From Pseudonocardia acidicola (lineage in GTDB: Bacteria; Actinomycetota; Actinomycetes; Mycobacteriales; Pseudonocardiaceae): a stretch of DNA of 64,000 nt. Positions 1 to 64,000 of the stretch are shown piece after piece. Both the position numbers and the translations under genes were made by a program. The stretch's first letter is position 1; the number at the start of each line of letters is the position of its first letter. Below the pieces are notes generated by a model. It was not told where the DNA came from. It saw only the letters and a program-made list of their open reading frames with translations, and ran no database searches. Where the stretch lies: positions 62,001 through 126,000 of the forward strand of contig NZ_JAAXLA010000009.1 of the NCBI RefSeq assembly GCF_012911935.1, given 5' to 3'.

Positions 1-366
1 GGCATTGACCTCCGAAGCGGTGAACTGCTGGGTGTTCTCCTGCTGCACCTGCGCATCGGACTTGTCGGGCGGGAAGACACTGTCGCGGGGGACGACGCTG
101 TGGTCACCGGCGATCCAGAACCCGAGCGCCGAGATCGCCGAGAGCCGGTCCGAGACCGACACCGTCGTCATGTTCAGCTGGCCGGTGGTCGGATAGACCT
201 GACGGCCGTCGACGGCGACGACCGGGGTCCCGTCCACGGCGCCCAGGGTGTTGAAGGTAGGTCCGGGCCCGAGCGCCACCAGCGGAACCGGCAGCGTCAC
301 ACCCAGCACACCGAGCAGCACCGCGAGCAACGCCGCGGCGACCAGTGTCAACGTCCGGCGACTCAC
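1..366 (-). CDS. YlbL-like PDZ/Lon-type secreted protease, N-terminal part (cut by window edge)
   Basis: The first 122 codons of a gene that continues past the left edge. The visible part has a short basic N-terminus (MSRRT), one hydrophobic segment of about 22 residues (signal anchor), then LVALGPGPTFNTLG and later WIAGDHSVVPRD, both typical of the actinobacterial YlbL family (PDZ plus S16 Lon-type Ser/Lys protease acting outside the membrane). The PDZ and catalytic domains lie outside the window, so activity cannot be judged. Start is a GTG at 364-366. It is divergent from the zincin gene at 416 with only 49 bp between, so promoters share that gap. The same divergent pair exists in M. tuberculosis (Rv3194c/Rv3195). 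Confidence 0.85.
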   Translation of the reverse strand, partial: MSRRTLTLVAAALLAVLLGVLGVTLPVPLVALGPGPTFNTLGAVDGTPVVAVDGRQVYPTTGQLNMTTVSVSDRLSAISALGFWIAGDHSVVPRDSVFPPDKSDAQVQQENTQQFTASEVNA

Positions 367-415
367 GGAGCAGGAACCTACGCTGCCGGCCCCCGGGCCC
401 GCGTACGGTGGTCGT

Positions 416-1903
416 ATGAGCGACACCCCGTTCGGGTTCGGACCCGCTGACCGCGACAAGGACCGCGACTCCGACCGCCCCCAGGGATCGGGCGGATCGG
501 GCGGGGCCCAGGGACCGCAGGATCCCTTCGGGTTCGGGAACCTGCCCGGCATGCCGCCCGGGGGTATCCCCGGCTTCCCCGGCGGCCTGCCCGGCATGCC
601 GGGGGGGCCGGGCGGCTTCGACGTCAGCCAGCTCGGCCAGATGCTCACCCAGCTCGGGCAGATGCTCAGCCACGCCGGCACCGCATCCGGCAGCGGCCCG
701 GTCAACTACGACCTGGCCGCCCAGCTGGCCAACCAGCGCCTGGCCCAGACGACGTCCTCACTGACCGCCGCCCAGCGCACCGCGGTCGCCGACGCCGTCA
801 AGCTCGCCGAGCTGTGGCTCGATCCCGCCACCGACTTCCCCGCCGGCGCGACCGAGACGGTCGCCTGGTCGGCGACCGACTGGGTCAAGGCCAGCATGCC
901 GACCTGGAAGCGGCTGTGCGACCCGGTCGCGCAGCGGGTGTCCGGCGCGTGGATCGAGGGCCTGCCCGAGGAGGCCCGCGCGGCTGCCGGCCCGATGATG
1001 GCCATGCTCGGCCAGATGGGCGGGCTGGCCTTCGGCAGCCAGCTCGGCAACGGGCTGGCCGAGCTCGCCGCGGAGGTCCTGACCTCCACCGACGTGGGCA
1101 TCCCGGTCGGGCCGGACCGCACCGCGGCGCTGCTGCCCGAGGCCATCGAGAAGTTCACCGCGGGCCTGGACCGCCCGGCCAGCGAGGTACTGATCTTCCT
1201 GGCCGCCCGCGAGGCCGCCCACCAGCGGTTGTTCGCACACGTCGGCTGGCTGCGCGAGCGGCTGCTCGGCACCGTCGAGGAGTACGCACGGGGCATCCGC
1301 GTCGACACCTCGCGGATCGAGGAGCTGGCCCGTCAGATCGACCCGTCCAACCCGGCCTCCATCGAGGAGGCCATGCAGTCTGGGATGTTCGAGCCGCAGA
1401 CCACGCCCGAGCAGAAGGCCGCGCTGGCCCGCCTCGAGACGCTGCTCGCGCTGATCGAGGGCTGGGTCGACGCCGTCGTGGCCGACGCGATCGGCGACCG
1501 GCTGCCCGGCGCGGACGCGCTGCGTGAGACCCTCCGCCGCCGCCGCGCCTCCGGCGGCCCGGCCGAGCAGACCTTCGCGACGATCGTCGGGCTGGAGCTG
1601 CGGCCGCGGAAGCTGCGGGCCGCCGCGGAGCTCTGGCGGCTGTTGGGCGAGGAGCGCGGGATCCCCGGCCGGGACGCCATCTGGGCGCACCCCGACCTCA
1701 TCCCGTCCGCCGACGACCTCGACGACCCGGCCACGTTCGTCAGCCACAGCGACTCGACCGACCCGATCGCCGAGCTCGAGCGGCAGCTGCGGGCCGACGA
1801 GGCGATGGACAACGCGACGTCGTCGAAGACCGAGCAGAACGACACGAAGGATGAGGGCGACGAGCCGGAGGGCGATTCCGGCCCGGAGAGCCCGAGGGTC
1901 TGA
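416..1903 (+). CDS. DUF2342/Zincin_2 family putative zinc metalloprotease
   Basis: A 495-residue protein of the actinobacterial zincin-like family (COG5282 type, Rv3195 homologue). Residues 1-90 are Gly/Pro-rich (repeated PGGxPGMPGG) and probably disordered; the rest is helical and well conserved. The segment FLAAREAAHQRLF (about residue 260) corresponds to the family's degenerate HExxH-like site; a classical HExxH is absent, so peptidase activity is not proven. The C-terminal 50 residues are acidic. The ATG at 416 is preferred over an upstream in-frame start at 248, which would overlap the divergent YlbL gene; it opens a typical MSDTPFGFG N-terminus. Function in the cell is unknown. Confidence 0.85.
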   Translation: MSDTPFGFGPADRDKDRDSDRPQGSGGSGGAQGPQDPFGFGNLPGMPPGGIPGFPGGLPGMPGGPGGFDVSQLGQMLTQLGQMLSHAGTASGSGPVNYDLAAQLANQRLAQTTSSLTAAQRTAVADAVKLAELWLDPATDFPAGATETVAWSATDWVKASMPTWKRLCDPVAQRVSGAWIEGLPEEARAAAGPMMAMLGQMGGLAFGSQLGNGLAELAAEVLTSTDVGIPVGPDRTAALLPEAIEKFTAGLDRPASEVLIFLAAREAAHQRLFAHVGWLRERLLGTVEEYARGIRVDTSRIEELARQIDPSNPASIEEAMQSGMFEPQTTPEQKAALARLETLLALIEGWVDAVVADAIGDRLPGADALRETLRRRRASGGPAEQTFATIVGLELRPRKLRAAAELWRLLGEERGIPGRDAIWAHPDLIPSADDLDDPATFVSHSDSTDPIAELERQLRADEAMDNATSSKTEQNDTKDEGDEPEGDSGPESPRV

Positions 1904-1909
1904 CGCCGG

Positions 1910-1941
1910 GGCCGCGGGGGGCTCAGCCGCCCGCCGCGGCC
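1910..1941. terminator. Possible bidirectional terminator between convergent genes
   Basis: Perfect 8-bp inverted repeat (GGCCGCGG at 1910-1917, CCGCGGCC at 1934-1941) with a 16-nt loop, between the ends of the zincin (+) and YgjP-like (-) genes. The right arm lies inside the last codons of the minus-strand gene and no T-run follows, so it is only a weak candidate. Confidence 0.35.
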
Positions 1942-2537
1942 TGCTCCACGTCCTCGACGTCCTCGACGTCCTCGCCGTCACCGAGGGCGCGGTCGGGCGC
2001 GTCGCCGTCCGTGCCGACCAGGCCGAGCCCGGCGGCCGCGGAGAGCCCTTCCAGGTACCCCATGGCCCGCTCGGTGCGCGGGTAGCGCCGCACCAGCGAC
2101 CAGAAGTAGTCGTCGTGGCCGGGGGCGAGCAGATGCGCCAGCTCGTGCACCAGCACGTAGTCGACCACCCAGCCCGGGGCGTCGCGCAGCCGCTCGCTGA
2201 CCCGGATCGTGCCGTCCGCGGGGGTGCAGGAGGCCCACCGGGTCCGCATCGGCGCCACCCAGCGCACCGTCGTCGGCTCCGCCTCGCCGTCGAGATAGCG
2301 CCGGGCCAGTTCCAGGCTGCGGCGCTGCAAGGCCTCGTTGCCGGTCCGTGCCGGTGACCGCCGCCGGGCCTCGCTGCGTTCGAGACGGCGGACCATCTCG
2401 TCCACCCACCGGCATTCCTCTGATTCGCTCATCCACCCCGGGATGAACACGATGACCGTGTCACCCTCGCGCCGGGCACTGACCATCCGGCGTCGCCGGT
2501 CGCTCCTCCTGACCTCGACGACCGCGGGACTCGCCAT
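1923..2537 (-). CDS. YgjP-like (DUF45) zinc metallopeptidase
   Basis: A 204-residue protein of the YgjP/DUF45 family, related to M48 and SprT-like metallopeptidases. The zinc motif HELAHL sits at about residues 142-147, followed by GHDDYFWSLVRRYPR, where the downstream His and aromatic pattern complete the family signature. Upstream WVAPMRTRWASCTPADGTIR matches the family's (R)WGSC region. The C-terminus carries a tandem EDV EDV EDV acidic tail encoded by a 9-bp repeat. The ATG at 2535-2537 is preceded by GGAG at a good distance. It converges with the zincin gene (19-bp gap). The family is a predicted intracellular peptidase of unknown substrate. Confidence 0.88.
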   Translation of the reverse strand: MASPAVVEVRRSDRRRRMVSARREGDTVIVFIPGWMSESEECRWVDEMVRRLERSEARRRSPARTGNEALQRRSLELARRYLDGEAEPTTVRWVAPMRTRWASCTPADGTIRVSERLRDAPGWVVDYVLVHELAHLLAPGHDDYFWSLVRRYPRTERAMGYLEGLSAAAGLGLVGTDGDAPDRALGDGEDVEDVEDVEQAAAGG

Positions 2538-2662
2538 AGCTCCAGGGTAAGCCCGCCGGCGGTCGGCCCCGCAGGCCGTCCACCCGAGGGTTGTCCACAA
2601 CCCACCGGGGCAGGTGTGGACACGCGGATGCGGCGCGCCCACCACCCGCGCAGCATCAGAGG

Positions 2663-3724
2663 ATGCGATCAGCTCCCCCGGCACCGTTGCCCGCAACCGT
2701 CGTCCTCGCGGCACACCGCTCGCTGCTGCGCCGCGGCTCCGCCTCCCGGCTGCTCGGGCTCGACCCGGCAACGGCGATCACCGTCGACGACCTGCCGGGC
2801 CCGCTCGCCGCGATGCTCGACGAGCTGGTCTGCCCGGTGGACCGCGACGCGCTGCTGACCCGGGCGGTCCGGCGCGGGGCGAACGCCGGGCAGGCCACCG
2901 ACCTGCTCCGCGACCTCCTCGCCGCAGGCGCGGTGGTCGACGCGGCCGCGGCCGGGCGGATCGCCCGGCGCCGCGCCGCGGCGACCGTGCTGATCAGCGG
3001 GGACGGACCGCTCGCGGTCGGCATCGCGGCCGGGCTCGGGCTCGCCGGCGTCGGCGCGGTGCACGTCGAGGCCGCCGGTGTGGTGCTCGCGGCCGACCGG
3101 GGCACCGGCTACCTCGACGCCGACCGGGGTCGCCCGCGCTCCGAGGCCGCGGCCGACGCGGTGCGCCGGCTGAACCCGTCGGTGCGGGTGGCCGCGCCGC
3201 GGGCGCGCGCCGTCCCGGACCTGGTCGTGCTGGCCGACGCGCTCGGCACCGAGGCCGCGGTGGCACGCCGGCTGGTCGAGGACGACATCGACCACCTGCA
3301 GGTCCGGGTGCGCGACGGTGGCGGTGTCGTCGGCCCGCTGGTCCTGCCCGGCCGGTCGGCCTGTCTGCGCTGCCTGGAGCTTCGCCGGGCCGAGCGGGAT
3401 CCGGGATGGCCCGCCGTGGCCGCACAGCTCGTCGGGCTACCCGGCCGGGCCGCGCCGCATTGTGTGCTCGCGACGGCCGGGCTGGGCACCGCCCAGGCCC
3501 TCGCCGCGCTCGACGGCCCGTCGGCCGGTGCGGTCGCCCCGGCCACCGTCGACGCCACCCTGGAACTCGACGCCGACGCCGGGGCCCTGGTCCGCCGGCC
3601 ATGGGCGCCGCACCCCGGCTGCGGGTGCGGCGCCGCCGAACCGCTACCGCGGCAACCATCACACCGCCGCCGGCCGGACGCGGCATGCGCGCGGCCGGGG
3701 CATCAGGACACAATCAAACCGTGA
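2663..3724 (+). CDS. ThiF/cyclodehydratase-like protein (TOMM leader-binding type), orphan
   Basis: A 353-residue protein resembling the ThiF/E1-like cyclodehydratase partner (TOMM precursor-peptide binding proteins). Visible are a winged-helix-like N-terminal part (LLRRGSASRLLGLDPA), a degenerate nucleotide-binding loop ISGDGPLAVGIAAGLG at about residue 113, and two C-terminal cysteine pairs, CLRC and HPGCGC, that would hold a zinc. No YcaO partner, precursor peptide or oxidase is near, so azole synthesis is unlikely here. The stop overlaps the start of the ABC1 kinase (GTGA at 3721-3724), indicating translational coupling. A ThiF-like gene before the ABC1 kinase is, as I recall, kept across actinobacteria (Rv3196/Rv3197). 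Start ATG 2663 follows AGAGG very closely. Confidence 0.75.
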   Translation: MRSAPPAPLPATVVLAAHRSLLRRGSASRLLGLDPATAITVDDLPGPLAAMLDELVCPVDRDALLTRAVRRGANAGQATDLLRDLLAAGAVVDAAAAGRIARRRAAATVLISGDGPLAVGIAAGLGLAGVGAVHVEAAGVVLAADRGTGYLDADRGRPRSEAAADAVRRLNPSVRVAAPRARAVPDLVVLADALGTEAAVARRLVEDDIDHLQVRVRDGGGVVGPLVLPGRSACLRCLELRRAERDPGWPAVAAQLVGLPGRAAPHCVLATAGLGTAQALAALDGPSAGAVAPATVDATLELDADAGALVRRPWAPHPGCGCGAAEPLPRQPSHRRRPDAACARPGHQDTIKP

Positions 3725-5058
3725 CCGAGATCCCGCGGCGGACAGCGGCCCGCACCGCGAAGCTGGCCAGCCTCCCGTTGGGCGTGGCCGGGCGGGCCGC
3801 TGCCGGCTGGGGGCGCAGGCTGGTCGGTGGTGACAGCGAGCAGATCTCCGCCCAGCTGATGGCCAAGAGCGCCGAGCAGTTGTTCGCCGTGCTCGGCGAG
3901 CTCAAGGGCGGCGCGATGAAGTTCGGCCAGGCGCTGAGCGTCTTCGAGGCCGCGGTGCCCGAGGAGTTCGGCGAGCCCTACCGCGACGCGCTGGTCAAGC
4001 TGCAGTCCGCGGCCCCGCCGATGCCTGCCTCCGACGTGCACCGGATGCTCGCCGAGCAGTTCGGCCGCGGCTGGCGGACCCGGTTTCAGGACTTCGACGA
4101 CATCCCGGCCGCCGCGGCCAGCATCGGCCAGGTGCACCGTGCGGTGTGGCGCGACGGCCGCGAGGTCGCCGTCAAGGTGCAGTACCCGGGCGCCGAGGAG
4201 GCGCTGTTGTCCGACCTGCGCCAGCTGTCCCGGATGAGCCGGCTGCTGCAGCCGCTGGCCCCGGGCATGGAGATCAAGCCGCTGATCAACGAGCTGCGCG
4301 AGCGGATGGCCGAAGAACTCGATTACCGCGACGAGGCCAACAACCAGCGGGCCTTCGCCGCGACGTTCGAGAACGACGACAAGGTCAAGGTGCCGCGGGT
4401 GGTCGCGTCGGCCCCGCGGGCGATGGTCAGCGAGTGGGTCACGGGGCGGCCGCTCTCGGCGATCATCAAGTCCGGCACCCAGGAGGAGCGCAACGCCGCC
4501 GGTGCGCTGCTCGCCGAGTTCCACTACTCGGCCCCGGCCCGGGCGGGACTGCTGCACGCCGACCCGCACCCGGGCAACTTCCAGGTTCTCGACGACGGCC
4601 GTCTACTCGTCATCGACTACGGGGCGGTGGCCCGGCTCCCCGACGGCCTCCCCCGGCCGCTGACGATCATGACCCGGTACGCGCTGCAGAACCGACCCGC
4701 CGAGCTGATGGCGCTGCTGCGCGCCGAGGGCTTCGTCCGGCCGGGCACGACGATCACCGCGGAGGAGGCCATGGCCTACCTCGCCCCGTTCACCGAGCCG
4801 CTGCGCACGGAGCGCTTCACCTTCAGCCGGCGCTGGCTGCAGCAGCAGGCCGAACGGGTCGGCGACCTGCGCCGCCCGGAGTTCGACACCGGGCGTTCGC
4901 TGAACCTGCCGCCGCAGTACCTGCTGGTGCACCGGGTCACCCTGGGCACCCTCGGCGTGCTCTGCCAGCTCGGCGCCGACCTGCCGCTGCGCGGCATCGT
5001 CGGGCACTGGCAGCCTGACCTGTTCGACGACGACGGCACCCCGGTCGCCGGGGGCTGA
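3721..5058 (+). CDS. ABC1/UbiB/ADCK-family atypical protein kinase
   Basis: A 445-residue UbiB/ABC1-family kinase-like protein (Rv3197 homologue). The family hallmarks are present: the KxGQ-type motif GGAMKFGQALS at about residue 60, the alanine-rich nucleotide loop AAAASIGQVHRA, VAVKVQYPG with the catalytic-type lysine, the EELDYRDEANNQ motif, LLHADPHPGNF (catalytic loop) and VIDYGAV (DFG equivalent). These proteins support isoprenoid-quinone metabolism in other bacteria and mitochondria; actinobacteria make menaquinone, so the client here is unknown. GTG start inside the stop of the ThiF-like gene. The M. tuberculosis relative is encoded beside whiB7, as here. Confidence 0.9.
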   Translation: MTEIPRRTAARTAKLASLPLGVAGRAAAGWGRRLVGGDSEQISAQLMAKSAEQLFAVLGELKGGAMKFGQALSVFEAAVPEEFGEPYRDALVKLQSAAPPMPASDVHRMLAEQFGRGWRTRFQDFDDIPAAAASIGQVHRAVWRDGREVAVKVQYPGAEEALLSDLRQLSRMSRLLQPLAPGMEIKPLINELRERMAEELDYRDEANNQRAFAATFENDDKVKVPRVVASAPRAMVSEWVTGRPLSAIIKSGTQEERNAAGALLAEFHYSAPARAGLLHADPHPGNFQVLDDGRLLVIDYGAVARLPDGLPRPLTIMTRYALQNRPAELMALLRAEGFVRPGTTITAEEAMAYLAPFTEPLRTERFTFSRRWLQQQAERVGDLRRPEFDTGRSLNLPPQYLLVHRVTLGTLGVLCQLGADLPLRGIVGHWQPDLFDDDGTPVAGG

Positions 5059-5071
5059 GCCCCTCCCGCAG

Positions 5072-5125
5072 GCGGCAGCCGCATCGCTGCCGGAACGGTC
5101 CTCCGGACAGCAATGAGGCTGCCGC
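5072..5125. terminator. Nested inverted repeat between convergent genes, probable terminator
   Basis: GCGGCAGCC at 5072-5080 is the exact reverse complement of GGCTGCCGC at 5117-5125, and a smaller hairpin GGCAGC-N6-GCTGCC lies within. It occupies the space between the ABC1 kinase (+) and the small gene (-), where a bidirectional terminator would be expected. No T-run is present. Confidence 0.5.
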
Positions 5126-5142
5126 GTGCGCTGCGGCGCCGG

Positions 5143-5385
5143 TCAGACGACGCCGAGGTGGCGGCGGGCGCGCTCAGCACGCCGCTCGGCGAACCGGGCC
5201 AGCCGCGTCCACCGGCGACCCGCGCGCAGCCGCCGGGCCAGCCGGTGTTCGGCCGCCGCCTGTTCGGCTTCTTGCTGTCGCGCTCGGGCCAGGGCTTCGT
5301 GGAGCAACATCGCAATCCCCTCTCGGTCACGGTCCACCCGGTGCGCGTCGGCGAGGACGAGCTGGTGCGGGCTGAAGTCGGTCAT
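5143..5385 (-). CDS. Small basic hypothetical protein downstream of whiB7
   Basis: An 80-residue protein beginning MTDFSPHQLVLADAHRVDRD, with an Ala/Arg/Glu-rich helical remainder (ARARQQEAEQAAAEHRLARRL) that could form one long amphipathic or coiled helix. No signal peptide or membrane segment. ATG at 5383-5385 with AGGAG 8 nt upstream. It follows whiB7 by 52 bp on the same strand and is probably cotranscribed, so it may be WhiB7-induced. I do not recognise a family and assign no function. Confidence 0.65.
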   Translation of the reverse strand: MTDFSPHQLVLADAHRVDRDREGIAMLLHEALARARQQEAEQAAAEHRLARRLRAGRRWTRLARFAERRAERARRHLGVV

Positions 5386-5437
5386 CGGTTCTGCTCCTCG
5401 GTCGTGGGCCTGTCGGCCCGGTAGGTGGGTGCGGAGA

Positions 5438-5812
5438 TCAGGCGCTCGCCGCGGCGTACGCGCGGTCGCGCTCCAGGTCGACCTTGCGTGGACGACCCCG
5501 GGGCCGCTTGCGTGGGATCACCACGCCCCGCTCGAAGATCTCGCCACCCCAGACACCCCAGGGTTCCTCGCGGGTCAGCGCGCCGGCGAGGCATTCGGCC
5601 CGGATCGGGCACGGCCCGCAGAGCGCCTTGGCCCGGTCCAGCTCGGCCGGGGACTCGGCGAACCACAGGTCCGCGTCGCCCGACCGGCAGGGCAGGTCGA
5701 ACCCGGCTCCAGGACCCACGTCGAGTAGACCCCCGACAGCAGAGGCGGTGTGGCCGCCCATGAACTCGGGTGTGATCGCTCCGCCGTCCAACGGAACTGA
5801 TCGGACTAGCAC
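5438..5812 (-). CDS. whiB7: WhiB7 iron-sulfur transcriptional activator of intrinsic antibiotic resistance
   Basis: A 124-residue Wbl protein. The four [4Fe-4S] ligands are Cys42, Cys65, Cys68 and Cys74 (C-x22-C-x2-C-x5-C), followed by the sigma-factor-binding turn GVWGGE (86-91) and the AT-hook RKRPRGRPRK (101-110) that distinguishes WhiB7 from other WhiB proteins. Known role: with the primary sigma factor it activates ribosome-protection, efflux and modification genes after translation stress. GTG start at 5810-5812, AGGAGG 7 nt upstream; an alternative GTG 5 bases earlier runs into a stop at once. Position between uvrD2 and the ABC1 kinase matches M. tuberculosis. Regulation is visible in the leader (upstream ORF, attenuator, autoregulatory promoter). 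Confidence 0.97.
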   Translation of the reverse strand: MLVRSVPLDGGAITPEFMGGHTASAVGGLLDVGPGAGFDLPCRSGDADLWFAESPAELDRAKALCGPCPIRAECLAGALTREEPWGVWGGEIFERGVVIPRKRPRGRPRKVDLERDRAYAAASA

Positions 5813-5853
5813 CGCACAACCTCCTGGTGAGAGACGTGGTCGGAAAAACGAAA

Positions 5854-5887
5854 GGGCCGCGGATCCCTGGTGTGGGTTCCGCGGCCC
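5854..5887 (-). terminator. Intrinsic terminator/attenuator in the whiB7 leader
   Basis: Read on the minus strand: a perfect 10-bp stem GGGCCGCGGA/TCCGCGGCCC with a 14-nt loop, followed directly by TTTCGTTTTT (T-run at 5844-5853). This is one of very few textbook Rho-independent terminators in the window. It lies only 41 bp before the whiB7 start codon, so transcripts reaching whiB7 must read through it. whiB7 genes of mycobacteria and Streptomyces are known to be attenuated in this way. Confidence 0.92.
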
Positions 5888-5901
5888 CGAATCTTCGGCC
5901 G
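5882..5901 (-). promoter_or_regulatory. Candidate antiterminator hairpin competing with the whiB7 terminator
   Basis: On the minus strand CGGCC pairs with GGCCG around a CCGAA/TTCGG core (5882-5901). This fold uses the first bases of the terminator's 5' arm (5882-5887), so the two hairpins exclude each other. It lies 15 nt after the upstream-ORF stop codon, where ribosome position could choose between folds. The pairing is visible; the switching role is inferred. Confidence 0.55.
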
Positions 5902-5916
5902 ACGAGCGTCTACGAC

Positions 5917-6132
5917 CTACCGTCGATGTCGACGCCCGGGAACGGACACACCTGTGTTGTTGTCGGGGTGGATCGGGCTGACGGTGCGCGGCCCGAACGG
6001 CAACTGCTGCCAGCCGCGCTGCACGGGCGCGTACGCCACCGGGGAGCCGGCGCGCAGACGTTCACCCGGAAGGACACGGGTGCCGCGGGCCGCGGGGATT
6101 CCGGTCATTCCGATCGGCGTCGTGGTCACCAT
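5917..6132 (-). CDS. Putative upstream ORF (leader peptide) controlling whiB7
   Basis: A 71-codon reading frame in the whiB7 leader, starting MVTTTPIGMTGIPAARG and ending GRRHRR. Its ATG (6130-6132) is preceded by GAGAGGGGG, a strong ribosome binding site, and third positions are mostly G/C. It stops (TAG, 5917-5919) 15 nt before the candidate antiterminator. In other actinobacteria a translated leader ORF lets slowed ribosomes prevent termination and so induces whiB7. The Arg-rich end (RRHRR) would put slow codons under the ribosome as the hairpins emerge. Longer frames upstream would start before the promoter. Confidence 0.68.
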   Translation of the reverse strand: MVTTTPIGMTGIPAARGTRVLPGERLRAGSPVAYAPVQRGWQQLPFGPRTVSPIHPDNNTGVSVPGRRHRR

Positions 6133-6200
6133 GACGGCACCCCCTCTCGGGCTCTCATCGATCATGCGCGCGAACAGGCTGGTCCTGGCGCGCGCGATCG

Positions 6201-6240
6201 AGATTAGAAGGATCGCGCGGAGGCGCACAACCTATTTATT
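6201..6240 (-). promoter_or_regulatory. WhiB7-type autoregulated promoter of whiB7
   Basis: On the minus strand: AT-rich AATAAATAGG (6231-6240) immediately before -35 TTGTGC (6225-6230), an 18-bp spacer, and -10 TAATCT (6201-6206). An AT-rich block touching a sigma-A -35 element is the known WhiB7 target, read by its AT-hook. The AT block stands out in surroundings of over 70% GC. Predicted transcription start is near 6194, giving a leader of about 380 nt. Confidence 0.85.
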
Positions 6241-6255
6241 CGCTTGATTCTGAAA

Positions 6256-8322
6256 TCAGTTCGCGCTCTCGGACCCGTCGGCCACCAGGGCGAGCACCGC
6301 GGGGCCGTACCGGTCGAGCTTGCGGGCCCCGATTCCGGGAATGCCGACGAGCGACGCCGGGTCGGTGGGGCGCTGTTCGGCGATCGCGGTGAGCGTCGCG
6401 TCGGTGAACACGACGTAGGCCGGGACCTGCTGCTGCTTGGCCTCCGTACTGCGCCAGTCCTTGAGCCGGTCGAGCAACTCGATGTCCACATCGGACGGAC
6501 AGTCGGCGCAGCGGCGGAGCTTCATCGCCTCGGCGCCGATCAGCGGGGAACCACAGATCCGGCACTTCGGCTTCGTCCCGCCGGTCCGCCCGGCCGGGAT
6601 CCGCGAGGCCGGGTGATGGTCCGGGATCAGCCCGTAGAGGAACCGGCTGCGCCGGCGGTGCCGGCCACGGCCCGGCGTCCGCGACAGCGCCCAGGACAGT
6701 GAGAGGACCCGCCGGGCCCGGGTGAGTCCGACGTAGAGCAGCCGGCGCTCCTCCTCGATCGCCTCCTCGTCGCCCTCGGCGTGCTGGATCGGCAGCGTGC
6801 CGTCGACCAGGCCGACGAGGAACACCACATCCCACTCCAGGCCCTTGGCCGCGTGCAGCGAGGCGAGCGTGACGCCCTGCACGGTCGGCGGGTGCGAGGC
6901 GTCGGCGCGGGTTTCGAGCTCGGCGACGAAGCGTCGCAGGTCGGCCGCCGGCTCGACCGCGACCAGCTCCTCGGCGAGCCCGACGATCGCCAGCAGCGAC
7001 TCCCACTGGGCGCGGGCGTTCGCCCCCGGCGGCGGCTCCTCGGTGAGCCCGACCGGCGCGAGCCGGGCACGCACGACGTCGACGAGGCCCTCGTCGGCCG
7101 GCCCGGGCCCTGCGGTCCGCAGCACCCCGACCGCGCGCCGCACCTCGGGCCGGGCGAAGAAGCGCTCGCCGCCGCGGACCTGGTAGGGCACCCCGAAGTC
7201 GGTGAGCGCCTGTTCGTAGACCTCGGACTGGGCGTTGATCCGGAACAGCACCGCGATCTCACTGGCCGGGGTGCCGTCCGCGATCATCCGCTTGATCTTG
7301 ACGGCGACCGCGGCGGCCTCGGCCGGCTCGTCGTCGTGCTCGGTGAAGTCGGGGTCCGGGCCGGGCGGCAGCTGGCCGACGAGCTGCAACCGGGTGCCGG
7401 CGACCCGGCCGCGGGCCCCGGAGATCAGCGTGTTCGCCGCGGCGACGACCTGCGGGGTGGAGCGGTAGTCGCGCTGCAGACGGACGACGACGGCCTCGGG
7501 GAAGCGGCGCGGGAAGTCGAGCAGGTAACGCGGGCTGGCCCCGGCGAAGGTGTAGATGGTCTGGTTGGCGTCACCGACGACGGTGAGGTCGTCGCGATCC
7601 CCCAGCCACGCGTCGAGCACGCGCTGCTGCAGCGGCGTGACGTCCTGGTACTCGTCGACGACGAAACAGCGGTAGCGGTCGTGGAACTCCTGCGCGACGG
7701 CCGGGTGCTCCTCCAGCGCGGCCGCGGTGTGCAGCAGCAGGTCGTCGAAGTCGAGCACCTCGGCGCGGTTCTTCAGCGCCTCGTAGCCGGCGTAGACGGC
7801 GGCCACCTGCTCGGCCGGCCCTGGCACGTCGCGGCGCAGCCGGGCGACCGCGGCCGGGTACTCCTCCGGGCTGATCAGGCTGGCCTTGGCCCATTCGATC
7901 TCGCCGGCCAGGTCGCGCAGCGAGTCGTGGTCGGTGCCCGCCTTGGCCCGCGCGGCCGCCTGCCCGACGATGCGCAGCTTGCCCTCGACCAGCTGCCACT
8001 GCCGGTCGCCGACCACGCGGGGCCAGAAGTAGCGGAGCTGACGCAGGGCGGCGGCGTGGAAGGTGCGGGCCTGCACCCCGTTCGCGCCGAGTACCCGCAG
8101 CCGGGTACGCAGTTCGCCCGCCGCGCGGGCGGTGAACGTGACCGCCAGGACCTGGCCGGGCGCGACGTGCCCGGCGCGGACGAGGTGCGCGATCCGCCGG
8201 GTGATCGTCCGGGTCTTACCGGTCCCCGCACCGGCCAGAACGCAGACCGGACCCCGGGGTGCCGTCACTGCGACCCGCTGCTCGTCGTCCAGGGCATTCA
8301 GGAGCGGCTCGGCAGTCACCAC
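6256..8322 (-). CDS. uvrD2: UvrD2 superfamily 1 DNA helicase with tetracysteine and HRDC domains
   Basis: A 688-residue SF1A helicase. Walker [11 protein letters not shown] lies near residue 30, Walker B/motif [16 protein letters not shown] near 225, and motif VI ([16 protein letters not shown]) near 550. A zinc-type tetracysteine CRIC...CADC follows at about residues 600-625, then a C-terminal HRDC domain containing [14 protein letters not shown]. This tail combination is diagnostic of UvrD2, which is essential in M. tuberculosis. Two adjacent GTG codons (8322 and 8319) can start it, after AGGATGGGG. Transcribed toward whiB7 as in mycobacteria; divergent from mycoredoxin. Confidence 0.95.
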
Positions 8323-8449
8323 CCCATCCTGACAGGCGCATCCGACGACGCGACCTGGATCCCGGCCACTGCCCACAGCACCGCCTGCAGTGATCCGCGC
8401 CACACCGGGACGCGGAAGAGTCGTCGGACCGTCACTTGTTGAGAGCTAC

Positions 8450-8695
8450 ATGGCTCAGCTGACGATGTACTCGACCACCTGGTGCGGCTACTGCCGGCGC
8501 CTCAAGCTCCAGCTCGACGAGGCCGGCATCCCCTACCGGGAGATCAACATCGAGCGGGACCCGGATGCCGCTCGATTCGTCGAGGGCGTCAACGGCGGAA
8601 ACCAGACCGTGCCGACCGTTCTGTTCCCTGACGAGACCACGGCGACGAACCCGTCGTTCGCCGAGGTGAAGGCGAAGCTCGAAGCCGCCGCCTGA
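8450..8695 (+). CDS. mrx1: Mycoredoxin 1 (glutaredoxin-like, mycothiol-dependent reductase)
   Basis: An 81-residue glutaredoxin-fold protein with the active site WCGYC at residues 11-15, cis-Pro loop TVPTVLF and C-terminal helix AEVKAKLE. Mycoredoxins reduce protein-mycothiol mixed disulfides in the actinobacterial cytoplasm; the CGYC site and position beside uvrD2 match Rv3198A. ATG at 8450 with GAGAG just upstream; the longer in-frame ORF from 8390 adds a non-conserved extension. It ends 3 bp before a long palindrome that separates it from nudC. Confidence 0.93.
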   Translation: MAQLTMYSTTWCGYCRRLKLQLDEAGIPYREINIERDPDAARFVEGVNGGNQTVPTVLFPDETTATNPSFAEVKAKLEAAA

Positions 8696-8697
8696 CC

Positions 8698-8742
8698 CTC
8701 GTGCGCGGCAAATGGTGCCGGGCACCACTTGCCGCGCACGAG
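8698..8742. repeat. 45-bp near-perfect palindrome with CGTGCGCGG arms, bidirectional terminator candidate
   Basis: CTCGTGCGCGGCAA at the left end mirrors TTGCCGCGCACGAG at the right; inside, TGGTGC mirrors GCACCA, with a single mismatch. It exactly fills the gap between convergent mrx1 and nudC. The outer arm CGTGCGCGG is shared with the palindrome at 16471-16512, so it belongs to a dispersed family as well as probably ending transcription both ways. Confidence 0.8.
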
Positions 8743-8748
8743 CAGGCC

Positions 8749-9765
8749 TCAGCCCGCTTCCGCCCAGGCCTCCAGCATGGAGCGGGCGATGGAGACCTTC
8801 CCGGGCAGCAGCACCAGCCGCTCCCCCGGTCCGCCGCGACCGGCCCAGTCGCCGCGCTCCAGCGCCGCGCGCAGCTCGGCACGGCTCACCCAGAAGGCCT
8901 CCGCGATCTCCCCGTCGGCCGGGCGCAGCGGGACCGACGGGTCGGCGATCGCCTCGAAACCCAGCATCAGCGAGCGCGGGAACGGCCAGGCCTGGCTGCC
9001 CAGGTAGTGGATGTCGCGCACCTCGATGCCGACCTCCTCGCCGATCTCGCGCTGCACGCACGCCTCCAGCGACTCGCCGCTCTCGACGAACCCGGCCAGC
9101 ACCGAGTAGCGGCCCTCGGGCCAGACCGGCTGGCGGGCCAACAGCACCTGGTCCGCGCCGTCGTGCACAAGACAGATCACCGCAGGATCGGTCCGCGGGT
9201 ACTCCTCGTGGTCGTGGGCCTCGCAGCGCCGGACCCAGCCCGCGTTGACCGCATGGGTCGGCGACCCGTCCCGGGCGCAGAACCGGGCCGCGTCGTGCCA
9301 GTTCAGCACGGCCACCGCGGTGGTGAACAACCCGGCGCCGAGGGCGTCCAGGGCGGCGCCGGTGGCCCGCAGGTCCGCCCAGTCTGCCGGGTCGTCGCCG
9401 TCGATCAGCGACGGCTTCCCGCGCACCGCCCAGTACGCGACGCCGTCGGCCTCCCCCAGCAGCACGGCCCCCGCGGGGGGCGCGTCGGCCAGGTCGATCG
9501 CCGGCCGGGCCCGCAACCGCACCCCGGAACCGGACGCGGCGTCCCAGCCCGCGGCGTCACCCTCCCGGAAGGCCGCCCCGGGCCGGGTGTCGAAGTCCAC
9601 CGGCGTCCGGCCCTGCTCGTCGACGACCACGAGTTGCGCGGCCGGCCAGCCGGCGCGCAGCCGCGCGGCGTCCGTGCGCAGCGGCTCGTCGCGGAGCACG
9701 GTCGTACGGGACAGGACCGGCGGGGTGACGAGCTCGAACCCTGAGTCGTTGCGAGTGCCGGTCAC
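8749..9765 (-). CDS. nudC: NudC-type NAD(H) pyrophosphatase / RNA deNADding Nudix hydrolase
   Basis: A 338-residue NudC protein. The Nudix box GFVESGESLEACVQREIGEE lies near residue 230 and the NudC hallmark SQAWPFPRSLMLGF follows (canonical SQPWPFP, here P to A). The zinc ribbon is altered: FCARDG keeps one Cys of the first pair and RRCEAHDHEEYPR one of the second, so a four-Cys site cannot form. NudC enzymes split NADH to NMNH and AMP and remove NAD caps from RNA. GTG start at 9765 overlaps the stop of the second M16 gene (GTGA), indicating coupling to the M16 pair. Rv3199c homologue. Confidence 0.93.
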   Translation of the reverse strand: MTGTRNDSGFELVTPPVLSRTTVLRDEPLRTDAARLRAGWPAAQLVVVDEQGRTPVDFDTRPGAAFREGDAAGWDAASGSGVRLRARPAIDLADAPPAGAVLLGEADGVAYWAVRGKPSLIDGDDPADWADLRATGAALDALGAGLFTTAVAVLNWHDAARFCARDGSPTHAVNAGWVRRCEAHDHEEYPRTDPAVICLVHDGADQVLLARQPVWPEGRYSVLAGFVESGESLEACVQREIGEEVGIEVRDIHYLGSQAWPFPRSLMLGFEAIADPSVPLRPADGEIAEAFWVSRAELRAALERGDWAGRGGPGERLVLLPGKVSIARSMLEAWAEAG

Positions 9766-11141
9766 GAGACCCCACCCAGCGCACGCAGCCGGGTGCCGAT
9801 GACCTCGGCGTCCCCGACCACGACCCCGGTGAACCTGCTCGGGGCGAAGAACTCCAGCGCGGCCTCGGCCACCTGGTCGTAGGTCACCGCCTCCAGCCGA
9901 GCCGGCCGCTCGCGCAGCCACTCGATGTCCAGGCCCACCGCGTCCAGCGCGCACAGCGTCGAGGCGAGCCCGCCCTGGCTGTCCAGCGAGATGAGCAGCG
10001 AGCCGATCGCGTACCGGCGCGCGGCGTCGACCTCGTCGGCCGTCGGCGGCACGACGGTCAGCCTGCCCAGCTCGTAGCGGGTCTCCAGCAGCGCCGGGGC
10101 GGTGACGTCGGTGGCGGTGTCGGTCTCCACCCCCAGCACCGCTCCGCCCGGGACGAACTGCACGCCCGAGTTCGCGTGGTAGGTGTAACCCTTGTCCTCG
10201 CGCAGGTTCTCCACCAGCCGCGAGGAGAAGAAGCCGCCGAGCACGAGGTTCGCCAGCTGCAGAGCCCCGTACCGCTCGTCGTCGCGGGGAACAGCCTGCG
10301 CGGAGAGCCGCAGCTGCGACTGGACGGCGCCGGGCCGGTGCACCAGCTCCACGTCCCCGGGCTGCAGCGGGGGCGGCGGGGCGAGTTCACGCACCGGATG
10401 GTCGGCGGTCCAGCCGCTCAGCGCCTGCTCGACCTGGGCGACGGCCTGATCCGGGTCGATGTCGCCGACGATCAGCAGTAACGAGCCGCCGGGCACCAGC
10501 GCCTGGGCGTGCAGCGCGCGCACCTCCTCGGCCTGCACCGCGGCGACGTCCGGTCCGGCGGGCATCTCCAACGCCAGCGGGTGATCGCCGAACCGCTTGC
10601 GCTGCAACGCTTCTCGGGCAATCGTCCGCGGCTGGGAGCGGGCGACCGTGATCCGCTCGACGAGCCGCTCGCGCTCCCGGGCGACCTCCGCGTCGGGGTA
10701 GGTCGCGCCGGTCACCACGTCGGCGAGCACCTCGAGGACCGCGGGCAGCCCGTCGGCCAGCCCGGATCCGCCGACCTGCAGCCGCTCCGGATCGACGGCC
10801 ACGGCAAGGTCGGCACCGACCGCCGCCAGCTCGTCGTCGATGGCGATCCGGTCGCGGCGCCGGGTCCCGGTGAGCAGCGTCGAGGACAGCAGCTCGGCCC
10901 GCGCGGTGTGCACAGGGTCGGCCTTGTCACCCGGCGCGGCGAACGGGACCCGCAGCCGGACCTCGGCCATCGGCACCCCGGGGCGGTGCACGGCGAGCAC
11001 CCTCAGCCCGGAGGGCAGCGTGCTGGACACGACGTCAGGCAGCGGGACGCTGCGCGTCTCACCGAGCGGTGGCAGCAGCCGTGGGCCCGCGGCCGTGCGG
11101 CCGATCTCCTCCGCGCTGCGGTGCTGGACAGTGCGCGTCAT
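9762..11141 (-). CDS. M16 family peptidase-like subunit without zinc motif
   Basis: A 459-residue M16-fold protein. At the place of HxxEH it has VHTARAELLSSTLL, so the zinc ligands are missing and it is probably the non-catalytic half of a heterodimer, as in mitochondrial processing peptidase. The C-terminal M16 half is well kept (FFSSRLVENLREDKGYTYHA, the R/Y substrate-binding motif). Its ATG overlaps the stop of the catalytic M16 gene (ATGA at 11138-11141) and its own stop overlaps nudC, so the three genes form one coupled unit. Cytoplasmic; substrate unknown. Confidence 0.9.
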   Translation of the reverse strand: MTRTVQHRSAEEIGRTAAGPRLLPPLGETRSVPLPDVVSSTLPSGLRVLAVHRPGVPMAEVRLRVPFAAPGDKADPVHTARAELLSSTLLTGTRRRDRIAIDDELAAVGADLAVAVDPERLQVGGSGLADGLPAVLEVLADVVTGATYPDAEVARERERLVERITVARSQPRTIAREALQRKRFGDHPLALEMPAGPDVAAVQAEEVRALHAQALVPGGSLLLIVGDIDPDQAVAQVEQALSGWTADHPVRELAPPPPLQPGDVELVHRPGAVQSQLRLSAQAVPRDDERYGALQLANLVLGGFFSSRLVENLREDKGYTYHANSGVQFVPGGAVLGVETDTATDVTAPALLETRYELGRLTVVPPTADEVDAARRYAIGSLLISLDSQGGLASTLCALDAVGLDIEWLRERPARLEAVTYDQVAEAALEFFAPSRFTGVVVGDAEVIGTRLRALGGVS

Positions 11142-12445
11142 TCCTGCTCTCCCTGCTCCGCGCCGGACTGGTCCCCGGCCGGTTCGACCAGCAACACCGC
11201 GCGGCCCGCGGACCGCAGCGACGCCGCGGCCGCCTGCACCTGCTCCGGGGTGACCGCGGCGAGCCGCTGCGGCAGCTCCAGCGCGAGCTCGGCCCGGCCG
11301 AACAACAGTTCGCGGGTGCCGAGGCCGAGCATCCGGTACATCACCCGGTCGTCCTCGTGGTGCAGCGCCGCCGCCCAGCGGGCCGACTGCCGCGCCAGCT
11401 CGTCGGCGGCCGGGCCCTCCGCGGCCAGCCGGTCGAGCTCCTCGTCGACCGCGACCAGGACCTTGTCCGGGTCGACGGCCGCCGGGTGCACAGCGGTGAT
11501 CGTGAACGTGTCCGGGTCCCGGGCGTCGAGCACGCCCATCAGCCCGCTGCTCGCGGAGACGTCGGTGACCAGCCCGTCGGTGTGCACGAGCCGGCGCTGC
11601 AACCGGGCCGCCTCGCCGTCGGTGAGCACCGAGGCGAGCAGGGCGTGCCCGAGGTAGTCGTCCAGTCGGGTGGACGGGTCCGGGAGCCGGTAGCCGAGGG
11701 CGAGGGCGGGCAGCGGGGCGTGCGCGTCGGGCACCGCCTGCCGGCGCTCCGAGCCGGGGGCCGGCTCGGCGAACGACGGGCGGGCCGGGGTCGGGCGGGC
11801 CGGGATGTCGCCGAAATGCTTCTCGATCAACGCCAGCGTCTCGTCCGGATCGACGTCGCCGAGCACGGTGACCTGGGCGTTCCCCGGCGCGTAGTAGGTG
11901 TCGAAGAACGCGGCGGCGTCGTCCAGGCCGGCCTGCTCCAGCTCGGAGAAGTCGCCGTAGCCGTTGTGCGCGTTGGGGAAGGTGTCGTAGAGGACCGGCG
12001 GCAGCAGGATCCACGGGAACCCGCCGTAGGGCCGGTTCAGCACGTTGAGCCGGATCTCCTCCTTGACCACGTCGACCTGGTTGCGCAGGTTCTCCTCGGT
12101 CAGCCGGGGGGCGCGCAGCCGGTCGGCCTCCAGGAACAGCGCCCGCTCCAGCGCCGCCGCCGGGAGCACCTCGAAGTAGTCGGTGTAGTCCTGGTGCGTG
12201 GAGCCGTTGAACACCCCACCGGACCCCTGGACGTACCGGAAGTGGGCCAACTTCTCCAGACTCTCGCTGCCCTGGAACATCAGATGCTCGAACAGGTGCG
12301 CGAACCCGGTCCGGCCCTGCGGTTCGGAGCGGAAACCGACATCGACATGGACGGCGACGCCGACGACGGGGGTGGAGGGGTCCGGCGCGATCAGCACGCG
12401 CAGCCCGTTCGACAGCGTGGCCCGATGCAATTGGATTGCTGGCAC
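11138..12445 (-). CDS. M16 family zinc metallopeptidase, catalytic subunit
   Basis: A 435-residue M16 peptidase with the inverted zinc motif HLFEH in GFAHLFEHLMFQGSE (near residue 52) and the distal glutamate in ENLRNQVDVVKEEIR. The C-terminal half is the usual non-catalytic M16 repeat. No signal peptide, so cytoplasmic. GTG start at 12443-12445 with only a weak ribosome site; the sequence MPAIQLHRATLSNGLRVL is the standard family start. With the following zinc-less M16 protein it likely forms a heterodimer. A tandem M16 pair at this place is not part of the mycobacterial order I remember. Confidence 0.92.
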   Translation of the reverse strand: MPAIQLHRATLSNGLRVLIAPDPSTPVVGVAVHVDVGFRSEPQGRTGFAHLFEHLMFQGSESLEKLAHFRYVQGSGGVFNGSTHQDYTDYFEVLPAAALERALFLEADRLRAPRLTEENLRNQVDVVKEEIRLNVLNRPYGGFPWILLPPVLYDTFPNAHNGYGDFSELEQAGLDDAAAFFDTYYAPGNAQVTVLGDVDPDETLALIEKHFGDIPARPTPARPSFAEPAPGSERRQAVPDAHAPLPALALGYRLPDPSTRLDDYLGHALLASVLTDGEAARLQRRLVHTDGLVTDVSASSGLMGVLDARDPDTFTITAVHPAAVDPDKVLVAVDEELDRLAAEGPAADELARQSARWAAALHHEDDRVMYRMLGLGTRELLFGRAELALELPQRLAAVTPEQVQAAAASLRSAGRAVLLVEPAGDQSGAEQGEQE

Positions 12446-12446
12446 C

Positions 12447-12686
12447 TCACGACATTAGCCCGGTAACGGCCCCTCGCGCCGGGGCCGCGGCCGAGGCTCG
12501 CGGGATCCGATTCGGCAACATCAAAACCGCCGCCGTCCAGCGCAGCAGCGCGGCCACGACAGGGGCACCGGTCCACAGCGCCGCGACCGACGGCAGCCGC
12601 CCGGCGTACCCGGCAGCGCCCCCCAGGTAGAGCATCCAGGTAATCAGCCGGGCGCCCGCGGCGACGATCCAGTACGCGGCGGGAAT
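12447..12686 (-). CDS. Putative small membrane protein with unclear (possibly ATT) start
   Basis: A frame of about 79 codons directly after proA, rich in hydrophobic residues: RIPAAYWIVAAGARLITWMLYL..., then VAALLRWTAAVLMLPNRIPRAS. Two or three membrane helices are likely and third positions are mostly G/C, so it looks coding. No ATG/GTG/TTG lies near the beginning. GAGGGG (12695-12700) overlapping the proA stop is correctly spaced from an ATT at 12684-12686, a rare start. The first standard start is the ATG at 12635, giving 62 residues but cutting the first helix. It ends 1 bp before the M16 start codon. Confidence 0.4.
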   Translation of the reverse strand: MPAAYWIVAAGARLITWMLYLGGAAGYAGRLPSVAALWTGAPVVAALLRWTAAVLMLPNRIPRASAAAPARGAVTGLMS

Positions 12687-12691
12687 CCGGT

Positions 12692-13966
12692 TTACCCCTC
12701 GGCCGGCGGCAGGACGACGAACTGGCGCAGCGCCAGGTCCACGTAGGTCACCGGGCCGCGCGGACCGGGCGTGTGGTCGACGTTGATGCCGGTCTCGGGC
12801 AGGCCGAGCAGCTTGTAGCCGTCGAGCAGCCGGGTGGTGGCGTTCCAGAACACGCCGGTGCCGGTGTAGGCGTCGATGAACGCGGTGGCGACGTCCTCGT
12901 CGGCGGTGCAGACGGTGGCGGCCAGGCCGCTGGTCTCCCGGCCGGCGGTGACGGCCGCGTCGAGCGGGCCGTCGACCGGGGCGACCGTCACGTGCGCCTC
13001 GGCGCCGGAGTCGAGCGCCCACTCGTGGCCGAGCCGGTGGTTGTGCGGCGGCAGGCTCGGGATGATGCCGCGCTCGGCCAGCGCCTTCTCGGCGACCGGC
13101 CAGAGCCGGTCGTAGGCGGGCCGGTCGATGAGCAGCAGGTTGAGTCGGTTGCAGACGCCGAGCCGGTCGGTGCTGTCATGGATGAGCCGCTGAGCCACCG
13201 CCTCGTCGGCGCTGGAGTCCAGGTAGAGCACCCCGCCGCCGTCGGCGTGCGCGAGCACTCGGGTACCGGCGGCCGCGCCGAGCGCGGAGAGCTTGCGGGT
13301 GACCTCGCCGCTACCGCGGACGACCACCAGCGGGACCAGGTCGGGCAGCCCGACGAGCGCCTCGGCGCCGGCGTGCCCGGGGGTCGGGACGAGCTGCACC
13401 GCGGCGGCGGGGACGCCGTGCTGCTCCAGCGCGGGCGCGATCACGAGCTCGACCAGGGCCTGCGCGCTGCCGAGCGCCGCCGAGCCGGTCCGCAGCACGG
13501 CGGCGCTACGGGCCTTGAGCACCTGGGAGGCGACGTCGACGGTGACGTTCGGGCGGGCCTCGAACACCGCGCCGATCACGCCGACCGGGACTCGGCGTTC
13601 GAACACCCGCTCCCCGCTCGGCAGCGTGCGCACCTCGCGCTGCAGCGGCGGCTCCGGCGTGTCCGCGAGCACCTCGAGCTGGGTGGCCATCTCGGCGAGC
13701 CGCTCGGGCGTGAGCCGCAGCCGGTCGAGCAGGCCCGGCGCCATGCCGTTCGCCTCGGCGGCCTCGACGTCGCGGGCGTTGGCCTCCAGCAGCTGCGGGG
13801 CCCGGTCGCGCAGCAGCCCGGCAGCGGTGCGCAGCGCGGCGTCGACGGCGGGGCCACCGGCCGCGCGGACGCCCGGGGCGGCGGCTGCGGCGCGCCGGGC
13901 GGCGGTGCGGACGGCGTCGAACTCGGGGCTCTGGGCGAACTCGGGGGCGGTGGTGCTGGTGCTCAC
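12692..13966 (-). CDS. proA: Glutamate-5-semialdehyde dehydrogenase (gamma-glutamyl phosphate reductase)
   Basis: A 424-residue ProA, the second step of proline synthesis: NADPH-dependent reduction of gamma-glutamyl phosphate. Visible hallmarks are VGVIGAVFEARPNVTVD near residue 135, the catalytic cysteine in STDRLGVCNRLNLLL near residue 285, and the C-terminal ETGINVDHTPGPRGPVTY. Length fits the family. GTG start at 13964-13966; upstream in-frame sequence is not conserved. proB is not adjacent. Downstream is the small hydrophobic frame and then the M16 genes, so it may head a longer transcript. Confidence 0.95.
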   Translation of the reverse strand: MSTSTTAPEFAQSPEFDAVRTAARRAAAAAPGVRAAGGPAVDAALRTAAGLLRDRAPQLLEANARDVEAAEANGMAPGLLDRLRLTPERLAEMATQLEVLADTPEPPLQREVRTLPSGERVFERRVPVGVIGAVFEARPNVTVDVASQVLKARSAAVLRTGSAALGSAQALVELVIAPALEQHGVPAAAVQLVPTPGHAGAEALVGLPDLVPLVVVRGSGEVTRKLSALGAAAGTRVLAHADGGGVLYLDSSADEAVAQRLIHDSTDRLGVCNRLNLLLIDRPAYDRLWPVAEKALAERGIIPSLPPHNHRLGHEWALDSGAEAHVTVAPVDGPLDAAVTAGRETSGLAATVCTADEDVATAFIDAYTGTGVFWNATTRLLDGYKLLGLPETGINVDHTPGPRGPVTYVDLALRQFVVLPPAEG

Positions 13967-14033
13967 GCCGGTTACGGTACCGACGCCGTACCCCTGCGCT
14001 GCAGGCCGATACGCGGCGTCGTCCGGCGGGTGA

Positions 14034-14723
14034 TCACGACGGATCGGCGGGCACCGCGTACACCACGATGTTGTCGTCATAACTGCGCAAAACCGGGTCG
14101 AACCGGCCGCCGCAGGTGACGAGCACGAGACGCGGCGACGCGGTCTGGGCGAACACCTCGGCGGGCAGCCGCGCCTTGGCGAACTGGTGGCGCGCCTGCA
14201 CCCGGTAGGTGAACGTCCGGCCGTCGGCGCCGCGCAGCGATATCGGCTCGCCGGCGGTCAGGGACGGGAGGACCGCGAGCACGCCGATCCCCGCGACGGC
14301 GGAGTCGACGTGCCCGGCGATCACCACGGTGCCGGTCGGCGCGCCCGCGAGCGCTCCGGGCGCCCACCAGCCGACGGTCTGCGGTGGGTCAGGAGGCTGC
14401 AGGGCGCCGCCGGGGTCCGTGCCGATCGGCACCACCGGTGCCGTGATCCCACGCTCCGGCAGGCTCAGCCCGACGGGCACCGATCCCGGCGGTACGGCCA
14501 CGGAAGCCGGCGGATGCGGCGCCGTCGAGTCTGGCACGGCAGGACCCGCCGCGGCCATGGCCGGACCGGGCCCGGGACCGGCCTGCCCCATGGCGGCCGT
14601 GCCCAGGTCGGTGGCCTCGACCGCGCCGGACCGGCCGGCGGACCACAACACGACGCCGGTGACCAGGCAGGCCGCGCCGCACAACGCGACGAGCACCGCC
14701 GGCCACCGGCGTCGGGAGAGCAT
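14034..14723 (-). CDS. Class F-like sortase (transpeptidase)
   Basis: A 229-residue membrane-anchored sortase. One N-terminal helix (WPAVLVALCGAACLVTGVVLW) is followed by a Pro/Ala-rich linker (about 35-85) and the sortase barrel. The catalytic triad is visible: His in VVIAGHVDSA, Cys in LVLVTCGGRFD, and Arg in DPVLRSYDDNIVVYA. Single-domain actinobacterial sortases with this layout are usually called class F. It attaches secreted proteins to the cell wall. The start lies 2 nt after the stop of the DUF4142 lipoprotein gene, so that protein is the obvious candidate partner. Confidence 0.9.
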   Translation of the reverse strand: MLSRRRWPAVLVALCGAACLVTGVVLWSAGRSGAVEATDLGTAAMGQAGPGPGPAMAAAGPAVPDSTAPHPPASVAVPPGSVPVGLSLPERGITAPVVPIGTDPGGALQPPDPPQTVGWWAPGALAGAPTGTVVIAGHVDSAVAGIGVLAVLPSLTAGEPISLRGADGRTFTYRVQARHQFAKARLPAEVFAQTASPRLVLVTCGGRFDPVLRSYDDNIVVYAVPADPS

Positions 14724-14725
14724 GC

Positions 14726-15469
14726 TCAGGCCGTGCGGCGGCGCAGCCACCATCCGGCGCCGCCGAGAAGCACCACGCCCAGGCCGACCAGCGCGAGCGG
14801 GACGACCGGCGAATCCTGGGCCGCCGCGAGGGCGGCCTGGCCACCGGTTCCGGCGTTCACCGAGCCGGGCGTGGCCGCACCGGCCGACGCCGCGGCCTGC
14901 TGCAGCCGCGCGATGCCCGCCTCCAGCTTGGCCAGCGCGTCGCGGGCCGCCGCCTTCGCCTCCGGCGAGGCGTTCGGGTCGGCGAGCACCGCGTTCGCGG
15001 CGTCGCGGGCCTGCTGCGCCTGGTCGAGCACGGCGCGCAGCCAGGCCTGGTCGAAGGGCTGCCCGGAGCGGGCCTGCAGGCCGGCGAGCACCGACTGCTG
15101 CTCGGCACTCATCTGGTCGCCGAGCGCCACACCCTGCGCCGTCGCCAGCGCGCGGATCTGCTCGTCGAGCGCGCGGCCCTGGGTCGCCACCTCGGGGCCC
15201 AGCGAGCGGACCTGGTCGCCGGCGCCCTGCTGCTCGCCCAGCCCGCCGAACGCGACGAGGGCGAGAGCGCCCTGGTGGGCCTGGCCGAACGCGGCCCGCT
15301 GGGCCTCGCTCGCTTGACCGGCCCCGGGCTGTCCGGGCGCGCCCGCGGACGGCGCTGCCGGGGCCGGGGCAGGGTTGGCCGGCTCGGGCGACGAGCAGGC
15401 AGCCAGGCCGGCGAGGGCCAGCGCGGTGAGCGCCGCTCCAGCGGTGTGCAGGCCGTGTCTGCGGGTCAT
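14726..15469 (-). CDS. DUF4142 lipoprotein with C-terminal sorting-like tail
   Basis: A 247-residue secreted protein. N-terminal lipobox LAGLAAC with the Cys at residue 25, a Pro/Ala linker, a helical DUF4142 domain (about 50-190, ferritin-like bundle), then NAGTG, a spacer, a hydrophobic stretch (VVPLALVGLGVVLLGGAGWW) and the basic end LRRRTA. The C-terminus looks like a cell-wall sorting signal, with NAGTG in place of LPxTG/LAxTG. Having both a lipobox and a C-terminal anchor is unusual. ATG at 15467-15469 with GGAGAG upstream. It is cotranscribed with the sortase 2 bp downstream. Confidence 0.8.
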   Translation of the reverse strand: MTRRHGLHTAGAALTALALAGLAACSSPEPANPAPAPAAPSAGAPGQPGAGQASEAQRAAFGQAHQGALALVAFGGLGEQQGAGDQVRSLGPEVATQGRALDEQIRALATAQGVALGDQMSAEQQSVLAGLQARSGQPFDQAWLRAVLDQAQQARDAANAVLADPNASPEAKAAARDALAKLEAGIARLQQAAASAGAATPGSVNAGTGGQAALAAAQDSPVVPLALVGLGVVLLGGAGWWLRRRTA

Positions 15470-15588
15470 GGTCTCTCTCCTCCGGATGGATCATGGCGGC
15501 GTCGGTGACCCTCCCGCGATTTCCCCATGCCGCGCAGTCCGGATTGTGGAGGTCCGCCCGATCGGGTGGGTGAGCAGCGGCCTGCGGA

Positions 15589-16449
15589 TCAGCCCCGGCG
15601 CGGCGACCGCCGCGGCGCGCTCGGTGGCGGCACGACCGGGCCGATGTCGCCGTCCGGGGCGGTGTCCAGATCGATGACGACGGGCGCGTGGTCGCTCGGC
15701 GCCTTTCCCTTGCGCGCGGCCCGGTCCACCCAGGCGGCGCGCACCCGGGCGGCGGTGTCCTGCCCGGCGAGGACCAGATCGATGCGCATCCCGAGGTCCT
15801 GGTGGAACATGCCGGCCCGATAGTCCCAGTAGCTGAACACACGCTCGCCGGGCCAGCGGTCGCGCACCACGTCGTGCAGGCCTTCGCCGGTGAGCGCGGC
15901 CAGCGCGTCCCGCTCCGCCGGGGTGACGTGGGTGGACCCGGTGAACGCCGCGGGATCGAACACGTCGGCGTCGGTCGGGGCGATGTTCATGTCACCGGCG
16001 ACGATCGCCGAGCCCGCCCCCTCGGCCGCGACCATCGCGCGCAGCGCTTCCAGCCAGCGCAGCTTGTAGCCGTAATGCGGGTCGGTCGGGGTGCGCCCGT
16101 TCGGCACGTAGACCGACGTGACGCGCAGCCCGCCGCAGGTCGCGGTGATCGCGCGGGCCTCCGGGTCGGCGTCGGGGGTCGGGAACCTGGGCTCGTCGGG
16201 CAGGCCGCGGACGATGTCGTCGAGCCCGACCCGGGAGAGCAGCGCGACCCCGTTCCAGCGGCCCTGCCCGTGGTGGGCGACGGCGTACCCGCGCTCGGCC
16301 AGCGGCTCGGTGAAGGTCGCGGCGAAATCGGCGTCGGAGAGCTTGGTCTCCTGCAGGCACACGACATCGGGCGAGCGCTCGTCCAGCCACGGCAGCAGCC
16401 GGGGCAGGCGCGACTTCGCGGAGTTCACGTTCCAGGTGGCGACACGCAC
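15589..16449 (-). CDS. xthA: Exodeoxyribonuclease III (AP endonuclease family)
   Basis: A 286-residue exonuclease III-type enzyme for base excision repair (AP-site incision and 3'-end cleaning). Motifs in order: MRVATWNVNS at the start, the metal-binding CLQETKL near residue 32, SVYVPNG near 112, GDMNIAP near 150, and SDHAPVVIDL near 255 with the catalytic DH pair. The last 25 residues are a non-conserved Pro/Arg tail. GTG start at 16447-16449. Separated from the upstream DUF5666 gene by the palindrome at 16471. Confidence 0.94.
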   Translation of the reverse strand: MRVATWNVNSAKSRLPRLLPWLDERSPDVVCLQETKLSDADFAATFTEPLAERGYAVAHHGQGRWNGVALLSRVGLDDIVRGLPDEPRFPTPDADPEARAITATCGGLRVTSVYVPNGRTPTDPHYGYKLRWLEALRAMVAAEGAGSAIVAGDMNIAPTDADVFDPAAFTGSTHVTPAERDALAALTGEGLHDVVRDRWPGERVFSYWDYRAGMFHQDLGMRIDLVLAGQDTAARVRAAWVDRAARKGKAPSDHAPVVIDLDTAPDGDIGPVVPPPSAPRRSPRRG

Positions 16450-16470
16450 AGCACCCGACGCTAACGCGCC

Positions 16471-16512
16471 CGTGCGCGGAAATAGCCGCCGGAGCGACTA
16501 TTTCCGCGCACG
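16471..16512. repeat. 42-bp palindrome with CGTGCGCGG arms
   Basis: CGTGCGCGGAAATAG (16471-16485) is the exact reverse complement of CTATTTCCGCGCACG (16498-16512); the 12-nt centre also contains CGC/GCG pairing. It lies between the end of the DUF5666 gene and the start of xthA (both minus strand). The outer nine bases of each arm match the palindrome at 8698-8742, pointing to a dispersed intergenic element that may also end transcription. Confidence 0.8.
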
Positions 16513-16518
16513 AGGCCG

Positions 16519-17247
16519 TCAGGCCGCCTTGGGCAGCGTGCGCACCGTCTGTGCCTTGAGCGTCGCGCCGCCGTCGGCGCTGGTGCCGGTGAGGGTCACC
16601 AGGTCACCGGCAGCAGGCTTGGTCGCCAGCCCGGAGATGTCGACCGTCACGGTCAGCCCATCGGCGGCGATGACGGTCGCCCGGTCACCGGTGATCGCGA
16701 TGACCGTCCCCGAGACGTGCGCCCGCGGGGTCGCCACGCTCACCGCGGTGGCCGCGGCGCCGGTGCCACGGACCCGGACGACGACACGCTCGCCCGCCGT
16801 GAGGTTCCCGAGGTTGGCGTTGCCGCCGGGCACCCGGGTCTTGTTGTCCGTCTTCACCGTCATCTGTCCACCGGAGTCGCGGTTGACGACCACGGTGCCG
16901 TTGCCGACCGTCGCGACGGTGCCGACCAGCAGCGTGTCGCTGCCCAGCCCCCGGCCCTCGCCTCCGTGACCGCGGCCGCCCCCGGGGCCGACGGCGGCGA
17001 GCAGGTCGGCGCCGCCGAGGTCGGCGACGGACGCGCTGTTCCCGGCCCGGCCCCCCGGGCCGGCGCCACGGCCGCCGTCGGGGATCAGCAGCGCCGCGGC
17101 CACGCCGGCCACGACGAGCAGCGCGAGCGCGGAGGCCCCGCCGATCAACCACCTCCGGCGCCGTCGCGGCCGGACTGCCGGCGGCTGCGCGGCGACCTGC
17201 TCGGTCGGCTGCTCGCCTGCGGCACCGGGTGGGGTGGGCGTACTCAT
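16519..17247 (-). CDS. Membrane-anchored DUF5666-type protein
   Basis: A 242-residue protein: cytoplasmic Pro-rich head, RPRRRRRW followed by one transmembrane helix (LIGGASALALLVVAGVAAALLIP, about 50-72), a Gly-rich linker, and repeated OB-like beta units (VGTVATVGNGTVVVNRDSGG; GTVIAITGDRATVIAADG) typical of DUF5666 domains. Function unknown. ATG at 17245-17247 with GGAGAGG upstream. It is divergent from the response regulator/kinase pair, with OmpR-like direct repeats in the shared region, so it is a likely regulon member. Confidence 0.75.
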   Translation of the reverse strand: MSTPTPPGAAGEQPTEQVAAQPPAVRPRRRRRWLIGGASALALLVVAGVAAALLIPDGGRGAGPGGRAGNSASVADLGGADLLAAVGPGGGRGHGGEGRGLGSDTLLVGTVATVGNGTVVVNRDSGGQMTVKTDNKTRVPGGNANLGNLTAGERVVVRVRGTGAAATAVSVATPRAHVSGTVIAITGDRATVIAADGLTVTVDISGLATKPAAGDLVTLTGTSADGGATLKAQTVRTLPKAA

Positions 17248-17325
17248 CGGCCTCTCCGTTCTCGTGCGTGCTGTCCCCATCGAGGCTCGGGCGCCCGGCT
17301 GAGCGGAACCTGAAGTCACCCGTTC

Positions 17326-17342
17326 CTTCAGCGGATCTTCAG
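17326..17342 (+). promoter_or_regulatory. Direct repeat CTTCAG with 11-bp period, candidate response-regulator site
   Basis: CTTCAG at 17326-17331 and 17337-17342, one helical turn apart, 23 bp before the response-regulator start; an inverted CTGAAG lies at 17310-17315. OmpR/PhoB-family regulators bind such direct repeats, and the site sits between the regulator gene and the divergent DUF5666 gene. Binding is inferred. Confidence 0.5.
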
Positions 17343-17365
17343 CCGCGCAGGCGGAGAATGGCCCG

Positions 17366-18088
17366 GTGGGCGCGCGTGTGCTGGTGGTCGAGGACGCCGA
17401 GGCGATCCGGGCCGCCGTGGTGGCCGGACTGACCGGGGCCGGCTACGACGCGAGCGGGTGCGCCGACGGCCGCGACCTCGAGTCCGAGCTGGCCGGCTAC
17501 CGGCCCGACCTGGTCGTCCTCGACGTGATGCTGCCCGGGCGGGACGGCTTCGCGCTGCTCGACGTGGTGCGCAGGCACAGCGACGCGGGCGTGGTCATGC
17601 TGACCGCCCGCGACGGGGTCGACGACCGGCTGCGCGGGCTGCACGGCGGCGCCGACGACTACGTGGTCAAGCCGTTCGTGCTGGCAGAGCTCGTCGCCCG
17701 GGTGACCGCGGTGCTGCGCCGGATGGGCCGCACGCCGTCGACCGTCGCCGTCGGCGACCTGCTGGTCGACGCCGCCGCCGGGTCGGTGCTGCGCGGCGGG
17801 ACCCCGATCGACCTGACCGCGACCGAACTGCGGCTGCTCGACTACCTCGCCGCGCAGCGCGGCCGCGTCGTGAGCAAGGGGCAGATCCTCACCCGGGTGT
17901 GGGGGTACACCGACTACGACCCGAACCTCGTCGAGGTGCACATCTCCGCGCTGCGCCGCAAGCTCGGCGAGCCCCGGCTGCTGCACACGGTGCGGGGGCT
18001 GGGATACGTCCTGCGCGCCGAGCCCGAGCCCGCGAGGCGACCGGACAACGCCGAGCCGGAACCGGCGCCCCGCCCGGAGCCGTCGTGA
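17366..18088 (+). CDS. OmpR/PhoB-family response regulator
   Basis: A 240-residue regulator. The receiver domain has the acidic pocket VVEDAE, phosphoacceptor in LVVLDVMLPGRDG (Asp near 52), switch Thr in VVMLTARD and Lys in DDYVVKPF. The winged helix (about 130-225) ends in VEVHISALRRKLG and HTVRGLGYVLR. An acidic Pro tail follows. GTG start with GGAG upstream. Its stop overlaps the histidine-kinase start (GTGA at 18085-18088), giving a coupled two-component pair. Stimulus unknown. Confidence 0.93.
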   Translation: MGARVLVVEDAEAIRAAVVAGLTGAGYDASGCADGRDLESELAGYRPDLVVLDVMLPGRDGFALLDVVRRHSDAGVVMLTARDGVDDRLRGLHGGADDYVVKPFVLAELVARVTAVLRRMGRTPSTVAVGDLLVDAAAGSVLRGGTPIDLTATELRLLDYLAAQRGRVVSKGQILTRVWGYTDYDPNLVEVHISALRRKLGEPRLLHTVRGLGYVLRAEPEPARRPDNAEPEPAPRPEPS

Positions 18089-19503
18089 GACCTGATCGCC
18101 GCACCGGTGCCCTGCGGACCGTTTCGCTCCGCGGCCGGGTCACCGCGCTGAGCCTGGTCGTGCTGGCCGTCGCGCTGCTGCTGGTCGGGGTGCTGGCCGA
18201 CGTGGTGTTCGCGGCGCAGTCGCGGGCGGACCTGCGGACGCGGCTGACCGAGCGGGCGACGCTGGCCGGGCAGCTCGTCGAGCAGGGCGTCGAGGGGGCC
18301 GACCTGGCCCGGCAGCTGGAGACCAACGACGTGCGCGCAGTGGTCACCGAGCCCGACGGCACGGTGTACAACGCCCGGCCCGGGGGTGGACGAGGCCCGG
18401 CCGCGGGCCGGGCGCGGGCGGCGAACGGTGAGGTGGTGCGTCAGCCGCTGCCGGACGGATCGCAGCTCACGCTCATCGGCGACAGCAACCAGGTGACGGC
18501 CTCCCAGGCCCGGCTACGCCGGATCCTGTTCCTGCTGGGGGCGGGGGCGCTCGCCGTCGCCGGGCTCGTCCTGCTGGCCACCACCCGGATGGCGCTGGCG
18601 CCGCTCGACGCGATGACCGCGCTGGCCCGTTCGATCACCCGCGGGGACCGCGGCCGCCGGCTCGCCCCGACCCGCACCGACACCGAGCTCGGCCGGACCG
18701 CCGCCGCCTTCGACGACATGCTCGACGAGCTGGAGGGGACCGAGCGGGCGGCCCGGACCGCGGAGGCGGCGGCGCGGGCGTCGGAGGCGCGGACCCGGCA
18801 GTTCGTCGCCGACGCCGCGCACGAGCTGCGCACCCCGCTGGCCGGGGTGCAGGCAGCGGCCGAGGCGGCGGTCGCACCGGAGCTGGACGCCGACGAGCGC
18901 GACCGGCTGCACCTGTTGTTGCTGCGCGAGACCGGCCGGGCCGGGCGGCTGGTGGACGACCTGCTCGCGCTGGCCCGGCTCGACGCCGGGATCGAACTGC
19001 GCCTCGAACCGGTGGACCTGTTGGCGCTGGCGCAGGCGGAGGCGGAGCGGGTCCGGCTGCTGGCTCCGGACCGCACGATCATCGCTGAGGGTGATTCGGT
19101 GACGGTGCCGGGCGACCCGCAGCGGCTGGCTCAGGTGCTGACCAACCTGCTGGACAACGCGCGGCGGCACACCCCCGCCGGCGGGCGGATCACCGTCACC
19201 GTCGCGGGGCCCGGGGTGGTGCGGGTGGCCGACACCGGGCCGGGGGTTCCGGCGCCCGACCGGGACCGGATCTTCGACCGGCTGGTCCGGCTCGACGAGG
19301 CACGTTCGGCCGACGACGGGGGCGCCGGGCTGGGGCTGGCGATCGCCCGCGGGATCGCCCGGGCGCACGGCGGGGAGCTGAGCTGCGTCGAGCCCCCGGA
19401 CGGGGCGGGCGCGGTCTTCGAGCTGGTGTTGCTGCCGGGGTGGCCCGATGGCCCGACGGTGCCGACTCGCGCTCCCGAAACTGCCGACTCGCGCTCCCGA
19501 TAG
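18085..19503 (+). CDS. Membrane sensor histidine kinase
   Basis: A 472-residue kinase: two transmembrane helices (about 22-45 and 150-172) bracket a short extracellular sensor of roughly 100 residues, followed by HAMP, HisKA with FVADAAHELRTPL (phospho-His), and HATPase with NLLDNARRHTP, VADTGPGVP and GAGLGLAIARGIARAHGG. It pairs with the overlapping OmpR-type regulator. The last 14 residues (VPTRAPETADSRSR) are encoded by the intergenic 22-bp repeat, so the repeat array has run into the gene end and replaced or extended its natural C-terminus. Confidence 0.93.
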   Translation: MRPDRRTGALRTVSLRGRVTALSLVVLAVALLLVGVLADVVFAAQSRADLRTRLTERATLAGQLVEQGVEGADLARQLETNDVRAVVTEPDGTVYNARPGGGRGPAAGRARAANGEVVRQPLPDGSQLTLIGDSNQVTASQARLRRILFLLGAGALAVAGLVLLATTRMALAPLDAMTALARSITRGDRGRRLAPTRTDTELGRTAAAFDDMLDELEGTERAARTAEAAARASEARTRQFVADAAHELRTPLAGVQAAAEAAVAPELDADERDRLHLLLLRETGRAGRLVDDLLALARLDAGIELRLEPVDLLALAQAEAERVRLLAPDRTIIAEGDSVTVPGDPQRLAQVLTNLLDNARRHTPAGGRITVTVAGPGVVRVADTGPGVPAPDRDRIFDRLVRLDEARSADDGGAGLGLAIARGIARAHGGELSCVEPPDGAGAVFELVLLPGWPDGPTVPTRAPETADSRSR

Positions 19504-19520
19504 TGCCGACTCGCGGGTCA
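19460..19520. repeat. Tandem 22-bp repeat overlapping two gene ends
   Basis: Unit TGCCGACTCGCGCTCCCGAA plus AC at 19460-19481, a second copy differing only at its end at 19482-19503, and a shortened third copy at 19504-19520. The array codes the kinase C-terminus and reaches the stop codon of the convergent K+-channel gene. On the other strand the unit begins GCGAGTCG, like the 22-bp array at 63893. Confidence 0.8.
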
Positions 19521-20573
19521 GGGTTGGTCGGGTGGGGTGGCTTTGCGGACGTAGAGCAGGCGGTCGCCGCGTTCCAGGGCGTCGACGGCCGCCGCGTCGA
19601 CCCGGTGCAGGTCGTCGCCGCGGACCACGCCGAGCACGATGTCGGTGAGGTGCCGCGGCGAGCCGCCGATCTCGGACTCCTCCACCGGGCGCTCGCTGAT
19701 CGCGAACCCGGCGTCGGGGGTGAGCAGGTCCTCGACGACCTCGACCACGCTCGGCGTCGTCGTCGCCATGCCGAGCAGCCGGCCCGCCGTCTCCGCCGAG
19801 ACGATCACCGAGTTCGCCCCTGACTGGCGCAGCAGGTGGACGTTCTCCGACTCCCGCACCGCCGCCACGATGGTGATCTTCGGTGCGAGCTCGCGTGCCG
19901 TCAGGGTGACGAGAACGGCGGTGTCGTCGCGGTTCGTCGCGACGACGATCGCCGACGCCTGCTGGACCCCGGCGATGCGCAGCACGCTCGACCGGGTCGC
20001 GTTGCCGGTGACGGTGACGAGCCCGAGCGCCGACGCGGAGTCGAGCTGGGTCCGGTCGGTGTCCACCACGACGATCTCGGACGGTTCGGCACCGTCGCCC
20101 AGCAGCGTCTCCACCGCGGCCCGGCCCTTGGTGCCGTAGCCGACGACGACGGTGTGGTCGCGCACGCGTGACCTCCAGCGTTGGATCCGGAACGCCTGGC
20201 GGGAACGTTCGGTGAGCAGTTCGACCGTGGTTCCGACCAGGACGATGAGGAAGAGCAGGCGCAGCGGGGTGATCACGACCGTGGTCAGCAGCCGCGCGGT
20301 GGACGTCACCGGGACGATGTCACCGTAGCCGGTGGTCGAGAGCGAGACGGTCGCGTAGTAGAAGGCGTCGATGAGCGAGAGCGGGCCGGTGTTGTTGTTG
20401 TCGACGTAGCCGGCCTGGCCGAAATAGACGATCAACGCCGTGGCGACCAGGGCACCGAGGGCGATCGAGAGCCGGCGCAGCAGCGACACGACCGGCCCGA
20501 CGGTGGGATCGGGCATGCGAAGGGCGCCGATCATGGGCGGATCGGCGGGCGGACGGCGCAGCCGATCGCTCAT
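19518..20573 (-). CDS. Two-transmembrane potassium channel with RCK/TrkA-N domain
   Basis: A 351-residue K+ channel of the Rv3200c type. Two membrane helices flank a pore loop with the selectivity filter TTGYGD in STTGYGDIVPVTSTAR (about 85). A cytoplasmic RCK domain follows, with the Rossmann loop HTVVVGYGTKGRAAVETL near 150 and VVVDTD, then a TrkA-C-like region. Such channels are gated by ligand binding to the RCK ring. The ATG at 20571-20573 has no clear ribosome site. The gene converges with the histidine kinase, and its stop codon lies in the 22-bp repeat. Confidence 0.9.
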   Translation of the reverse strand: MSDRLRRPPADPPMIGALRMPDPTVGPVVSLLRRLSIALGALVATALIVYFGQAGYVDNNNTGPLSLIDAFYYATVSLSTTGYGDIVPVTSTARLLTTVVITPLRLLFLIVLVGTTVELLTERSRQAFRIQRWRSRVRDHTVVVGYGTKGRAAVETLLGDGAEPSEIVVVDTDRTQLDSASALGLVTVTGNATRSSVLRIAGVQQASAIVVATNRDDTAVLVTLTARELAPKITIVAAVRESENVHLLRQSGANSVIVSAETAGRLLGMATTTPSVVEVVEDLLTPDAGFAISERPVEESEIGGSPRHLTDIVLGVVRGDDLHRVDAAAVDALERGDRLLYVRKATPPDQP

Positions 20574-20656
20574 CGCGCGGAGACTAGCGCCACCGCCGAT
20601 CACCCGCCCGGAGCCGGTACACCGTTCACCCGGTGTCCACCTGTCATGATCGCCGG

Positions 20657-21046
20657 ATGAGGCTGCGCCCGTCCCGCGCCGCCGCGCTGGCCACGTTCCT
20701 GGCCGGCGCCGGTGCCACCCACGTCGTCGCGCCGCGGTTCTTCGACCGGATCGTCCCCGATCAGCTGCCCGGATCGGCGCGGTTCTGGACGCTCGCCTCC
20801 GGCGCCGCCGAACTCGGCGTCGCGGCCGCGGTCGCCGCACCACGGACCCGCAGGCCCGGCGGGCTGGCCGCGGCGGCGCTGTTCGCCGCGGTGTTCCCGG
20901 CGAACGTGAAGATGGCACGTGACTGGTCGGACCGGTCCGCGCCCGAGCGCACGATCGCCTACGCCCGGCTCCCACTGCAGATCCCCCTCATCCTGTGGGC
21001 CTTGCGCGTCCGCCGTGACCACGCCGTGTCTCCACAACGCGGTTGA
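20657..21046 (+). CDS. DoxX-like small membrane protein
   Basis: A 129-residue protein with four predicted hydrophobic segments, including AALATFLAGAGATHVVAPRFF at the start and LPLQIPLILWALRVRR at the end, arranged like DoxX/MauE-type four-helix proteins (HVVAPRFFDRIVP and RFWTLASGAAELG are family-like). These proteins relate to redox or sulfur handling in some species; no role is claimed here. ATG at 20657. Divergent from the K+ channel, convergent with the oxidoreductase 10 bp downstream. Confidence 0.7.
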   Translation: MRLRPSRAAALATFLAGAGATHVVAPRFFDRIVPDQLPGSARFWTLASGAAELGVAAAVAAPRTRRPGGLAAAALFAAVFPANVKMARDWSDRSAPERTIAYARLPLQIPLILWALRVRRDHAVSPQRG

Positions 21047-21056
21047 GCCCACAGGG

Positions 21057-22163
21057 TCAGGGGTGCTCGATTACGGCGGCGCTGGCGGCGCCCGCGACCA
21101 GGGTGTCCAGGCCGAAGGCGGTGACGGGGTCGAGCGCGCCGGTGCCGCGCACGCCGTGCTCGGCGGCGCGGCCGGCCCCCCAGGCCAGCAGGTCGGCGGT
21201 GATCGCGTAGGCCTCCGGGGCGACGAGCCGGGTGCGGGCCAGCAGGGTGCCGCCGGCGTCGAACGCCTCCGCCACGAAGTGCGACGTGCTGGCGGCCAGC
21301 ACCGCGGGCGACGGTGCCTCGGCGGCCCGGCCGGCCGCGAGCCGGGCCAGCCGCGTGACGCCACGGGCGAGCGCGGGCGCCTTCTCCAGCAGCGGGGTCA
21401 GCCGGTGCGTGGCGTGCACGAGGTTGCTGGCCGGGCCGAACCAGCCCAGGTAGACGTCCACGGTGCGCAACCCGGGCGCGATCCGGGGCAGCGCGAACTG
21501 CTCGGTCGCTCCGATGGTCACACCGGGGCGGGGCTTCCCCGCGATGTCGAAGGTCCGCAGCCGGGCGCCGGCCGGCTCCGTCCGCAGCGCGCCGTCGCGG
21601 TAGGCGTACACCGGCCGGGTCGCCACCCCGACCAACGACTCCAGGGTGCCGCGGGAGAACGGCTGTCCCTTGCCGCCGCCGGTGATGAAGTAGCCGACGT
21701 CGACCCGCGCAGCAGCATCCCCGGCCTTGCGCAACGCCAGCGCGCCGGCCAGCACACCGGGCACGTAGTCGTTGCCGAACGCGGTGAGCAGCGCGGCGCC
21801 GGAACGCTCCGCGGCCGGGCCCTGCAGTTCGAAGACCTCGCGGATGAACGGCGGCTCGCCGGTGGAGTCGAGATAGATCGCCCCGGCGCCGACCGCGGCC
21901 GCCAGCGCCGCCCCACCCAGCTGTGCGAACGGGCCGACGGTGCTGACCAGCACGTCACCGCGGTCCACGAGGGCGCGCACCGACGCGATGTCGGTGACGT
22001 CGGCGCGGGCGGTCTCCAGCCCGCCGAGCCGCTCCGCGAGCCCGGCCAGCCGGGCCGGGTCCCGTCCGGCGAGCACCGGCCGCAGGCCGCGGGCCGCCAT
22101 CGACGCGGCCGTGCGGCCGCCGGTGTACCCCGTGGCGCCGAAGAGAACGATCTTCCCGGTCAT
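21057..22163 (-). CDS. Saccharopine dehydrogenase-like / trans-acting enoyl reductase family oxidoreductase
   Basis: A 368-residue NAD(P)-binding protein with an N-terminal Rossmann loop IVLFGATGYTGG and LVSTVGPFAQLGGAALAAAV, then YLDSTGEPPFIREVF, the family signature. Actinobacterial members include the trans-acting enoyl reductase of phenolic-lipid synthesis and many of unknown function; no polyketide genes are nearby, so lipid modification is only a guess. ATG at 22161-22163. Stands alone between convergent DoxX-like and divergent LytS genes. Confidence 0.82.
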   Translation of the reverse strand: MTGKIVLFGATGYTGGRTAASMAARGLRPVLAGRDPARLAGLAERLGGLETARADVTDIASVRALVDRGDVLVSTVGPFAQLGGAALAAAVGAGAIYLDSTGEPPFIREVFELQGPAAERSGAALLTAFGNDYVPGVLAGALALRKAGDAAARVDVGYFITGGGKGQPFSRGTLESLVGVATRPVYAYRDGALRTEPAGARLRTFDIAGKPRPGVTIGATEQFALPRIAPGLRTVDVYLGWFGPASNLVHATHRLTPLLEKAPALARGVTRLARLAAGRAAEAPSPAVLAASTSHFVAEAFDAGGTLLARTRLVAPEAYAITADLLAWGAGRAAEHGVRGTGALDPVTAFGLDTLVAGAASAAVIEHP

Positions 22164-22324
22164 GACGGGCAGGCTAACCGGTGAACCGGGAGGGTTCCCG
22201 CGGTCACCGTCGGCTCCCCCGAAACGCGTGCTCAGCCCGTGTCAGGAGTGGTACAAGACCGTTGTCCGGTCACGGGCGCGATGGGCGGTTAGGGTTCACG
22301 CGTCCGGGTGAGACGGAGGGGTCG

Positions 22325-23422
22325 ATGGTCACTGCCGACGCGGACGTCCCGGGCGGCACGGCGCCGCCGGACCGGCGGCGCCCCCGCAGGTGGCCGCCGC
22401 GCCGGCCGGCCGCGGACGCGATGGACGTGCTGGCCGCCGGGATGGAGATCGCCGCGCAGCTGCGGGAGGGGCTGGCGTCGCCACACGCCGGGGCGGCCGC
22501 CCGCAGGCTGCGCCGGCTGCTCGACGCCGACGCCATCGGCCTGGTCGATCTGCACGGCACCGCGGTCTGGTCCGGGGACCGGGACGCCCGCGCCCCCGGT
22601 CTCGTCGACGAGGCGCTGGGCGGCGATCACCGGGCCCGGCGACCGGGCCTGCTCGCGCTGCCGCTGCGGGCGCGCGACGAGCTCGCCGGCGCGCTCGTGG
22701 TCGCCGGCCCGGTCCGGGTGAACGCGGCCCGGCAGGCCGCGGCCTGGGTCGGCGAGGCGCTGGAGCGGGGCCGGTTGGAGGCGTCCGCCGGCACGGCGGA
22801 GCAGGCGGAGCTGCGGGCGCTGCGTGCGGAGATCTCCCCGCACTTCGTCTACAACACGCTGACGACGATCGCATCCTTCGTCGGCTCCGACCCGGAGCGC
22901 GCCCGCGACCTGCTCCTCGACTTCGCCGAGTACATCCGGCACAACCTCGCCCGGCACGGCGACTACACCACCCTCGCCGGCGAGTTCCGCGCCATCGAGG
23001 CCTACCTGACACTGGCCCGGGCCGTGCTCGGCGAGCGGCTCCGCGTGCAGGTCCGCATCGCCCCGGAGGTGCTGCCCGTCGCCGTCCCGTTCCTGGCGCT
23101 GCAGCCACTGGTCGAGAACGCGGTGCAGCACGGCGTGGAACGGTCCGAATCCGGCGGATCGGTGCAGGTCAGCGGGGAGGCGCAAGGCAGCGAGTGCGTC
23201 ATCTCGGTGGAGGACGACGGCCCCGGCATGGACCCCGCCCACGCCCGCGCCATCCTCGCCGGGCAGGCGGCGGGATCGAGCCTGGGCCTGGTCAACGTCG
23301 ACCGCCGGCTGCGGACCGTGTTCGGCGCGGGCTACGGCCTGGTGATCGAGACCGCCGAGGGCGCCGGTACAAGGGTCGTCATGCGGGTGCCCCGATTCCA
23401 CCCCGGAGTGGTCGCGTCATGA
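22325..23422 (+). CDS. LytS-type soluble sensor histidine kinase with GAF-like domain
   Basis: A 365-residue kinase of the His_kinase (PF06580) class. There is no membrane helix; residues 50-160 look like a GAF-type small-molecule domain, so it senses an internal signal. The phosphoacceptor lies in LRAEISPHFVYNTLTTIASF (near 180), then LAGEFRAIEAYL, and the ATPase has LQPLVENAVQHGVE and VEDDGPGMD. ATG at 22325 with GGAGGGG. Its stop overlaps the LytTR regulator (ATGA at 23419-23422). First gene of a tight four-gene operon that ends in a symporter. Confidence 0.9.
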   Translation: MVTADADVPGGTAPPDRRRPRRWPPRRPAADAMDVLAAGMEIAAQLREGLASPHAGAAARRLRRLLDADAIGLVDLHGTAVWSGDRDARAPGLVDEALGGDHRARRPGLLALPLRARDELAGALVVAGPVRVNAARQAAAWVGEALERGRLEASAGTAEQAELRALRAEISPHFVYNTLTTIASFVGSDPERARDLLLDFAEYIRHNLARHGDYTTLAGEFRAIEAYLTLARAVLGERLRVQVRIAPEVLPVAVPFLALQPLVENAVQHGVERSESGGSVQVSGEAQGSECVISVEDDGPGMDPAHARAILAGQAAGSSLGLVNVDRRLRTVFGAGYGLVIETAEGAGTRVVMRVPRFHPGVVAS

Positions 23423-24210
23423 CCGGGCTGCTGCGCGTGCTGGCGGTCGACGACGTCCGCCCCGCCCTGGACGAGCTGTGCCGGCTGCTGCGCGACTCCG
23501 CGTCCGTCGGCTCCGTCGAGGCGGCGGGCGACGCGCTCACCGCGCTGCGGCTGATCCAGAGTGCCGTCCTCGACGCGGTGTTCCTCGACATCTCGATGCC
23601 CGGCATGGACGGGCTGGAACTGGCGTCGCTGCTCGGGCGCATGACCGACCCGCCGGTGATCGTGTTCGTCACCGCGTACGAGGAGCACGCGGTGTCCGCC
23701 TACGGTGTCGGTGCCGTCGACTACCTGCTGAAACCGGTCTCCGCGGACCGGCTGACCGCAGCGATCGGCCGGGTCAGGCGGGTCATCGGGCACGACCCCG
23801 GGCCCGGGCCCTCCGCCGTGGTCGACGCCCTCGCCGCGGTGCCCGTCGAGCTGGCGGGGCGGACCCGGTACGTGCGCCGGGCCGACGTGCGGTTCGCCGA
23901 GGCGCAGGGCGACTACGTCCGGCTGCACACCCGCACCGGCAGCCACCTCGTGCGCATCCCGATCTCCCGGCTCGAGGAGCACTGGCGGCACGCCGGGTAC
24001 GTGCGGGTGCACCGCAGCTTCCTGCTCGCCGTACCCGCGGTCCAGGAACTGCGCAGCGACGTGAGCGGCGGCCTGCTGGCGCACACCGACGCCGGTGACG
24101 TCCCGGTGAGTCGCCGGCACGCCCGCGAGCTGCGCGACCTGCTGCTCGAGGCCGCGACCCGCGGTGACTTCGAGGCCGGCGGCCCGCGCCGGCGGCCGGG
24201 CCGGGTGTGA
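23419..24210 (+). CDS. LytTR-family response regulator
   Basis: A 263-residue regulator: receiver domain (AVDDV, VFLDISMPGMDG with the phospho-Asp near 58, FVTAYEEHAV, DYLLKPVS) followed by a LytTR DNA-binding domain (about 145-245) with VRFAEAQGDYVRLHTRTG, RIPISRLEEHW and YVRVHRSFLLAV. Coupled to the LytS-type kinase by ATGA overlap. LytS/LytTR pairs such as BtsSR and YpdAB in E. coli respond to carboxylates and control carboxylate transporters, which fits the symporter genes downstream. Confidence 0.92.
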   Translation: MTGLLRVLAVDDVRPALDELCRLLRDSASVGSVEAAGDALTALRLIQSAVLDAVFLDISMPGMDGLELASLLGRMTDPPVIVFVTAYEEHAVSAYGVGAVDYLLKPVSADRLTAAIGRVRRVIGHDPGPGPSAVVDALAAVPVELAGRTRYVRRADVRFAEAQGDYVRLHTRTGSHLVRIPISRLEEHWRHAGYVRVHRSFLLAVPAVQELRSDVSGGLLAHTDAGDVPVSRRHARELRDLLLEAATRGDFEAGGPRRRPGRV

Positions 24211-24223
24211 GCGGGGCCGCGCG

Positions 24224-24595
24224 GTGACCCGGCAGCGACGGGTCGCGGTGAGCAGCCCGCAGACCCGCGTGGCGCTCGCCGCCCGCCGCAACGGCCCGCT
24301 GAACCCGCCGCGGCTGACCCCGGCCGAGCTGCAGCGTGCCGAGCGCATCCGCCGGATCCAGCTGCGCCGGGCCGTGGTCGCGCTGCTCGCCGCGGGCACG
24401 TTCCTCATCGGCGTGCCGCTCGTCCTCGACGCCCTCCCGCAGCTGCAGGCCGTCCGGATCGCCGGGGCGCCGCTGCCGTGGCTCGTCGTCGCGGTGCTGC
24501 CCTACCCGACGCTCGCCGGGCTCGCCTTCTGGCAGCTGCACCGGGCGGAACAGGCCGAACGGGCTGACGACAGCGCGCCCGGGGAGCCCGGATGA
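24224..24595 (+). CDS. Small two-helix membrane protein, probable symporter partner
   Basis: A 123-residue protein with a basic head (RRNGPLNPPRLTPAELQRAERIRRIQLRR) and two membrane helices (VVALLAAGTFLIGVPLVLDAL; LPWLVVAVLPYPTLAGLAFWQL). The layout resembles the DUF485 proteins that precede acetate-type symporters. GTG at 24224-24226; upstream in-frame sequence overlaps the regulator and is not protein-like. Its stop overlaps the symporter start (ATGA at 24592-24595), so the two are made together. Confidence 0.7.
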   Translation: MTRQRRVAVSSPQTRVALAARRNGPLNPPRLTPAELQRAERIRRIQLRRAVVALLAAGTFLIGVPLVLDALPQLQAVRIAGAPLPWLVVAVLPYPTLAGLAFWQLHRAEQAERADDSAPGEPG

Positions 24596-26286
24596 CCGTC
24601 CTCGCGATCGTCCCGGTCGTGCTCGCCACCTTGCTGATCGGGGCCCGCGGCGTCGCGGCGATGCGCAGCACGTCGGACTTCCTGGTGGCCTCGCGGCGGA
24701 TCTCGCCTGCGCTCAACGCCGCCGCGGTCTCGGGCGAGTACCTGTCCGCGGCGTCGTTCCTCGGCGTGGCGGGCCTCGTCGTCAAGGACGGGGTGGGGGC
24801 GCTGTGGTACCCGGTGGGGTTCACCGCCGGCTATCTCGCAATGCTGACCCTCGTCGCGGCGCCGATGCGGCGCACCGGGGCGCTGACCGTCCCGGACTTC
24901 GCCGAGGCCCGGCTCGGCTCGCCGACGCTGCGGCGGTTCTCCGCGCTGGTCGTCCTCGTGATCGCGGGCCTGTACCTGGTGCCGCAGTTCACCGCGGCCG
25001 GTCAGGTGCTCACGCTCGTCAGCGGCACCCCGTACTGGGTCGGCGTCGTGGTCGCCGGCGCGGCGGTGAGCATCACGCTCGCCCTGGGCGGGATGCGCGC
25101 CGCGACGTACGTGCAGGCGTTCCAGTTCGGGCTCAAGATGCTGCTGTTCGTCGCCCCGGCGATCTGGCTGCTCCTGCAGACCGGTCCCGACACCCGCCGG
25201 GAGGCGCTTGCGCCGGTCGAGTTCACCCGCTTCGACCAGCAGACGCACGTGGACTTCCGGCTCGACACCCGGCTCAGCATCTCCGAACCCACCCCGGTCC
25301 GGATCGGCGACGGGTCCACCACGACCCTGAGCCCTGGCGAGTACACCGCGCCCGGCGGGGCCAGCTGGAGCTTCCCGGCCGGGGCCCGGGTTCCGGAGAT
25401 CCGCGGCGCCGCGGTCCCGGGCAGCGAGGCCTGGCAGCGCCCGCTGCTCGACGCCGGCGGCGGCGGCCACCCGCTGCTCGCGACCTGGTCGGTCCTGATG
25501 GCGACCGCGCTGGGCACGATGGGCCTGCCGCACGTGATCGTCCGCTTCCACACCAGCCCCGACGGCCGCAGCGCCCGCCGGACCGCCGCCATCACCGTCG
25601 CGCTGCTCGGCACGTTCTACCTGTTCCCCGCGATCTACGGGCTGCTGGGAACGGTGCTGCTCCCCGAGCTCTACCTGAGCGGCGCGACCGACACCGTCGT
25701 CGTCGCGCTGCCGGCCCGGGTCGACCCGGGTTGGACGGGGTCGCTGTTCACCGCGCTGCTCACCGCGGGCGCGTTCGCCGCGTTCCTCGCCACGTCGCTG
25801 GGGCTGCTGCTCGCCGTTGCCGGCGCGGTCTCCCACGACCTCGCGCCCGGGACGCTGCGCCGGCTGCGGCTGACCACGCTGGTCGCGGCCGGGGTGGTCG
25901 TGCTGCTCGCGCTCCCGGCGGCGAGGATCGACGTCGGGGCATTGGTCACCTCCGCCTTCGCGGTCGCCGCCTCGACGTTCTGTCCACTGCTCGTGCTCGG
26001 CATCTGGTGGCCGCGGCTCACCGCGCGGGGCGCCTACGCCGGGATGGCGGTCGGCCTGGTGTCCTCGGCCGGGGTGATGGGCGCCGGGCTGGTCGCCGGC
26101 CTCGAGCCGGGGCTTCCCGCGCTGCTGCTCGCGCAGCCCGCACTGTGGTCGGTGCCGCTGGCCTTCGCGACGATGATGCTGGTGTCGCTGCGCGGCGACC
26201 CGCCGCGGTGGGCCGGTTCGGCGATGTTGCGGCTGCACCTCGACGAGACCCTCGACGAGACCCGGACACCGGCCCCGCCGCTCTGA
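24592..26286 (+). CDS. Sodium:solute symporter family carboxylate transporter
   Basis: A 564-residue SSS-family permease with about 13 helices. Family motifs: SDFLVASRRISPALNAAAVSGEYLSAASFLG, VAGLVVKDGVGALWYPVGF and MGLPHVIVRFHTSPDGRSAR, shared with ActP/MctC acetate/pyruvate symporters. Unlike the paralogue at 26786 it has an extra hydrophilic loop of about 90 residues (about 200-290) between helices. Last gene of the LytS-LytTR-small membrane protein operon, so it is probably induced by that pair. Substrate is a small monocarboxylate by inference. Confidence 0.88.
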   Translation: MTVLAIVPVVLATLLIGARGVAAMRSTSDFLVASRRISPALNAAAVSGEYLSAASFLGVAGLVVKDGVGALWYPVGFTAGYLAMLTLVAAPMRRTGALTVPDFAEARLGSPTLRRFSALVVLVIAGLYLVPQFTAAGQVLTLVSGTPYWVGVVVAGAAVSITLALGGMRAATYVQAFQFGLKMLLFVAPAIWLLLQTGPDTRREALAPVEFTRFDQQTHVDFRLDTRLSISEPTPVRIGDGSTTTLSPGEYTAPGGASWSFPAGARVPEIRGAAVPGSEAWQRPLLDAGGGGHPLLATWSVLMATALGTMGLPHVIVRFHTSPDGRSARRTAAITVALLGTFYLFPAIYGLLGTVLLPELYLSGATDTVVVALPARVDPGWTGSLFTALLTAGAFAAFLATSLGLLLAVAGAVSHDLAPGTLRRLRLTTLVAAGVVVLLALPAARIDVGALVTSAFAVAASTFCPLLVLGIWWPRLTARGAYAGMAVGLVSSAGVMGAGLVAGLEPGLPALLLAQPALWSVPLAFATMMLVSLRGDPPRWAGSAMLRLHLDETLDETRTPAPPL

Positions 26287-26447
26287 CGCGGGCACCGTTC
26301 GGTGCCGATCGGTGCCGCTCGTCGGCTCCGGCGACCGGTCGTCGGCCGTTCGCCGCTCCCATCGGCGCTGTGCCGCGGGCCACTTTCGCGTCCCTGCCCG
26401 AGGTCCTTTCCTGTGCCCCCTGAGCACCCGCCGTGCAAGGAGGCACC

Positions 26448-26789
26448 GTGAGCACCACCGAATCCTCACCACCGGTCGACACCCATGACTGGGAGAAGGT
26501 CCGCTCCAGCGCCGAGTTCCAGGACCTGCGCCACCGGCTGCGCAGCTTCGTCTTCCCGCTGACCGGGGTGTTCCTGGCCTGGTACCTGACCTACGTGCTG
26601 CTGGCCAGCTACGCGCCGTCGTTCATGGCCACCAAGGTCGTGGGCAACATCAACGTGGGCCTGGTGTTCGGGCTGCTGCAGTTCGTCTCCACGTTCGCGA
26701 TCACGGCCTGGTACGTGCGCTACGCCGAACGCCGGCTCGACCCGCTGGCCGGCAAGATCCGCGACGAGATCCAGGGAGGATCGGCGTGA
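26448..26789 (+). CDS. DUF485 membrane protein, partner of MctC/ActP symporter
   Basis: A 113-residue DUF485 protein: soluble head with DWEKVRSSAEFQDLRHRLRSFVFP, then two membrane helices (LTGVFLAWYLTYVLLASYAP; VGLVFGLLQFVSTFAITAWYVRYA). DUF485 genes regularly precede actP/mctC. GTG at 26448 with GGAGG upstream. Its stop overlaps the symporter start (GTGA at 26786-26789). The 161 bp before it contain a small hairpin (26291-26306) after the first symporter gene; no clear promoter was seen. Confidence 0.9.
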   Translation: MSTTESSPPVDTHDWEKVRSSAEFQDLRHRLRSFVFPLTGVFLAWYLTYVLLASYAPSFMATKVVGNINVGLVFGLLQFVSTFAITAWYVRYAERRLDPLAGKIRDEIQGGSA

Positions 26790-28432
26790 GCCCCACCGTC
26801 ACGCTCGCCCAGGGGGTCCAGGGCAGCAACCCCGTCCTCAACATCACGATCTTCGGCCTGTTCGTCGTGATCACGCTGGCGATCGTGGTGCGGGTCAGCA
26901 GGCGCGCCAGCAGCGGCGCCTCCGACTTCTACACGGCCGGCGGTGGCTTCTCCGGGGCCCAGAACGGCGTCGCGATCTCCGGTGACTACCTGTCCGCGGC
27001 GTCCTTCCTCGGCATCGCCGGCGCGATCGCGCTCAACGGCTACGACGGCTTCCTGTACTCCGTCGGCTTCCTCGTCGCCTGGCTGGTCGCCCTGCTGCTC
27101 GTGGCCGAACTGCTGCGCAACACCGGCAAGTTCACCATGGGCGACGTGCTGGCCTTCCGGATGCGCCAGCGCCCGGTCCGGGCCGCCGCCGCCACGTCGA
27201 CGCTGGCGGTGTCGTTCTTCTACCTACTGGCCCAGATGGCCGGCGCCGGTGGTCTCGTCGCGCTGCTGCTCGACGTCGAGGACAAGGCACAGCAGGGCAT
27301 CGTGATCGCGGTCGTCGGCATGCTGATGATCGCCTACGTGCTGATCGGCGGCATGCGCGGCACCACCTGGGTGCAGATCATCAAGGCCGTGCTGCTGATC
27401 GTCGGCGCCGGGGTGATGACGGTCTGGGTGCTGGGCACGTTCGGGCTGAACCTGTCGTCGGTGCTCGGCGGGGCCGTCGACCGCGCCGGTCAGGCCGGCG
27501 AGGCGCTGCTCAACCCGGGCAAGCAGTACGGCAAGAACGGCGTGACCCGGCTCGACTTCATCTCACTCGCCCTCGCGCTGGTACTCGGAACCGCCGGCCT
27601 GCCGCACATCCTGATGCGCTTCTACACCGTGCCCACGGCCAAGGAGGCCCGCCGGTCGGTGGTCTGGGCGATCTGGCTGATCGGGCTGTTCTACCTGTTC
27701 ACCCTGGTGCTCGGCTACGGCGCCGGTGCGCTGGTCGGCCCGGACGCGATCAAGAAGGCGCCCGGCGGGGCCAACTCGGCCGCGCCGCTGCTCGCCTTCG
27801 AGCTCGGCGGCACGGTCCTGCTCGGCATCATCGCGGCCGTCGCGTTCGCCACGATCCTCGCGGTCGTCGCCGGCCTGACGATCACCGCCTCGGCCTCGTT
27901 CGCCCACGACGTCTACGCCAACGTGATCAAGAAGGGCCGGACGTCGTCCGACGACGAGGTCAAGGTCGCCCGGATCACCGCGGTGGTCATCGGCATCGTC
28001 GCGATCCTCGGCGGCATCCTGGCCAACGGGCAGAACATCGCCTTCCTCGTGGCGCTCGCGTTCGCCGTGGCCGCGTCGGCGAACCTGCCGACGATCCTCT
28101 ACTCGCTGTTCTGGAAGAAGTTCAACACGACCGGTGCGCTGTGGAGCATCTACGGCGGTCTGGCCATCACGCTCGTGCTGATCGTCTTCTCGCCGGTGGT
28201 GTCCGGGAAGCCGATCGACCCGGCGACCGGCCGGAGCCCGTCGATGCTGCAGGGCGTCGACTTCCACTGGTTCCCGCTCGACAACCCCGGCCTGGTCTCG
28301 ATCCCGCTGTCGTTCCTGCTGGGGTACATCGGCACCCAGGTCGGCCGGAGCCGGGCCGACGAGTCGAGGTACGCCGAGATGGAGGTGCGCTCGCTGACCG
28401 GCGCCGGTGCCGAGAAGGCCGTCGTGCACTAG
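26786..28432 (+). CDS. MctC/ActP-type cation:monocarboxylate (acetate/pyruvate/propionate) symporter
   Basis: A 548-residue SSS symporter with about 13 helices. Motifs: SDFYTAGGGFSGAQNGVAISG, GDYLSAASFLG, YDGFLYSVGFLVAWLVALLL, GTAGLPHILMRFYTVP, and a cytoplasmic end ADESRYAEMEVRSLTGAGA that ActP/MctC proteins share. Corynebacterial MctC takes up pyruvate, acetate and propionate. Coupled to the DUF485 gene. It is the second carboxylate symporter next to the LytS/LytTR pair and ends at a strong terminator. Confidence 0.92.
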   Translation: MSPTVTLAQGVQGSNPVLNITIFGLFVVITLAIVVRVSRRASSGASDFYTAGGGFSGAQNGVAISGDYLSAASFLGIAGAIALNGYDGFLYSVGFLVAWLVALLLVAELLRNTGKFTMGDVLAFRMRQRPVRAAAATSTLAVSFFYLLAQMAGAGGLVALLLDVEDKAQQGIVIAVVGMLMIAYVLIGGMRGTTWVQIIKAVLLIVGAGVMTVWVLGTFGLNLSSVLGGAVDRAGQAGEALLNPGKQYGKNGVTRLDFISLALALVLGTAGLPHILMRFYTVPTAKEARRSVVWAIWLIGLFYLFTLVLGYGAGALVGPDAIKKAPGGANSAAPLLAFELGGTVLLGIIAAVAFATILAVVAGLTITASASFAHDVYANVIKKGRTSSDDEVKVARITAVVIGIVAILGGILANGQNIAFLVALAFAVAASANLPTILYSLFWKKFNTTGALWSIYGGLAITLVLIVFSPVVSGKPIDPATGRSPSMLQGVDFHWFPLDNPGLVSIPLSFLLGYIGTQVGRSRADESRYAEMEVRSLTGAGAEKAVVH

Positions 28433-28459
28433 GGCAGCCACCCGGCCCGGTGACGGCTG

Positions 28460-28491
28460 GTGGGGTCCCGGCACCGTCGCCGGGACCCCAC
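28460..28491. terminator. Strong bidirectional terminator hairpin
   Basis: Perfect 13-bp stem GTGGGGTCCCGGC/GCCGGGACCCCAC with a 6-nt loop, between convergent mctC-like (+) and adnB-like (-) genes; its last base is the first of the adnB stop codon. TTT follows shortly after on the plus strand. Confidence 0.85.
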
Positions 28492-31400
28492 TAGCCGTTT
28501 CCGGGGGCGACCGCCTCGGGCACGGACTGCACGAGGGCACGCAGACCGCCGGCGTCGAGCAGGTCGGCGGGCCGCAGCGTCTGATCGGACCGCACGTAGT
28601 GGAACGCGGCCCGCACCTGCTCCGGGTCGCAGCCCACCAGCGCCGCCCAGGCCAGCCGGTAGGCGCCGAGCTGCACCGCGAGCGCGGGCAGCCGCGACGC
28701 CTCGGGCGGCGGCCCGGTCTTCCAGTCGACCACGGTCCAGCCGCCGTCGGGGTCGGCGAACACCGCGTCCATCCGGCCGCGCACCGCGATCCCGCCGATC
28801 ACGGTCTCGAACGGCACCTCTACCTCGACCGGGCGCCGGTCCGCCCACCCCGAGGCCAGGAACGCGTCCTGCAGTTCGACGAGCGCGTCGTCACCGGCCG
28901 CGGCGTCGTCGGCGGCGCCGGGCAACTCGTCGAGGTCGAGCAGCTGCGCGGCGCCGAAGCGCTGCTCGAGCCAGGCGTGGAACGCGGTGCCGCGGCGGGC
29001 GTGCGGGCTCGGCGGCAGCGGCAGCGGGCGGCGCAGCCGGGCGGCCAGCGCCTCCGCGTCGGCCGCGAGCTCGACGAGCTGGCTGACCGAGAACTGCGGC
29101 GGCAGCGTCACCGACGGTCGCGCCCCGGCCGCGGCCCGCTCGGCCAGCAGCACGTCGACGTCGGCCGCCCACCCCTCCGGATCGGGATCGGCCGGGGGCA
29201 GCAGGTCCGGCGGCCCGTCGTCGCCGGGTGCCTCGTCCTGGACGGTCCCCAGCAGGTCGAGCTGCGCCCCGGGCTCGTGCGCGGGCGGCTCGTCGGGTCC
29301 CATCGCCAGCAGGTCGAGCTGCCCACCCGGCTCGGCCCGATCGCCCCGCTCGCGCTCGGCCTGCGCCGCCGCGCGGGCCGCCTTCAGGTCGCGCAGCGCC
29401 GCCCGCACGAGATCCGCGCCGGCGTGCACCGCTTCCGACCGGGCCCCCAACGGGTCGACCGGCCACAGCGCGGTGACCGGATCGGCGGTGGCCGGGTTGG
29501 TGTCCTCGGGTTCGGGCGCCTCGGCCCACGCCTCGATCGGGAACGGCGGGCCGATCTCCCCCGTCTCGATGCCGCTCTCGCCGCCGAGCGCGTCACGGAT
29601 CTCGGTGAGGAACTCCGACGGCTCCTTCGGCTTCTCCCCCGCCGCCCCCCAGCGGTGCCCGGACACCAGCAGTACGTGCTCGGAGCGGGTGAGCGCGACG
29701 TAGAACAGCCGCCGCTCCTCGGTCAGCCGGCGCGCGTCGAGGGCGGCATCGTGTTCCTTGACGGCCTCCTCGAGCTGTTTGCGGTCACCACCCGGCGGCA
29801 GGTACAGCCCGGGCAGGTCGTCGGCGTCACCGCGCAGCGGCACCGGGAGCGCGGACGGGTCGGTCAGCCAGCTCCCGCCGATCTTGCGGCCCGGGAAGAC
29901 CTGCGACACCAGGTGCGGGACCGCGACGATCTCCCACTCCAGGCCCTTCGCCGCGTGCACGGTGAGCACCTGCACGCGGTCGCGCGCCACCTCCACCTCG
30001 CCCGGGGTGAGCCCGTCCTCGGCGCGCTCGGCCGTCTCCAGGTAGTCGAGCAGCGCGGGCAACGAGGGCACCTCGGCGCCGGCCGCGAACTCGGCGACGA
30101 CGTCGGCGAACGCGTCGAGGTGCGCGCGCCCCACCGGGCCCGGCCGGGCCGCGGTCTCGGCGTCGAGCAGCAGCACCCGCTCGGCGTCGGCGACGAGGTC
30201 GGTGAGCGGGGCCGAGGCCCGGGCGCGCAGCCACGTCAGCTCGCGGGCCAGCCGGCGGATCCGCTCGAAGCCCGCCCGCGAGTACCTCTCGGCCGGCCCC
30301 GGGTCGTCGAGCGCGTCGACGAGCCCGGCCTGCTCGGCCTGCTCGCCGGGCAGCGCCCCCAGGGCCAGCTGCGCCGGGCTGAGCGGCCCGGGCCCGGTGC
30401 CGGGCAGCGGCGGGACGAGCTCACGGGCCCGCTGCCACAGCGCCGCCAGGTCGGCCACCCCGAGGCGCCACCGCGCCCCGGTGAGCAGCCGGACCGCGGA
30501 CGGCCCGGCCAGCGGGTCGGCGACGACACGCAGCGCGCTGACCAGGTCGCGCACCTCCGGGGTGTCGAGCAGCCCGCCCAGGCCAACCACCTCGACCGGC
30601 AGCCCGCGCGCCCGTAGCGCGGCGGCGATCGGGTCCATGTCGGCGCGCCTGCGGACCAGTACCGCCGAGGTCGGCAGCTCCGCGCCTGCCTCCTCCGCCC
30701 GGCGCCAGCGCGCGGCGATGGCATCGGCCATCCAGGCGATCTCGGTGCCGACGTCGGGCAGCAGCGCGACCCGCACATCGCCGGCCCCCGCCTTCGGGCC
30801 CGCCCGCAGCTCCCCGACCGCGACCGCACCGGGGGCGGTGCGCAGCGGCTCGGACACCGCGTTGGCCAGCGCCAGCACCTCCGGCGGGTTGCGGAAGCTG
30901 GTGAGCAGCCCGTACTCGTCGGCGGGCGCGCCGCCGGGCCCCGGGAAGTCGGTCCGGAACCGGGCCAGGTTGCCGGCGCTGGCCCCGCGCCAGCCGTAGA
31001 TCGACTGGCAGGGGTCGCCGACCGCGGTCACCGACAGCGGCTCCGCGCGCGGCACCGCGCCCGGCACCGCGCCGAACAGCGCCCGCAGCAGCACCCGCTG
31101 GGAATGCCCGGTGTCCTGGTACTCGTCGAGCAGCACCGCCCGGAAGGCCCCCCGCTCGATCTCGCCGACCTCCGGATGTCCCTCGGCGACCCGCGCCGCG
31201 ATCGCCATCTGATCGGCGAAGTCGATCGCGCGTTCGGCCCGCTTGCGCGCCGCGAACGCCTCGACCAGGGGGAGCAGCTCGACCCGCATCCGCTGGGTGT
31301 CGATCCACTTCTTGTAGGTCTGCGACGGTTCGGCGCGCTGCCCCTTGCCGCGCGGGGCGTCGGCCAGCATCGCGATCATCCGGACCGCGAGGCGGTGCAC

Positions 31401-31970
31401 GGCCTCCGGCTCGACGAGATGCTCGCCGAGCTCGCCGGCCAGCGCCAGCAGGTAGCTGGTGACGGTGGCCGGCACCCTGTCGATCTCGAGGTCCTCGGCC
31501 CAGGTGGAGACCACGCGGTGCGCCAACTGCCAGGCCGCGGTCTCGCCGAGCAGCCGGGCGGCGGGCTCCGCGGGCAGCCGCAGCGCGTGCTCGCCGACCA
31601 ACCGGCCGGCATAGGCGTGGTAGGTCGAGATCGTCGGCTCGCCGGCCAGGACCGCGGCGCGGCGCTGCCCGCCCGGATCGAGCTCGTCGAGCAGCGGGGA
31701 TCCGGCGAGCCGGCGCAGCCGCGAGCGCACCCGCACGCCGAGCTGCTGGGCCGCCTTGCGGGTGAAGGTCAGGCCGAGAACCTGCTCCGGAAGCACCTGC
31801 CCGGTGGCCACGAGCCACACCACGCGGGCGGCCATCGTCTCGGTCTTGCCCGCGCCCGCGCCGGCCACCACCAGCGCGGGCCGTGCGGGCGCAGCGATCA
31901 CCGCCGCCTGCTCGTCGGTCGGCGGCGGCAACCCGAGGGCTGCGGCCAGGGCCGCCGGGGTCAGCTGCAC
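28491..31970 (-). CDS. adnB: AdnB-type helicase-nuclease subunit (double-strand break resection)
   Basis: A 1159-residue UvrD-like motor with C-terminal RecB-like nuclease. Walker A AGAGAGKTET lies near residue 42, motif II VLLDEYQDTGHSQRVLL near 285, motif III YGWRGASAGNL, and motif VI YVALTRSEHVLLVSGHRWG near 755. The nuclease core has GRMDAVFADPDGG and VVDWKTG (near 1085) followed by QLGAYRLAW, so the metal site looks intact. No terminal Cys cluster. AdnAB resects broken DNA ends in mycobacteria. GTG start. In M. tuberculosis the two adn genes are adjacent; here an opposite-strand gene separates them, so this subunit needs its own promoter. Subunit name is by order. Confidence 0.88.
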   Translation of the reverse strand: MQLTPAALAAALGLPPPTDEQAAVIAAPARPALVVAGAGAGKTETMAARVVWLVATGQVLPEQVLGLTFTRKAAQQLGVRVRSRLRRLAGSPLLDELDPGGQRRAAVLAGEPTISTYHAYAGRLVGEHALRLPAEPAARLLGETAAWQLAHRVVSTWAEDLEIDRVPATVTSYLLALAGELGEHLVEPEAVHRLAVRMIAMLADAPRGKGQRAEPSQTYKKWIDTQRMRVELLPLVEAFAARKRAERAIDFADQMAIAARVAEGHPEVGEIERGAFRAVLLDEYQDTGHSQRVLLRALFGAVPGAVPRAEPLSVTAVGDPCQSIYGWRGASAGNLARFRTDFPGPGGAPADEYGLLTSFRNPPEVLALANAVSEPLRTAPGAVAVGELRAGPKAGAGDVRVALLPDVGTEIAWMADAIAARWRRAEEAGAELPTSAVLVRRRADMDPIAAALRARGLPVEVVGLGGLLDTPEVRDLVSALRVVADPLAGPSAVRLLTGARWRLGVADLAALWQRARELVPPLPGTGPGPLSPAQLALGALPGEQAEQAGLVDALDDPGPAERYSRAGFERIRRLARELTWLRARASAPLTDLVADAERVLLLDAETAARPGPVGRAHLDAFADVVAEFAAGAEVPSLPALLDYLETAERAEDGLTPGEVEVARDRVQVLTVHAAKGLEWEIVAVPHLVSQVFPGRKIGGSWLTDPSALPVPLRGDADDLPGLYLPPGGDRKQLEEAVKEHDAALDARRLTEERRLFYVALTRSEHVLLVSGHRWGAAGEKPKEPSEFLTEIRDALGGESGIETGEIGPPFPIEAWAEAPEPEDTNPATADPVTALWPVDPLGARSEAVHAGADLVRAALRDLKAARAAAQAERERGDRAEPGGQLDLLAMGPDEPPAHEPGAQLDLLGTVQDEAPGDDGPPDLLPPADPDPEGWAADVDVLLAERAAAGARPSVTLPPQFSVSQLVELAADAEALAARLRRPLPLPPSPHARRGTAFHAWLEQRFGAAQLLDLDELPGAADDAAAGDDALVELQDAFLASGWADRRPVEVEVPFETVIGGIAVRGRMDAVFADPDGGWTVVDWKTGPPPEASRLPALAVQLGAYRLAWAALVGCDPEQVRAAFHYVRSDQTLRPADLLDAGGLRALVQSVPEAVAPGNG

Positions 31971-32194
31971 ACCAGCGTTCTACCCCACGGCTCCGACAGC
32001 GCCGGCCCCGCCGCCCGGACCGTTCGGGGCGGCGGCGGCGAGGACCGCGAGGTGGGGTTGTCCCCACCCGCGGAGGAGGGTCACCTCATCCAACTCTGGG
32101 GGCTGCCCGATCGCCTCCCGGTGCGCCGCACAGCAGCCTTCTCCCCAACGCACATCACGCCGCACCACGGCGCCGACGAAGTGAGGGGAACGCC

Positions 32195-33178
32195 GTGCCC
32201 ATCATTTCCGTTCCCGAGGCCTTCAACGAGGACGGGCTGTTCGTCGACCTTCAGCCGGTCTTCGGGCAGTCGCTGTTCCTGAAGTGCGAGGGCTTCAACT
32301 TCGCCGGCTCGGTCAAGCTCAAAGCCGCCAACGAGATGGTTGCGGCCGCCGAGCGGGAGGGCGTCCTGCGGCCCGGGGCGGTCCTGATCGAATCCTCGTC
32401 GGGCAACCTGGGCGTGGCGCTGAGCACGATCGCGGCGAGCAGGGGCTACCAGTTCCTGTGCGTGACCGACTCCCGATGCAACCTGGCGACTCGGCTGCTG
32501 ATGGAGGCGCTGGGCGCCCAGGTGCACGTCATCACCGAGCCCGATCCGGTCGGCGGCCTGCTCGGCGCGCGGATAAACCACATCCGCGCCCTGTGCGCCT
32601 CCGACGACCGGTACGTGTGGCTCAACCAGTACACCAATCCCAACGCCTGGAAGGCGCACTACCGCACCACCGCGCCGGCGATCGCCCGCCAGTTCCCCGA
32701 GCTGGACGTGCTGTTCCTCGGAGCCGGCACCACCGGCACACTGATGGGCTGCGCCCGCTACTTCCAGCAGTGGCACCCGTCGGTGCGGGTGGTCGCCGTC
32801 GACAGCGTCGGGTCGGTGAGCTTCGGGGGCCCGCCTGGCCGCCGGATGATTCCCGGTCTGGGCATGGGTGTCCGCCCGCCGCTGCTCGACGATTCCTACA
32901 TCGACGAAGTGATCATGGTGGACGAGGCCGACGCCATCCGCACCTGCCACCGCCTGGCCCGACGCGGATTCCTGTTCGGCGGCTCCACCGGCACCGTCGT
33001 CAGCGGCGCGATGGGCTGGCTGGCCGAGCACGAGGGGCAGGGGCTGACCGCGGTGGCCCTCGCCCCGGACCTGGGCGAGCGCTACCTCGACACCATCTAC
33101 CAGTCCAACTGGGTTGAGGATCTCTACGGCCCGGACGTGCTCGCCGCGAACGAGCGCGTCGCCGCCCAGGCGGCCTGA
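32195..33178 (+). CDS. SbnA-like PLP-dependent enzyme (cysteine synthase fold)
   Basis: A 327-residue fold-type II PLP enzyme close in motifs to SbnA, which makes N-(2-amino-2-carboxyethyl)-L-glutamate, precursor of 2,3-diaminopropionate. PLP lysine in NFAGSVKLKAANEM (near 42), phosphate-neighbour loop ESSSGNLGVALS, glycine loop GAGTTGTLMGCARYF and GGSTGTVVSGAM near the end. GTG at 32195 with GAGGGG upstream. The usual partner SbnB, siderophore or antibiotic genes are absent nearby. It lies alone and inverted between adnB and adnA, so it looks inserted. A cysteine-synthase role cannot be excluded. Confidence 0.82.
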   Translation: MPIISVPEAFNEDGLFVDLQPVFGQSLFLKCEGFNFAGSVKLKAANEMVAAAEREGVLRPGAVLIESSSGNLGVALSTIAASRGYQFLCVTDSRCNLATRLLMEALGAQVHVITEPDPVGGLLGARINHIRALCASDDRYVWLNQYTNPNAWKAHYRTTAPAIARQFPELDVLFLGAGTTGTLMGCARYFQQWHPSVRVVAVDSVGSVSFGGPPGRRMIPGLGMGVRPPLLDDSYIDEVIMVDEADAIRTCHRLARRGFLFGGSTGTVVSGAMGWLAEHEGQGLTAVALAPDLGERYLDTIYQSNWVEDLYGPDVLAANERVAAQAA

Positions 33179-33251
33179 CCCGCAGCCGGCCGGCCCGTGT
33201 CCCGCTCACCCGCGATGTGCACGCGGCCGCCCGGTGCCACGCCGAGACGGC

Positions 33252-36200
33252 CTAGTCGACGGTCACCGGACGGCCGGATTCCACCGCCGGGCAGCTGGTC
33301 CGGACCGGGCACCGCTCACAGTCCGGCCCCACCCGTGCGAGAAACGCGGCGCCCGCGGTCTCCTCGGCGCAGTGCCGCACGGTCTCCCGCCACCGGTCCA
33401 GGCCGGCCGCGTCCAGCGGGGGCTGGGCCGGCTCCTTCGGTTGGCCACCGGCCTTGCGGTCGGCGAGGTAGACCAGCCGGGCCCCGCCGGGCGCGACGCC
33501 GGTGTCGAGCAGCTCGCCGAACGCGCCGAGTGCCGCGGCGAGCTGGTAGACGGCCAACTGGGGGTGCTCGGCGGCCTGCCGGGCCGTCACCGCGGTCTTG
33601 CCGGTCTTGATGTCGACGACCACCGGCCGGCCCTGGGCATCGACCTCCAGCCGGTCGACCCGGCCGCGCAGCCGCAGCCAGGGGCCGCCCTTGCGGGCGG
33701 CGCCGTCCGGGTCGGGGCCGTCGACGCCGTCCGGGTCGGGGCCGGCCAGGTCGAGCTGCACCGGTTGCTCGACGGCCACCAGCTGCAGGCCCTCGGCCCG
33801 GCTGGAGCGCACCCAGCCGTCGAACGCGGCCAGCATCGCGCGCACCCGGACCAGCTCCCGGCGGCCGAACCAGGGCGCGCCGGTGTCGAGCCGCGACCAC
33901 GCCGAGCGCAGTGCGGTCTCCAGCTCCGCGGTGTCGGCGCCGGCCGCGCTGGCCTGCACCAGGGCGTGCACCAGCGACCCGGTGACCGCGGCGAGCGCGC
34001 CGACCTCACCGCCGCCGTGCCGTTCCAGCACCCAGCGCAGCGGGCACGCGACGATCTTCTCCACGTCCGACGGGGACACCGGGATGACCTCCCCGGGCAC
34101 CCGCAGCGGCGCCTCGGTGGACGGCGGGGCGACGCCGTACCAGTCGTCGGGGTGGGCGCCGGGGACACCGTCGGCGGCGAGCCTGGCCAGCTGCGTCGCG
34201 GCGCGCCGGCGCCGCTGCGCCCGGGCCGGGTCGCCGTTGTCGGGTTCGCACACCGCACGGCGCAGCTCGCCGACCAGTTCGGCCAGCACGAGCGCCCGGC
34301 CGGGCCGGTGCACCACGCGGCCCTCGGCCGGGCCCGCGGGCAGCGGGTCGAGCTCGTCGAGGAACCGGGAGGGCTGCTCGTCCTCCCCCTGCACCGCGCT
34401 CACCAGCAGCTTCTGCTTCGCCCGGGTGCACGCGACGTAGAACAACCGCCGTTCCTCGGCCAGCAGCGGCGCCACCCGGGACACGGTGTCGGCGGCCGCA
34501 CCGGGCTCGGCGACGCCCGCCATCAGGTCGACGAGCCGCTCGGTGCCCAGCAGGCTGCCGCGCAGCCGCAGGTCGGGCCAGCTGCCCTCCTGGACGCCCG
34601 GCACCGCGACGACCTGCCACTCCCGGCCGCGCGCCGCGTGCGCGGTGAGCAGCGAGACCGCCTCGCCGCGGGGCGCCCGCGGAGCCAGCGTGTCGCCCGG
34701 GAGCTGCTGGTCGGTGAGGTACTCGGTGAACCCGGCGACATCGGCGCCCGGCAGCCGGTCGGTGTAGCGGGCCGCGGCGTCGAACAGCGCGAGAACGGCG
34801 TCGAGGTCACGGTCGGCGGCCGCGCCGACCGGCCCGCCCCGGGCGCTCGCCTCGCTCCAGCGCTGCGCGAGGCCGGTCTGCTGCCAGACCCGCCAGAGCA
34901 CCTCTTCGACGGTCTGCCCGTCGCGCGCCGCCGCCGCCGCCGCGGCCAGCAGGGCGCCGACCTTGCGCAGCGGCGCGGTCTCGTTCGCCGGCAGCGCGGC
35001 CAGCGGGTCGGGGTGGCCGTGCGCAGCCGAGCGCAGCGCCTCGACCAGCAGCGGGTCGCTGCCGGAGCGCTCGGCGTCGGCGGCCAGGCCCGCCGCGGTT
35101 CCGGTGACCGCAGCGGCTCCGTTCGTCGCAGCGGTGCCGTCAGCGGGCGGAGCTCCGTGGGCCGGCCCGGCTCCGGCGGATCCGGCCGCCTCGGCCCCGG
35201 CGCCGCCGGGCACCGGCCGATCGGGTGCGCCCGCCCCGCCCCGCTGCCCGGCCGCGTGCAGCCGCAGCAGCCCGCGGCGCAACCGGCGCATCCGCATGGG
35301 GTCGCCCGATCCCAGTGCCGAGGTGAGCAGCGCGGCGGCCGCGTCGGCGTCGATCTCCCCGGGCCGGACGGCGTAGCGCAGCACCATCAGCAGGGGCAGC
35401 ACCGCGGGCTGACGGGCCAGCGGCAGCTCGTCGGGCGGCGCGGAGATGGGCACTCCGGCAGCCACCAGCGCACGGCGCAGCGCGGGCAGCGACCGGCGGG
35501 TGGAGCGGGCCAGCACGGCCATCTCCGACCAGGGCACCCCGTCGTTGAGGTGTGCCCGGCGCAGCTGGTCGGCGATCCAGCCGGCCTCGCTGGCCGTCGA
35601 GGAGAAGACCCTGACCAGCACCGAACCCGGTTCCGGTGCGTCGGCGGGGACGTCGCGCGGCGGCGCGACGCGCTCCCGGCCCTCGCCGGCGCCGGGCAAC
35701 CGGGCCACCAGCCGGGCCGCGGCGGCACGCAGTTCGTCGGCGCTGCGGTGGTCGATGGTGAGCAGCGCCGTCTCCGCATCGACGGCGCGCAGCCCGCTCG
35801 GATCGGCACCGCGGAAGTTGAGCACCGCCTGGTCGGGGTCACCGGCCAGCAGGGTCGTCTCCGCGGTCAGCCCGAGCACCCGGACGAGCTCCATCTGCTG
35901 CGGGTCGAGGTCCTGCGCGTCGTCGACCAGCAGGTGCCGGACGCGTTCGCGCTCGGCGGCGAGCAGCTCCGGATCCGACGCCAGCGCGTCGAGCGCCGCG
36001 GCGACGAGCTCCGCGGAGTCGAGCGCGGGCGCGGTGGCCTGCGGCGCCCCCCGGCCCGCGGCCCCGCGCAACAGGATGACGTGCTCGTAGCTGCGGAAGA
36101 AGCGGCCCGCGGCCGTCCACTCCGGAACATCGTGCCGGTGGCCCAGCTCGGTGAGCTCGTCGGGACCGAGACCGCGCTCGGCGGCGCGCAGCAACAGTTC

Positions 36201-36797
36201 GCGCAGCTCGGCGGCGAACCCCGGCAGGCCCAACGCCGGACGCAGCCGATCGGGCCATCCGGAATCGGGAGCCGCGCCGGTGAGCTCACCGGCCAGCAGG
36301 TCGCGCACCACCGCGTCCTGCTCCGCGCCGGCGAGCAGCCGGGGCGGCGGGTCCTCGTTGCGCGCGGCATGCAGCCGCAGCACCCCGAACGCGTAGGAGT
36401 GCACGGTGCGGACCAGGGTCTCCCGGGTGGTGCGGAACCCGCCCGGGGCGACGTCGAGCGCGGGATCGTGGATCAGCTCGGTCAACCGCTCGCGCAGCTC
36501 TCCCGCGGTGCGCCTGCTGCCGACGAGCAGCAGGATCCGCTCGGGCGTCACACCCGACCGCACCCGGCGCGCGATGGACTCCAGCAGCAGCGTCGTCTTG
36601 CCGGTGCCCGGGCCGCCGACCACCCGCAACAGGCCGGCGCGGTGCTCCAGGACCCGGCGCGCCACGTCGTCCCACCCGGGTTCGGGGACCTCGGGGCGGG
36701 GCCGCCGGACGAGCTCGGGCACCGGGCGGGGGCGTGCACCCGGGCCGGCGCTCGAACGATCGGAGAGGGCCACGACGGCGATGCAACCACGTGCCAC
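33252..36797 (-). CDS. adnA: AdnA-type helicase-nuclease subunit with Fe-S nuclease domain
   Basis: An 1181-residue partner of AdnB. Walker A GGPGTGKTTLLLESI near residue 62, motif II LLVDDAQDLDPQQMEL near 290, and motif VI FYVACTRAKQKLLVSAV near 790. The RecB/AddB-like nuclease has VVVDIKTGKTAV with QLAVYQLAAAL, and cysteines ACPLRWVLE plus CERCPVRTSC at the end that fit a 4Fe-4S cluster. A Gly/Ala/Pro-rich insert of about 60 residues (near 535-595) interrupts the motor. Possible starts: GTG 36797 or GTG 36773, neither with a good ribosome site. Divergent from the LipV-like gene by about 42 bp. Confidence 0.88.
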   Translation of the reverse strand: MARGCIAVVALSDRSSAGPGARPRPVPELVRRPRPEVPEPGWDDVARRVLEHRAGLLRVVGGPGTGKTTLLLESIARRVRSGVTPERILLLVGSRRTAGELRERLTELIHDPALDVAPGGFRTTRETLVRTVHSYAFGVLRLHAARNEDPPPRLLAGAEQDAVVRDLLAGELTGAAPDSGWPDRLRPALGLPGFAAELRELLLRAAERGLGPDELTELGHRHDVPEWTAAGRFFRSYEHVILLRGAAGRGAPQATAPALDSAELVAAALDALASDPELLAAERERVRHLLVDDAQDLDPQQMELVRVLGLTAETTLLAGDPDQAVLNFRGADPSGLRAVDAETALLTIDHRSADELRAAAARLVARLPGAGEGRERVAPPRDVPADAPEPGSVLVRVFSSTASEAGWIADQLRRAHLNDGVPWSEMAVLARSTRRSLPALRRALVAAGVPISAPPDELPLARQPAVLPLLMVLRYAVRPGEIDADAAAALLTSALGSGDPMRMRRLRRGLLRLHAAGQRGGAGAPDRPVPGGAGAEAAGSAGAGPAHGAPPADGTAATNGAAAVTGTAAGLAADAERSGSDPLLVEALRSAAHGHPDPLAALPANETAPLRKVGALLAAAAAAARDGQTVEEVLWRVWQQTGLAQRWSEASARGGPVGAAADRDLDAVLALFDAAARYTDRLPGADVAGFTEYLTDQQLPGDTLAPRAPRGEAVSLLTAHAARGREWQVVAVPGVQEGSWPDLRLRGSLLGTERLVDLMAGVAEPGAAADTVSRVAPLLAEERRLFYVACTRAKQKLLVSAVQGEDEQPSRFLDELDPLPAGPAEGRVVHRPGRALVLAELVGELRRAVCEPDNGDPARAQRRRRAATQLARLAADGVPGAHPDDWYGVAPPSTEAPLRVPGEVIPVSPSDVEKIVACPLRWVLERHGGGEVGALAAVTGSLVHALVQASAAGADTAELETALRSAWSRLDTGAPWFGRRELVRVRAMLAAFDGWVRSSRAEGLQLVAVEQPVQLDLAGPDPDGVDGPDPDGAARKGGPWLRLRGRVDRLEVDAQGRPVVVDIKTGKTAVTARQAAEHPQLAVYQLAAALGAFGELLDTGVAPGGARLVYLADRKAGGQPKEPAQPPLDAAGLDRWRETVRHCAEETAGAAFLARVGPDCERCPVRTSCPAVESGRPVTVD

Positions 36798-36839
36798 CGA
36801 CAGTTCGAGCGCTCACCCCGGTTTGGCACGATCACGATC

Positions 36840-37619
36840 GTGTCCGAGAGCGCTCGCCGACTGCACGTCCATACCTACGGCACCCCGTCCGGCATTCCCG
36901 TGCTGGCCCTGCACGGCGTGACCGGGCACGGCGCCCGCTGGCAGCCGCTGGCCGACGCGCTACCCGAACTGCGCTGGATCGGAGTGGATCTGCGTGGGCA
37001 CGGTCGCTCGCCGTGGAGCCCGCCGTGGAGCATCGAGCAGCACGTCGCAGACGCCCTCGCGGTGCTGGACCGGCTGAAGATCGAGGACGTCGCCGTGGTC
37101 GGGCACTCCTTCGGCGGGGCGGTCGCCGTTCACCTGGCCCGGGCCGCGCCGGACCGGGTGGAGCGGCTCGTGCTGCTGGACCCGGCGATCGGGCTCGACC
37201 CCGACGACATGCTGGAGACCGCCGAGGAGACCCGCGCCGACGAGTCCTACCCGGACATCGACGCGGCGCGGGCGGACAAGGCGGAGCGCTGGGAGGGCAT
37301 CTCCCCCGACCTGGTGGAGGCCGAGGTCGCGGCCCACCTCGCGCATCTGGGTGACCGGTGGGAGTGGCGGTACTGCCGGTCGGCCGTGGTCACCGCGTGG
37401 AGCGAGATGGCGCGGCCCGCGCCCACCCCGCCGCCCGGGACCCCGACGCTGCTGATGCCGGCGCTGCAGGCGGACTTCGTCGAGCAGGCCTGGGTGGACC
37501 GCTGCCGCGCCGAGCTCGGCGACGCGCTCACCGTCGCCGAGGTCGACGCCGGGCACATGCTGTACATGGAGCGGACGGCCGAGGTGGCCAAGCACATCCA
37601 CGAGTTCATCGTCGGCTGA
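36840..37619 (+). CDS. LipV-like alpha/beta hydrolase
   Basis: A 259-residue alpha/beta hydrolase (Rv3203/LipV position). Nucleophile elbow GHSFGG near residue 93, oxyanion-type LHGVTGHG near 25, DLRGHGRS, and the catalytic His in DAGHMLYMER near 243. No signal peptide, so cytoplasmic. GTG start at 36840-36842. It is divergent from adnA and is followed 13 bp later by the alkyltransferase-like gene, as in M. tuberculosis Rv3203-Rv3204. Substrate unknown. Confidence 0.9.
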   Translation: MSESARRLHVHTYGTPSGIPVLALHGVTGHGARWQPLADALPELRWIGVDLRGHGRSPWSPPWSIEQHVADALAVLDRLKIEDVAVVGHSFGGAVAVHLARAAPDRVERLVLLDPAIGLDPDDMLETAEETRADESYPDIDAARADKAERWEGISPDLVEAEVAAHLAHLGDRWEWRYCRSAVVTAWSEMARPAPTPPPGTPTLLMPALQADFVEQAWVDRCRAELGDALTVAEVDAGHMLYMERTAEVAKHIHEFIVG

Positions 37620-37632
37620 TCGGAGCCCGGCC

Positions 37633-37917
37633 ATGGACGAGGAGACGGTCGAGCGGGTGCGCGAGGTGGTCGCGGCCATCCCGCCCGGGCAGACGCTGAG
37701 CTACGGCGAGGTGGCGGCGCGGGCGGGGCTGCGCTCGCCACGGCTGGTCGGCCGGATCCTCGCCGAGGACGGCCACGACCTGCCCTGGCACCGGGTGCTG
37801 CGCGCCGACGGGACGTGCGCGCCGCACATCGCGGCCGAGCAGTCCGCTCGGCTGCGGGCCGAGGGGGTGCTGCTGGTCGGCGGCCGGTTGCCCGCGGAGC
37901 GGCGCCGCCGGGGCTGA
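37633..37917 (+). CDS. Alkyltransferase-like protein (ATL), DNA-lesion binder without active Cys
   Basis: A 94-residue protein of the O6-alkylguanine-DNA methyltransferase fold. The active-site motif PCHRV is PWHRV (residues 51-55 approx.), so Trp replaces the alkyl-accepting Cys. This defines ATL proteins, which bind O6-alkylguanine and flag it for nucleotide excision repair. The helix-turn-helix part GQTLSYGEVAARAGLRSPRLVGRIL is intact. ATG at 37633. Rv3204 position. Its 3' flank abuts a truncated sirohydrochlorin chelatase on the other strand, so a deletion ended close to this gene. Confidence 0.9.
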   Translation: MDEETVERVREVVAAIPPGQTLSYGEVAARAGLRSPRLVGRILAEDGHDLPWHRVLRADGTCAPHIAAEQSARLRAEGVLLVGGRLPAERRRRG

Positions 37918-37950
37918 CCAGCCGGGCGGGCGCGCGGTCAGCGGAGCTGC

Positions 37951-38133
37951 GACGACCGTACGGTCCAGGCCCGCCGCCACCTCGGCGACGGCCGGGCGCC
38001 GGACGTCGAGGTAGCCGATCCGCACCTCGACGGCCACCTGCACGGCTGCGGACGCCGCGATCTGCTGCACGACCTCGTCGGCCGCGTCGGACCGGCTGCC
38101 GTGCGCCACCAGTACCAGCGGAGGTCCGGTCAC
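37951..38133 (-). pseudogene. Truncated sirohydrochlorin chelatase (CbiX-like), 5' remnant
   Basis: About 61 codons of a CbiX/SirB-type chelatase: VLVAHGSRSDAADEVVQQIA at the start (metal-binding His in VAHGS) and RIGYLDVRRPAVAEVAAGL. Family members are normally well over 100, often about 240, residues. After LDRTVV the similarity stops and the frame runs on antisense through the alkyltransferase-like gene to 37606. The GTG start overlaps the preceding gene stop (GTGA at 38130-38133), so it was once the last, coupled gene of the nitrite/siroheme operon. Confidence 0.75.
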
Positions 38134-39332
38134 GGGGCGCCCCCGTGCACGCAGTGCCCCCCGACCGGCACCGGACCGGCCGCCGGGTCCAGGGCCAGCC
38201 GGTAGCCGCGTTTGACGACGGTCTGCACCAGCTTCGGCTCGCCGAGGGCGGCGCGCAGCCGGGCCACCGCGGTCTCCACCGCATGCTCGTCGTCCCCGCC
38301 GCCGGGCAGCGTGCCGAGCAGTTCGGCCCGCGACACCACGCGCCCGGGCCGTCGCGCCAGCACGCGCAGCAGCGCCATCCCGGTCGGCGGCACCGTCCGC
38401 AGCGCTCCGTCGACCAGCACGGCGTGCCCGCGCAGCTCGAGCCGGTGACCGGCCACCGGTAGGCGTCGCGCCCGGGCCGGCGCCTCGGCCTCCAGAGCAC
38501 GGACCATCGCCCCGAGCCGGGAGCGCTGCGGCTGCACGGTGGGGACGTCGACGGCCTCCAGCGGTGCCGCGGTCACCGGCCCGACGCACAGCGCCAGCAC
38601 CGGGCCGCGCAGCGCCGTGAGCAGTTCCTCCCGCACCCCGCGCTCGCCGGCCCGCGCCAGCAGGCTGGCCGCGGCGGGCGCGCTGGTGAAGGCGAGGATG
38701 TCGATGCCACCGGCCAGCACGGTGTCGGTGAGCCGGTCCATCGGGCCGAGGTCGGCCGGCGGGACCCACCGGTACACCGGCACCTCGACGACCTCGGCGC
38801 CGGCCAGGGTGAGTGCCTCGACCATGTCCGGCAGCGGCTCCCCGTGCAGCTGGACGGCGATGCGCCGGCCCTCGACACCCGCGTCGAGCAGGTACTCGAG
38901 CACCTCGGCGGATGATTCCGACGGCGGTGACCACGCATCGGTCAGTCCGGACGCCCGGATCGCGCCGCGCGCCTTCGGTCCGCGGGCCAGCAGCGTCCCG
39001 CTGCCGAGCGCGGCGAGCAGGTCCTCGCCCATCCCCCAGCCCTCGGCGGCCTCGATCCAGCCGCGGAAGCCGATGCCCGTGGTGGCGACCGTGATGTCCG
39101 GGGGCCGGGCGACGAGCGCCCGGGTACTCGCCAGCAGCTCCGTGTCGTCGGCCAGCGGCACGATCCGCAACGTCGGGCCGTGCTGCACGGTGGCTCCGCG
39201 GCGCTCGAGCATGGTGCCCAGCTCCTCGGCCCGGCGGGCGGCGGTGATGCCGACGGTGAAGCCGGCCAGCGGCGGCACGGCGGCGGGATCGGAGTTCTGG
39301 TCCACGAGAGGCTCCACGGCTTGCATTGTCAC
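38130..39332 (-). CDS. Uroporphyrinogen-III synthase fused to winged-helix DNA-binding domain
   Basis: A 400-residue fusion. Residues about 20-275 are a HemD-like synthase (VGITAARRAEELGTMLERRGA; ILAFTSAPAAASLL; ALCVGPVTAAPLEA). Residues about 305-385 are an OmpR-type winged helix (TGMALLRVLARRPGRVVSRAELLG; AVETAVARLRAALGEPKLVQTVVKRGYRL). Such fusions accompany nirBD in actinobacteria and may both make siroheme precursor and regulate. GTG at 39330-39332 overlaps the nirD stop; an ATG two codons later is an alternative. It appears intact although nirB and the chelatase are broken. Confidence 0.9.
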   Translation of the reverse strand: MTMQAVEPLVDQNSDPAAVPPLAGFTVGITAARRAEELGTMLERRGATVQHGPTLRIVPLADDTELLASTRALVARPPDITVATTGIGFRGWIEAAEGWGMGEDLLAALGSGTLLARGPKARGAIRASGLTDAWSPPSESSAEVLEYLLDAGVEGRRIAVQLHGEPLPDMVEALTLAGAEVVEVPVYRWVPPADLGPMDRLTDTVLAGGIDILAFTSAPAAASLLARAGERGVREELLTALRGPVLALCVGPVTAAPLEAVDVPTVQPQRSRLGAMVRALEAEAPARARRLPVAGHRLELRGHAVLVDGALRTVPPTGMALLRVLARRPGRVVSRAELLGTLPGGGDDEHAVETAVARLRAALGEPKLVQTVVKRGYRLALDPAAGPVPVGGHCVHGGAP

Positions 39333-39685
39333 GGGAGTCCGACCTGCAGGCACCCGTCGGTCAGCCGGAGCGGATAGCAGGGCACCGCCGTGGCCGGGTT
39401 CCCGGGGTCGTCCAGGCAGCGGCCGTCGAGCAGGCTGAACACCTGCTTGTAGACCGGTGACGCGACGGTCGGCACCCCGCCGCGGTCGCCGACGATCCCC
39501 CGGGACAGCACCGCGGCCCCCGAGAACGGGTCGATGTTGCCGATCGCGTGCACCGCGCCGTCGTGGGTCCGGAAGATCGCGATCTGCCGATCGCCGAGCA
39601 GCGCCGCGACCCCACGCTCGGGCTGCAGCCGGTCGTAGCGACACACCGTCTCCCACCGGGTCACCGTTTCCACCACGGCCGTCAT
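39329..39685 (-). CDS. nirD: NirD, small subunit of assimilatory nitrite reductase
   Basis: A 118-residue Rieske-fold NirD (WETVCRYDRLQPERGVAALLGDRQIAIFR; PFSGAAVLSRGIVGDRGG; VASPVYKQVFSLLDGRCLDD). As usual for NirD, the Rieske Cys/His cluster ligands are missing. ATG overlaps the nirB-fragment stop (ATGA at 39682-39685) and its stop overlaps the HemD fusion. NirD works only with NirB, which here lacks its N-terminal two thirds, so this gene probably has no functional partner in this locus. Confidence 0.9.
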   Translation of the reverse strand: MTAVVETVTRWETVCRYDRLQPERGVAALLGDRQIAIFRTHDGAVHAIGNIDPFSGAAVLSRGIVGDRGGVPTVASPVYKQVFSLLDGRCLDDPGNPATAVPCYPLRLTDGCLQVGLP

Positions 39686-40452
39686 CGCTGCACCTGCGGG
39701 AGTCCGATGAGCATCGGTTCACGGGCCGGCACCGGCTGGCCCCGCTCCTCGACGAAGGTGATCGTCGGGTCGGGGGTGTCCGGCGCGTTGACGAACGAGA
39801 CGAACCGGCTGAGTTTCTCCTCGTCCTCGAGAACCCCGCGCCACTCGTCGGCGTAGTCGGCGACGTGCGCCTCCATGGCCGCCTCCAGATCCGCGCAGAT
39901 CCCGAGCGAGTCGTCGACGATCACCGCGCGCAGGTGGTCGAGGCCGCCCTCCATGGCCTCGATCCACGGCGCGGTGCGCTGCAGCCGGTCGGCCGTACGG
40001 ATGTAGAACATCAGGAACCGGTCGATGATCTTCACCAGCGTCTCGGTGTCCACGTCGGAGACGAGCAGCTCGGCGTGCCGCGGGGTGAACCCGCCGTTGC
40101 CGTCGACGTAGAGGTTCCAGCCGTTCTCGGTGGCGATCACGCCGAAGTCCTTCGCCCGCGCCTCGGCGCACTCCCGGGCGCAGCCCGAGACCCCGGACTT
40201 GATCTTGTGTGGGCTGCGCAGGCCCCGGTAGCGCAGCTCCAGCGCGACGGCCAGACCGACCGAGTCCTGCACGCCGTAGCGGCACCAGGTGGTGCCGACG
40301 CACGACTTCACCGTGCGCAGCGACTTGCCGTAGGCGTGGCCCGACTCGAACCCGGCGTCGACGAGGCGGCGCCAGATCGCCGGCAGCTGCTCGACCCGGG
40401 CACCGAACATGTCGATCCGCTGCCCGCCGGTGATCTTGCTGTAGAGCCCGAA
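39682..40452 (-). pseudogene. nirB: nirB 3' fragment (siroheme/4Fe-4S domain of nitrite reductase large subunit)
   Basis: About 256 codons matching the C-terminal third of NirB: GLYSKITGGQRIDMFGARVE, the cluster ligands CVGTTWC and CARECAEA, then FVNAPDTPDPTITFVEERGQ. Full NirB is about 830-850 residues; the FAD/NAD, BFD-type [2Fe-2S] and first ferredoxin-like domains are absent. Upstream, without a gap, is the 5' part of narK in another frame, so a deletion joined the two near 40450. GTG codons at 40473-40476 could restart translation of about 264 residues, but that product could not take electrons from NADH. Confidence 0.88.
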
Positions 40453-41608
40453 GCAACTCGGCCGTCGCGTCACCACCCGCCGCGATCGCCGTCCGCGCCT
40501 TGCCCTGGAAGATCGCCGGGATCATCTTGTGGGTCGATCCGTTGCCCAGCCCGGACAGCACGAACAGCAGCACGAACCCGGCCACGAACAGCGGCAGCGA
40601 GTCGGCCGCGGAGGCGGCCAGCACGATCCCGGCGCCCGCGCCCATCCCGATGAAGTTCAGGCAGGTCACCCTGGCGCCGCCGTAGGCGTCGGCGAGCTTG
40701 CCGCCGTAGGGGCGGATGATCGAACCGAGCAGCGGACCGATGAACGTCACCGCGGCCGCCTGCAGCGGGGTGCGGCCGAACTGGTTCTGCAGCACCAGGC
40801 CGAACGCGAAGCTGTAGCCGATGAAGGAGCCGAACGTTCCGATGTAGAGCAACGACATGATCCAGGTCTGGCGCTCCCGGAGCGACTCGGCGAAGGCGCC
40901 GGTGTCGCCCTGCACCGAGGAGATGTTGTCCATGTACGTCGCGGCGAGCACGGCGGCCACGATGATCAGCGGGATGTAGATGCCGAGCAGGATTCGCGGC
41001 GAGCCGGCCCCCGCGGTCGCGATGACCAGCAACGCCATCAGCTGCACGACCGGGACGCCCAGGTTGCCGCCGCCCGCGTTGAGCCCCAGGGCCCAGCCCT
41101 TGCGCGACTCCGGGAAGAAGGAGTTGATGTTCGTCATCGACGAGGCGAAGTTGCCGCCGCCGACACCCGCGATCGCCGCCACGATCATGAAGGTCGTGTA
41201 CGACGTCTCCGGCTCCATGACGATCAGGGCGAGGATCGTCGGGACCAGCAGCAGCGACGCGCTGATGATCGTCCAGTTGCGGCCGCCGAACCGGGCCACC
41301 GCGAACGTGTAGGGCAGTCGCGATACCGAACCGACCAGCGTCGGCACCGCGACCAGGAAGAACTTGCCCGCCGCGTCGATGCCGTACTGCGGCCCCATGA
41401 ACAGGACCATCACCGACCACAGCGTCCAGATGGAGAAGCCGATGTGCTCCGACAGGATCGAGAACCACAGGTTGCGATTGGCGATCCGCTTGCCGGTGCG
41501 CTCCCAGAAGCCCGGGTCCTCGGGTTCCCAGTGGTCGATCCACCGGCCCGGCAGCACGCCCCTGCCACCGTGCGCCGAGTCCGATTCCGCCGTGGGCGTC
41601 ATGGTCAT
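40450..41608 (-). pseudogene. narK: narK 5' fragment (nitrate/nitrite MFS transporter), truncated by deletion
   Basis: About 385 codons of a NarK-type transporter: WIDHWEPEDPGFWERTGKRIANRNLWFSI at the N-terminus (in full at 41460-41550), nitrate signatures GVGGGNFASSMTNINSFFP and LGLNAGGGNLGVPVVQL, then GNGSTHKMIPAIF near 357. Similarity ends near AIAAGGDATAEL; the last helices are gone and the frame continues out of phase through the nirB fragment to 39719. ATG with GGGAGGA at 41606-41608. Loss of the last two or so helices should abolish transport. Confidence 0.85.
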
Positions 41609-41738
41609 GCCGGTCCTCCCGAATGGTCACCCGTTGCCAGGTGCCTGACGGTAGGAACGGCGCATTACCCGCTCATGGCCCCGTGTGACGGCGAGGAAAA
41701 CCGGTTCTCAACCTCGGCGGGCCGAGACTGTGAGCCCG

Positions 41739-42587
41739 CTACAGCCGCGCGGTGACCAACCCGGCTGCCCGCTCCAGCCCGGCGAGCGTGCGCACCGAGG
41801 CCTCCGGGTGCTGGGCGTGCAGCGCCAGCCGGTAGAGCACGGCCCGCAGCAGGGCCTGCGGCCACTCGTCGAGGTGCGCCCAGCGGTCCAGCAGGCTCTC
41901 CTCGGCCCCGCCCCAGGCCAGCGCGTCGACGACGATCACCGCGGCCGCCCACTCGGCCGGCCGCCAGAACGGCACCAGGTCGAGCACGGCCGGGGAGCCC
42001 TCCTCGTCGAACAGCACCGCGCCGAACAGCTCCCCGTGCACGACCTGCGGCGCGGTCCGGACCGGGCGGCGGTGCGCGGCCAGCTCGGTGAACAGGTCAC
42101 CGCCGTAGGCCGGGTCGAGGGCGAGCCTGCGCTCCCCGAAAGCCGCCGCGACCGAGCGGGACAACAGGTCGTCGCGGTCGTCGAGCAGGCGCGGGCGCAG
42201 CACGGTCGCCGTCGCGGCGTGCAGCTTCATCGCGGTGGCGACGACCTCGTGGTGGCGCGGCTCCGCGGTGCCGGGCAGGAACCGGCAGGCAGCCCAGCCG
42301 GCGACGACCCAGCGCCCGTCCGAGGACCGCAGCGGCCGGGCCAGCCGGACCCCGTCGACCTCCAGGCCGTCCAGCACCCCGGCCGACCACGCGGCGACCG
42401 CGTTGTCCGACACCGGACGGATCAGCGCGTCACCGCACTGCCACGCCTGCTGGCCGGCCCACGAGACGGGCCGCGGGTCCTGGTCCGGCACACCGAACGC
42501 GATCCGGACATGCTGCGGCAGGGCATCCGCGGCTCCGGACGGGGCCGTACCGCCCGGGCCGATCGGGAGTGCGGGAGCTGCGGTCAC
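41739..42587 (-). CDS. TIGR02569-type actinobacterial protein (kinase-like fold)
   Basis: A protein of about 282 residues like the actinobacterial TIGR02569 family (Rv3205c position), distantly like aminoglycoside/choline phosphotransferases: WQCGDALIRPVSDNAVAAWSAGVL, VHGELFGAVLFDEEGSPAVLDLVPFWRPAEWAAAV resembles the HGDLxxxN and DxD region, but with HGE and LDL variants. Start is uncertain: TTG 42665 overlaps the preceding stop (TTGA), GTG 42587 gives the usual family length. Upstream neighbour is the zinc-finger membrane protein. Function unknown. Confidence 0.7.
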   Translation of the reverse strand: MTAAPALPIGPGGTAPSGAADALPQHVRIAFGVPDQDPRPVSWAGQQAWQCGDALIRPVSDNAVAAWSAGVLDGLEVDGVRLARPLRSSDGRWVVAGWAACRFLPGTAEPRHHEVVATAMKLHAATATVLRPRLLDDRDDLLSRSVAAAFGERRLALDPAYGGDLFTELAAHRRPVRTAPQVVHGELFGAVLFDEEGSPAVLDLVPFWRPAEWAAAVIVVDALAWGGAEESLLDRWAHLDEWPQALLRAVLYRLALHAQHPEASVRTLAGLERAAGLVTARL

Positions 42588-42661
42588 GGTCAGGCACGCT
42601 ACCGGCGCGATCCGGTCGATCGTGGCTGCCACGCGGGAACGACACGATACCGGTCGAGCGG

Positions 42662-44671
42662 TCAACCCGCCGAGCCGGCCGTCACGATGTCACGGGCGGG
42701 AGGACCGCCGCTGCCGTCGCCGGCCGAACTGTTCGACGCACCCGAATCGCTGCCGTTGGTCTGTTCACCGGTGTTGTCGCCGCGTTGCACCGGAGACGAC
42801 GCCGAGGTGCCCGGCGTGTCCGTGGCGTCGGCAGAACTGCGCCCGGACCCCGGCGACGAGCTGGAGCTCGACGCCGTCGCGTTTGACGAGCCAGAACCGG
42901 CCTCGGCCATCCGGGCGGCCGCCTCCCGGTCGGCCTGCCGCAATCCGGCGTCGGCGTAGGGGGCGGCCCAGGCCGGTGTCATGGCCCGGACCGCCGGGCC
43001 GGCGACCGCGCTGGCGATCCCCTCCGAGCCCGATGGACGGGGAGCCTGCGTCCCGGCCGAACCGGTGGCCGCGGGCGCCCGCCGGGTGTCGTTCTGCTCC
43101 GCGGCCGTACCGCTGCGCGACCCGCTCGCCGTACCGCCGCTCGACCCACCGTCCGGCGCCGCTGCGGGACTCGACCGGGGGGTGGCCCGCTCGCCGGTCC
43201 GGCTCGCCGAGTCGGCGCCGCGCGCCTCCCGGCGGTCGTCCGCCGCAGCGGAACCGCCGCCGCGGTTGCCCGCGCGCCCGGAGCCGCCACCGGATTCGCG
43301 GCCCGGCAGCGCGTCGGTGACCGGGCCGGTCACGGCCCCCACCGTGTCCGCGGCCGGCCCGCGGGAGGGCTTGTCGGCGGCCTTGCCACCCGCCCGGCCG
43401 CCCCGTGCGCCGGACGCGGCCGCATGCTTGCTGGGCTCGTCCTCGGCCGTCTCGCCGGCGTCGACCCCGGTCCCGCCGCCCACCACACCACCCACCGCAC
43501 CGACCACGGCACCGACCGGCCCGCGATCACCGGACTCCCCCGCGCCGCGTTGGCGGCGCTCCTCGCGGGTTTCGTCGCGCGGGCCCCGCGGGTCGGGCGG
43601 GCCGCTGGTTCCGACCTCGGCGCGCGGACGGGTGTCCTCCTCGTCGCGGCCGCCGATGGCCTCGGGGCGCCGGGTGGTGGCCGGCCCGGTCGGCGCGCCG
43701 CCGCTCCCGGGGTCCTTGCTCAGGGCCAGCACCGCGTCGCTGACCTCGGTCGTGCGCCGGCTGTCCTCGGGCAGTGCGGTGCGCCGCGCGCTCTGCACGC
43801 CGTCGGCGAGGCTGCGCAACTCCTCGCGCTTGGCGTCGCGCTGCCGGATCCGGATGTCGCGCTGCTCGTTCAGCGCGGCGATGGCGGCGGCCTGCTCCGG
43901 GGAGCGCCGGCCCTCCGGCGGCAGGTCGGCGAGCGCCTTCTCGATCGCCGCCAGATGCTGCTCGGCGAGCTTGAGCTCGTCGGCGGTCTGCTCGAGCGAC
44001 CGGTAGGCGGCGAGCTGGGACTGCAGGGTCGCGCGCTGGCGTTCGAGCAGCGCTTTGCGCTCGCGCAGCGCACGGACCGGGGCGGGCGGGCCGCCCACAC
44101 GGCGGCTGTCCGGGACCCGGCTCCAGGTCTCCTCGGTCTGCGCGATCGTGTCGAGCTGCCGGTTGACCGAGGACAGCGCCACCTGCGCGCGGGCCGCCCA
44201 CTGCTCCTCGGTGGCCTCCTCCGGGGCGGCCCGGACGGGAGTCTCGGCGGGCGCGGGCGACTCGGAGGCGGTGATCGAGTAGCCGCCGACCAGCAGCCCG
44301 GCGGCGCCGAGCACGGCGAGGGCGCGCCGGCGCCGGGGCTGGTCGCCGGGCCGTGGGCCGCGCAGCCGGGGCACCGCACGGCGGCGGGCGCGTGGCGGCG
44401 GGCCGGGCGGCGACGCCGCCGGTGCCGGTCGGTGCACGCCCGCCGCGGACCGGACCATCGACTCCTCGGGCTCGCGCAGCCAGGGCAGGGCTTCGGCGAG
44501 GCGGGCGTCGCCCTCGGACTGCGCGGAGGCCCGCCGGGCCTGCCGGGCCGCGGACCGGTGCGCCGCGGTGCAGTACCGCCGCTCCGGCCGGCCCGGGATG
44601 ATCTCGATCACCACGTCACACCCGGGCAGGGCACATCGTCTCGCGTCGTCGTCCACCACTGCGACCCCCAT
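42662..44671 (-). CDS. Zinc-finger, single-pass membrane protein with coiled coil and long disordered tail
   Basis: A 669-residue protein I do not recognise. Residues 10-45 hold a zinc-finger-like C-x4-C-x15-C-x3-H (CALPGC...RRYCTAAH) followed by a basic helix. A basic stretch precedes one membrane helix (ALAVLGAAGLLVGGYSI, about 125-142). Residues 160-300 are charged and helical with coiled-coil character (LRERKALLERQRATLQSQLAAYRSLEQ). The last 350 residues are Gly/Ser/Ala-rich low complexity. Start ATG 44671, or GTG 44695. The TIGR02569 gene may start within its stop. Not in the mycobacterial order I recall. Confidence 0.7.
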   Translation of the reverse strand: MGVAVVDDDARRCALPGCDVVIEIIPGRPERRYCTAAHRSAARQARRASAQSEGDARLAEALPWLREPEESMVRSAAGVHRPAPAASPPGPPPRARRRAVPRLRGPRPGDQPRRRRALAVLGAAGLLVGGYSITASESPAPAETPVRAAPEEATEEQWAARAQVALSSVNRQLDTIAQTEETWSRVPDSRRVGGPPAPVRALRERKALLERQRATLQSQLAAYRSLEQTADELKLAEQHLAAIEKALADLPPEGRRSPEQAAAIAALNEQRDIRIRQRDAKREELRSLADGVQSARRTALPEDSRRTTEVSDAVLALSKDPGSGGAPTGPATTRRPEAIGGRDEEDTRPRAEVGTSGPPDPRGPRDETREERRQRGAGESGDRGPVGAVVGAVGGVVGGGTGVDAGETAEDEPSKHAAASGARGGRAGGKAADKPSRGPAADTVGAVTGPVTDALPGRESGGGSGRAGNRGGGSAAADDRREARGADSASRTGERATPRSSPAAAPDGGSSGGTASGSRSGTAAEQNDTRRAPAATGSAGTQAPRPSGSEGIASAVAGPAVRAMTPAWAAPYADAGLRQADREAAARMAEAGSGSSNATASSSSSSPGSGRSSADATDTPGTSASSPVQRGDNTGEQTNGSDSGASNSSAGDGSGGPPARDIVTAGSAG

Positions 44672-44977
44672 CGCCACCGAGGACGGGGCGCGCACCCCGT
44701 CAGGTCACCGTGGCTGCGCTCCCGCACCCCAACGCCGCGGCGTCCAAGGATCCGTATTGATCATTCGGCACGGGAAAGGTACTCGGACAAATCGGCCTTT
44801 GTCACTGCTCCAACCGGAGCGGAAAGACCAGGTCAGCGTGACCGAGAGTGAAGGTGTGACGGGCCGTAGCCGTCCGGCGCCGACCGCTACGGAGCGAGAC
44901 GCCGCCCAACGGCCGCGCCGCCCGCCCGGCGAACGGGACGGACGGCGCGGCGGCGATCGCCGGATCGGCGGAGCGGA
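44672..44977. other. Intergenic region between moeZ and the zinc-finger gene
   Basis: 306 bp without a convincing gene. It contains a locally AT-richer patch (about 44748-44815: ATTGATCATTCGG, GACAAATCGGCC) that is the most likely promoter region for the minus-strand zinc-finger gene. The half next to moeZ (44860-44975) is very GC-rich with scattered short inverted repeats and no clear terminator. Confidence 0.6.
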
Positions 44978-46147
44978 TCAGTACGTCGGCAGCGAGGGGT
45001 CGACCTGCTTGGCCCAGGCGAGCACACCCCCGCCGACGTGCACGGCGTCGGCGAAGCCGGCCTTGTGCAGCGCGGCGAGCGCCTCCGCCGAGCGGCCGCC
45101 GGACTTGCAGTGCAGCACGACGGGCTTGTCCTGCGGGATCTCCGCCAGGGCCTCACCGGACAGGATCCGGTCCTTGGGGATCAGCACGGCGCCGGGGATG
45201 CTGACGATCTCGTACTCGTGCGGCTCGCGGACGTCGATCAACGCGAAGTCCTTGCCCGCGTCCATCATCTCCTTGAGCTCGGTGGCCGTGATCGTGTGCC
45301 CGGCGGCCGCGGACTGCGCGTCGTCGGACACCACACCACAGAACGCGTCGTAGTCGATGAGCCCGGTGATCGGCTCGGACCCGGGGTCCTTGCGGATCTT
45401 GATGGTGCGGTAGCTCATCTCCAGGGCGTCATAGACCATCAGCCGGCCCAGCAGCGGCTCGCCGATGCCGGCGATGAGCTTGATCGCCTCGGTGACCATG
45501 ACCGACCCGATCGACGCGCACAGCACGCCGAGCACGCCGCCCTCGGCGCAGGACGGCACCATGCCGGGCGGCGGCGGCTCGGGGTAGAGGTCGCGGTAGT
45601 TCAGGCCGCCGTTCGGGGCATCCTCCCAGAACACCGACACCTGGCCCTCGAACCGGAAGATCGAGCCCCAGACGTACGGCTTGCCCAGCAGCACCGCGGC
45701 GTCGTTCACCAGGTACCGGGTGGCGAAGTTGTCCGTGCCGTCCAGGATCAGGTCGTAGTCCCGGAAGACGTCGAGCACGTTCGACGAGTCGAGCCGCAGC
45801 TGGTGCAGCTTCACCTCGACGAGCGGGTTGATCTCCTTGATGGAGTCGCGGGCCGACTCGGCCTTCGGCCGGTCGATGTCGGACTGGCCGTGGATCACCT
45901 GACGCTGCAGGTTCGACTCGTCCACGATGTCGAACTCGACGATCCCGAGGGTGCCCACGCCCGCTGCGGCCAGGTACAGCAGGGCCGGCGAGCCCAGCCC
46001 GCCCGCGCCGACGACGAGCACCTTGGCGTTCTTGAGTCGCTTCTGGCCGTCCATCCCGACGTCCGGGATGATGAGGTGACGGCTGTAGCGGGCAACCTCT
46101 TCCTTGGTCAGTTCGGCGGCCGGCTCCACGAGCGGCGGTAGCGCCAT
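44978..46147 (-). CDS. moeZ: MoeZ: adenylyltransferase/sulfurtransferase (MoeB-like plus rhodanese)
   Basis: A 389-residue E1-like protein. ATP loop VVGAGGLGSPALLYLAAAGVG near residue 38, DGTDNFATRYLVNDA, and the conserved CGVVS-like FCGVVSDD; the C-terminal rhodanese domain (about 285-389) has the active-site cysteine in VVLHCKSGGRSAE. MoeZ adenylates and sulfurates ThiS/MoaD-like carriers, including CysO, feeding thiamine, molybdopterin and cysteine synthesis. Zinc cysteine pairs seen in E. coli MoeB are absent, as in other MoeZ proteins. ATG at 46145-46147 with GAGGAG. Rv3206c position. Confidence 0.93.
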   Translation of the reverse strand: MALPPLVEPAAELTKEEVARYSRHLIIPDVGMDGQKRLKNAKVLVVGAGGLGSPALLYLAAAGVGTLGIVEFDIVDESNLQRQVIHGQSDIDRPKAESARDSIKEINPLVEVKLHQLRLDSSNVLDVFRDYDLILDGTDNFATRYLVNDAAVLLGKPYVWGSIFRFEGQVSVFWEDAPNGGLNYRDLYPEPPPPGMVPSCAEGGVLGVLCASIGSVMVTEAIKLIAGIGEPLLGRLMVYDALEMSYRTIKIRKDPGSEPITGLIDYDAFCGVVSDDAQSAAAGHTITATELKEMMDAGKDFALIDVREPHEYEIVSIPGAVLIPKDRILSGEALAEIPQDKPVVLHCKSGGRSAEALAALHKAGFADAVHVGGGVLAWAKQVDPSLPTY

Positions 46148-46209
46148 GTCGATGCTCCTCGGGTCACTTCTGCGATCGGCGTTCTCGTCCTGTAGCGGCA
46201 ACGCACGGG

Positions 46210-47214
46210 TCAGCCGGGATCTTCCCACCGTTGCGTGGCCACTGCGTCCCACATCCCGGCAACCGCCCTGGCCACGACCTCGGGTGCCTCGATCTGTGCG
46301 ATGTGTCCCACACCCGGCAGCATCAGCAGTTTCCCGCGGCGCAGCGAGCGGACCGTCCGGGCGGCCAGCCGGGGAGCCACGAGCCGGTCCTTGTCACCCC
46401 AGATGACGAGCGTCGGTGCCGTCACCCGGGCGGCCGCCGTCCACAGGCCGCGGCCCGCCCAGCTCGCGAACATGCCCAGCGCCGTCCGGGTGGCCGCCTC
46501 CGCCGCCCACTCCTGCCGGCCGCGGGCGACGATCTCCGCGGCGGCCTCGTCGAGCCGGTGCCCGGGGGCCAGCGACGGGTCGCCGAAACAGAGCCGGACG
46601 ACCTGCTCGGCGCGGGTGCGCGGGCTCGCCGCGGCGAGCTGGGCGCGGGCCCGGCGACCCAGTCCCGGGACCATGGCCAGTGCCATCCGCGGGTCCGACA
46701 TCCGCCGCGGGTCCGGCCTGCGGTCGGGCATCGCGGGCGAGACCAGGGTCAGCGTCTTCACCAGCTCCGGGCGCCGGGCCGCGACGACCAGACAGATCGC
46801 CCCGCCGAGGGAGTTGCCCAACAGGTGTACCGGGCGACCGCGGCCGGCCAGGAAGCACAGCAGCGCGTCGGCGTGCGCGGCCGGGGAGTAGTCGCGCGAG
46901 GCCAGCGGCCGGGACAGTCCGAACCCGGGCAGGTCGACGGCGGTGCCCGCGGCCCGCAGGGCGAGCAGCCCGGCGAGGTCGGTCCAGTTGGTCGCAGACC
47001 CGGAGAGCCCGTGCACGTAGACCGCGTCGGTGCCGTCCTCCGGCCCGGCGGTCTCCCGTATGTGCAGGGTCACCCCGCCCGAGGTGACCTCCCGGCCGGG
47101 CCAGGGCCGCCGGTACGGGTCGAGCGGAGGCAGGGAGGCGGCGTCGGCGAGCGGCACGGTGCCCGGCACCCGGGTGACGGGTGGGCGAACGGGACGCAGC
47201 GCGGCGGAGGACAC
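46210..47214 (-). CDS. Alpha/beta hydrolase
   Basis: A 334-residue alpha/beta hydrolase with a 45-residue Pro-rich leader. Motifs: VYVHGLSGSATNW (oxyanion), DLPGFGLSRP, nucleophile GNSLGG near 140, LVIWGDKDRLVAP (acid) and the His in LPGVGHIAQIEAPE. A helical cap of about 80 residues lies between. GTG start at 47212-47214. It is transcribed away from the copper operon promoter region. Substrate unknown. Confidence 0.88.
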   Translation of the reverse strand: MSSAALRPVRPPVTRVPGTVPLADAASLPPLDPYRRPWPGREVTSGGVTLHIRETAGPEDGTDAVYVHGLSGSATNWTDLAGLLALRAAGTAVDLPGFGLSRPLASRDYSPAAHADALLCFLAGRGRPVHLLGNSLGGAICLVVAARRPELVKTLTLVSPAMPDRRPDPRRMSDPRMALAMVPGLGRRARAQLAAASPRTRAEQVVRLCFGDPSLAPGHRLDEAAAEIVARGRQEWAAEAATRTALGMFASWAGRGLWTAAARVTAPTLVIWGDKDRLVAPRLAARTVRSLRRGKLLMLPGVGHIAQIEAPEVVARAVAGMWDAVATQRWEDPG

Positions 47215-47271
47215 CCCACGACGATGACATGGATCGGCCCGGTACCGGGTACCGGGCGCCGACCGCGCGGG

Positions 47272-47295
47272 TAGGATACCCCCCCATAGTATGGG
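47272..47295 (+). promoter_or_regulatory. Probable copper-operon promoter and palindromic operator
   Basis: TAGGAT (47272-47277) fits a -10 box; just after it CCCATA-G-TATGGG (47283-47295) forms a perfect palindrome inside a run of C. Sites of this kind (C-rich arms, TA centre) are bound by CsoR/RicR-type copper repressors, and the next genes are a His-rich secreted protein and a copper ATPase. No csoR gene is in the window. A -35 box is not clear. Confidence 0.6.
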
Positions 47296-47313
47296 CGCGG
47301 GAGACCGGTCACC

Positions 47314-47349
47314 TCCGCCCGCCGGGGCTCACGTCCGCCCGCCGGGGCT
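47314..47349 (+). repeat. Two 16-bp direct repeats in the copper-operon leader
   Basis: TCCGCCCGCCGGGGCT occurs at 47314-47329 and again at 47334-47349 (20-bp period), between the putative operator and the first gene. Could be a regulatory duplication or chance slippage; no known site matched. Confidence 0.6.
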
Positions 47350-47409
47350 ATCGAAGCGCCGCCCGCCGCGTTGTACAGATCGACGCTGCCGGCGAGGAGG
47401 AGACCCGCG

Positions 47410-48303
47410 ATGAACACGGCCGCCAGGCTGACCGGATACGCAGCCACGCTCGTCCTGGTGTTCGCAGCGGCCTGGGGCGCCGGCACCACGGTCGGCCGCG
47501 AGATCGCGCCCACCGCGCTGACCGGCGGCGATGCCACGGCCGGGCACGGTGCCCCGCACGACCACGGCGGCGCACCGTCGCCGACCTCGCTGGGTCTGGC
47601 CAGCACCCAGGCCGGCTACACCCTCGTCCCGGAGAACACCACGTTCGAGATCGGCACGACCGCGGAGTTCGCCTTCCGCATCACCGGCTCCGACGGCAGG
47701 CCGGTGACCGCGTTCGACGTCGTGCACGACAAGCAGCTGCACCTCGTGGTGATCCGCCGCGACATCGCCGGTTTCCAGCACCTGCACCCCACGCTCGGTT
47801 CGGACGGCGTCTGGCGCACCCCGCTGACGCTGCCCGGCGCCGGCGTGTGGCGGGCGTACGCCGACTTCACCCCGACCGGCGGCCCACCGCTGATCCTCGG
47901 CGTCGACCTGTTCGTCCCCGGCCCGTTCGGGCCGTTCAGCTTCCCGCCGACCCGGGTGGCCGAGGTCGACGGCTACCAGGTGCGCCTGGACGGCGCACTC
48001 ACCCCGGGCGGCCCGGCGCCGATCTTCGCGACGATCAGCAAGAACGGTGCCCCGGTGACCGACCTCGAGCCCTATCTCGGCGCGTTCGGCCACCTGGTCG
48101 CGCTGCGCGAGGGTGACATGGCCTACCTGCACGTGCATCCGGACGCCGTCGAACCGGCTCCGACCGACCGGTCCGGGCCCGGCATCGCCTTCACCGCCGA
48201 CGTGCCGTCGGCGGGGACCTACCGCCTGTTCCTGGACTTCCAGCACGACGGCGCGGTGCACACGGCCGAGTTCACCGTCGCCGCCACCCCCGAGGGGAGC
48301 TGA
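47410..48303 (+). CDS. Secreted/anchored histidine-rich protein of the copper operon
   Basis: A 297-residue protein with one N-terminal membrane helix (LTGYAATLVLVFAAAWGAG) and an extracellular beta-rich region. Possible copper ligands are plentiful: GHGAPHDHGG near 52, FQHLHPTLG, YLHVHPD and FQHDGAVHTAEF. The repeated x-H-x-H-P motif is seen in proteins encoded beside actinobacterial copper ATPases. ATG at 47410 with GAGGAGGAG. Six bp before copA. Periplasmic copper binding or delivery is inferred from context; the family has no proven function I can name. Confidence 0.75.
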   Translation: MNTAARLTGYAATLVLVFAAAWGAGTTVGREIAPTALTGGDATAGHGAPHDHGGAPSPTSLGLASTQAGYTLVPENTTFEIGTTAEFAFRITGSDGRPVTAFDVVHDKQLHLVVIRRDIAGFQHLHPTLGSDGVWRTPLTLPGAGVWRAYADFTPTGGPPLILGVDLFVPGPFGPFSFPPTRVAEVDGYQVRLDGALTPGGPAPIFATISKNGAPVTDLEPYLGAFGHLVALREGDMAYLHVHPDAVEPAPTDRSGPGIAFTADVPSAGTYRLFLDFQHDGAVHTAEFTVAATPEGS

Positions 48304-48309
48304 TCCGGG

Positions 48310-50652
48310 TTGAGCACCGTGACCCCCGAGACGCCCACGGCCGCGCCCGGGCGCCAGATCGAGCTCGTCGTCGGCGGGATGACCTGCGCGTCCTGCGCGT
48401 CCCGCGTCGAACGCAAGCTGAACGGGCTCGACGGCGTCAGCGCATCGGTCGACTACGCCACCGAGAAGGCGCGGGTCAGCTACCCCGACGATCTCGAACC
48501 GCAGGCCCTGGCGGCCCAGATCGAGGCGGCCGGCTACACCACCGAGCTGCCCGCCCCGCCGCCGCAGCCCGGCGCGCCGGCGAGCGACTCCGGCGGGGGC
48601 GAGGCCGCCGACCCGGCCCGCGCGCTGCGCGAGCGTCTGATCATCAGTGCCGCGCTGGCGGTGCCGGTCATCGTGCTGTCGATGGTCCCGGCGTGGCAGT
48701 TCACCTACTGGCAGTGGATCTCGCTGACCCTCGCCGCCCCGGTCGTGATGTGGGGCGCGTGGCCGTTTCACCGCGCGGCCTGGACGAACCTGCGCCACGG
48801 CGCCTCGACGATGGACACCCTCGTCTCGATCGGTACGCTCGCCGCGCTGGCCTGGTCGCTGTACGCGCTGCTGTTCGGCACCGCGGGCGTGCCCGGGATG
48901 GTGCACCCGTTCGAACCCAGGGTGGCCCCGACCGACGGCGCCGGCACGATCTACCTCGAGGTCGCCGCCGGGGTCACGATGTTCGTCCTGGCCGGCCGCT
49001 ACATCGAGGTCCGGTCCAAGCGCCGGGCCGGCGCCGCGCTGCGCGCGCTGCTGGAGCTGGGCGCGAAGGACGTCGCGGTGCTCCGGGACGGCCGCGAGCA
49101 GCGCATCCCGGTCGAGGCGCTGGCCGTCGGCGACGCGTTCGTCGTGCGGCCCGGGGAGAAGATCGCCACCGACGGGGTGGTCCTCGACGGCACCTCCGCG
49201 GTCGACGTGTCCATGATCACCGGTGAGTCCGTGCCTGCCGAGGTGGCGCCCGCCGACGCGGTGGTCGGCGGCTGTGTGAACACCGGCGGGCGGCTGGTGG
49301 TACGGGCGACACGGGTCGGCGCCGACACCCAGCTCGCGCGGATGGCGCAGCTGGTCGAGGACGCGCAGAGCGGCAAGGCCGCGGTCCAGCGGCTGGCCGA
49401 CCGGGTCTCCGCGGTGTTCGTGCCGGTCGTCATCGCGATCGCGGTGGGCACGCTGGGCTTCTGGCTCGGCTCCGGCGCGAGCCCGGCGGTGGCGTTCACC
49501 GCCGCGGTGGCCGTCCTGATCATCGCCTGCCCGTGCGCGCTCGGGCTGGCCACACCGACCGCGCTGCTGGTCGGCACCGGGCGCGGTGCCCAGCTCGGCG
49601 TCCTGATCAAGGGCCCGGAGGTGCTCGAGTCGACCCGGCGCATCGACACCGTCGTGCTGGACAAGACCGGCACGGTGGCCACCGGTGCCATCGAGCTCCT
49701 CGGCCTGTACCCGGTCGACGGCGTCGACCCCGGCGAGGCGCTGCGCCTGGCCGGTGCGGTGGAGAACGGCTCCGAGCACCCGATCGCCAGGGCCATCACG
49801 AGCGCGGCCGTCAGGAAGTTCGGGGAGCTGCCCGGCGTCGCCGAGTTCGGCAACCACCCCGGCCTCGGCGTGCAGGGCGTGGTCGCCGACGTCGTGGGCG
49901 GGCCCGGCGAGCGCATGGTCATCGCGCACGCCGTGCTCGTCGGCAGGCCCGCGCTGCTGGCCGCGCACGACATCGCGCTGCCGCCCGCGCTGGTCGCGGC
50001 CCGGGACGAGGCCGAACGCACCGGCCGGACCGCCGTCGCCGTCAGCTGGGACGGCGTCGCCCGGGCGATCCTGGTGGTGGGCGACGCCCTCGAGCCGACG
50101 AGCGCGGTCGCCGTCCGCCTGCTGCGCGGGCTCGGACTCACCCCGATGCTGCTCACCGGCGACAACCCGGCCGCGGCCCGCGCCGTCGCCGCGCAGCTCG
50201 GGATCGACGAGCAGGCGGTCATCGCCGATGTGCTGCCAGCGGACAAGGTCACCGTGGTGCGGCGGCTGCAGGGCGAGGGCCGGGTCGTGGCGATGGTCGG
50301 CGACGGGGTCAACGACGCCGCCGCGCTCGCCACCGCCGACCTCGGCCTGGCCATGGGCACCGGCACCGACGTCGCGATCGAGGCCGGCGACCTGACGCTG
50401 GTCCGCGGGGACCTCCTCGCCACCGTCGACGCCATTCGGCTCGCCCGGCGCACCCTGGGCACGATCAAGGGGAACCTGTTCTGGGCGTTCGCCTACAACG
50501 TCGCCGCTCTGCCGCTCGCGGCCGCCGGGCTGCTCAACCCGATGATCGCGGGCGCGGTGATGGCGTTCAGCTCGGTGTTCGTGGTGACCAACAGCCTGCG
50601 GCTGCGCCGGTTCCGCAGCGCAGTCGGTGGGGCGGCCGGCGCGAAGCGGTGA
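48310..50652 (+). CDS. copA: Copper-transporting P1B-type ATPase
   Basis: A 780-residue copper exporter. One N-terminal metal domain with GMTCASC (near 24), eight membrane helices, TGES (actuator) in SMITGESVPAE, the metal-channel CPC in IIACPCALGLATPTA, phosphorylation site DKTGT near 452, the P1B SEHPIA motif and GDGVND near 662. Transports Cu(I) out of the cytoplasm. TTG start at 48310, GGGGAG upstream; a GTG three codons later is possible. No CopZ chaperone or CsoR gene lies in the operon, unlike many relatives. Confidence 0.95.
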   Translation: MSTVTPETPTAAPGRQIELVVGGMTCASCASRVERKLNGLDGVSASVDYATEKARVSYPDDLEPQALAAQIEAAGYTTELPAPPPQPGAPASDSGGGEAADPARALRERLIISAALAVPVIVLSMVPAWQFTYWQWISLTLAAPVVMWGAWPFHRAAWTNLRHGASTMDTLVSIGTLAALAWSLYALLFGTAGVPGMVHPFEPRVAPTDGAGTIYLEVAAGVTMFVLAGRYIEVRSKRRAGAALRALLELGAKDVAVLRDGREQRIPVEALAVGDAFVVRPGEKIATDGVVLDGTSAVDVSMITGESVPAEVAPADAVVGGCVNTGGRLVVRATRVGADTQLARMAQLVEDAQSGKAAVQRLADRVSAVFVPVVIAIAVGTLGFWLGSGASPAVAFTAAVAVLIIACPCALGLATPTALLVGTGRGAQLGVLIKGPEVLESTRRIDTVVLDKTGTVATGAIELLGLYPVDGVDPGEALRLAGAVENGSEHPIARAITSAAVRKFGELPGVAEFGNHPGLGVQGVVADVVGGPGERMVIAHAVLVGRPALLAAHDIALPPALVAARDEAERTGRTAVAVSWDGVARAILVVGDALEPTSAVAVRLLRGLGLTPMLLTGDNPAAARAVAAQLGIDEQAVIADVLPADKVTVVRRLQGEGRVVAMVGDGVNDAAALATADLGLAMGTGTDVAIEAGDLTLVRGDLLATVDAIRLARRTLGTIKGNLFWAFAYNVAALPLAAAGLLNPMIAGAVMAFSSVFVVTNSLRLRRFRSAVGGAAGAKR

Positions 50653-50782
50653 ATTCCGCGCTCCGGTCGGGTATTTCCGCTCCGCCGGTCGGTTCGTTCC
50701 GGACGCGCGCCGCCGATACCGCCACGATCGGGCTACTGGCGGGTAGGGTGTGTGGACACGACAGAAGGAACGAGGGGGCGGG

Positions 50783-51406
50783 ATGAGCGAGGCCACTGCG
50801 CCGGTCCAGCGGGGCGCGCGGCTCTCCCGCAGTGCGCGGAGGGCGCAGCTGCTCGTCGCCGCGCGGGACGTGTTCGCAGCCCAGGGCTACCACGCGGCGG
50901 CGATGGACGACATCGCCGAAAAGGCGGGTGTCAGCAAGCCGGTGCTCTACCAGCATTTCCCCGGCAAGCTCGAGCTGTATCGCGCGCTGCTGACGACCTA
51001 CGCCGACGAACTCGTCGGCCGGGTGCAGAGCGCGATAAGCCGCACCGCGGACAACCGGGAACGGGTGCACGCCGCCGTCGCCGCCTATTTCGACTTCGTC
51101 GCCGGTGAGGGCCACGCCTATCGGCTGGTGTTCGAGTCCGACCTGCGGGGCGAGCCCGAAGCCGCCGCGGTCGTCGACGGGGCGCTGACCAGGTGCATCG
51201 ACGCCGTCGCCGACGTGGTGACCACCGACGCCGGACTGGACGCCCCGCGCGCCCGGCTGCTCGCCGTCGGCCTGGTCGGGCTCAGCCAGGTGGCCGCGCA
51301 GTACTGGCTCGACTCCGACCAGTCGGTCCCGCGCGACGAGGCCGTCAATCTGATGTCCGCGCTGGCGTGGCGCGGGCTGGCCGGATTCCCGCTGATCCAC
51401 GACTGA
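50783..51406 (+). CDS. TetR-family regulator (Rv3208-like)
   Basis: A 207-residue TetR regulator. The N-terminal helix-turn-helix reads AMDDIAEKAGVSKPVLYQHFPGKLELYRALL (residues about 40-72). The ligand domain ends YWLDSDQSVPRDEAVNLMSALAWRGLAGFPLI. ATG at 50783 with GAGGGGGCGG. In M. tuberculosis the equivalent TetR (Rv3208) is followed by the DUF3107 gene; here an extra cluster separates the two. Ligand and targets are not visible. Ends at a strong hairpin. Confidence 0.9.
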   Translation: MSEATAPVQRGARLSRSARRAQLLVAARDVFAAQGYHAAAMDDIAEKAGVSKPVLYQHFPGKLELYRALLTTYADELVGRVQSAISRTADNRERVHAAVAAYFDFVAGEGHAYRLVFESDLRGEPEAAAVVDGALTRCIDAVADVVTTDAGLDAPRARLLAVGLVGLSQVAAQYWLDSDQSVPRDEAVNLMSALAWRGLAGFPLIHD

Positions 51407-51420
51407 CCGGCAACGACCGA

Positions 51421-51456
51421 CCGCGGGCCCGCCGCTGTGCGCCGGCGGGCCCGCGG
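51421..51456. terminator. Bidirectional terminator hairpin
   Basis: Perfect 14-bp stem CCGCGGGCCCGCCG/CGGCGGGCCCGCGG with an 8-nt loop, midway between the convergent TetR (+) and hydrolase (-) genes. Confidence 0.85.
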
Positions 51457-51464
51457 TGGGTCCT

Positions 51465-52382
51465 TCAGGGCGTCCCCGCGCCCACCATGGCCGAGCGCAC
51501 CAGCACGTCGAGGCGCGCCGTCACGCCGGCCACGCGTTCCACCGGCAGCATGTGGCCGGCCTCCGGGAAGATCGTCAACGATGCCGAGGGCAGCGCCGTG
51601 GAGATCCGCCGCGCCGCCCGGACCGGGGTGAGCCGGTCGCGCGAGCCGACCAGCACCGTCGTCCGGATCGTGGCGAACGCCGCCAGTGCGGCGTCGCGCT
51701 CGTGGGCCTCCAGGGTCGGGCGGAAGCCCGACAGCGTCGCCGGACGGCACGCCGCCACGCACTCCGACGTGATGCGCAGCGCCTCGCGCTCCACGCCCGG
51801 CCCGAGCAGCAGCCAGCGCATGCCCGGGTTGAGCATCGCCGGACGCTTGCTGAGCAGCTCGCGGCGGGTCCACCAGCGCGACGCGTAGAGCCGCCGCTCC
51901 GCCCGCTGCACCGCGGCGAGCCCCCGCGGGGCGAGGCCGAGGAACTGCTCGGTGGTCCCGCCGCTGGCCGTGGCGACCAGAGCCACCCCGGCGACGCGGC
52001 GGGCCACCAGCTCCGGGTGCCGCTCGGCCAGCGCCATCACCGTCATGCCGCCCATCGAGTGCCCACCGAGCACCAGCGGGCCTTCCGGGGCGACCTGGCC
52101 GATGACCTCGGCGAGGTCGTCGGCCAGCTGCTCGAGGGTCATCGACTCCGGGTCGACGGCGGCCGAGCGGCCGTGCCCGCGGTGGTCGAACCGCACGACC
52201 CGCGGCGCCGAGGCACCACCCACCAGCCGGGCGGTGACCGGGCCCCAGCTGCGGGCATCGAGGGTCCAACCGTGCGCCAGCACCACCGTCACCCCGGAGT
52301 CCGAGGCGTTCGCGGGGCCGTCGACCTCGACGTGCAGCCGGGTCCCGTCGGCGCCGCGCGCCCCTGCGACGACCTCCCCCAT
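51465..52382 (-). CDS. Alpha/beta hydrolase of the SDR-AurF cluster
   Basis: A 305-residue alpha/beta hydrolase: VVLAHGWTLDARSWGPV (oxyanion), FDHRGHGRS, nucleophile GHSMGGMTVM near 105, LVGSRDRLTPV (acid) and FPEAGHMLPVER (His). No signal peptide. The ATG overlaps the oxygenase stop by one base (TGATG at 52380-52384), so SDR, oxygenase and hydrolase form one coupled operon, likely acting in sequence on a lipid-like or aromatic substrate. Confidence 0.9.
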   Translation of the reverse strand: MGEVVAGARGADGTRLHVEVDGPANASDSGVTVVLAHGWTLDARSWGPVTARLVGGASAPRVVRFDHRGHGRSAAVDPESMTLEQLADDLAEVIGQVAPEGPLVLGGHSMGGMTVMALAERHPELVARRVAGVALVATASGGTTEQFLGLAPRGLAAVQRAERRLYASRWWTRRELLSKRPAMLNPGMRWLLLGPGVEREALRITSECVAACRPATLSGFRPTLEAHERDAALAAFATIRTTVLVGSRDRLTPVRAARRISTALPSASLTIFPEAGHMLPVERVAGVTARLDVLVRSAMVGAGTP

Positions 52383-53272
52383 CAGATGAGGTGCGCCTTG
52401 CGCCAGAGCACCTCGGTCGGACCGCCGATGATGCCCTGCTCACGCAGGAACGGCACCAGCTTGCGGGCCGACCAGCGCAGCGTCTCCTGGTAGTGCGGGT
52501 TGGCCAGCGCCGCCTTCTGCCCGGCCTTCGGGTCGATGCCGACGCTGCGGTAGACCTCGGGGTGGACCAGGCTGCGGGCCACGACGAACGCGATCCGCGC
52601 GGACAGGTAGCGCGCGATCGTGCGCTGCGCCGTGTTGGTCTTCGGCATGATCCGCATGAGCTCCTCGCGGGCGTAGCGGACGTGCCGGGCCTCCTCGGTC
52701 ACGTGGATCTTGTTGATCATGCGGGTGAGCGGCTGGACGCGCTCGTCACGCATCGACTCGCGCTGCAGCTGGTCGAGGATCTCCTCGACGAACAGCGTCC
52801 CGGCGAACATCGCCGGCCCGTAGCCGATGGTCTTGAACAGCCGGCCCAGCTCGTGGGTGATCCGGTTCGGGGCGTAGTCCGGCACCCCGTAGCGCTCGGT
52901 CATCTTCGCGAACATGATCGAATGCCGGCACTCGTCGGCGATCTCGACCAGCGCGTACTGGATGTGCTGGCGACGCGGGTCGCGGTCGTAGGCGTAGCGC
53001 AGCAGCATCTGCATGAGGATCATCTCGAACCACAGCCCGATCCGGGCGATGCTGCACACCTCGTGGATGGACAGCGTGCGGCGCTGCTCCTCGGTCAGCT
53101 GGTCCCACAGCTCGGTGCCGTAGAGCGACACGCGCTCGGGGGTGAGTCCCCACCCGTCAGTGAGCGGGGCCTCCCAGTCGATGTCGATGCTGGGCTCGTA
53201 GGAGTGGTCCAGCGACGAGCGCAGCAGCCGCTCGGCCGTGGCCTCCCGGTCGTTGACGGTCTTGACGCTCAC
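52382..53272 (-). CDS. AurF-type non-heme diiron oxygenase
   Basis: A 296-residue protein of the AurF/p-aminobenzoate N-oxygenase-like diiron family. Iron-ligand motifs visible: EIADECRHSIMF (near 130), FVEEILDQLQRE (near 180) and TEEARHVRYAREELM (near 210), each helix giving Glu/His ligands. Many actinobacterial relatives are of unknown substrate and sit beside SDR and hydrolase genes. GTG at 53270-53272 overlaps the SDR stop (GTGA), with GAGAGGAG upstream. A fatty-acid or aromatic hydroxylation is inferred only. Confidence 0.85.
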   Translation of the reverse strand: MSVKTVNDREATAERLLRSSLDHSYEPSIDIDWEAPLTDGWGLTPERVSLYGTELWDQLTEEQRRTLSIHEVCSIARIGLWFEMILMQMLLRYAYDRDPRRQHIQYALVEIADECRHSIMFAKMTERYGVPDYAPNRITHELGRLFKTIGYGPAMFAGTLFVEEILDQLQRESMRDERVQPLTRMINKIHVTEEARHVRYAREELMRIMPKTNTAQRTIARYLSARIAFVVARSLVHPEVYRSVGIDPKAGQKAALANPHYQETLRWSARKLVPFLREQGIIGGPTEVLWRKAHLI

Positions 53273-54162
53273 GACGCGCTCCTCTCGGTAATGGTGGCGG
53301 TGGCTGCGGTGGGGGCCGTGGTGTCGCGGCCGGTGAAGCGCCGGATCAGCCCGGCGGCGATCGGCGAGGCGTCGAAGTGGCCCGCGGCCGCGCGCTTGCG
53401 GATCCGGCGCACCACGGCGGGAGCGACCAGCCCGGACAGGTGCCGGCCGAGCCACAGCTCGATTCCGCCGGCCCTGGTGCCCGCGGTGTCGCGGGGCGGC
53501 TTGGGCGCCGCCAGCACGCGCAGCACGGTGCCGACGATGTCGTCGACCTCCTCCCGGCGGACCTGGCCCTCCAGCGACAGGCCGATCTCGCGGCCGGCGT
53601 CGTGGATCGGGGTCCGCACGTAACCGGGGTAGACGGTGGTCACGTGCAGGTCGGTGTCGTACTCCAGGCGCAGCGCGTCGGCGTACGCGGTCATCCCGCG
53701 CTTGGCCACGCTGTAGGCCGACACGAACGGCAGCGTCAGGTACGCGAGCTCACTGGAGACGAACACGACCCGGCTCCTGGCACCGCGCGCGGCACGCGAG
53801 GCCTGCAGCGCGGGCAGCGCCGCGGCGGTGACCCGCCAGGCGCCGAACAGGTTGACGTCGATGACCGCGAACGCGTCGGGCTGCAGCGGGCCGCCGGCGT
53901 CGTTGGGGATGCCGATGCCGGCGTAGTGCACGACGGCGTCCAGCCCGCCGAGCCGCTCCACGGCCTCGGCGACCGCGCGCTCCACGGCGGCGTCGTCGGT
54001 GATGTCGCAGGCGATCACGTGGTCCCCCGCGACCCGGTCCAGGCCTACCACCTGCACACCCTGCTCGCGCAGCCGGGTCGCGGTCGGCGCCCCGAACCCA
54101 CCGGCCGCGCCGGTGATCAGCACCCGGCTCCCGGCGGCGATCGAGCTGCCCTGGGTCATCAT
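53269..54162 (-). CDS. Short-chain dehydrogenase/reductase
   Basis: A 297-residue SDR: cofactor loop LITGAAGGFGAPTATRL, HYAGIG (NNAG equivalent), catalytic Ser in VVFVSSELAYL and YSVAKRG (YxxxK) near 160, then VTTVYPGYVRTPIH. A 50-residue C-terminal extension is basic. Tandem ATG codons at 54162/54159 after AAAGGGG. First gene of the SDR-oxygenase-hydrolase operon and divergent from a TetR gene across a double palindrome, so repression by that TetR is likely. Confidence 0.92.
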   Translation of the reverse strand: MMTQGSSIAAGSRVLITGAAGGFGAPTATRLREQGVQVVGLDRVAGDHVIACDITDDAAVERAVAEAVERLGGLDAVVHYAGIGIPNDAGGPLQPDAFAVIDVNLFGAWRVTAAALPALQASRAARGARSRVVFVSSELAYLTLPFVSAYSVAKRGMTAYADALRLEYDTDLHVTTVYPGYVRTPIHDAGREIGLSLEGQVRREEVDDIVGTVLRVLAAPKPPRDTAGTRAGGIELWLGRHLSGLVAPAVVRRIRKRAAAGHFDASPIAAGLIRRFTGRDTTAPTAATATITERSAS

Positions 54163-54183
54163 CGGCCCCTTTCGACGCTTGCT

Positions 54184-54214
54184 GTTACCGGCGGTAACTG
54201 TTACCACTGGTAAC
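54184..54214. promoter_or_regulatory. Double TetR operator: two perfect 15-bp palindromes
   Basis: GTTACCGGCGGTAAC (54184-54198) and GTTACCACTGGTAAC (54200-54214), each a perfect inverted repeat with arms GTTACC/GGTAAC and 16 bp centre to centre. They fill the space between the divergent SDR and TetR genes; the second touches the TetR start codon at 54215. Spacing of about 1.5 turns suits two dimers on opposite faces of the helix. Confidence 0.88.
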
Positions 54215-54940
54215 GTGCCGCACGACACGCCGCCTGTCAACCCCAACGCAAAACGAACCGCCCGGGAGGAACGCCGGGCCGAGCGCCGCGCCGAGATGGT
54301 CGCCGCGGCCATGGACGCCGTCCGCCGGCACGGCCCGGGCGTCTCCGTCGCCGACATCGCGGCGGTCGCCGGTATCACCAAACCCGTGCTCTACCGGCAC
54401 TTCACCGACCGCGCCGACCTGCAGCGCGCCGTCGGCGAGCAGGCCGCCGGCCTGCTGATGGCGCGCATCGCCCCGGCCCTGACCGGCCAGCTCGAACCCG
54501 CCGAGCAGGTCCGTGCGGCGATCGACGCGTTCCTCGCCGGGATCGAGGAGGAGCCGCAGCTGTGGCGGTTCGTCGTGCACAACCCCGCCGAGCGCGGCGC
54601 CGGCGCCGAGATCGTCGACGACGCCCGGGAGACGATCGCCCGGATGCTCGCCACGCTGCTCGGCGAACGCCTCCGCGCCCAGGGGCGTGACTCCGGCGGG
54701 GCGGAGGCCTGGGCGCACGGCCTCGTGGGCATGGTGCAGAGTGCCGGCGACTGGTGGCTCGAACGGCGCACCATGACCCGGGCGGCGCTCACCGACTACC
54801 TGACCGCACTGATCTGGTCCGGCGTGGCCGGCGTGCTCGGCGTCGACACCGGACCGCGCGAGCAGCGGGCCGGCGGGCCGCTGCGACTCATCCCCTCCGC
54901 CGGCGACCCGGCGGGACGACAGGAGGCCGACCATGCCTGA
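54215..54940 (+). CDS. TetR-family repressor divergent from the SDR operon
   Basis: A 241-residue TetR regulator. After a basic head (NAKRTAREERRAERRAEMV) comes the helix-turn-helix VSVADIAAVAGITKPVLYRHFTDRADLQRAV (about 46-76). The ligand domain is typical in length. The GTG start directly follows the second operator palindrome with no ribosome site, so the mRNA is probably leaderless and autorepressed. Its stop overlaps the DUF4873 gene by 8 bp. Confidence 0.9.
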   Translation: MPHDTPPVNPNAKRTAREERRAERRAEMVAAAMDAVRRHGPGVSVADIAAVAGITKPVLYRHFTDRADLQRAVGEQAAGLLMARIAPALTGQLEPAEQVRAAIDAFLAGIEEEPQLWRFVVHNPAERGAGAEIVDDARETIARMLATLLGERLRAQGRDSGGAEAWAHGLVGMVQSAGDWWLERRTMTRAALTDYLTALIWSGVAGVLGVDTGPREQRAGGPLRLIPSAGDPAGRQEADHA

Positions 54941-55277
54941 GCAGGACGGGCAGCAGGACGGACACAGCCACGACGAGGGCTACACCGGGCCGGCGACGCT
55001 GTACGTGGGCGGCCACGAGGTGCCGGTGCGGGTCCGGCTCGACGCCCGCCACGAGCCGCACGACGGGCAGTTGCACTGGTTCGGGCGGGTGGACGCCGAG
55101 CCCCGGCTGGCCGACCTGCTGAGCACGGGCAACGGACGGACCGCCGCGATCGAGATGAGCACCCCGACCGGCCGCGCCGCGGCGCGCATCGGCGATGTCG
55201 ACCCGTGGGGTCGCTACCGGGTCACCGGTGTCGGCCGGCCGCCGTTCACCCTCGACGACCCGCCGATCGAGGTGTAG
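54933..55277 (+). CDS. DUF4873-type small protein
   Basis: A 114-residue protein: acidic/His head, then YTGPATLYVGGHEVPVRVRL, LHWFGRVDAEPRL and YRVTGVGRPPF, a compact beta-rich layout matching DUF4873. This domain is often attached to flavin monooxygenases or encoded near them. ATG at 54933 lies inside the TetR gene, so it is coexpressed with the repressor. Whether it serves the divergent oxygenase is unknown. Confidence 0.7.
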   Translation: MPEQDGQQDGHSHDEGYTGPATLYVGGHEVPVRVRLDARHEPHDGQLHWFGRVDAEPRLADLLSTGNGRTAAIEMSTPTGRAAARIGDVDPWGRYRVTGVGRPPFTLDDPPIEV

Positions 55278-55307
55278 CGCCCGGCACCGGGAGCCGCACA
55301 TGGCGAG

Positions 55308-55337
55308 GGGCCCGGCCGGCGACTGCCGGCCGGGCCC
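55308..55337. terminator. Bidirectional terminator hairpin
   Basis: Perfect 13-bp stem GGGCCCGGCCGGC/GCCGGCCGGGCCC with a GACT loop, between convergent DUF4873 (+) and DUF3107 (-) genes. Confidence 0.88.
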
Positions 55338-55362
55338 GTGGCCGCGGTGTCGAGAAGCCGGG

Positions 55363-55593
55363 TCAGCTGCCGACGGCGAAGCCGACCCTGCGCCCGTCGG
55401 CCGGCGCGATCTCGATGTACGAGATGCGTGCGGAGGGCACCACGTAGCGGCGCCCCTTCTCGTCGGACAGGCTGAGCAGGCCGTCGTCGGACTTCAGCGC
55501 GTCGCGGACCAGCGCCTCGACCTCGTCCGGCGTCTGGTCGCTGGACACCACGAGCTCCCGCGGGCTCTCCGCGATGCCGATCTTGACCTCCAC
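55363..55593 (-). CDS. DUF3107 small actinobacterial protein (TB9.4-like)
   Basis: A 76-residue protein starting MEVKIGIAESPRELVV and containing PDEVEALVRDAL and GRRYVVPSARISYIEI, the DUF3107 pattern (Rv3208A). The start is decided by AGGAGG at 55600-55605, six nt before the GTG at 55591-55593; a GTG at 55611 lies in front of that ribosome site and is rejected. No membrane segment. Function unknown; conserved beside the TetR gene in mycobacteria, here 4 kb away because of the inserted SDR cluster. Confidence 0.88.
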   Translation of the reverse strand: MEVKIGIAESPRELVVSSDQTPDEVEALVRDALKSDDGLLSLSDEKGRRYVVPSARISYIEIAPADGRRVGFAVGS

Positions 55594-55709
55594 CGGGAAC
55601 CTCCTGGTCACGCAGTTGGGTTGACGAGAACCAGGCTAGTCCAGCCACGGCGCCCGAGTGGGCCGGGTGGCCACCGCGGCGTCCGCCGGGCGCGAACACC
55701 GCACCGGGT

Positions 55710-56396
55710 TCAGGCCAGGCCGAGGCTGGCCATCCGCTTGCCGTGGTTGGACTGCAGCCGCTTGATCAGCGTCGCGATCCCGGCGAGGTCGCCGGAACCG
55801 CTGACGATGAACTCGGCCAGCTCGTCGCGCTCGGCCACGATGTGCTGGGCCTGGGTGACGGCCTCGCCGAGCAACCGGCGGCCCCAGAGCGCGAGCCGGT
55901 CGCGCGCCTGCCGGTTGGCCGCGCACGCCGCCCGCACCTCGCGTTCGGCGAACGCGCTGTGCCCGGTGTCGGCCAGCACCTGCTGCACCAGCTCACCGGT
56001 CGGGCCGGGCAGCCAGCCGGCGATCTCACGGTAGAAGTCGGCCGCCAGGCCGTCGCCCACGTACGCCTTCACCAGCGACTCCAGCCAGCTGCGCGGGGCC
56101 GTCGAGGCGTGGTAGGAGTCCAGCGGCGCCACGAACGGCGCCATCGCCTCCTCCACCGGCACGCCGAGCCCGCGCAGATGATCCTCCAGCAGCCGGAAGT
56201 GCCCGATCTCGGCGGCGGCCATGGCCGACAGCTGCGCCCGCCCGCTCAGCGTGGGCGCGGTGCGCGCGTCCGCCGCGAGCCGGTCGAACGCCGACAGCTC
56301 GCCGTAGGCGATCACCCCGAGCAGATCGATCGTCGCCCGTGCCGGCACCGGCTCTCCGGTAGCGGCGACCCCACCGGTGCCCACGTCACCCACCAT
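55710..56396 (-). CDS. Ferritin-like (MiaE_2-type) four-helix protein
   Basis: A 228-residue ferritin-like-fold protein (Rv3210c position), similar to tRNA-(ms2io6A)-hydroxylase-like MiaE_2 domains: [38 protein letters not shown] (E..H ligands), and [19 protein letters not shown]. Glu/His pairs suggest a metal site, but tRNA hydroxylation is not established for this actinobacterial branch. ATG at 56394-56396. Divergent from rhlE across 252 bp that hold a possible -10 TACCAT near 56504 and nothing else clear. Confidence 0.82.
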
Positions 56397-56648
56397 GGGA
56401 CGGGAGCCTAGTGTCCGGAACGGCTGCCGGGCCCGCCCGGAGCCGTGGCAGTGCGCGTCACCCGACCCGCTGACCGCGCCGGGTCCCCGTGGAGGACCCC
56501 TTCCGGTACCATGTGACTCAGCGCAGCACCCTGATGGGCGCGCGCACACTACCGGCGGAGCCGGCTCGACGTTCGCGGAGCCGACCCGCAACGACATGGT
56601 GCGTACAGCGCCTCGTCGGTTCTCCCACCTGAGCGTGCAGAAACGCCG

Positions 56649-58478
56649 GTGGTCGATGAGCCGATTCCGGGCTCCTGTGCGCGGAGAGAGGCGATCATCC
56701 TGTCCGTCCAGAACGACACACCGTCCGACCACAACGAATCCTCGGATCCCGCCGAGCAGGCCCCCGGCAGCGGCACTGCCTCGGTGGATGGCTCCCCCGC
56801 CGAGGACGGTCTCGACGAAGCGCACCCGCTGACCGCCGGTGCCCCCGTCCGGGACGACTCCCCCACCTTCGCCGAGCTCGGCGTCCGCCCGGAGATCGTC
56901 CGCGCGCTGGCCGAGGCCGGCATCGAGCGGACCTTCGCGATCCAGGAACTCACCCTGCCGCTGGCGCTCGCCGGCGAGGACGTCATCGGCCAGGCCCGCA
57001 CCGGCACCGGCAAGACCCTCGGGTTCGGCGTGCCACTGTTGCAGCGGTTGATCCCGCCGGCCGAGCGCGCCGCCGCCGATGCCCACGGCGATACCGCCGA
57101 CCGCAGCAAGGACGTGCCGCAGGCACTGGTCGTGGTGCCCACCCACGAGCTGTGTGTGCAGGTGACCAAGGACATCGCCGACGCCGGCAGGCACCTCGGC
57201 GTCCGGGTCACCGCGATCTACGGCGGCCGCGCCTACGAGCCCCAGCTCGCCGCGCTGCACAAGGGCGTGGACATCGTCGTCGGCACCCCGGGCCGGCTGC
57301 TCGACCTGGCCGAGCAGCGCCACCTGGTGCTGGGCCGCGTCAGCGCGCTGGTGCTCGACGAGGCCGACGAGATGCTCGACCTGGGCTTCCTGCCCGACGT
57401 CGAGCGCATCCTGCGGATGCTGCCCGAGCAGCGCCAGACGATGCTGTTCTCGGCCACCATGCCGGGCCCGATCATCCAGCTGTCGCGCGCGTTCCTGAAC
57501 CGCCCCACGCACATCCGGGCCGAGGAAGCCGACCAGGGCTCCATTCACGAGCGCACCCGGCAGTTCGTCTACCGCGCCCACGCGATGGACAAGGTCGAGG
57601 TGGTGTCCCGGGTGCTGCAGGCCCGGGAGCGCGGCCTGACCATGATCTTCGCGCGGACCAAGCGCACGGTGCAGCGAGTCGCCGACGACCTCGCCTCGCG
57701 CGGGTTCGCCGCCGCCGCCGTGCACGGCGACCTTGGCCAGGGCGCCCGTGAGCAGGCGTTGCGGGCGTTCCGCTCCGGCAAGGTCGACGTGCTGGTGGCC
57801 ACCGACGTCGCCGCCCGCGGCATCGACGTGACCGGCGTCACGCACGTGCTCAACTACCAGTGCCCGGAGGACGCCAAGACCTACGTGCACCGCATCGGCC
57901 GCACCGGCCGCGCGGGCAAGGAGGGCGTCGCGATCACGCTGGTCGACTGGGACGAGATCCCGCGCTGGAAGATGGTCAGCGACGAGCTCGGCCTCGGCAT
58001 CGACGAGCCGGTGGAGACCTACTCCACCTCCGACCACCTGTACTCCGACCTCGACATCCCGACCGACGCGACCAGCCGGCTGCCGCTGTCCAAGCGCACC
58101 CGCGCCGGGCTCGACGCCGAGTACGTCGACTCCGAAGGCGACCACGGCGGCCCGCGCAAGCGCCGGGACCGGGGCTCCCGCGATGCCGGGGACGACGCTC
58201 GGCGGCCCCGCCAGCCGCGCCGGCGCACCCGCAGCCGCGGTGGCGTGGCCATCGGCGTCGAGGGCGACGGCGCGGTCGCCACTGCCGGCGACAGCACTGC
58301 CGGCGACGGCACTGCCCCCGCGACCGGCCCCGACGCGCCGGCCGGTGAGGAGACCAAGCCGCGCCGCCGCCGTCGCCGTGGTGGCGCCCGCCGCCGCAAC
58401 GGCTCGGACGGCTCAGGCGGCGCCGAGGTCGAGGCCACGGGCTCGGAGCAGTCCGGCCCGGACGCCGCCGCCAGCTGA
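56649..58478 (+). CDS. rhlE: DEAD-box RNA helicase RhlE-like
   Basis: Up to 609 residues. Q motif [26 protein letters not shown], Walker [21 protein letters not shown] in [16 protein letters not shown], and [13 protein letters not shown] in the second RecA domain. The C-terminal 140 residues are basic and Arg/Gly-rich ([24 protein letters not shown]), suited to RNA binding. The start is uncertain: GTG 56649 opens the longest frame, but GGAGAGAGG (56683-56691) is ideally spaced before a CTG at 56700 giving [13 protein letters not shown]. Rv3211 homologue, involved in RNA remodelling. Confidence 0.92.
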
Positions 58479-58481
58479 TCG

Positions 58482-59726
58482 GTGCTCCGCCCGCGCCCGC
58501 TACCCCCGGAGAGGCGCCGCCGCGGCGACATCGTCGCCGCGGCCGTGCTGGTCGTCGTCCTGTTCGCCGCCGCGGCGCTCTACTGGCTGCACAGCGCGGC
58601 GGCGAACACCGAGTCGGTCACCGATCCGGCGATGTCCGGCGCCGCGGCGCCCCCGGCCCCGGCCGCTGTGCCCGACGGCTTCGTCGAGGCGTGGCGGGCG
58701 CCGAGTGCGGCCACTCCGGTGCCGGTCGTCGCCGGCCCGGGGGTGGTCACCGGGGACGGCTCGGCGGTCGTCGGCCGCGACGCCGAGACCGGGCGGCAGC
58801 GCTGGAGCTACACCCGTGATCTGCCGCTGTGTACGGTCGGCGAGGGATTCGGCCGGGCACTGGCGCTCTACCAGAACGGCCAGTACTGCAGCGAGTTGAC
58901 CGCTCTCGACGCCGCTACCGGGGCGCGGGGGCCGCAGCGCAACTCCGACGTCCGCCCGGGCACCCGGTTGCTGACGAACGGGACGCTCGTCGCCGCCACG
59001 GGGACCGACTACCTCGAGGTCTGGCGGTCGGACCTGGTCAAAACCCTCGAGTACGGGGAGATCCGCGCTCCCGAACAGCCCGGCCAGCAGCCCCGCACCG
59101 GGTGTACCTACGGCTCGTTCGCGATGACCACCGGCCGGCTCGGCGTCATCGAGCGGTGTCCCGGCGACAGCACCGACCGGCTCACCGTGCTCAAGCCGGA
59201 CGGCGCCGGCGACTCGAGCAAGCCGCAGGAGGAGTTCTCCGTCCTGCTCCCCGCGGCCGGCGCTCAACTGATCGCGCTCTCCGCCGACCGTGCCGTGGTG
59301 GCCCTGCCCGAACCTGCCCGGCTGCAGATCCTCGACCGGTCCGGGACGCAGGTCGGTCTCATCCCCTCCGACGTCCCGGCGACCGACCTCGCGGCCGCAC
59401 CGCCGGGCGGGGTGGCGAGGGTGTCGGCCGACGCGCGCCGCGTCTACTGGTGGACCGGTTCTCGGACGGTGGCGCTGGACCGCGCCGATCTCGTCCCGCT
59501 CTGGACGCTCGCCGGGACGCTCGGCCCGGGCACCTCCTACGCCGGGCAGCTACTGCTCCCGGTCCGCGGCGGCCTGCTGCAGGTCGACCCCACGCGCGGC
59601 ACGGTCGTCCGCACGATCCCGGTCGACCGGAGCGGCTGGACCGGCCCGGTGGCCCTCGCCACCCAGGGTTCGGTACTCCTCGAACAGCGCGGCCCCGAGC
59701 TGGTGGCCCTCACCCCGCGACCCTGA
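58482..59726 (+). CDS. Membrane-anchored PQQ-like beta-propeller protein (Rv3212-like)
   Basis: A 414-residue protein with one N-terminal membrane helix (IVAAAVLVVVLFAAAALYWLH) and an extracellular repeat domain of blades such as VVGRDAETGRQRWSYTRDL, ELTALDAATG and LLQVDPTRGTVVRTIPV, the pattern of PQQ-like propellers. Paired cysteines (LPLC...YC; GCTYG...ERC) may form disulfides. GTG at 58482, 3 bp after rhlE, so cotranscribed, as in mycobacteria (Rv3211-Rv3212). Exact role unknown; envelope assembly is a guess. Confidence 0.85.
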   Translation: MLRPRPLPPERRRRGDIVAAAVLVVVLFAAAALYWLHSAAANTESVTDPAMSGAAAPPAPAAVPDGFVEAWRAPSAATPVPVVAGPGVVTGDGSAVVGRDAETGRQRWSYTRDLPLCTVGEGFGRALALYQNGQYCSELTALDAATGARGPQRNSDVRPGTRLLTNGTLVAATGTDYLEVWRSDLVKTLEYGEIRAPEQPGQQPRTGCTYGSFAMTTGRLGVIERCPGDSTDRLTVLKPDGAGDSSKPQEEFSVLLPAAGAQLIALSADRAVVALPEPARLQILDRSGTQVGLIPSDVPATDLAAAPPGGVARVSADARRVYWWTGSRTVALDRADLVPLWTLAGTLGPGTSYAGQLLLPVRGGLLQVDPTRGTVVRTIPVDRSGWTGPVALATQGSVLLEQRGPELVALTPRP

Positions 59727-59776
59727 CCGCGCATCCTCGACGCGCCGCACGCGACGTTCTGGGCCATGCTGGAGGG

Positions 59777-60595
59777 GTGGCTGAGGCGGTTGCGCAGGAC
59801 TCGACCGGATCCCAGGGCTACTTCCCGCCGGGCACCGTCAGCCGCAAGGTGATCGGCGACCCGGGCGCGCTCATCGGCGGCATTTCCGCGCTGTTCCTGC
59901 AGGCTCTGCACCCGCGTGCGATGGCGGGCGTCGACCAGCACTCCAGCTTCCCCGACGACTTCTGGCCGCGGCTGCGGCGCACCACGGAGTACGTCACCAC
60001 GCTGGCCTTCGGTGACACCGCCCAGGCCGATGCGGCCGCTGCCCGGGTCCGGGCCGTGCACCGCCACGTCCGCGGCATCGACCCGGTCTCCGGGCGCAGC
60101 TACGCCGCCGACGACCCCGACCTGCTGCGCTGGGTGCACGTCACCGAGGTCAGCTCGTTCGGCCGGGCGGTGCGCCGTCTCGGCCTGATCGACGACGCCG
60201 AACTCGATACGTTCCTCGGCGAGCAGGTCCGCGCCGGTGCCCTGCTGGGGGCCACCGACCTGCCGGCCAGCGCGGCCGAGGTGGAGGCCTACTTCGAGGC
60301 CGTCCGCCCGGAACTGGTGGCCAGCCCGGTGGCGCGACGGGCCGCACTGCGGCTGGCCGCGCCCCCGCTGCCGACCCGGGTCGAGCTGCTCACCCCGGCC
60401 CGGCCGGCCTGGACGGTGGTGGCCGGCGTGGCGTTCGCCCTGCTGCCCGCGTGGGCCCGACGGCTCTACGGCGTGCCGGTGCTGCCGGTGTTCGAGCCGC
60501 TGTCCGACGCGGCGGCGACGGCTGCGCTGCGCGGGCTGCGACTGGCGTTGCTGGCCGTCAGGCGAGCCAGTAGGCGCCCAGCACCACCGCGCTGA
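59777..60595 (+). CDS. DUF2236 / MpaB-like oxygenase-family protein
   Basis: A 272-residue protein of the DUF2236 (mpaB/rubber-oxygenase catalytic domain) family: ALIGGISALFLQALHPRAMAGV, HSSFPDDFWPRLRRTTEYV, VRAVHRHVRGIDP, and a central DLLRWVHVTEVSSF, with His residues that bind heme in studied relatives. GTG at 59777 just after GGAGGG. Its last 38 bp overlap the tail of the small membrane protein gene on the other strand. Substrate unknown. Confidence 0.85.
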   Translation: MAEAVAQDSTGSQGYFPPGTVSRKVIGDPGALIGGISALFLQALHPRAMAGVDQHSSFPDDFWPRLRRTTEYVTTLAFGDTAQADAAAARVRAVHRHVRGIDPVSGRSYAADDPDLLRWVHVTEVSSFGRAVRRLGLIDDAELDTFLGEQVRAGALLGATDLPASAAEVEAYFEAVRPELVASPVARRAALRLAAPPLPTRVELLTPARPAWTVVAGVAFALLPAWARRLYGVPVLPVFEPLSDAAATAALRGLRLALLAVRRASRRPAPPR

Positions 60596-60881
60596 CCACG
60601 ATCACCCCGAGCGCCGCGAGCACGCCCATCCGGTCGGCGCGGCGGTCGGCGACGACCTGCCCGGCGACGGCCGCGACCGCACCGAGCCCGTGCCCGATCA
60701 GCATCCCGCCCCCCGGGCCGGGTGAGCCGGTACGGGTGGCGATCAGCCAGCCGGCGAACAACACCAGCGCGAGCACGACCAGACCACCGGCCAGCACCCC
60801 GGCGGTCCCGCGCAGCAGCCGCCCACCCCGCCCGGGACGGCGTGACGAGGCTGCAGGGCCGCGGGCCGGCGCGCGATTCAC
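60558..60881 (-). CDS. Small three-helix membrane protein
   Basis: A 107-residue protein: basic Arg/Pro head, then membrane helices TAGVLAGGLVVLALVLFAGWLI, MLIGHGLGAVAAVAGQVVA and MGVLAALGVIVVSAVVLGAYWLA. I recognise no family. GTG at 60879-60881 overlaps the stop of the RecB-like nuclease gene (GTGA), so the two are coexpressed. Tail-to-tail overlap of 38 bp with the DUF2236 gene. Confidence 0.7.
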   Translation of the reverse strand: MNRAPARGPAASSRRPGRGGRLLRGTAGVLAGGLVVLALVLFAGWLIATRTGSPGPGGGMLIGHGLGAVAAVAGQVVADRRADRMGVLAALGVIVVSAVVLGAYWLA

Positions 60882-61735
60882 GGGGCGAGCACCGCCCACG
60901 GTTCGATGCCCGGCGCGGCAGCCTGCCCCTGCGGGCAGTGCCTGCGGACGTCACACAGCGCGCAGCGGGCCGAAGGCCGCGGCGGGTAGAGCAGGTCCGG
61001 GTCACCGCCTGCGGCCAGCGCCGTCGCGGTGTCCTCGGACCGCTGCGCGGTGGCCTCGGCGCGACGCAGGTGTTCCCGCAGCGACGCGTCGTCGTGCTCC
61101 CAGGCCAGCACCCGGCCGGTGGGCAGGTGGTGCAGCTCCACCCGGGTGCACGGTCGGCGCAGCACGCGCTGCGCGGCCAGCGCGTAGAGCGCCAGCGCCG
61201 GCGAGCGGCGAGCGTCGTCCACGTCGAGCCCGTGCCGGCCGGTCTTGTAGTCGACGATGACGAGCTCCCCGCCGCGCTCGTCGATGCGATCCACGCGGCC
61301 CTCGGCCACGATCGTGCCCACCGGCGCGGACACCCAGCGCTCCACGCCCACCGGCTCCGCGTCGGAGTCCAGGTCGGCCGCGTAGTCGGCGACCCAGCCG
61401 CGGGCGCGTTCCTGGTACTCGGCGGCCTGCTCGCGGTCGCGGAAGCCCTCAGCAGTCCAGTGCCGGTCGACCAGCGCCGCGGCGGCCCGGGGGGTGCGCT
61501 GTGGGGCGGGCAGCGCGAACAGCGAGCGCAGCGCCAGGTGCACCACGGCGCCCAGCGTGGTGTGCGCCCATGCACCGCCCCGCGCCGGCGCCGGCCGGTC
61601 GACGTAGGTCATCCGGTAGCGGCGCGGGCACCCCTCCCAGGCGGCGAGCCGGGCCGGGGTGACCCGGATCAGGGGCCGGGCCACGAAGTCGGCTCCGAAG
61701 TCCAGCCCGAGCTGACCGCCGTCCACGCACGCCAC
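60878..61735 (-). CDS. RecB-family PD-(D/E)XK nuclease with Fe-S cysteines
   Basis: A 285-residue stand-alone nuclease. Active-site motif GRVDRID and VIVDYKTGRHG (near 165) with ALALYALAAQRVL, as in Cas4/AddB/RecB domains. Four cysteines (GCPRRYRMTYV near 36; CALC...C near 262-273) match the 4Fe-4S arrangement of this group. Cas genes are absent, so it is a housekeeping repair-type RecB-like exonuclease. Starts GTG 61735 or 61726. Coupled to the small membrane protein downstream. Confidence 0.9.
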   Translation of the reverse strand: MACVDGGQLGLDFGADFVARPLIRVTPARLAAWEGCPRRYRMTYVDRPAPARGGAWAHTTLGAVVHLALRSLFALPAPQRTPRAAAALVDRHWTAEGFRDREQAAEYQERARGWVADYAADLDSDAEPVGVERWVSAPVGTIVAEGRVDRIDERGGELVIVDYKTGRHGLDVDDARRSPALALYALAAQRVLRRPCTRVELHHLPTGRVLAWEHDDASLREHLRRAEATAQRSEDTATALAAGGDPDLLYPPRPSARCALCDVRRHCPQGQAAAPGIEPWAVLAP

Positions 61736-61779
61736 CGTAGCCGTCCCGGCCGTGATCGCACCGGCGACCCGCGGCGGTC

Positions 61780-62661
61780 TCAGCCGACCAGCACGTCGAC
61801 CCCGTCCGCCTTCGAGACCAGCTCCTCGAGCGCGTCCGGGCGGGTCGTCTCCACGCCGATCGGCGTCGACTTGTTCGTGCCGTGGTAATCGCTGGAGCCG
61901 GTTGTCACCAGGCCCAGCTCACCGGCGAGTCCGCGCAACAGCTCCCGGTCCTCGGGAACGTGGTCGGGATGGTCCACCTCGACGCCCGTCAGCCCGATCC
62001 CGGCCAGGTCCGCGATCACGGCGGGCTCGACGACCCGGCCGCGGCGGCGGGCCAGCGGGTGCGCGAAGACCGCGACCCCGCCCGCGGAACGGACCATCTC
62101 GATCGCCGTCTCCACCGGGGTGTGGGGTGTGGGCACGTAGTAGCGGCTGCCGTTGCGCAGCAGGTCCGCGAAGGCCTCGTCCACCGACCCCACCACGCCC
62201 GCGGCGACCAGCGCCTGCCCCAGGTGCGGGCGGCCCGCCGTGGTGCCCGGCGGCAGGTTCGCGAACACCGTCTCCGGGTCCACCGGGTAGCCGTCCGCGG
62301 CGAGCAGTGCGGCCATCTTGTGCAGCCGCTGCCGGCGCTCCGTGCGCAACCGCTCCTGCTCGGCGACCACGGCCGGATGGGTGGGGTCGAACAGGTAACC
62401 GAGCAGGTGCACCGAAGCCCGCCCACCCCGGCCGTCCGGGCTGACGCAGGAGAACTCCGCACCGCGCACCAGCCGCATCCCGGCCGGCAGCGCGGCGGCC
62501 GCCGCGTCCCATCCGCCGGTGGTGTCGTGGTCGGTCAGTGCGATGGTGTCCAACCCGGCCGCCGCGGCGATCCCGACGAGCTCCTCGGGCGAGTCGGTGC
62601 CGTCGGAGACCGTCGAGTGGGTGTGCAGGTCGATGCGTTGAGGGCCGGCCGGGGACGTCAT
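61780..62661 (-). CDS. PHP-domain phosphoesterase (TrpH/YciV-like)
   Basis: A 293-residue PHP protein: IDLHTHSTVSDGTDSPEELV (HxH metal motif) at the start, ALTDHDTT, RGAEFSC, FAHPLAR and SSDYHGTNK near the end, all metal-binding positions of the family. Relatives such as YciV/RNase AM hydrolyse 3',5'-nucleoside bisphosphates and trim RNA 5' ends. ATG at 62659-62661; a TTG three codons upstream is possible. Stands 30 bp downstream of the PH-domain gene and may share its transcript. Confidence 0.9.
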   Translation of the reverse strand: MTSPAGPQRIDLHTHSTVSDGTDSPEELVGIAAAAGLDTIALTDHDTTGGWDAAAAALPAGMRLVRGAEFSCVSPDGRGGRASVHLLGYLFDPTHPAVVAEQERLRTERRQRLHKMAALLAADGYPVDPETVFANLPPGTTAGRPHLGQALVAAGVVGSVDEAFADLLRNGSRYYVPTPHTPVETAIEMVRSAGGVAVFAHPLARRRGRVVEPAVIADLAGIGLTGVEVDHPDHVPEDRELLRGLAGELGLVTTGSSDYHGTNKSTPIGVETTRPDALEELVSKADGVDVLVG

Positions 62662-62691
62662 GGGGACCAAGTCAACCAGGACGCTCCCCGG

Positions 62692-63228
62692 TCAGCGCCG
62701 CCAGCGGGGCTTGGACAGCATGCCGGTGGCCCGGGTCTTGCCCTTCTCCCCGAACACGAGCTCGGACAGCGCCTCGTAGATCTCCTCGGGCCGGGGCATG
62801 AAGTCGATGCGGTTCAACGCCTGGATCTGACCCGCGGACTCGACGACCAGGGTGCCGTAGCCGAGCGTCCGGCCGATCAGGGTGCGCCGGAAGGTCAGGT
62901 CCGTGACCTTGCCCAGCGGCATCATGCCCACGTTGTGGACGATGATGCCCTGGGCCAGCATCACCCGCTTGTCGGTGATCACGATGCGCTCGATCCACCA
63001 GAGCATGGTGATCACGGTGAACCGGATCACCGCGACCAGCGCGAGGTAGAACGTCAGGTTGTCGACGATGGCGCTCGCGGGCAGGTACTGCTGTGCGACC
63101 ACCATGACCAGCAGGAACAGGAGCGTCTGGAGGATGTGCTTGCCCATGACGGCCCAGTGCTGGCGCACCCGGATGACCCGGCGCTCGGTCGGGAGCAGGT
63201 ACTCGTCGATCTCGCGGGGAGCGAGCAT
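62692..63228 (-). CDS. Bacterial PH-domain membrane protein
   Basis: A 178-residue protein. Two hydrophobic helices (ILQTLLFLLVMVVAQQYL; LTFYLALVAVIRFTVITMLWW) are followed by a bPH_2-like domain, WIERIVITDKRVMLAQGIIVHNVGMMPLGKVTDL, typical of the YdbT/YdbS group. Function unknown, presumably membrane-associated scaffolding. ATG at 63226-63228, 3 bp after the stop of a 53-codon secreted peptide gene, which suggests the pair is translated together. Confidence 0.85.
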   Translation of the reverse strand: MLAPREIDEYLLPTERRVIRVRQHWAVMGKHILQTLLFLLVMVVAQQYLPASAIVDNLTFYLALVAVIRFTVITMLWWIERIVITDKRVMLAQGIIVHNVGMMPLGKVTDLTFRRTLIGRTLGYGTLVVESAGQIQALNRIDFMPRPEEIYEALSELVFGEKGKTRATGMLSKPRWRR

Positions 63229-63231
63229 CGG

Positions 63232-63393
63232 CTAGTGGATGACCTGGGTGAAGAACGTCGTCACCGACTGCGCGGCGTTGTAGAGGATGTTGCCGATGTT
63301 CTGGATCGACGCGGCTGCGCCTGCGGGCTGGGTGACGATGAAGAACACGGCGAGAGCGACTCCGAGCAGCGTCAGAATCTTCTTCAATTTCAC
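63232..63393 (-). CDS. Small secreted or membrane peptide (53 residues)
   Basis: MKLKKILTLLGVALAVFFIV begins a signal-peptide-like segment with a possible cleavage after PAGAAA, leaving SIQNIGNILYNAAQSVTTFFTQVIH, an amphipathic helix of about 25 residues. GTG 63393, or GTG 63402 three codons earlier. Its codons are less GC-rich at the start (AAA, TTG) than its neighbours. It precedes the PH-domain gene by 3 bp. No family recognised. Confidence 0.65.
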   Translation of the reverse strand: MKLKKILTLLGVALAVFFIVTQPAGAAASIQNIGNILYNAAQSVTTFFTQVIH

Positions 63394-63493
63394 CAGGACC
63401 ACCGTTCCGGCACGAGGGACGACAACATGATCATTCTTACCGGACCTGCTGCCCCACGGGTACCGGCACGCGGGGAGCGTACCGTTCCGAGAG

Positions 63494-63889
63494 ATGACTG
63501 AGGGTAGCCGACATGTCCCCTGTGTGGGGGGAATCGTCCAGGATTCGGCGGGTCGTCTGCTGCTCGTGCAGCGCGCGAACGAACCCGGACGGGGGCGGTG
63601 GTCCGTGCCGGGCGGGCGCGTCGAGGCCGGTGAGACGGACCAGCAGGCGGTGGTCCGGGAGCTCGCGGAGGAAACCGGCCTGATCGTGGTGCCCGGCCCG
63701 TTGGTCGGCCGGGTCGTCCGCGGCCCGTACGTCATCGCGGACTACCGCTGTGAGGCGGTCGGCGGAGAGCTGCGGGCCGGTGACGACGCATCCGACGCCC
63801 GCTGGGTGGACGCGGCGGCACTGGCCCGGCTGCCGCTCGTCGAGGGACTGCTCGACGCGCTCAGCGAGTGGGACGCCCTCCCCCGCTGA
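63494..63889 (+). CDS. Nudix hydrolase
   Basis: A 131-residue Nudix protein with a complete Nudix box GGRVEAGETDQQAVVRELAEETG near residue 42 (Gly-x5-Glu-x7-Arg-Glu-x-x-Glu-Glu). Upstream VGGIVQDSAGRLLLVQRANEPGRGRWSVP is a mutator/ADP-ribose-type start. Cytoplasmic removal of damaged or surplus nucleoside diphosphate derivatives is the usual role; the substrate cannot be told. ATG at 63494. Ends 3 bp before the 22-bp tandem repeat. Confidence 0.93.
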   Translation: MTEGSRHVPCVGGIVQDSAGRLLLVQRANEPGRGRWSVPGGRVEAGETDQQAVVRELAEETGLIVVPGPLVGRVVRGPYVIADYRCEAVGGELRAGDDASDARWVDAAALARLPLVEGLLDALSEWDALPR

Positions 63890-63892
63890 CCC

Positions 63893-63970
63893 GCGAGTCG
63901 TCGCTTTCCGTTGCGCGAGTCGTCGCTTTCCGGCGGGCGAGTCGTCGCTTTCCGGCGGGCGAGTCGTCGA
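63893..63970. repeat. Tandem 22-bp intergenic repeat, about 3.5 copies
   Basis: Units begin GCGAGTCGTCGCTTTCCG at 63893, 63915 and 63937, each 22 bp, with a partial fourth at 63959. It follows the Nudix stop immediately. The unit shares GCGAGTCG, a central TTTC and the 22-bp length with the reverse complement of the array at 19460 (about 16 of 22 positions alike by eye), so both belong to one repeat family. Confidence 0.88.
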
Positions 63971-64000
63971 GTCCCGCGCGCGGGTCGCGGTGATCCAGCC

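Follow-up and report, generated by a model that had tools for sequence, protein, structure and literature searches.

Truncated narK, nirB and cbiX genes beside an intact nnaR point to a recent loss of nitrate/nitrite assimilation in Pseudonocardia acidicola

In the 64,000-nucleotide stretch of Pseudonocardia acidicola DNA analysed here (the window), narK runs directly into the last third of nirB, and cbiX is cut short at the other end of the same operon. We consider it quite likely that the join and the cut are two genuine and recent deletions which ended nitrate/nitrite assimilation, with the intact nnaR still being used otherwise. Since narK, nirB and cbiX are all truncated at the two joins, nitrate and nitrite are likely no longer converted to ammonium. 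Judged from these genes, assimilation has very probably been lost, and the loss is very probably recent because the remnants show no extra change. As operon losses go the case is ordinary, save for one odd feature: the regulator has outlasted the enzyme which it is known to activate.

In the genus the locus is marked upstream by kin42 (41739..42665, minus strand), a conserved neighbour of narK without a Pfam match at E 0.01. It is followed, on the same strand, by the operon promoter region (41609..41738; aligned with relatives' narK promoters and read by eye), a truncated narK for a nitrate/nitrite transporter (40455..41608), the narK/nirB join, or junction 1 (40444..40456), a nirB remnant (39682..40453), nirD for the nitrite reductase small subunit (39329..39685), an nnaR-like regulator gene (38130..39326), a truncated cbiX for sirohydrochlorin chelatase (37950..38133) and junction 2, which extends, with approximate bounds, from the end of the cbiX similarity to the alkyltransferase-like stop (37918..37955). 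The alkyltransferase-like gene (atl, DNA_binding_1; 37633..37917, plus strand) is intact and marks the locus downstream. NirD (118 aa) has a full-length Rieske-like domain, scoring 101 bits with TIGR02378 against a cut-off of 74.65, and the nnaR-like gene encodes 398 aa with a HemD fold and an OmpR-type winged helix. The sequence-only reading had called both genes intact, and they are indeed whole; in the second only the start was corrected, to 39326.

At junction 1 the narK frame (41608 to 40455) meets the nirB frame (40453 to 39682) with no gap, and the parents show a patchy likeness around CTTCGGGCTC. This gapless passage into the C-terminal third of nirB, in another frame, had been claimed from the sequence alone, and comparison with relatives bears it out. 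By blastn against 30 relatives' stretches from 29 genomes (L030 and L044 look like one contig), nirB similarity begins at window position 40453 in all 30, and narK similarity ends within 40446-40508 in the 25 stretches where it was found. Both genes are present in 34 of 40 relatives' stretches, in which the same two points lie 2100-9981 bp apart, versus 28 bp here. The intervening DNA of the relatives consists of the narK end, often nasC and a flavoprotein gene, and the nirB front. A nasC-type nitrate reductase gene lies there in 25 of the 34 stretches, usually with a NirB-like flavoprotein, in agreement with the earlier claim that the last narK helices, an intervening gene and the nirB front are missing.

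The truncation of narK thus stands, and its extent, first put at about codon 385, is refined to about 380-385 codons; the final helices are absent. A complete NarK-family MFS protein has 12 helices, and the 120 best matches to the narK frame are 446-490 aa long, so the piece falls short of a complete transporter of this family. Its TIGR00886 match ends at position 354 of 368, and that of the intact NarK of G016 gets to 368; the cut-off of 311.7 is not decisive for narK because the piece (287.2) and the intact protein (299.9) both score below it. The nirB remnant, of 256 C-terminal codons, matches TIGR02374 at positions 586-793 of 794 only and holds just the 4Fe-4S/siroheme domain (NIR_SIR, PF01077, 82.1 bits). 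It has no FAD/NADH part, no BFD-like [2Fe-2S] domain and no NIR_SIR_ferr domain, and falls short of a complete NirB large subunit. At junction 2, the CbiX-like gene had been said to become unrecognisable after about 61 codons beside the alkyltransferase-like gene, which is also what we find: about 61 of about 230 codons remain, matching positions 1-55 of 106 of PF01903 at 21.8 bits (cut-off 22), and a full chelatase domain is absent. Among 21 relatives' stretches looked at, cbiX is full-length (225-243 aa) in all 16 that hold both it and the alkyltransferase-like gene.

The missing parts were not found elsewhere in the assembly, a draft of 7.16 Mb in 165 contigs that is 99.8% complete. Across this genome, the nirB front half matches only flavoproteins at 28-38%, narK matches only its truncated copy and one protein at 27%, and nasC matches at best at 36%, to a 987-aa frame, with 31 of the 42 candidates scored. 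No further copy of nirB or of narK turned up in this genome. No other nitrite reductase was recognised in the assembly, whose only siroheme-type proteins are CobG, from a cobalamin cluster, and an enzyme of 557 aa that has cysDN-like genes next to it. The 557-aa NIR_SIR protein, encoded on C132, scores under the NCBIfam cut-offs for ferredoxin-nitrite reductase and sulfite reductase alike; its cysDN-like, transport and chelatase neighbours lead us to place it in sulfate assimilation, and a nitrite role seems unlikely.

A short NirB is not a normal variant of the genus. Among 62 genus genomes, 52 carry a genus-type nirB and 10 do not; NirB is at least 646 aa long in 49 of the 52 and shorter in three, namely our own (a 279-aa open frame), G002 (307 aa, where a stretch of C residues carries a single-base frameshift) and G029 (470 aa, whose assembly seems rich in frameshifts). 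Among these 52 genomes there was thus no case of a truly short NirB, which would have spoken against an operon loss. A protein search with the 256-aa nirB piece gave 4678 matches at 0.55-1.75 times the query length. Among the 120 matches listed, many come from contigs 1-5 kb long or have 'partial' in their names, and a few short NirB pieces on long contigs (P0002, P0031 and P0076) are from outside the genus, for example 378 aa on an 87-kb contig (P0002) and 418 aa on a 9.6-Mb contig (P0076).

The remnants are undecayed. Their amino-acid distances relative to other taxa (narK 1.06, nirB 0.96, nirD 0.91, nnaR 0.90) lie beside 0.94, 1.04 and 1.02 for control genes. This, the failure to find the missing parts or another nitrite reductase in the assembly, and a sister genome also without narK and nirB at the locus all favour the earlier proposal that two lesions in one operon reflect a recent loss of inorganic-nitrogen assimilation. 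The first deletion would have run from about narK codon 383 to about nirB codon 588, a loss of at least about 2 kb; most likely it took nasC and the flavoprotein gene too, about 5.7 kb by the nearest intact relatives. It possibly arose where a short resemblance allowed slippage or illegitimate joining: the parents agree in 7-8 of 10 bases in five of 11 relatives and in 2-4 of 10 in the other six, two being visibly out of register in the alignment. The second deletion would have removed the last ~165 cbiX codons together with the spacer that separated them from the alkyltransferase-like gene. What remains of NirB, a siroheme domain, would be nonfunctional without the FAD/NADH part, and the cell would now draw on ammonium or organic nitrogen. 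The kept narK promoter may still transcribe through to nirD and nnaR, aided by a narK frame that is open almost to nirD.

Similar losses are seen in relatives. The closest relative compared, by third positions, is G032 (first of 52 for nnaR, first of 38 for kin42 and first of 47 for atl; the hydrolase row was left out of this ranking, G032 being absent there, though the hydrolase matched over 66 codons), and it is sister to our lineage at SH-aLRT 88. Its locus reads kin42 - nirD relic - nnaR - broken cbiX - atl, the nirD relic (z 6.6, 0 of 500 shuffles) and the cbiX relic (z 3.7, 2 of 500) both being compared with shuffles. As read from this order, a different deletion has cost G032 its narK and nirB, and cbiX no longer works there, at the same locus. 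The last 65 bp of its contig repeat the nirD-relic/nnaR start in inverted orientation, which is likely a fault of the assembly. In G085 (three contigs), narK to mid-nirD is gone in a clean excision; its DNA identity to the intact G025 is 91-96%.

The gene with HemD and winged-helix parts joins HEM4 (PF02602, 113.9 bits) and Trans_reg_C (PF00486, 51.8 bits) in one protein and sits by synteny with narK and nirBD, the linkage expected of NnaR; its predicted product is the regulator NnaR. Retention as the sole HemD is rejected, as a second HEM4 protein is present in all ten genomes tested. Among the 62 genus genomes, nnaR was detected in 59: in all 52 with the genus nirB and in seven of the ten without. 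In three of these seven (G032, G034 and G085) no NirB at all was found, and their nnaR has an open frame.

That the loss is real and nnaR is an undecayed left-over, jobless without nitrite reductase, has in our estimate close to an even chance, and this is compatible with the two genuine deletions. The losses in the window and in G085 are recent, too recent for these cases to show selection on nnaR. NnaR is described mainly for nitrate/nitrite genes (PMC11162112, PMC10704036), and both nnaR and nirB are absent from G082 and G083. However, the nirD relic of G032 has five indels in about 100 bp versus three in about 1170 bp of its open-frame nnaR, in which third positions have changed three to five times as much as first and second positions. 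In G034 nnaR is likewise open and no nirD relic above shuffles adjoins it. On the other side, the ATG that starts nnaR in the window is ATA in G032, where a GTG follows 9 bases on, and the G034 assembly is only 89% complete. A second, nitrite-reductase-independent job of NnaR, which the repeated deletion of the surrounding nitrate/nitrite genes would suggest, nnaR staying whole in this genome as well as in two or more other lineages left with no NirB, is put forward tentatively, as somewhat less than an even bet.

NnaR is described as activating nitrate/nitrite genes, with the box consensus CTCAC[A/C]-N-GTGAG (PMC6277429, PMC11162112). The window promoter holds a putative NnaR-box-like pair, CTCACA-16N-GTTGAG, at 41707-41734 (by eye), whose right half has one extra T, the same as in the intact G022. 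A scan of eight genomes with one box form and spacing, in which a palindromic site counts twice, found the operon promoter in G009, G016 and G085 and missed it in the intact G025 and G033, and is therefore insensitive. Matches versus reversed control were 11 vs 3 in G000, 11 vs 1 in G033, 7 vs 0 in G025 and 5-9 vs 2-14 in the other genomes. All six G000 sites lie in coding or probably coding sequence, so that no other NnaR target is known: three carry the motif of [2Fe-2S] subunits of the xanthine/CO-dehydrogenase type (called from one Pfam match, one neighbouring flavoprotein and one motif only), and the other three are inside long frames. The three sites of G032, one in a frame, one between two frames and one with no strong frame nearby, include none that resembles a G000 site region. 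Another NnaR regulon did not emerge from this one-spacing scan, and the lack of a further box-type target in G000 (six sites, one box form) is also consistent with a left-over nnaR.

An assembly error, with the narK-nirB block and the end of cbiX left out through joining that was chimeric or of low coverage, is improbable. The genome is a 165-contig draft, such an error would likewise give undecayed remnants, and junction 1 may contain a short overlap. However, two separate skips within one operon would be needed, the skipped parts are not found elsewhere in an assembly that is nearly complete, and in the sister G032 a different deletion has likewise left the locus with no narK, no nirB and no working cbiX. 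The collapse that the sequence-only reading had offered as its alternative finds no support, with only a possible resemblance of 7-10 bp at the ends. No other truncated gene was found in the 64 kb, by a scan of limited sensitivity that passed over the cuts in narK and cbiX themselves and so could miss other lesions. That the joined frames encode something new and functional, either a transporter with a junk tail or a siroheme domain acting alone, is far less credible still. The narK frame does continue without a stop across the nirB remnant, in another reading frame, as far as 39719 (629 codons), and a GTG lies in the nirB frame at 40476, but at 69-77% GC such long frames are expected by chance, the nirB piece lacks NIR_SIR_ferr and every redox donor domain, and coverage of the 629-aa frame is 61% at most among the best 120 of 7998 matches, so that the junction is unseen elsewhere among the matches listed.

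Two genuine deletions remain our preferred explanation. Several known systems are close to this operon. The nas operon of Amycolatopsis mediterranei also holds a nitrate reductase, a transporter and NirBD. This operon, nasACKBDEF, is described as GlnR-controlled, with NasE as an NnaR homologue (PMC10704036); it is likewise a nitrate-assimilation operon with such a regulator, whereas here the stretch from the narK end to the last third of nirB and most of cbiX are missing. The narK3-nirBD-nnaR-sirB operon of Mycobacterium abscessus has the same order, narK-nirB-nirD-nnaR-chelatase, but serves nitrate/nitrite, and the operon here is broken (PMC11162112). In Streptomyces coelicolor and M. smegmatis, NnaR likewise combines HemD with a DNA-binding domain and is linked to narK and nirB (PMC6277429), whereas here no working nitrite reductase appears to be left to control. 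M. smegmatis also has a dead nitrate-assimilation gene, the nasA pseudogene msmeg_4206, beside a live nnaR, but its NirBD is intact and in use (PMC6277429).

The operon of P. acidicola seems to have been caught midway through its loss, and complete, partly broken and cleared-out forms of it can all be seen within one genus. The activating signal of NnaR and the function of its HemD domain are described as open (PMC11162112). Genomes that keep nnaR and in which NirB was not found would be a natural experiment on this regulator, and the place to find or exclude a second role.

Nitrate/nitrite assimilation has very probably been lost recently in P. acidicola through two deletions. In the assembly (G000; 7.16 Mb, 165 contigs, completeness 99.81%, contamination 5.37%), a conserved upstream gene without Pfam match (42665-41739, minus strand) is followed on the same strand by narK, cut after ~383 codons, only the C-terminal 256 codons of nirB, nirD and nnaR (the HemD/winged-helix gene), both whole, and ~61 codons of the sirohydrochlorin chelatase gene cbiX. 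An alkyltransferase-like gene and then a hydrolase gene lie beyond on the plus strand. All of the top three named matches for the nirB piece come from Pseudonocardia. This bears out the sequence-only reading, which had seen a narK frame good to about codon 385 passing into the C-terminal third of nirB, intact nirD and HemD/winged-helix genes, and a cbiX-like gene recognisable for 61 codons only; cbiX measures 225-243 aa in the 16 relatives (21 inspected) with both cbiX and the alkyltransferase-like gene in the stretch.

The nirB similarity starts at 40453 in all 30 relatives' stretches (29 genomes), and the narK similarity ends between 40446 and 40508 (25 stretches with a narK match); there is little or no insertion at the join. 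Both genes are present in 34 of 40 relatives' stretches, where the same two points are 2100-9981 bp apart, as opposed to 28 bp in the window. In G016 this interval comprises the end of narK, a nasC-type nitrate reductase of 686 aa, a NirB-like flavoprotein of 517 aa and ~588 codons from the front of nirB; the sequence-only reading had named as missing the last narK helices, any gene between and ~580 nirB codons. Although no nasC match was found in the interval in 9 of the 34 stretches, the loss was likely ~5.7 kb, with a minimum of ~2 kb, because the nearest intact tree neighbours (G016, G019, G022, G075 and G078) carry nasC. At the join, the narK and nirB parents share 7-8 of 10 bases in five of 11 relatives and 2-4 of 10 in the other six; slippage at this partial resemblance is weakly suggested.

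An assembly artefact is an unlikely alternative to a real loss. A second nirB, for which the sequence-only reading had proposed a search, did not turn up: no other part of the assembly was found to carry the first 587 nirB codons, the end of narK or nasC. When 49 conserved G016 frames were compared with three relatives, 11 were flagged: nirB and nasC at the operon, five outside the aligned span, three whole genes absent from G080 too, and one case of 51 residues lying antisense to a conserved frame; the sensitivity is limited, since the narK and cbiX cuts were missed. The remnants evolve no faster than the corresponding genes of relatives, which fits a recent event and also an artefact. The balance tips toward real loss because the sister lineage, G032, lost the same genes.

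Of the genomes compared, G032 comes nearest to the window at third codon positions in three genes (nnaR, 52 compared; upstream gene, 38; alkyltransferase-like gene, 47), and a quick tree of 53 rows makes it the window's sister (SH-aLRT 88, branch not starred). Since its locus consists of the upstream gene, a nirD relic of ~100 bp (71 of 91 aligned bases identical, five indels), nnaR, a frame-broken cbiX start and the alkyltransferase-like gene, the same genes have been lost there by a different deletion. Its contig C248 ends inside the hydrolase gene in an exact inverted copy of ~65 bp (L221:9172-9240 and 11229-11293), and the rest of that gene opens contig C256; the end of C248 is likely a fold-back assembly fault.

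Elsewhere in the window, ~6.3 kb (22178-28534) between conserved flanks give no blastn match >150 bp when set against syntenic DNA of G016, G033, G080 and G009, and AT skew is ~-0.2 across 24 to 28 kb. The distance from the UvrD-like gene to the conserved block that follows is ~1.3 kb (31949-33262), versus 28 bp in G016 and 144 bp in G009.

Other genomes of the genus have also lost nirB. G085 (3 contigs) has lost the whole segment between the start of narK and the middle of nirD; its flanks are 91-96% identical to those of intact G025. G003, G014, G018 and G067 retain narK, nnaR and cbiX at the locus but no nirBD there (cbiX of G067 overruns the contig edge); each has a NirB of a second type, 40-42% identical, at another place, which looks like a replacement of the enzyme. 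To account for which genomes have the genus nirB, the tree requires five changes, three forced by starred branches, with G002 and G029 scored as present and the window as lost. In G002 (L025), a C run right before the siroheme domain differs by one base in length and breaks the nirB frame; in this 2-contig assembly the difference might be a homopolymer sequencing error. The assembly of G029 looks frameshift-rich; in its stretch (L039) the UvrD-like gene is matched in four pieces, nasC and nirB only in part. In the protein collection, three short NirB-type proteins, P0002 (378 aa, 87-kb contig), P0031 (377 aa, 25-kb contig) and P0076 (418 aa, 9.6-Mb contig), would be further truncated nirB genes or frame errors.

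Of 62 genus genomes searched for nnaR, 59 gave a match, which is partial in G020, G028 and G077: the gene was detected in all 52 with the genus nirB (window, G002 and G029 counted) and in 7 of 10 without. A NirB search in nnaR-bearing G032, G034 (89% complete) and G085 returned none, only other flavoproteins besides weak siroheme-domain matches (26-29% in G032 and G034). Neither gene was detected in G082, G083 and G006 (72% complete). Two proteins with the Pfam HemD domain HEM4 occur in 10 of 10 genomes tested. The nnaR frame of G032 is open, and it differs from the window's gene 3-5 times as much at third codon positions as at first or second ones. Where the window has its ATG start codon, G032 has ATA, and translation would need to begin at a GTG 9 bases further along. 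In G034 (L226), nnaR has the alkyltransferase-like gene after it; nirD, narK and a full cbiX are absent, and no nirD relic next to it rose above shuffles.

NnaR is reported to activate narK, nirB, nirA and nasA in S. coelicolor, and NasE of A. mediterranei is its homologue (PMC10704036). The HemD part of Streptomyces NnaR is described as without HemD activity, and in M. smegmatis the regulator additionally influences a truncated haemoglobin gene and two operons that contain phenylhydantoinase genes (PMC6277429). Several relatives have counterparts of the published NnaR box, CTCAC[A/C]-16N-[T/G]GTGAG (PMC6277429), in their narK promoters; the right half of the window's box-like site has an extra T, as in intact G022. 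An 8-genome scan with one box spacing matched the operon promoter in G009, G016 and G085 and left it unmatched in intact G025, intact G033 and G000. No second NnaR target emerged from the G000 sites at this spacing, because all six fall in coding or probably coding sequence. Among the titles and abstract starts of the matches listed for nnaR, Pseudonocardia nitrate/nitrite genes, nitrate-assimilation gene loss and nasACKBDEF, we met no report of nirBD loss with nnaR retained. The loss of nitrate/nitrite assimilation here is of an ordinary kind; the part that deserves a test is the persistence of nnaR without NirB.
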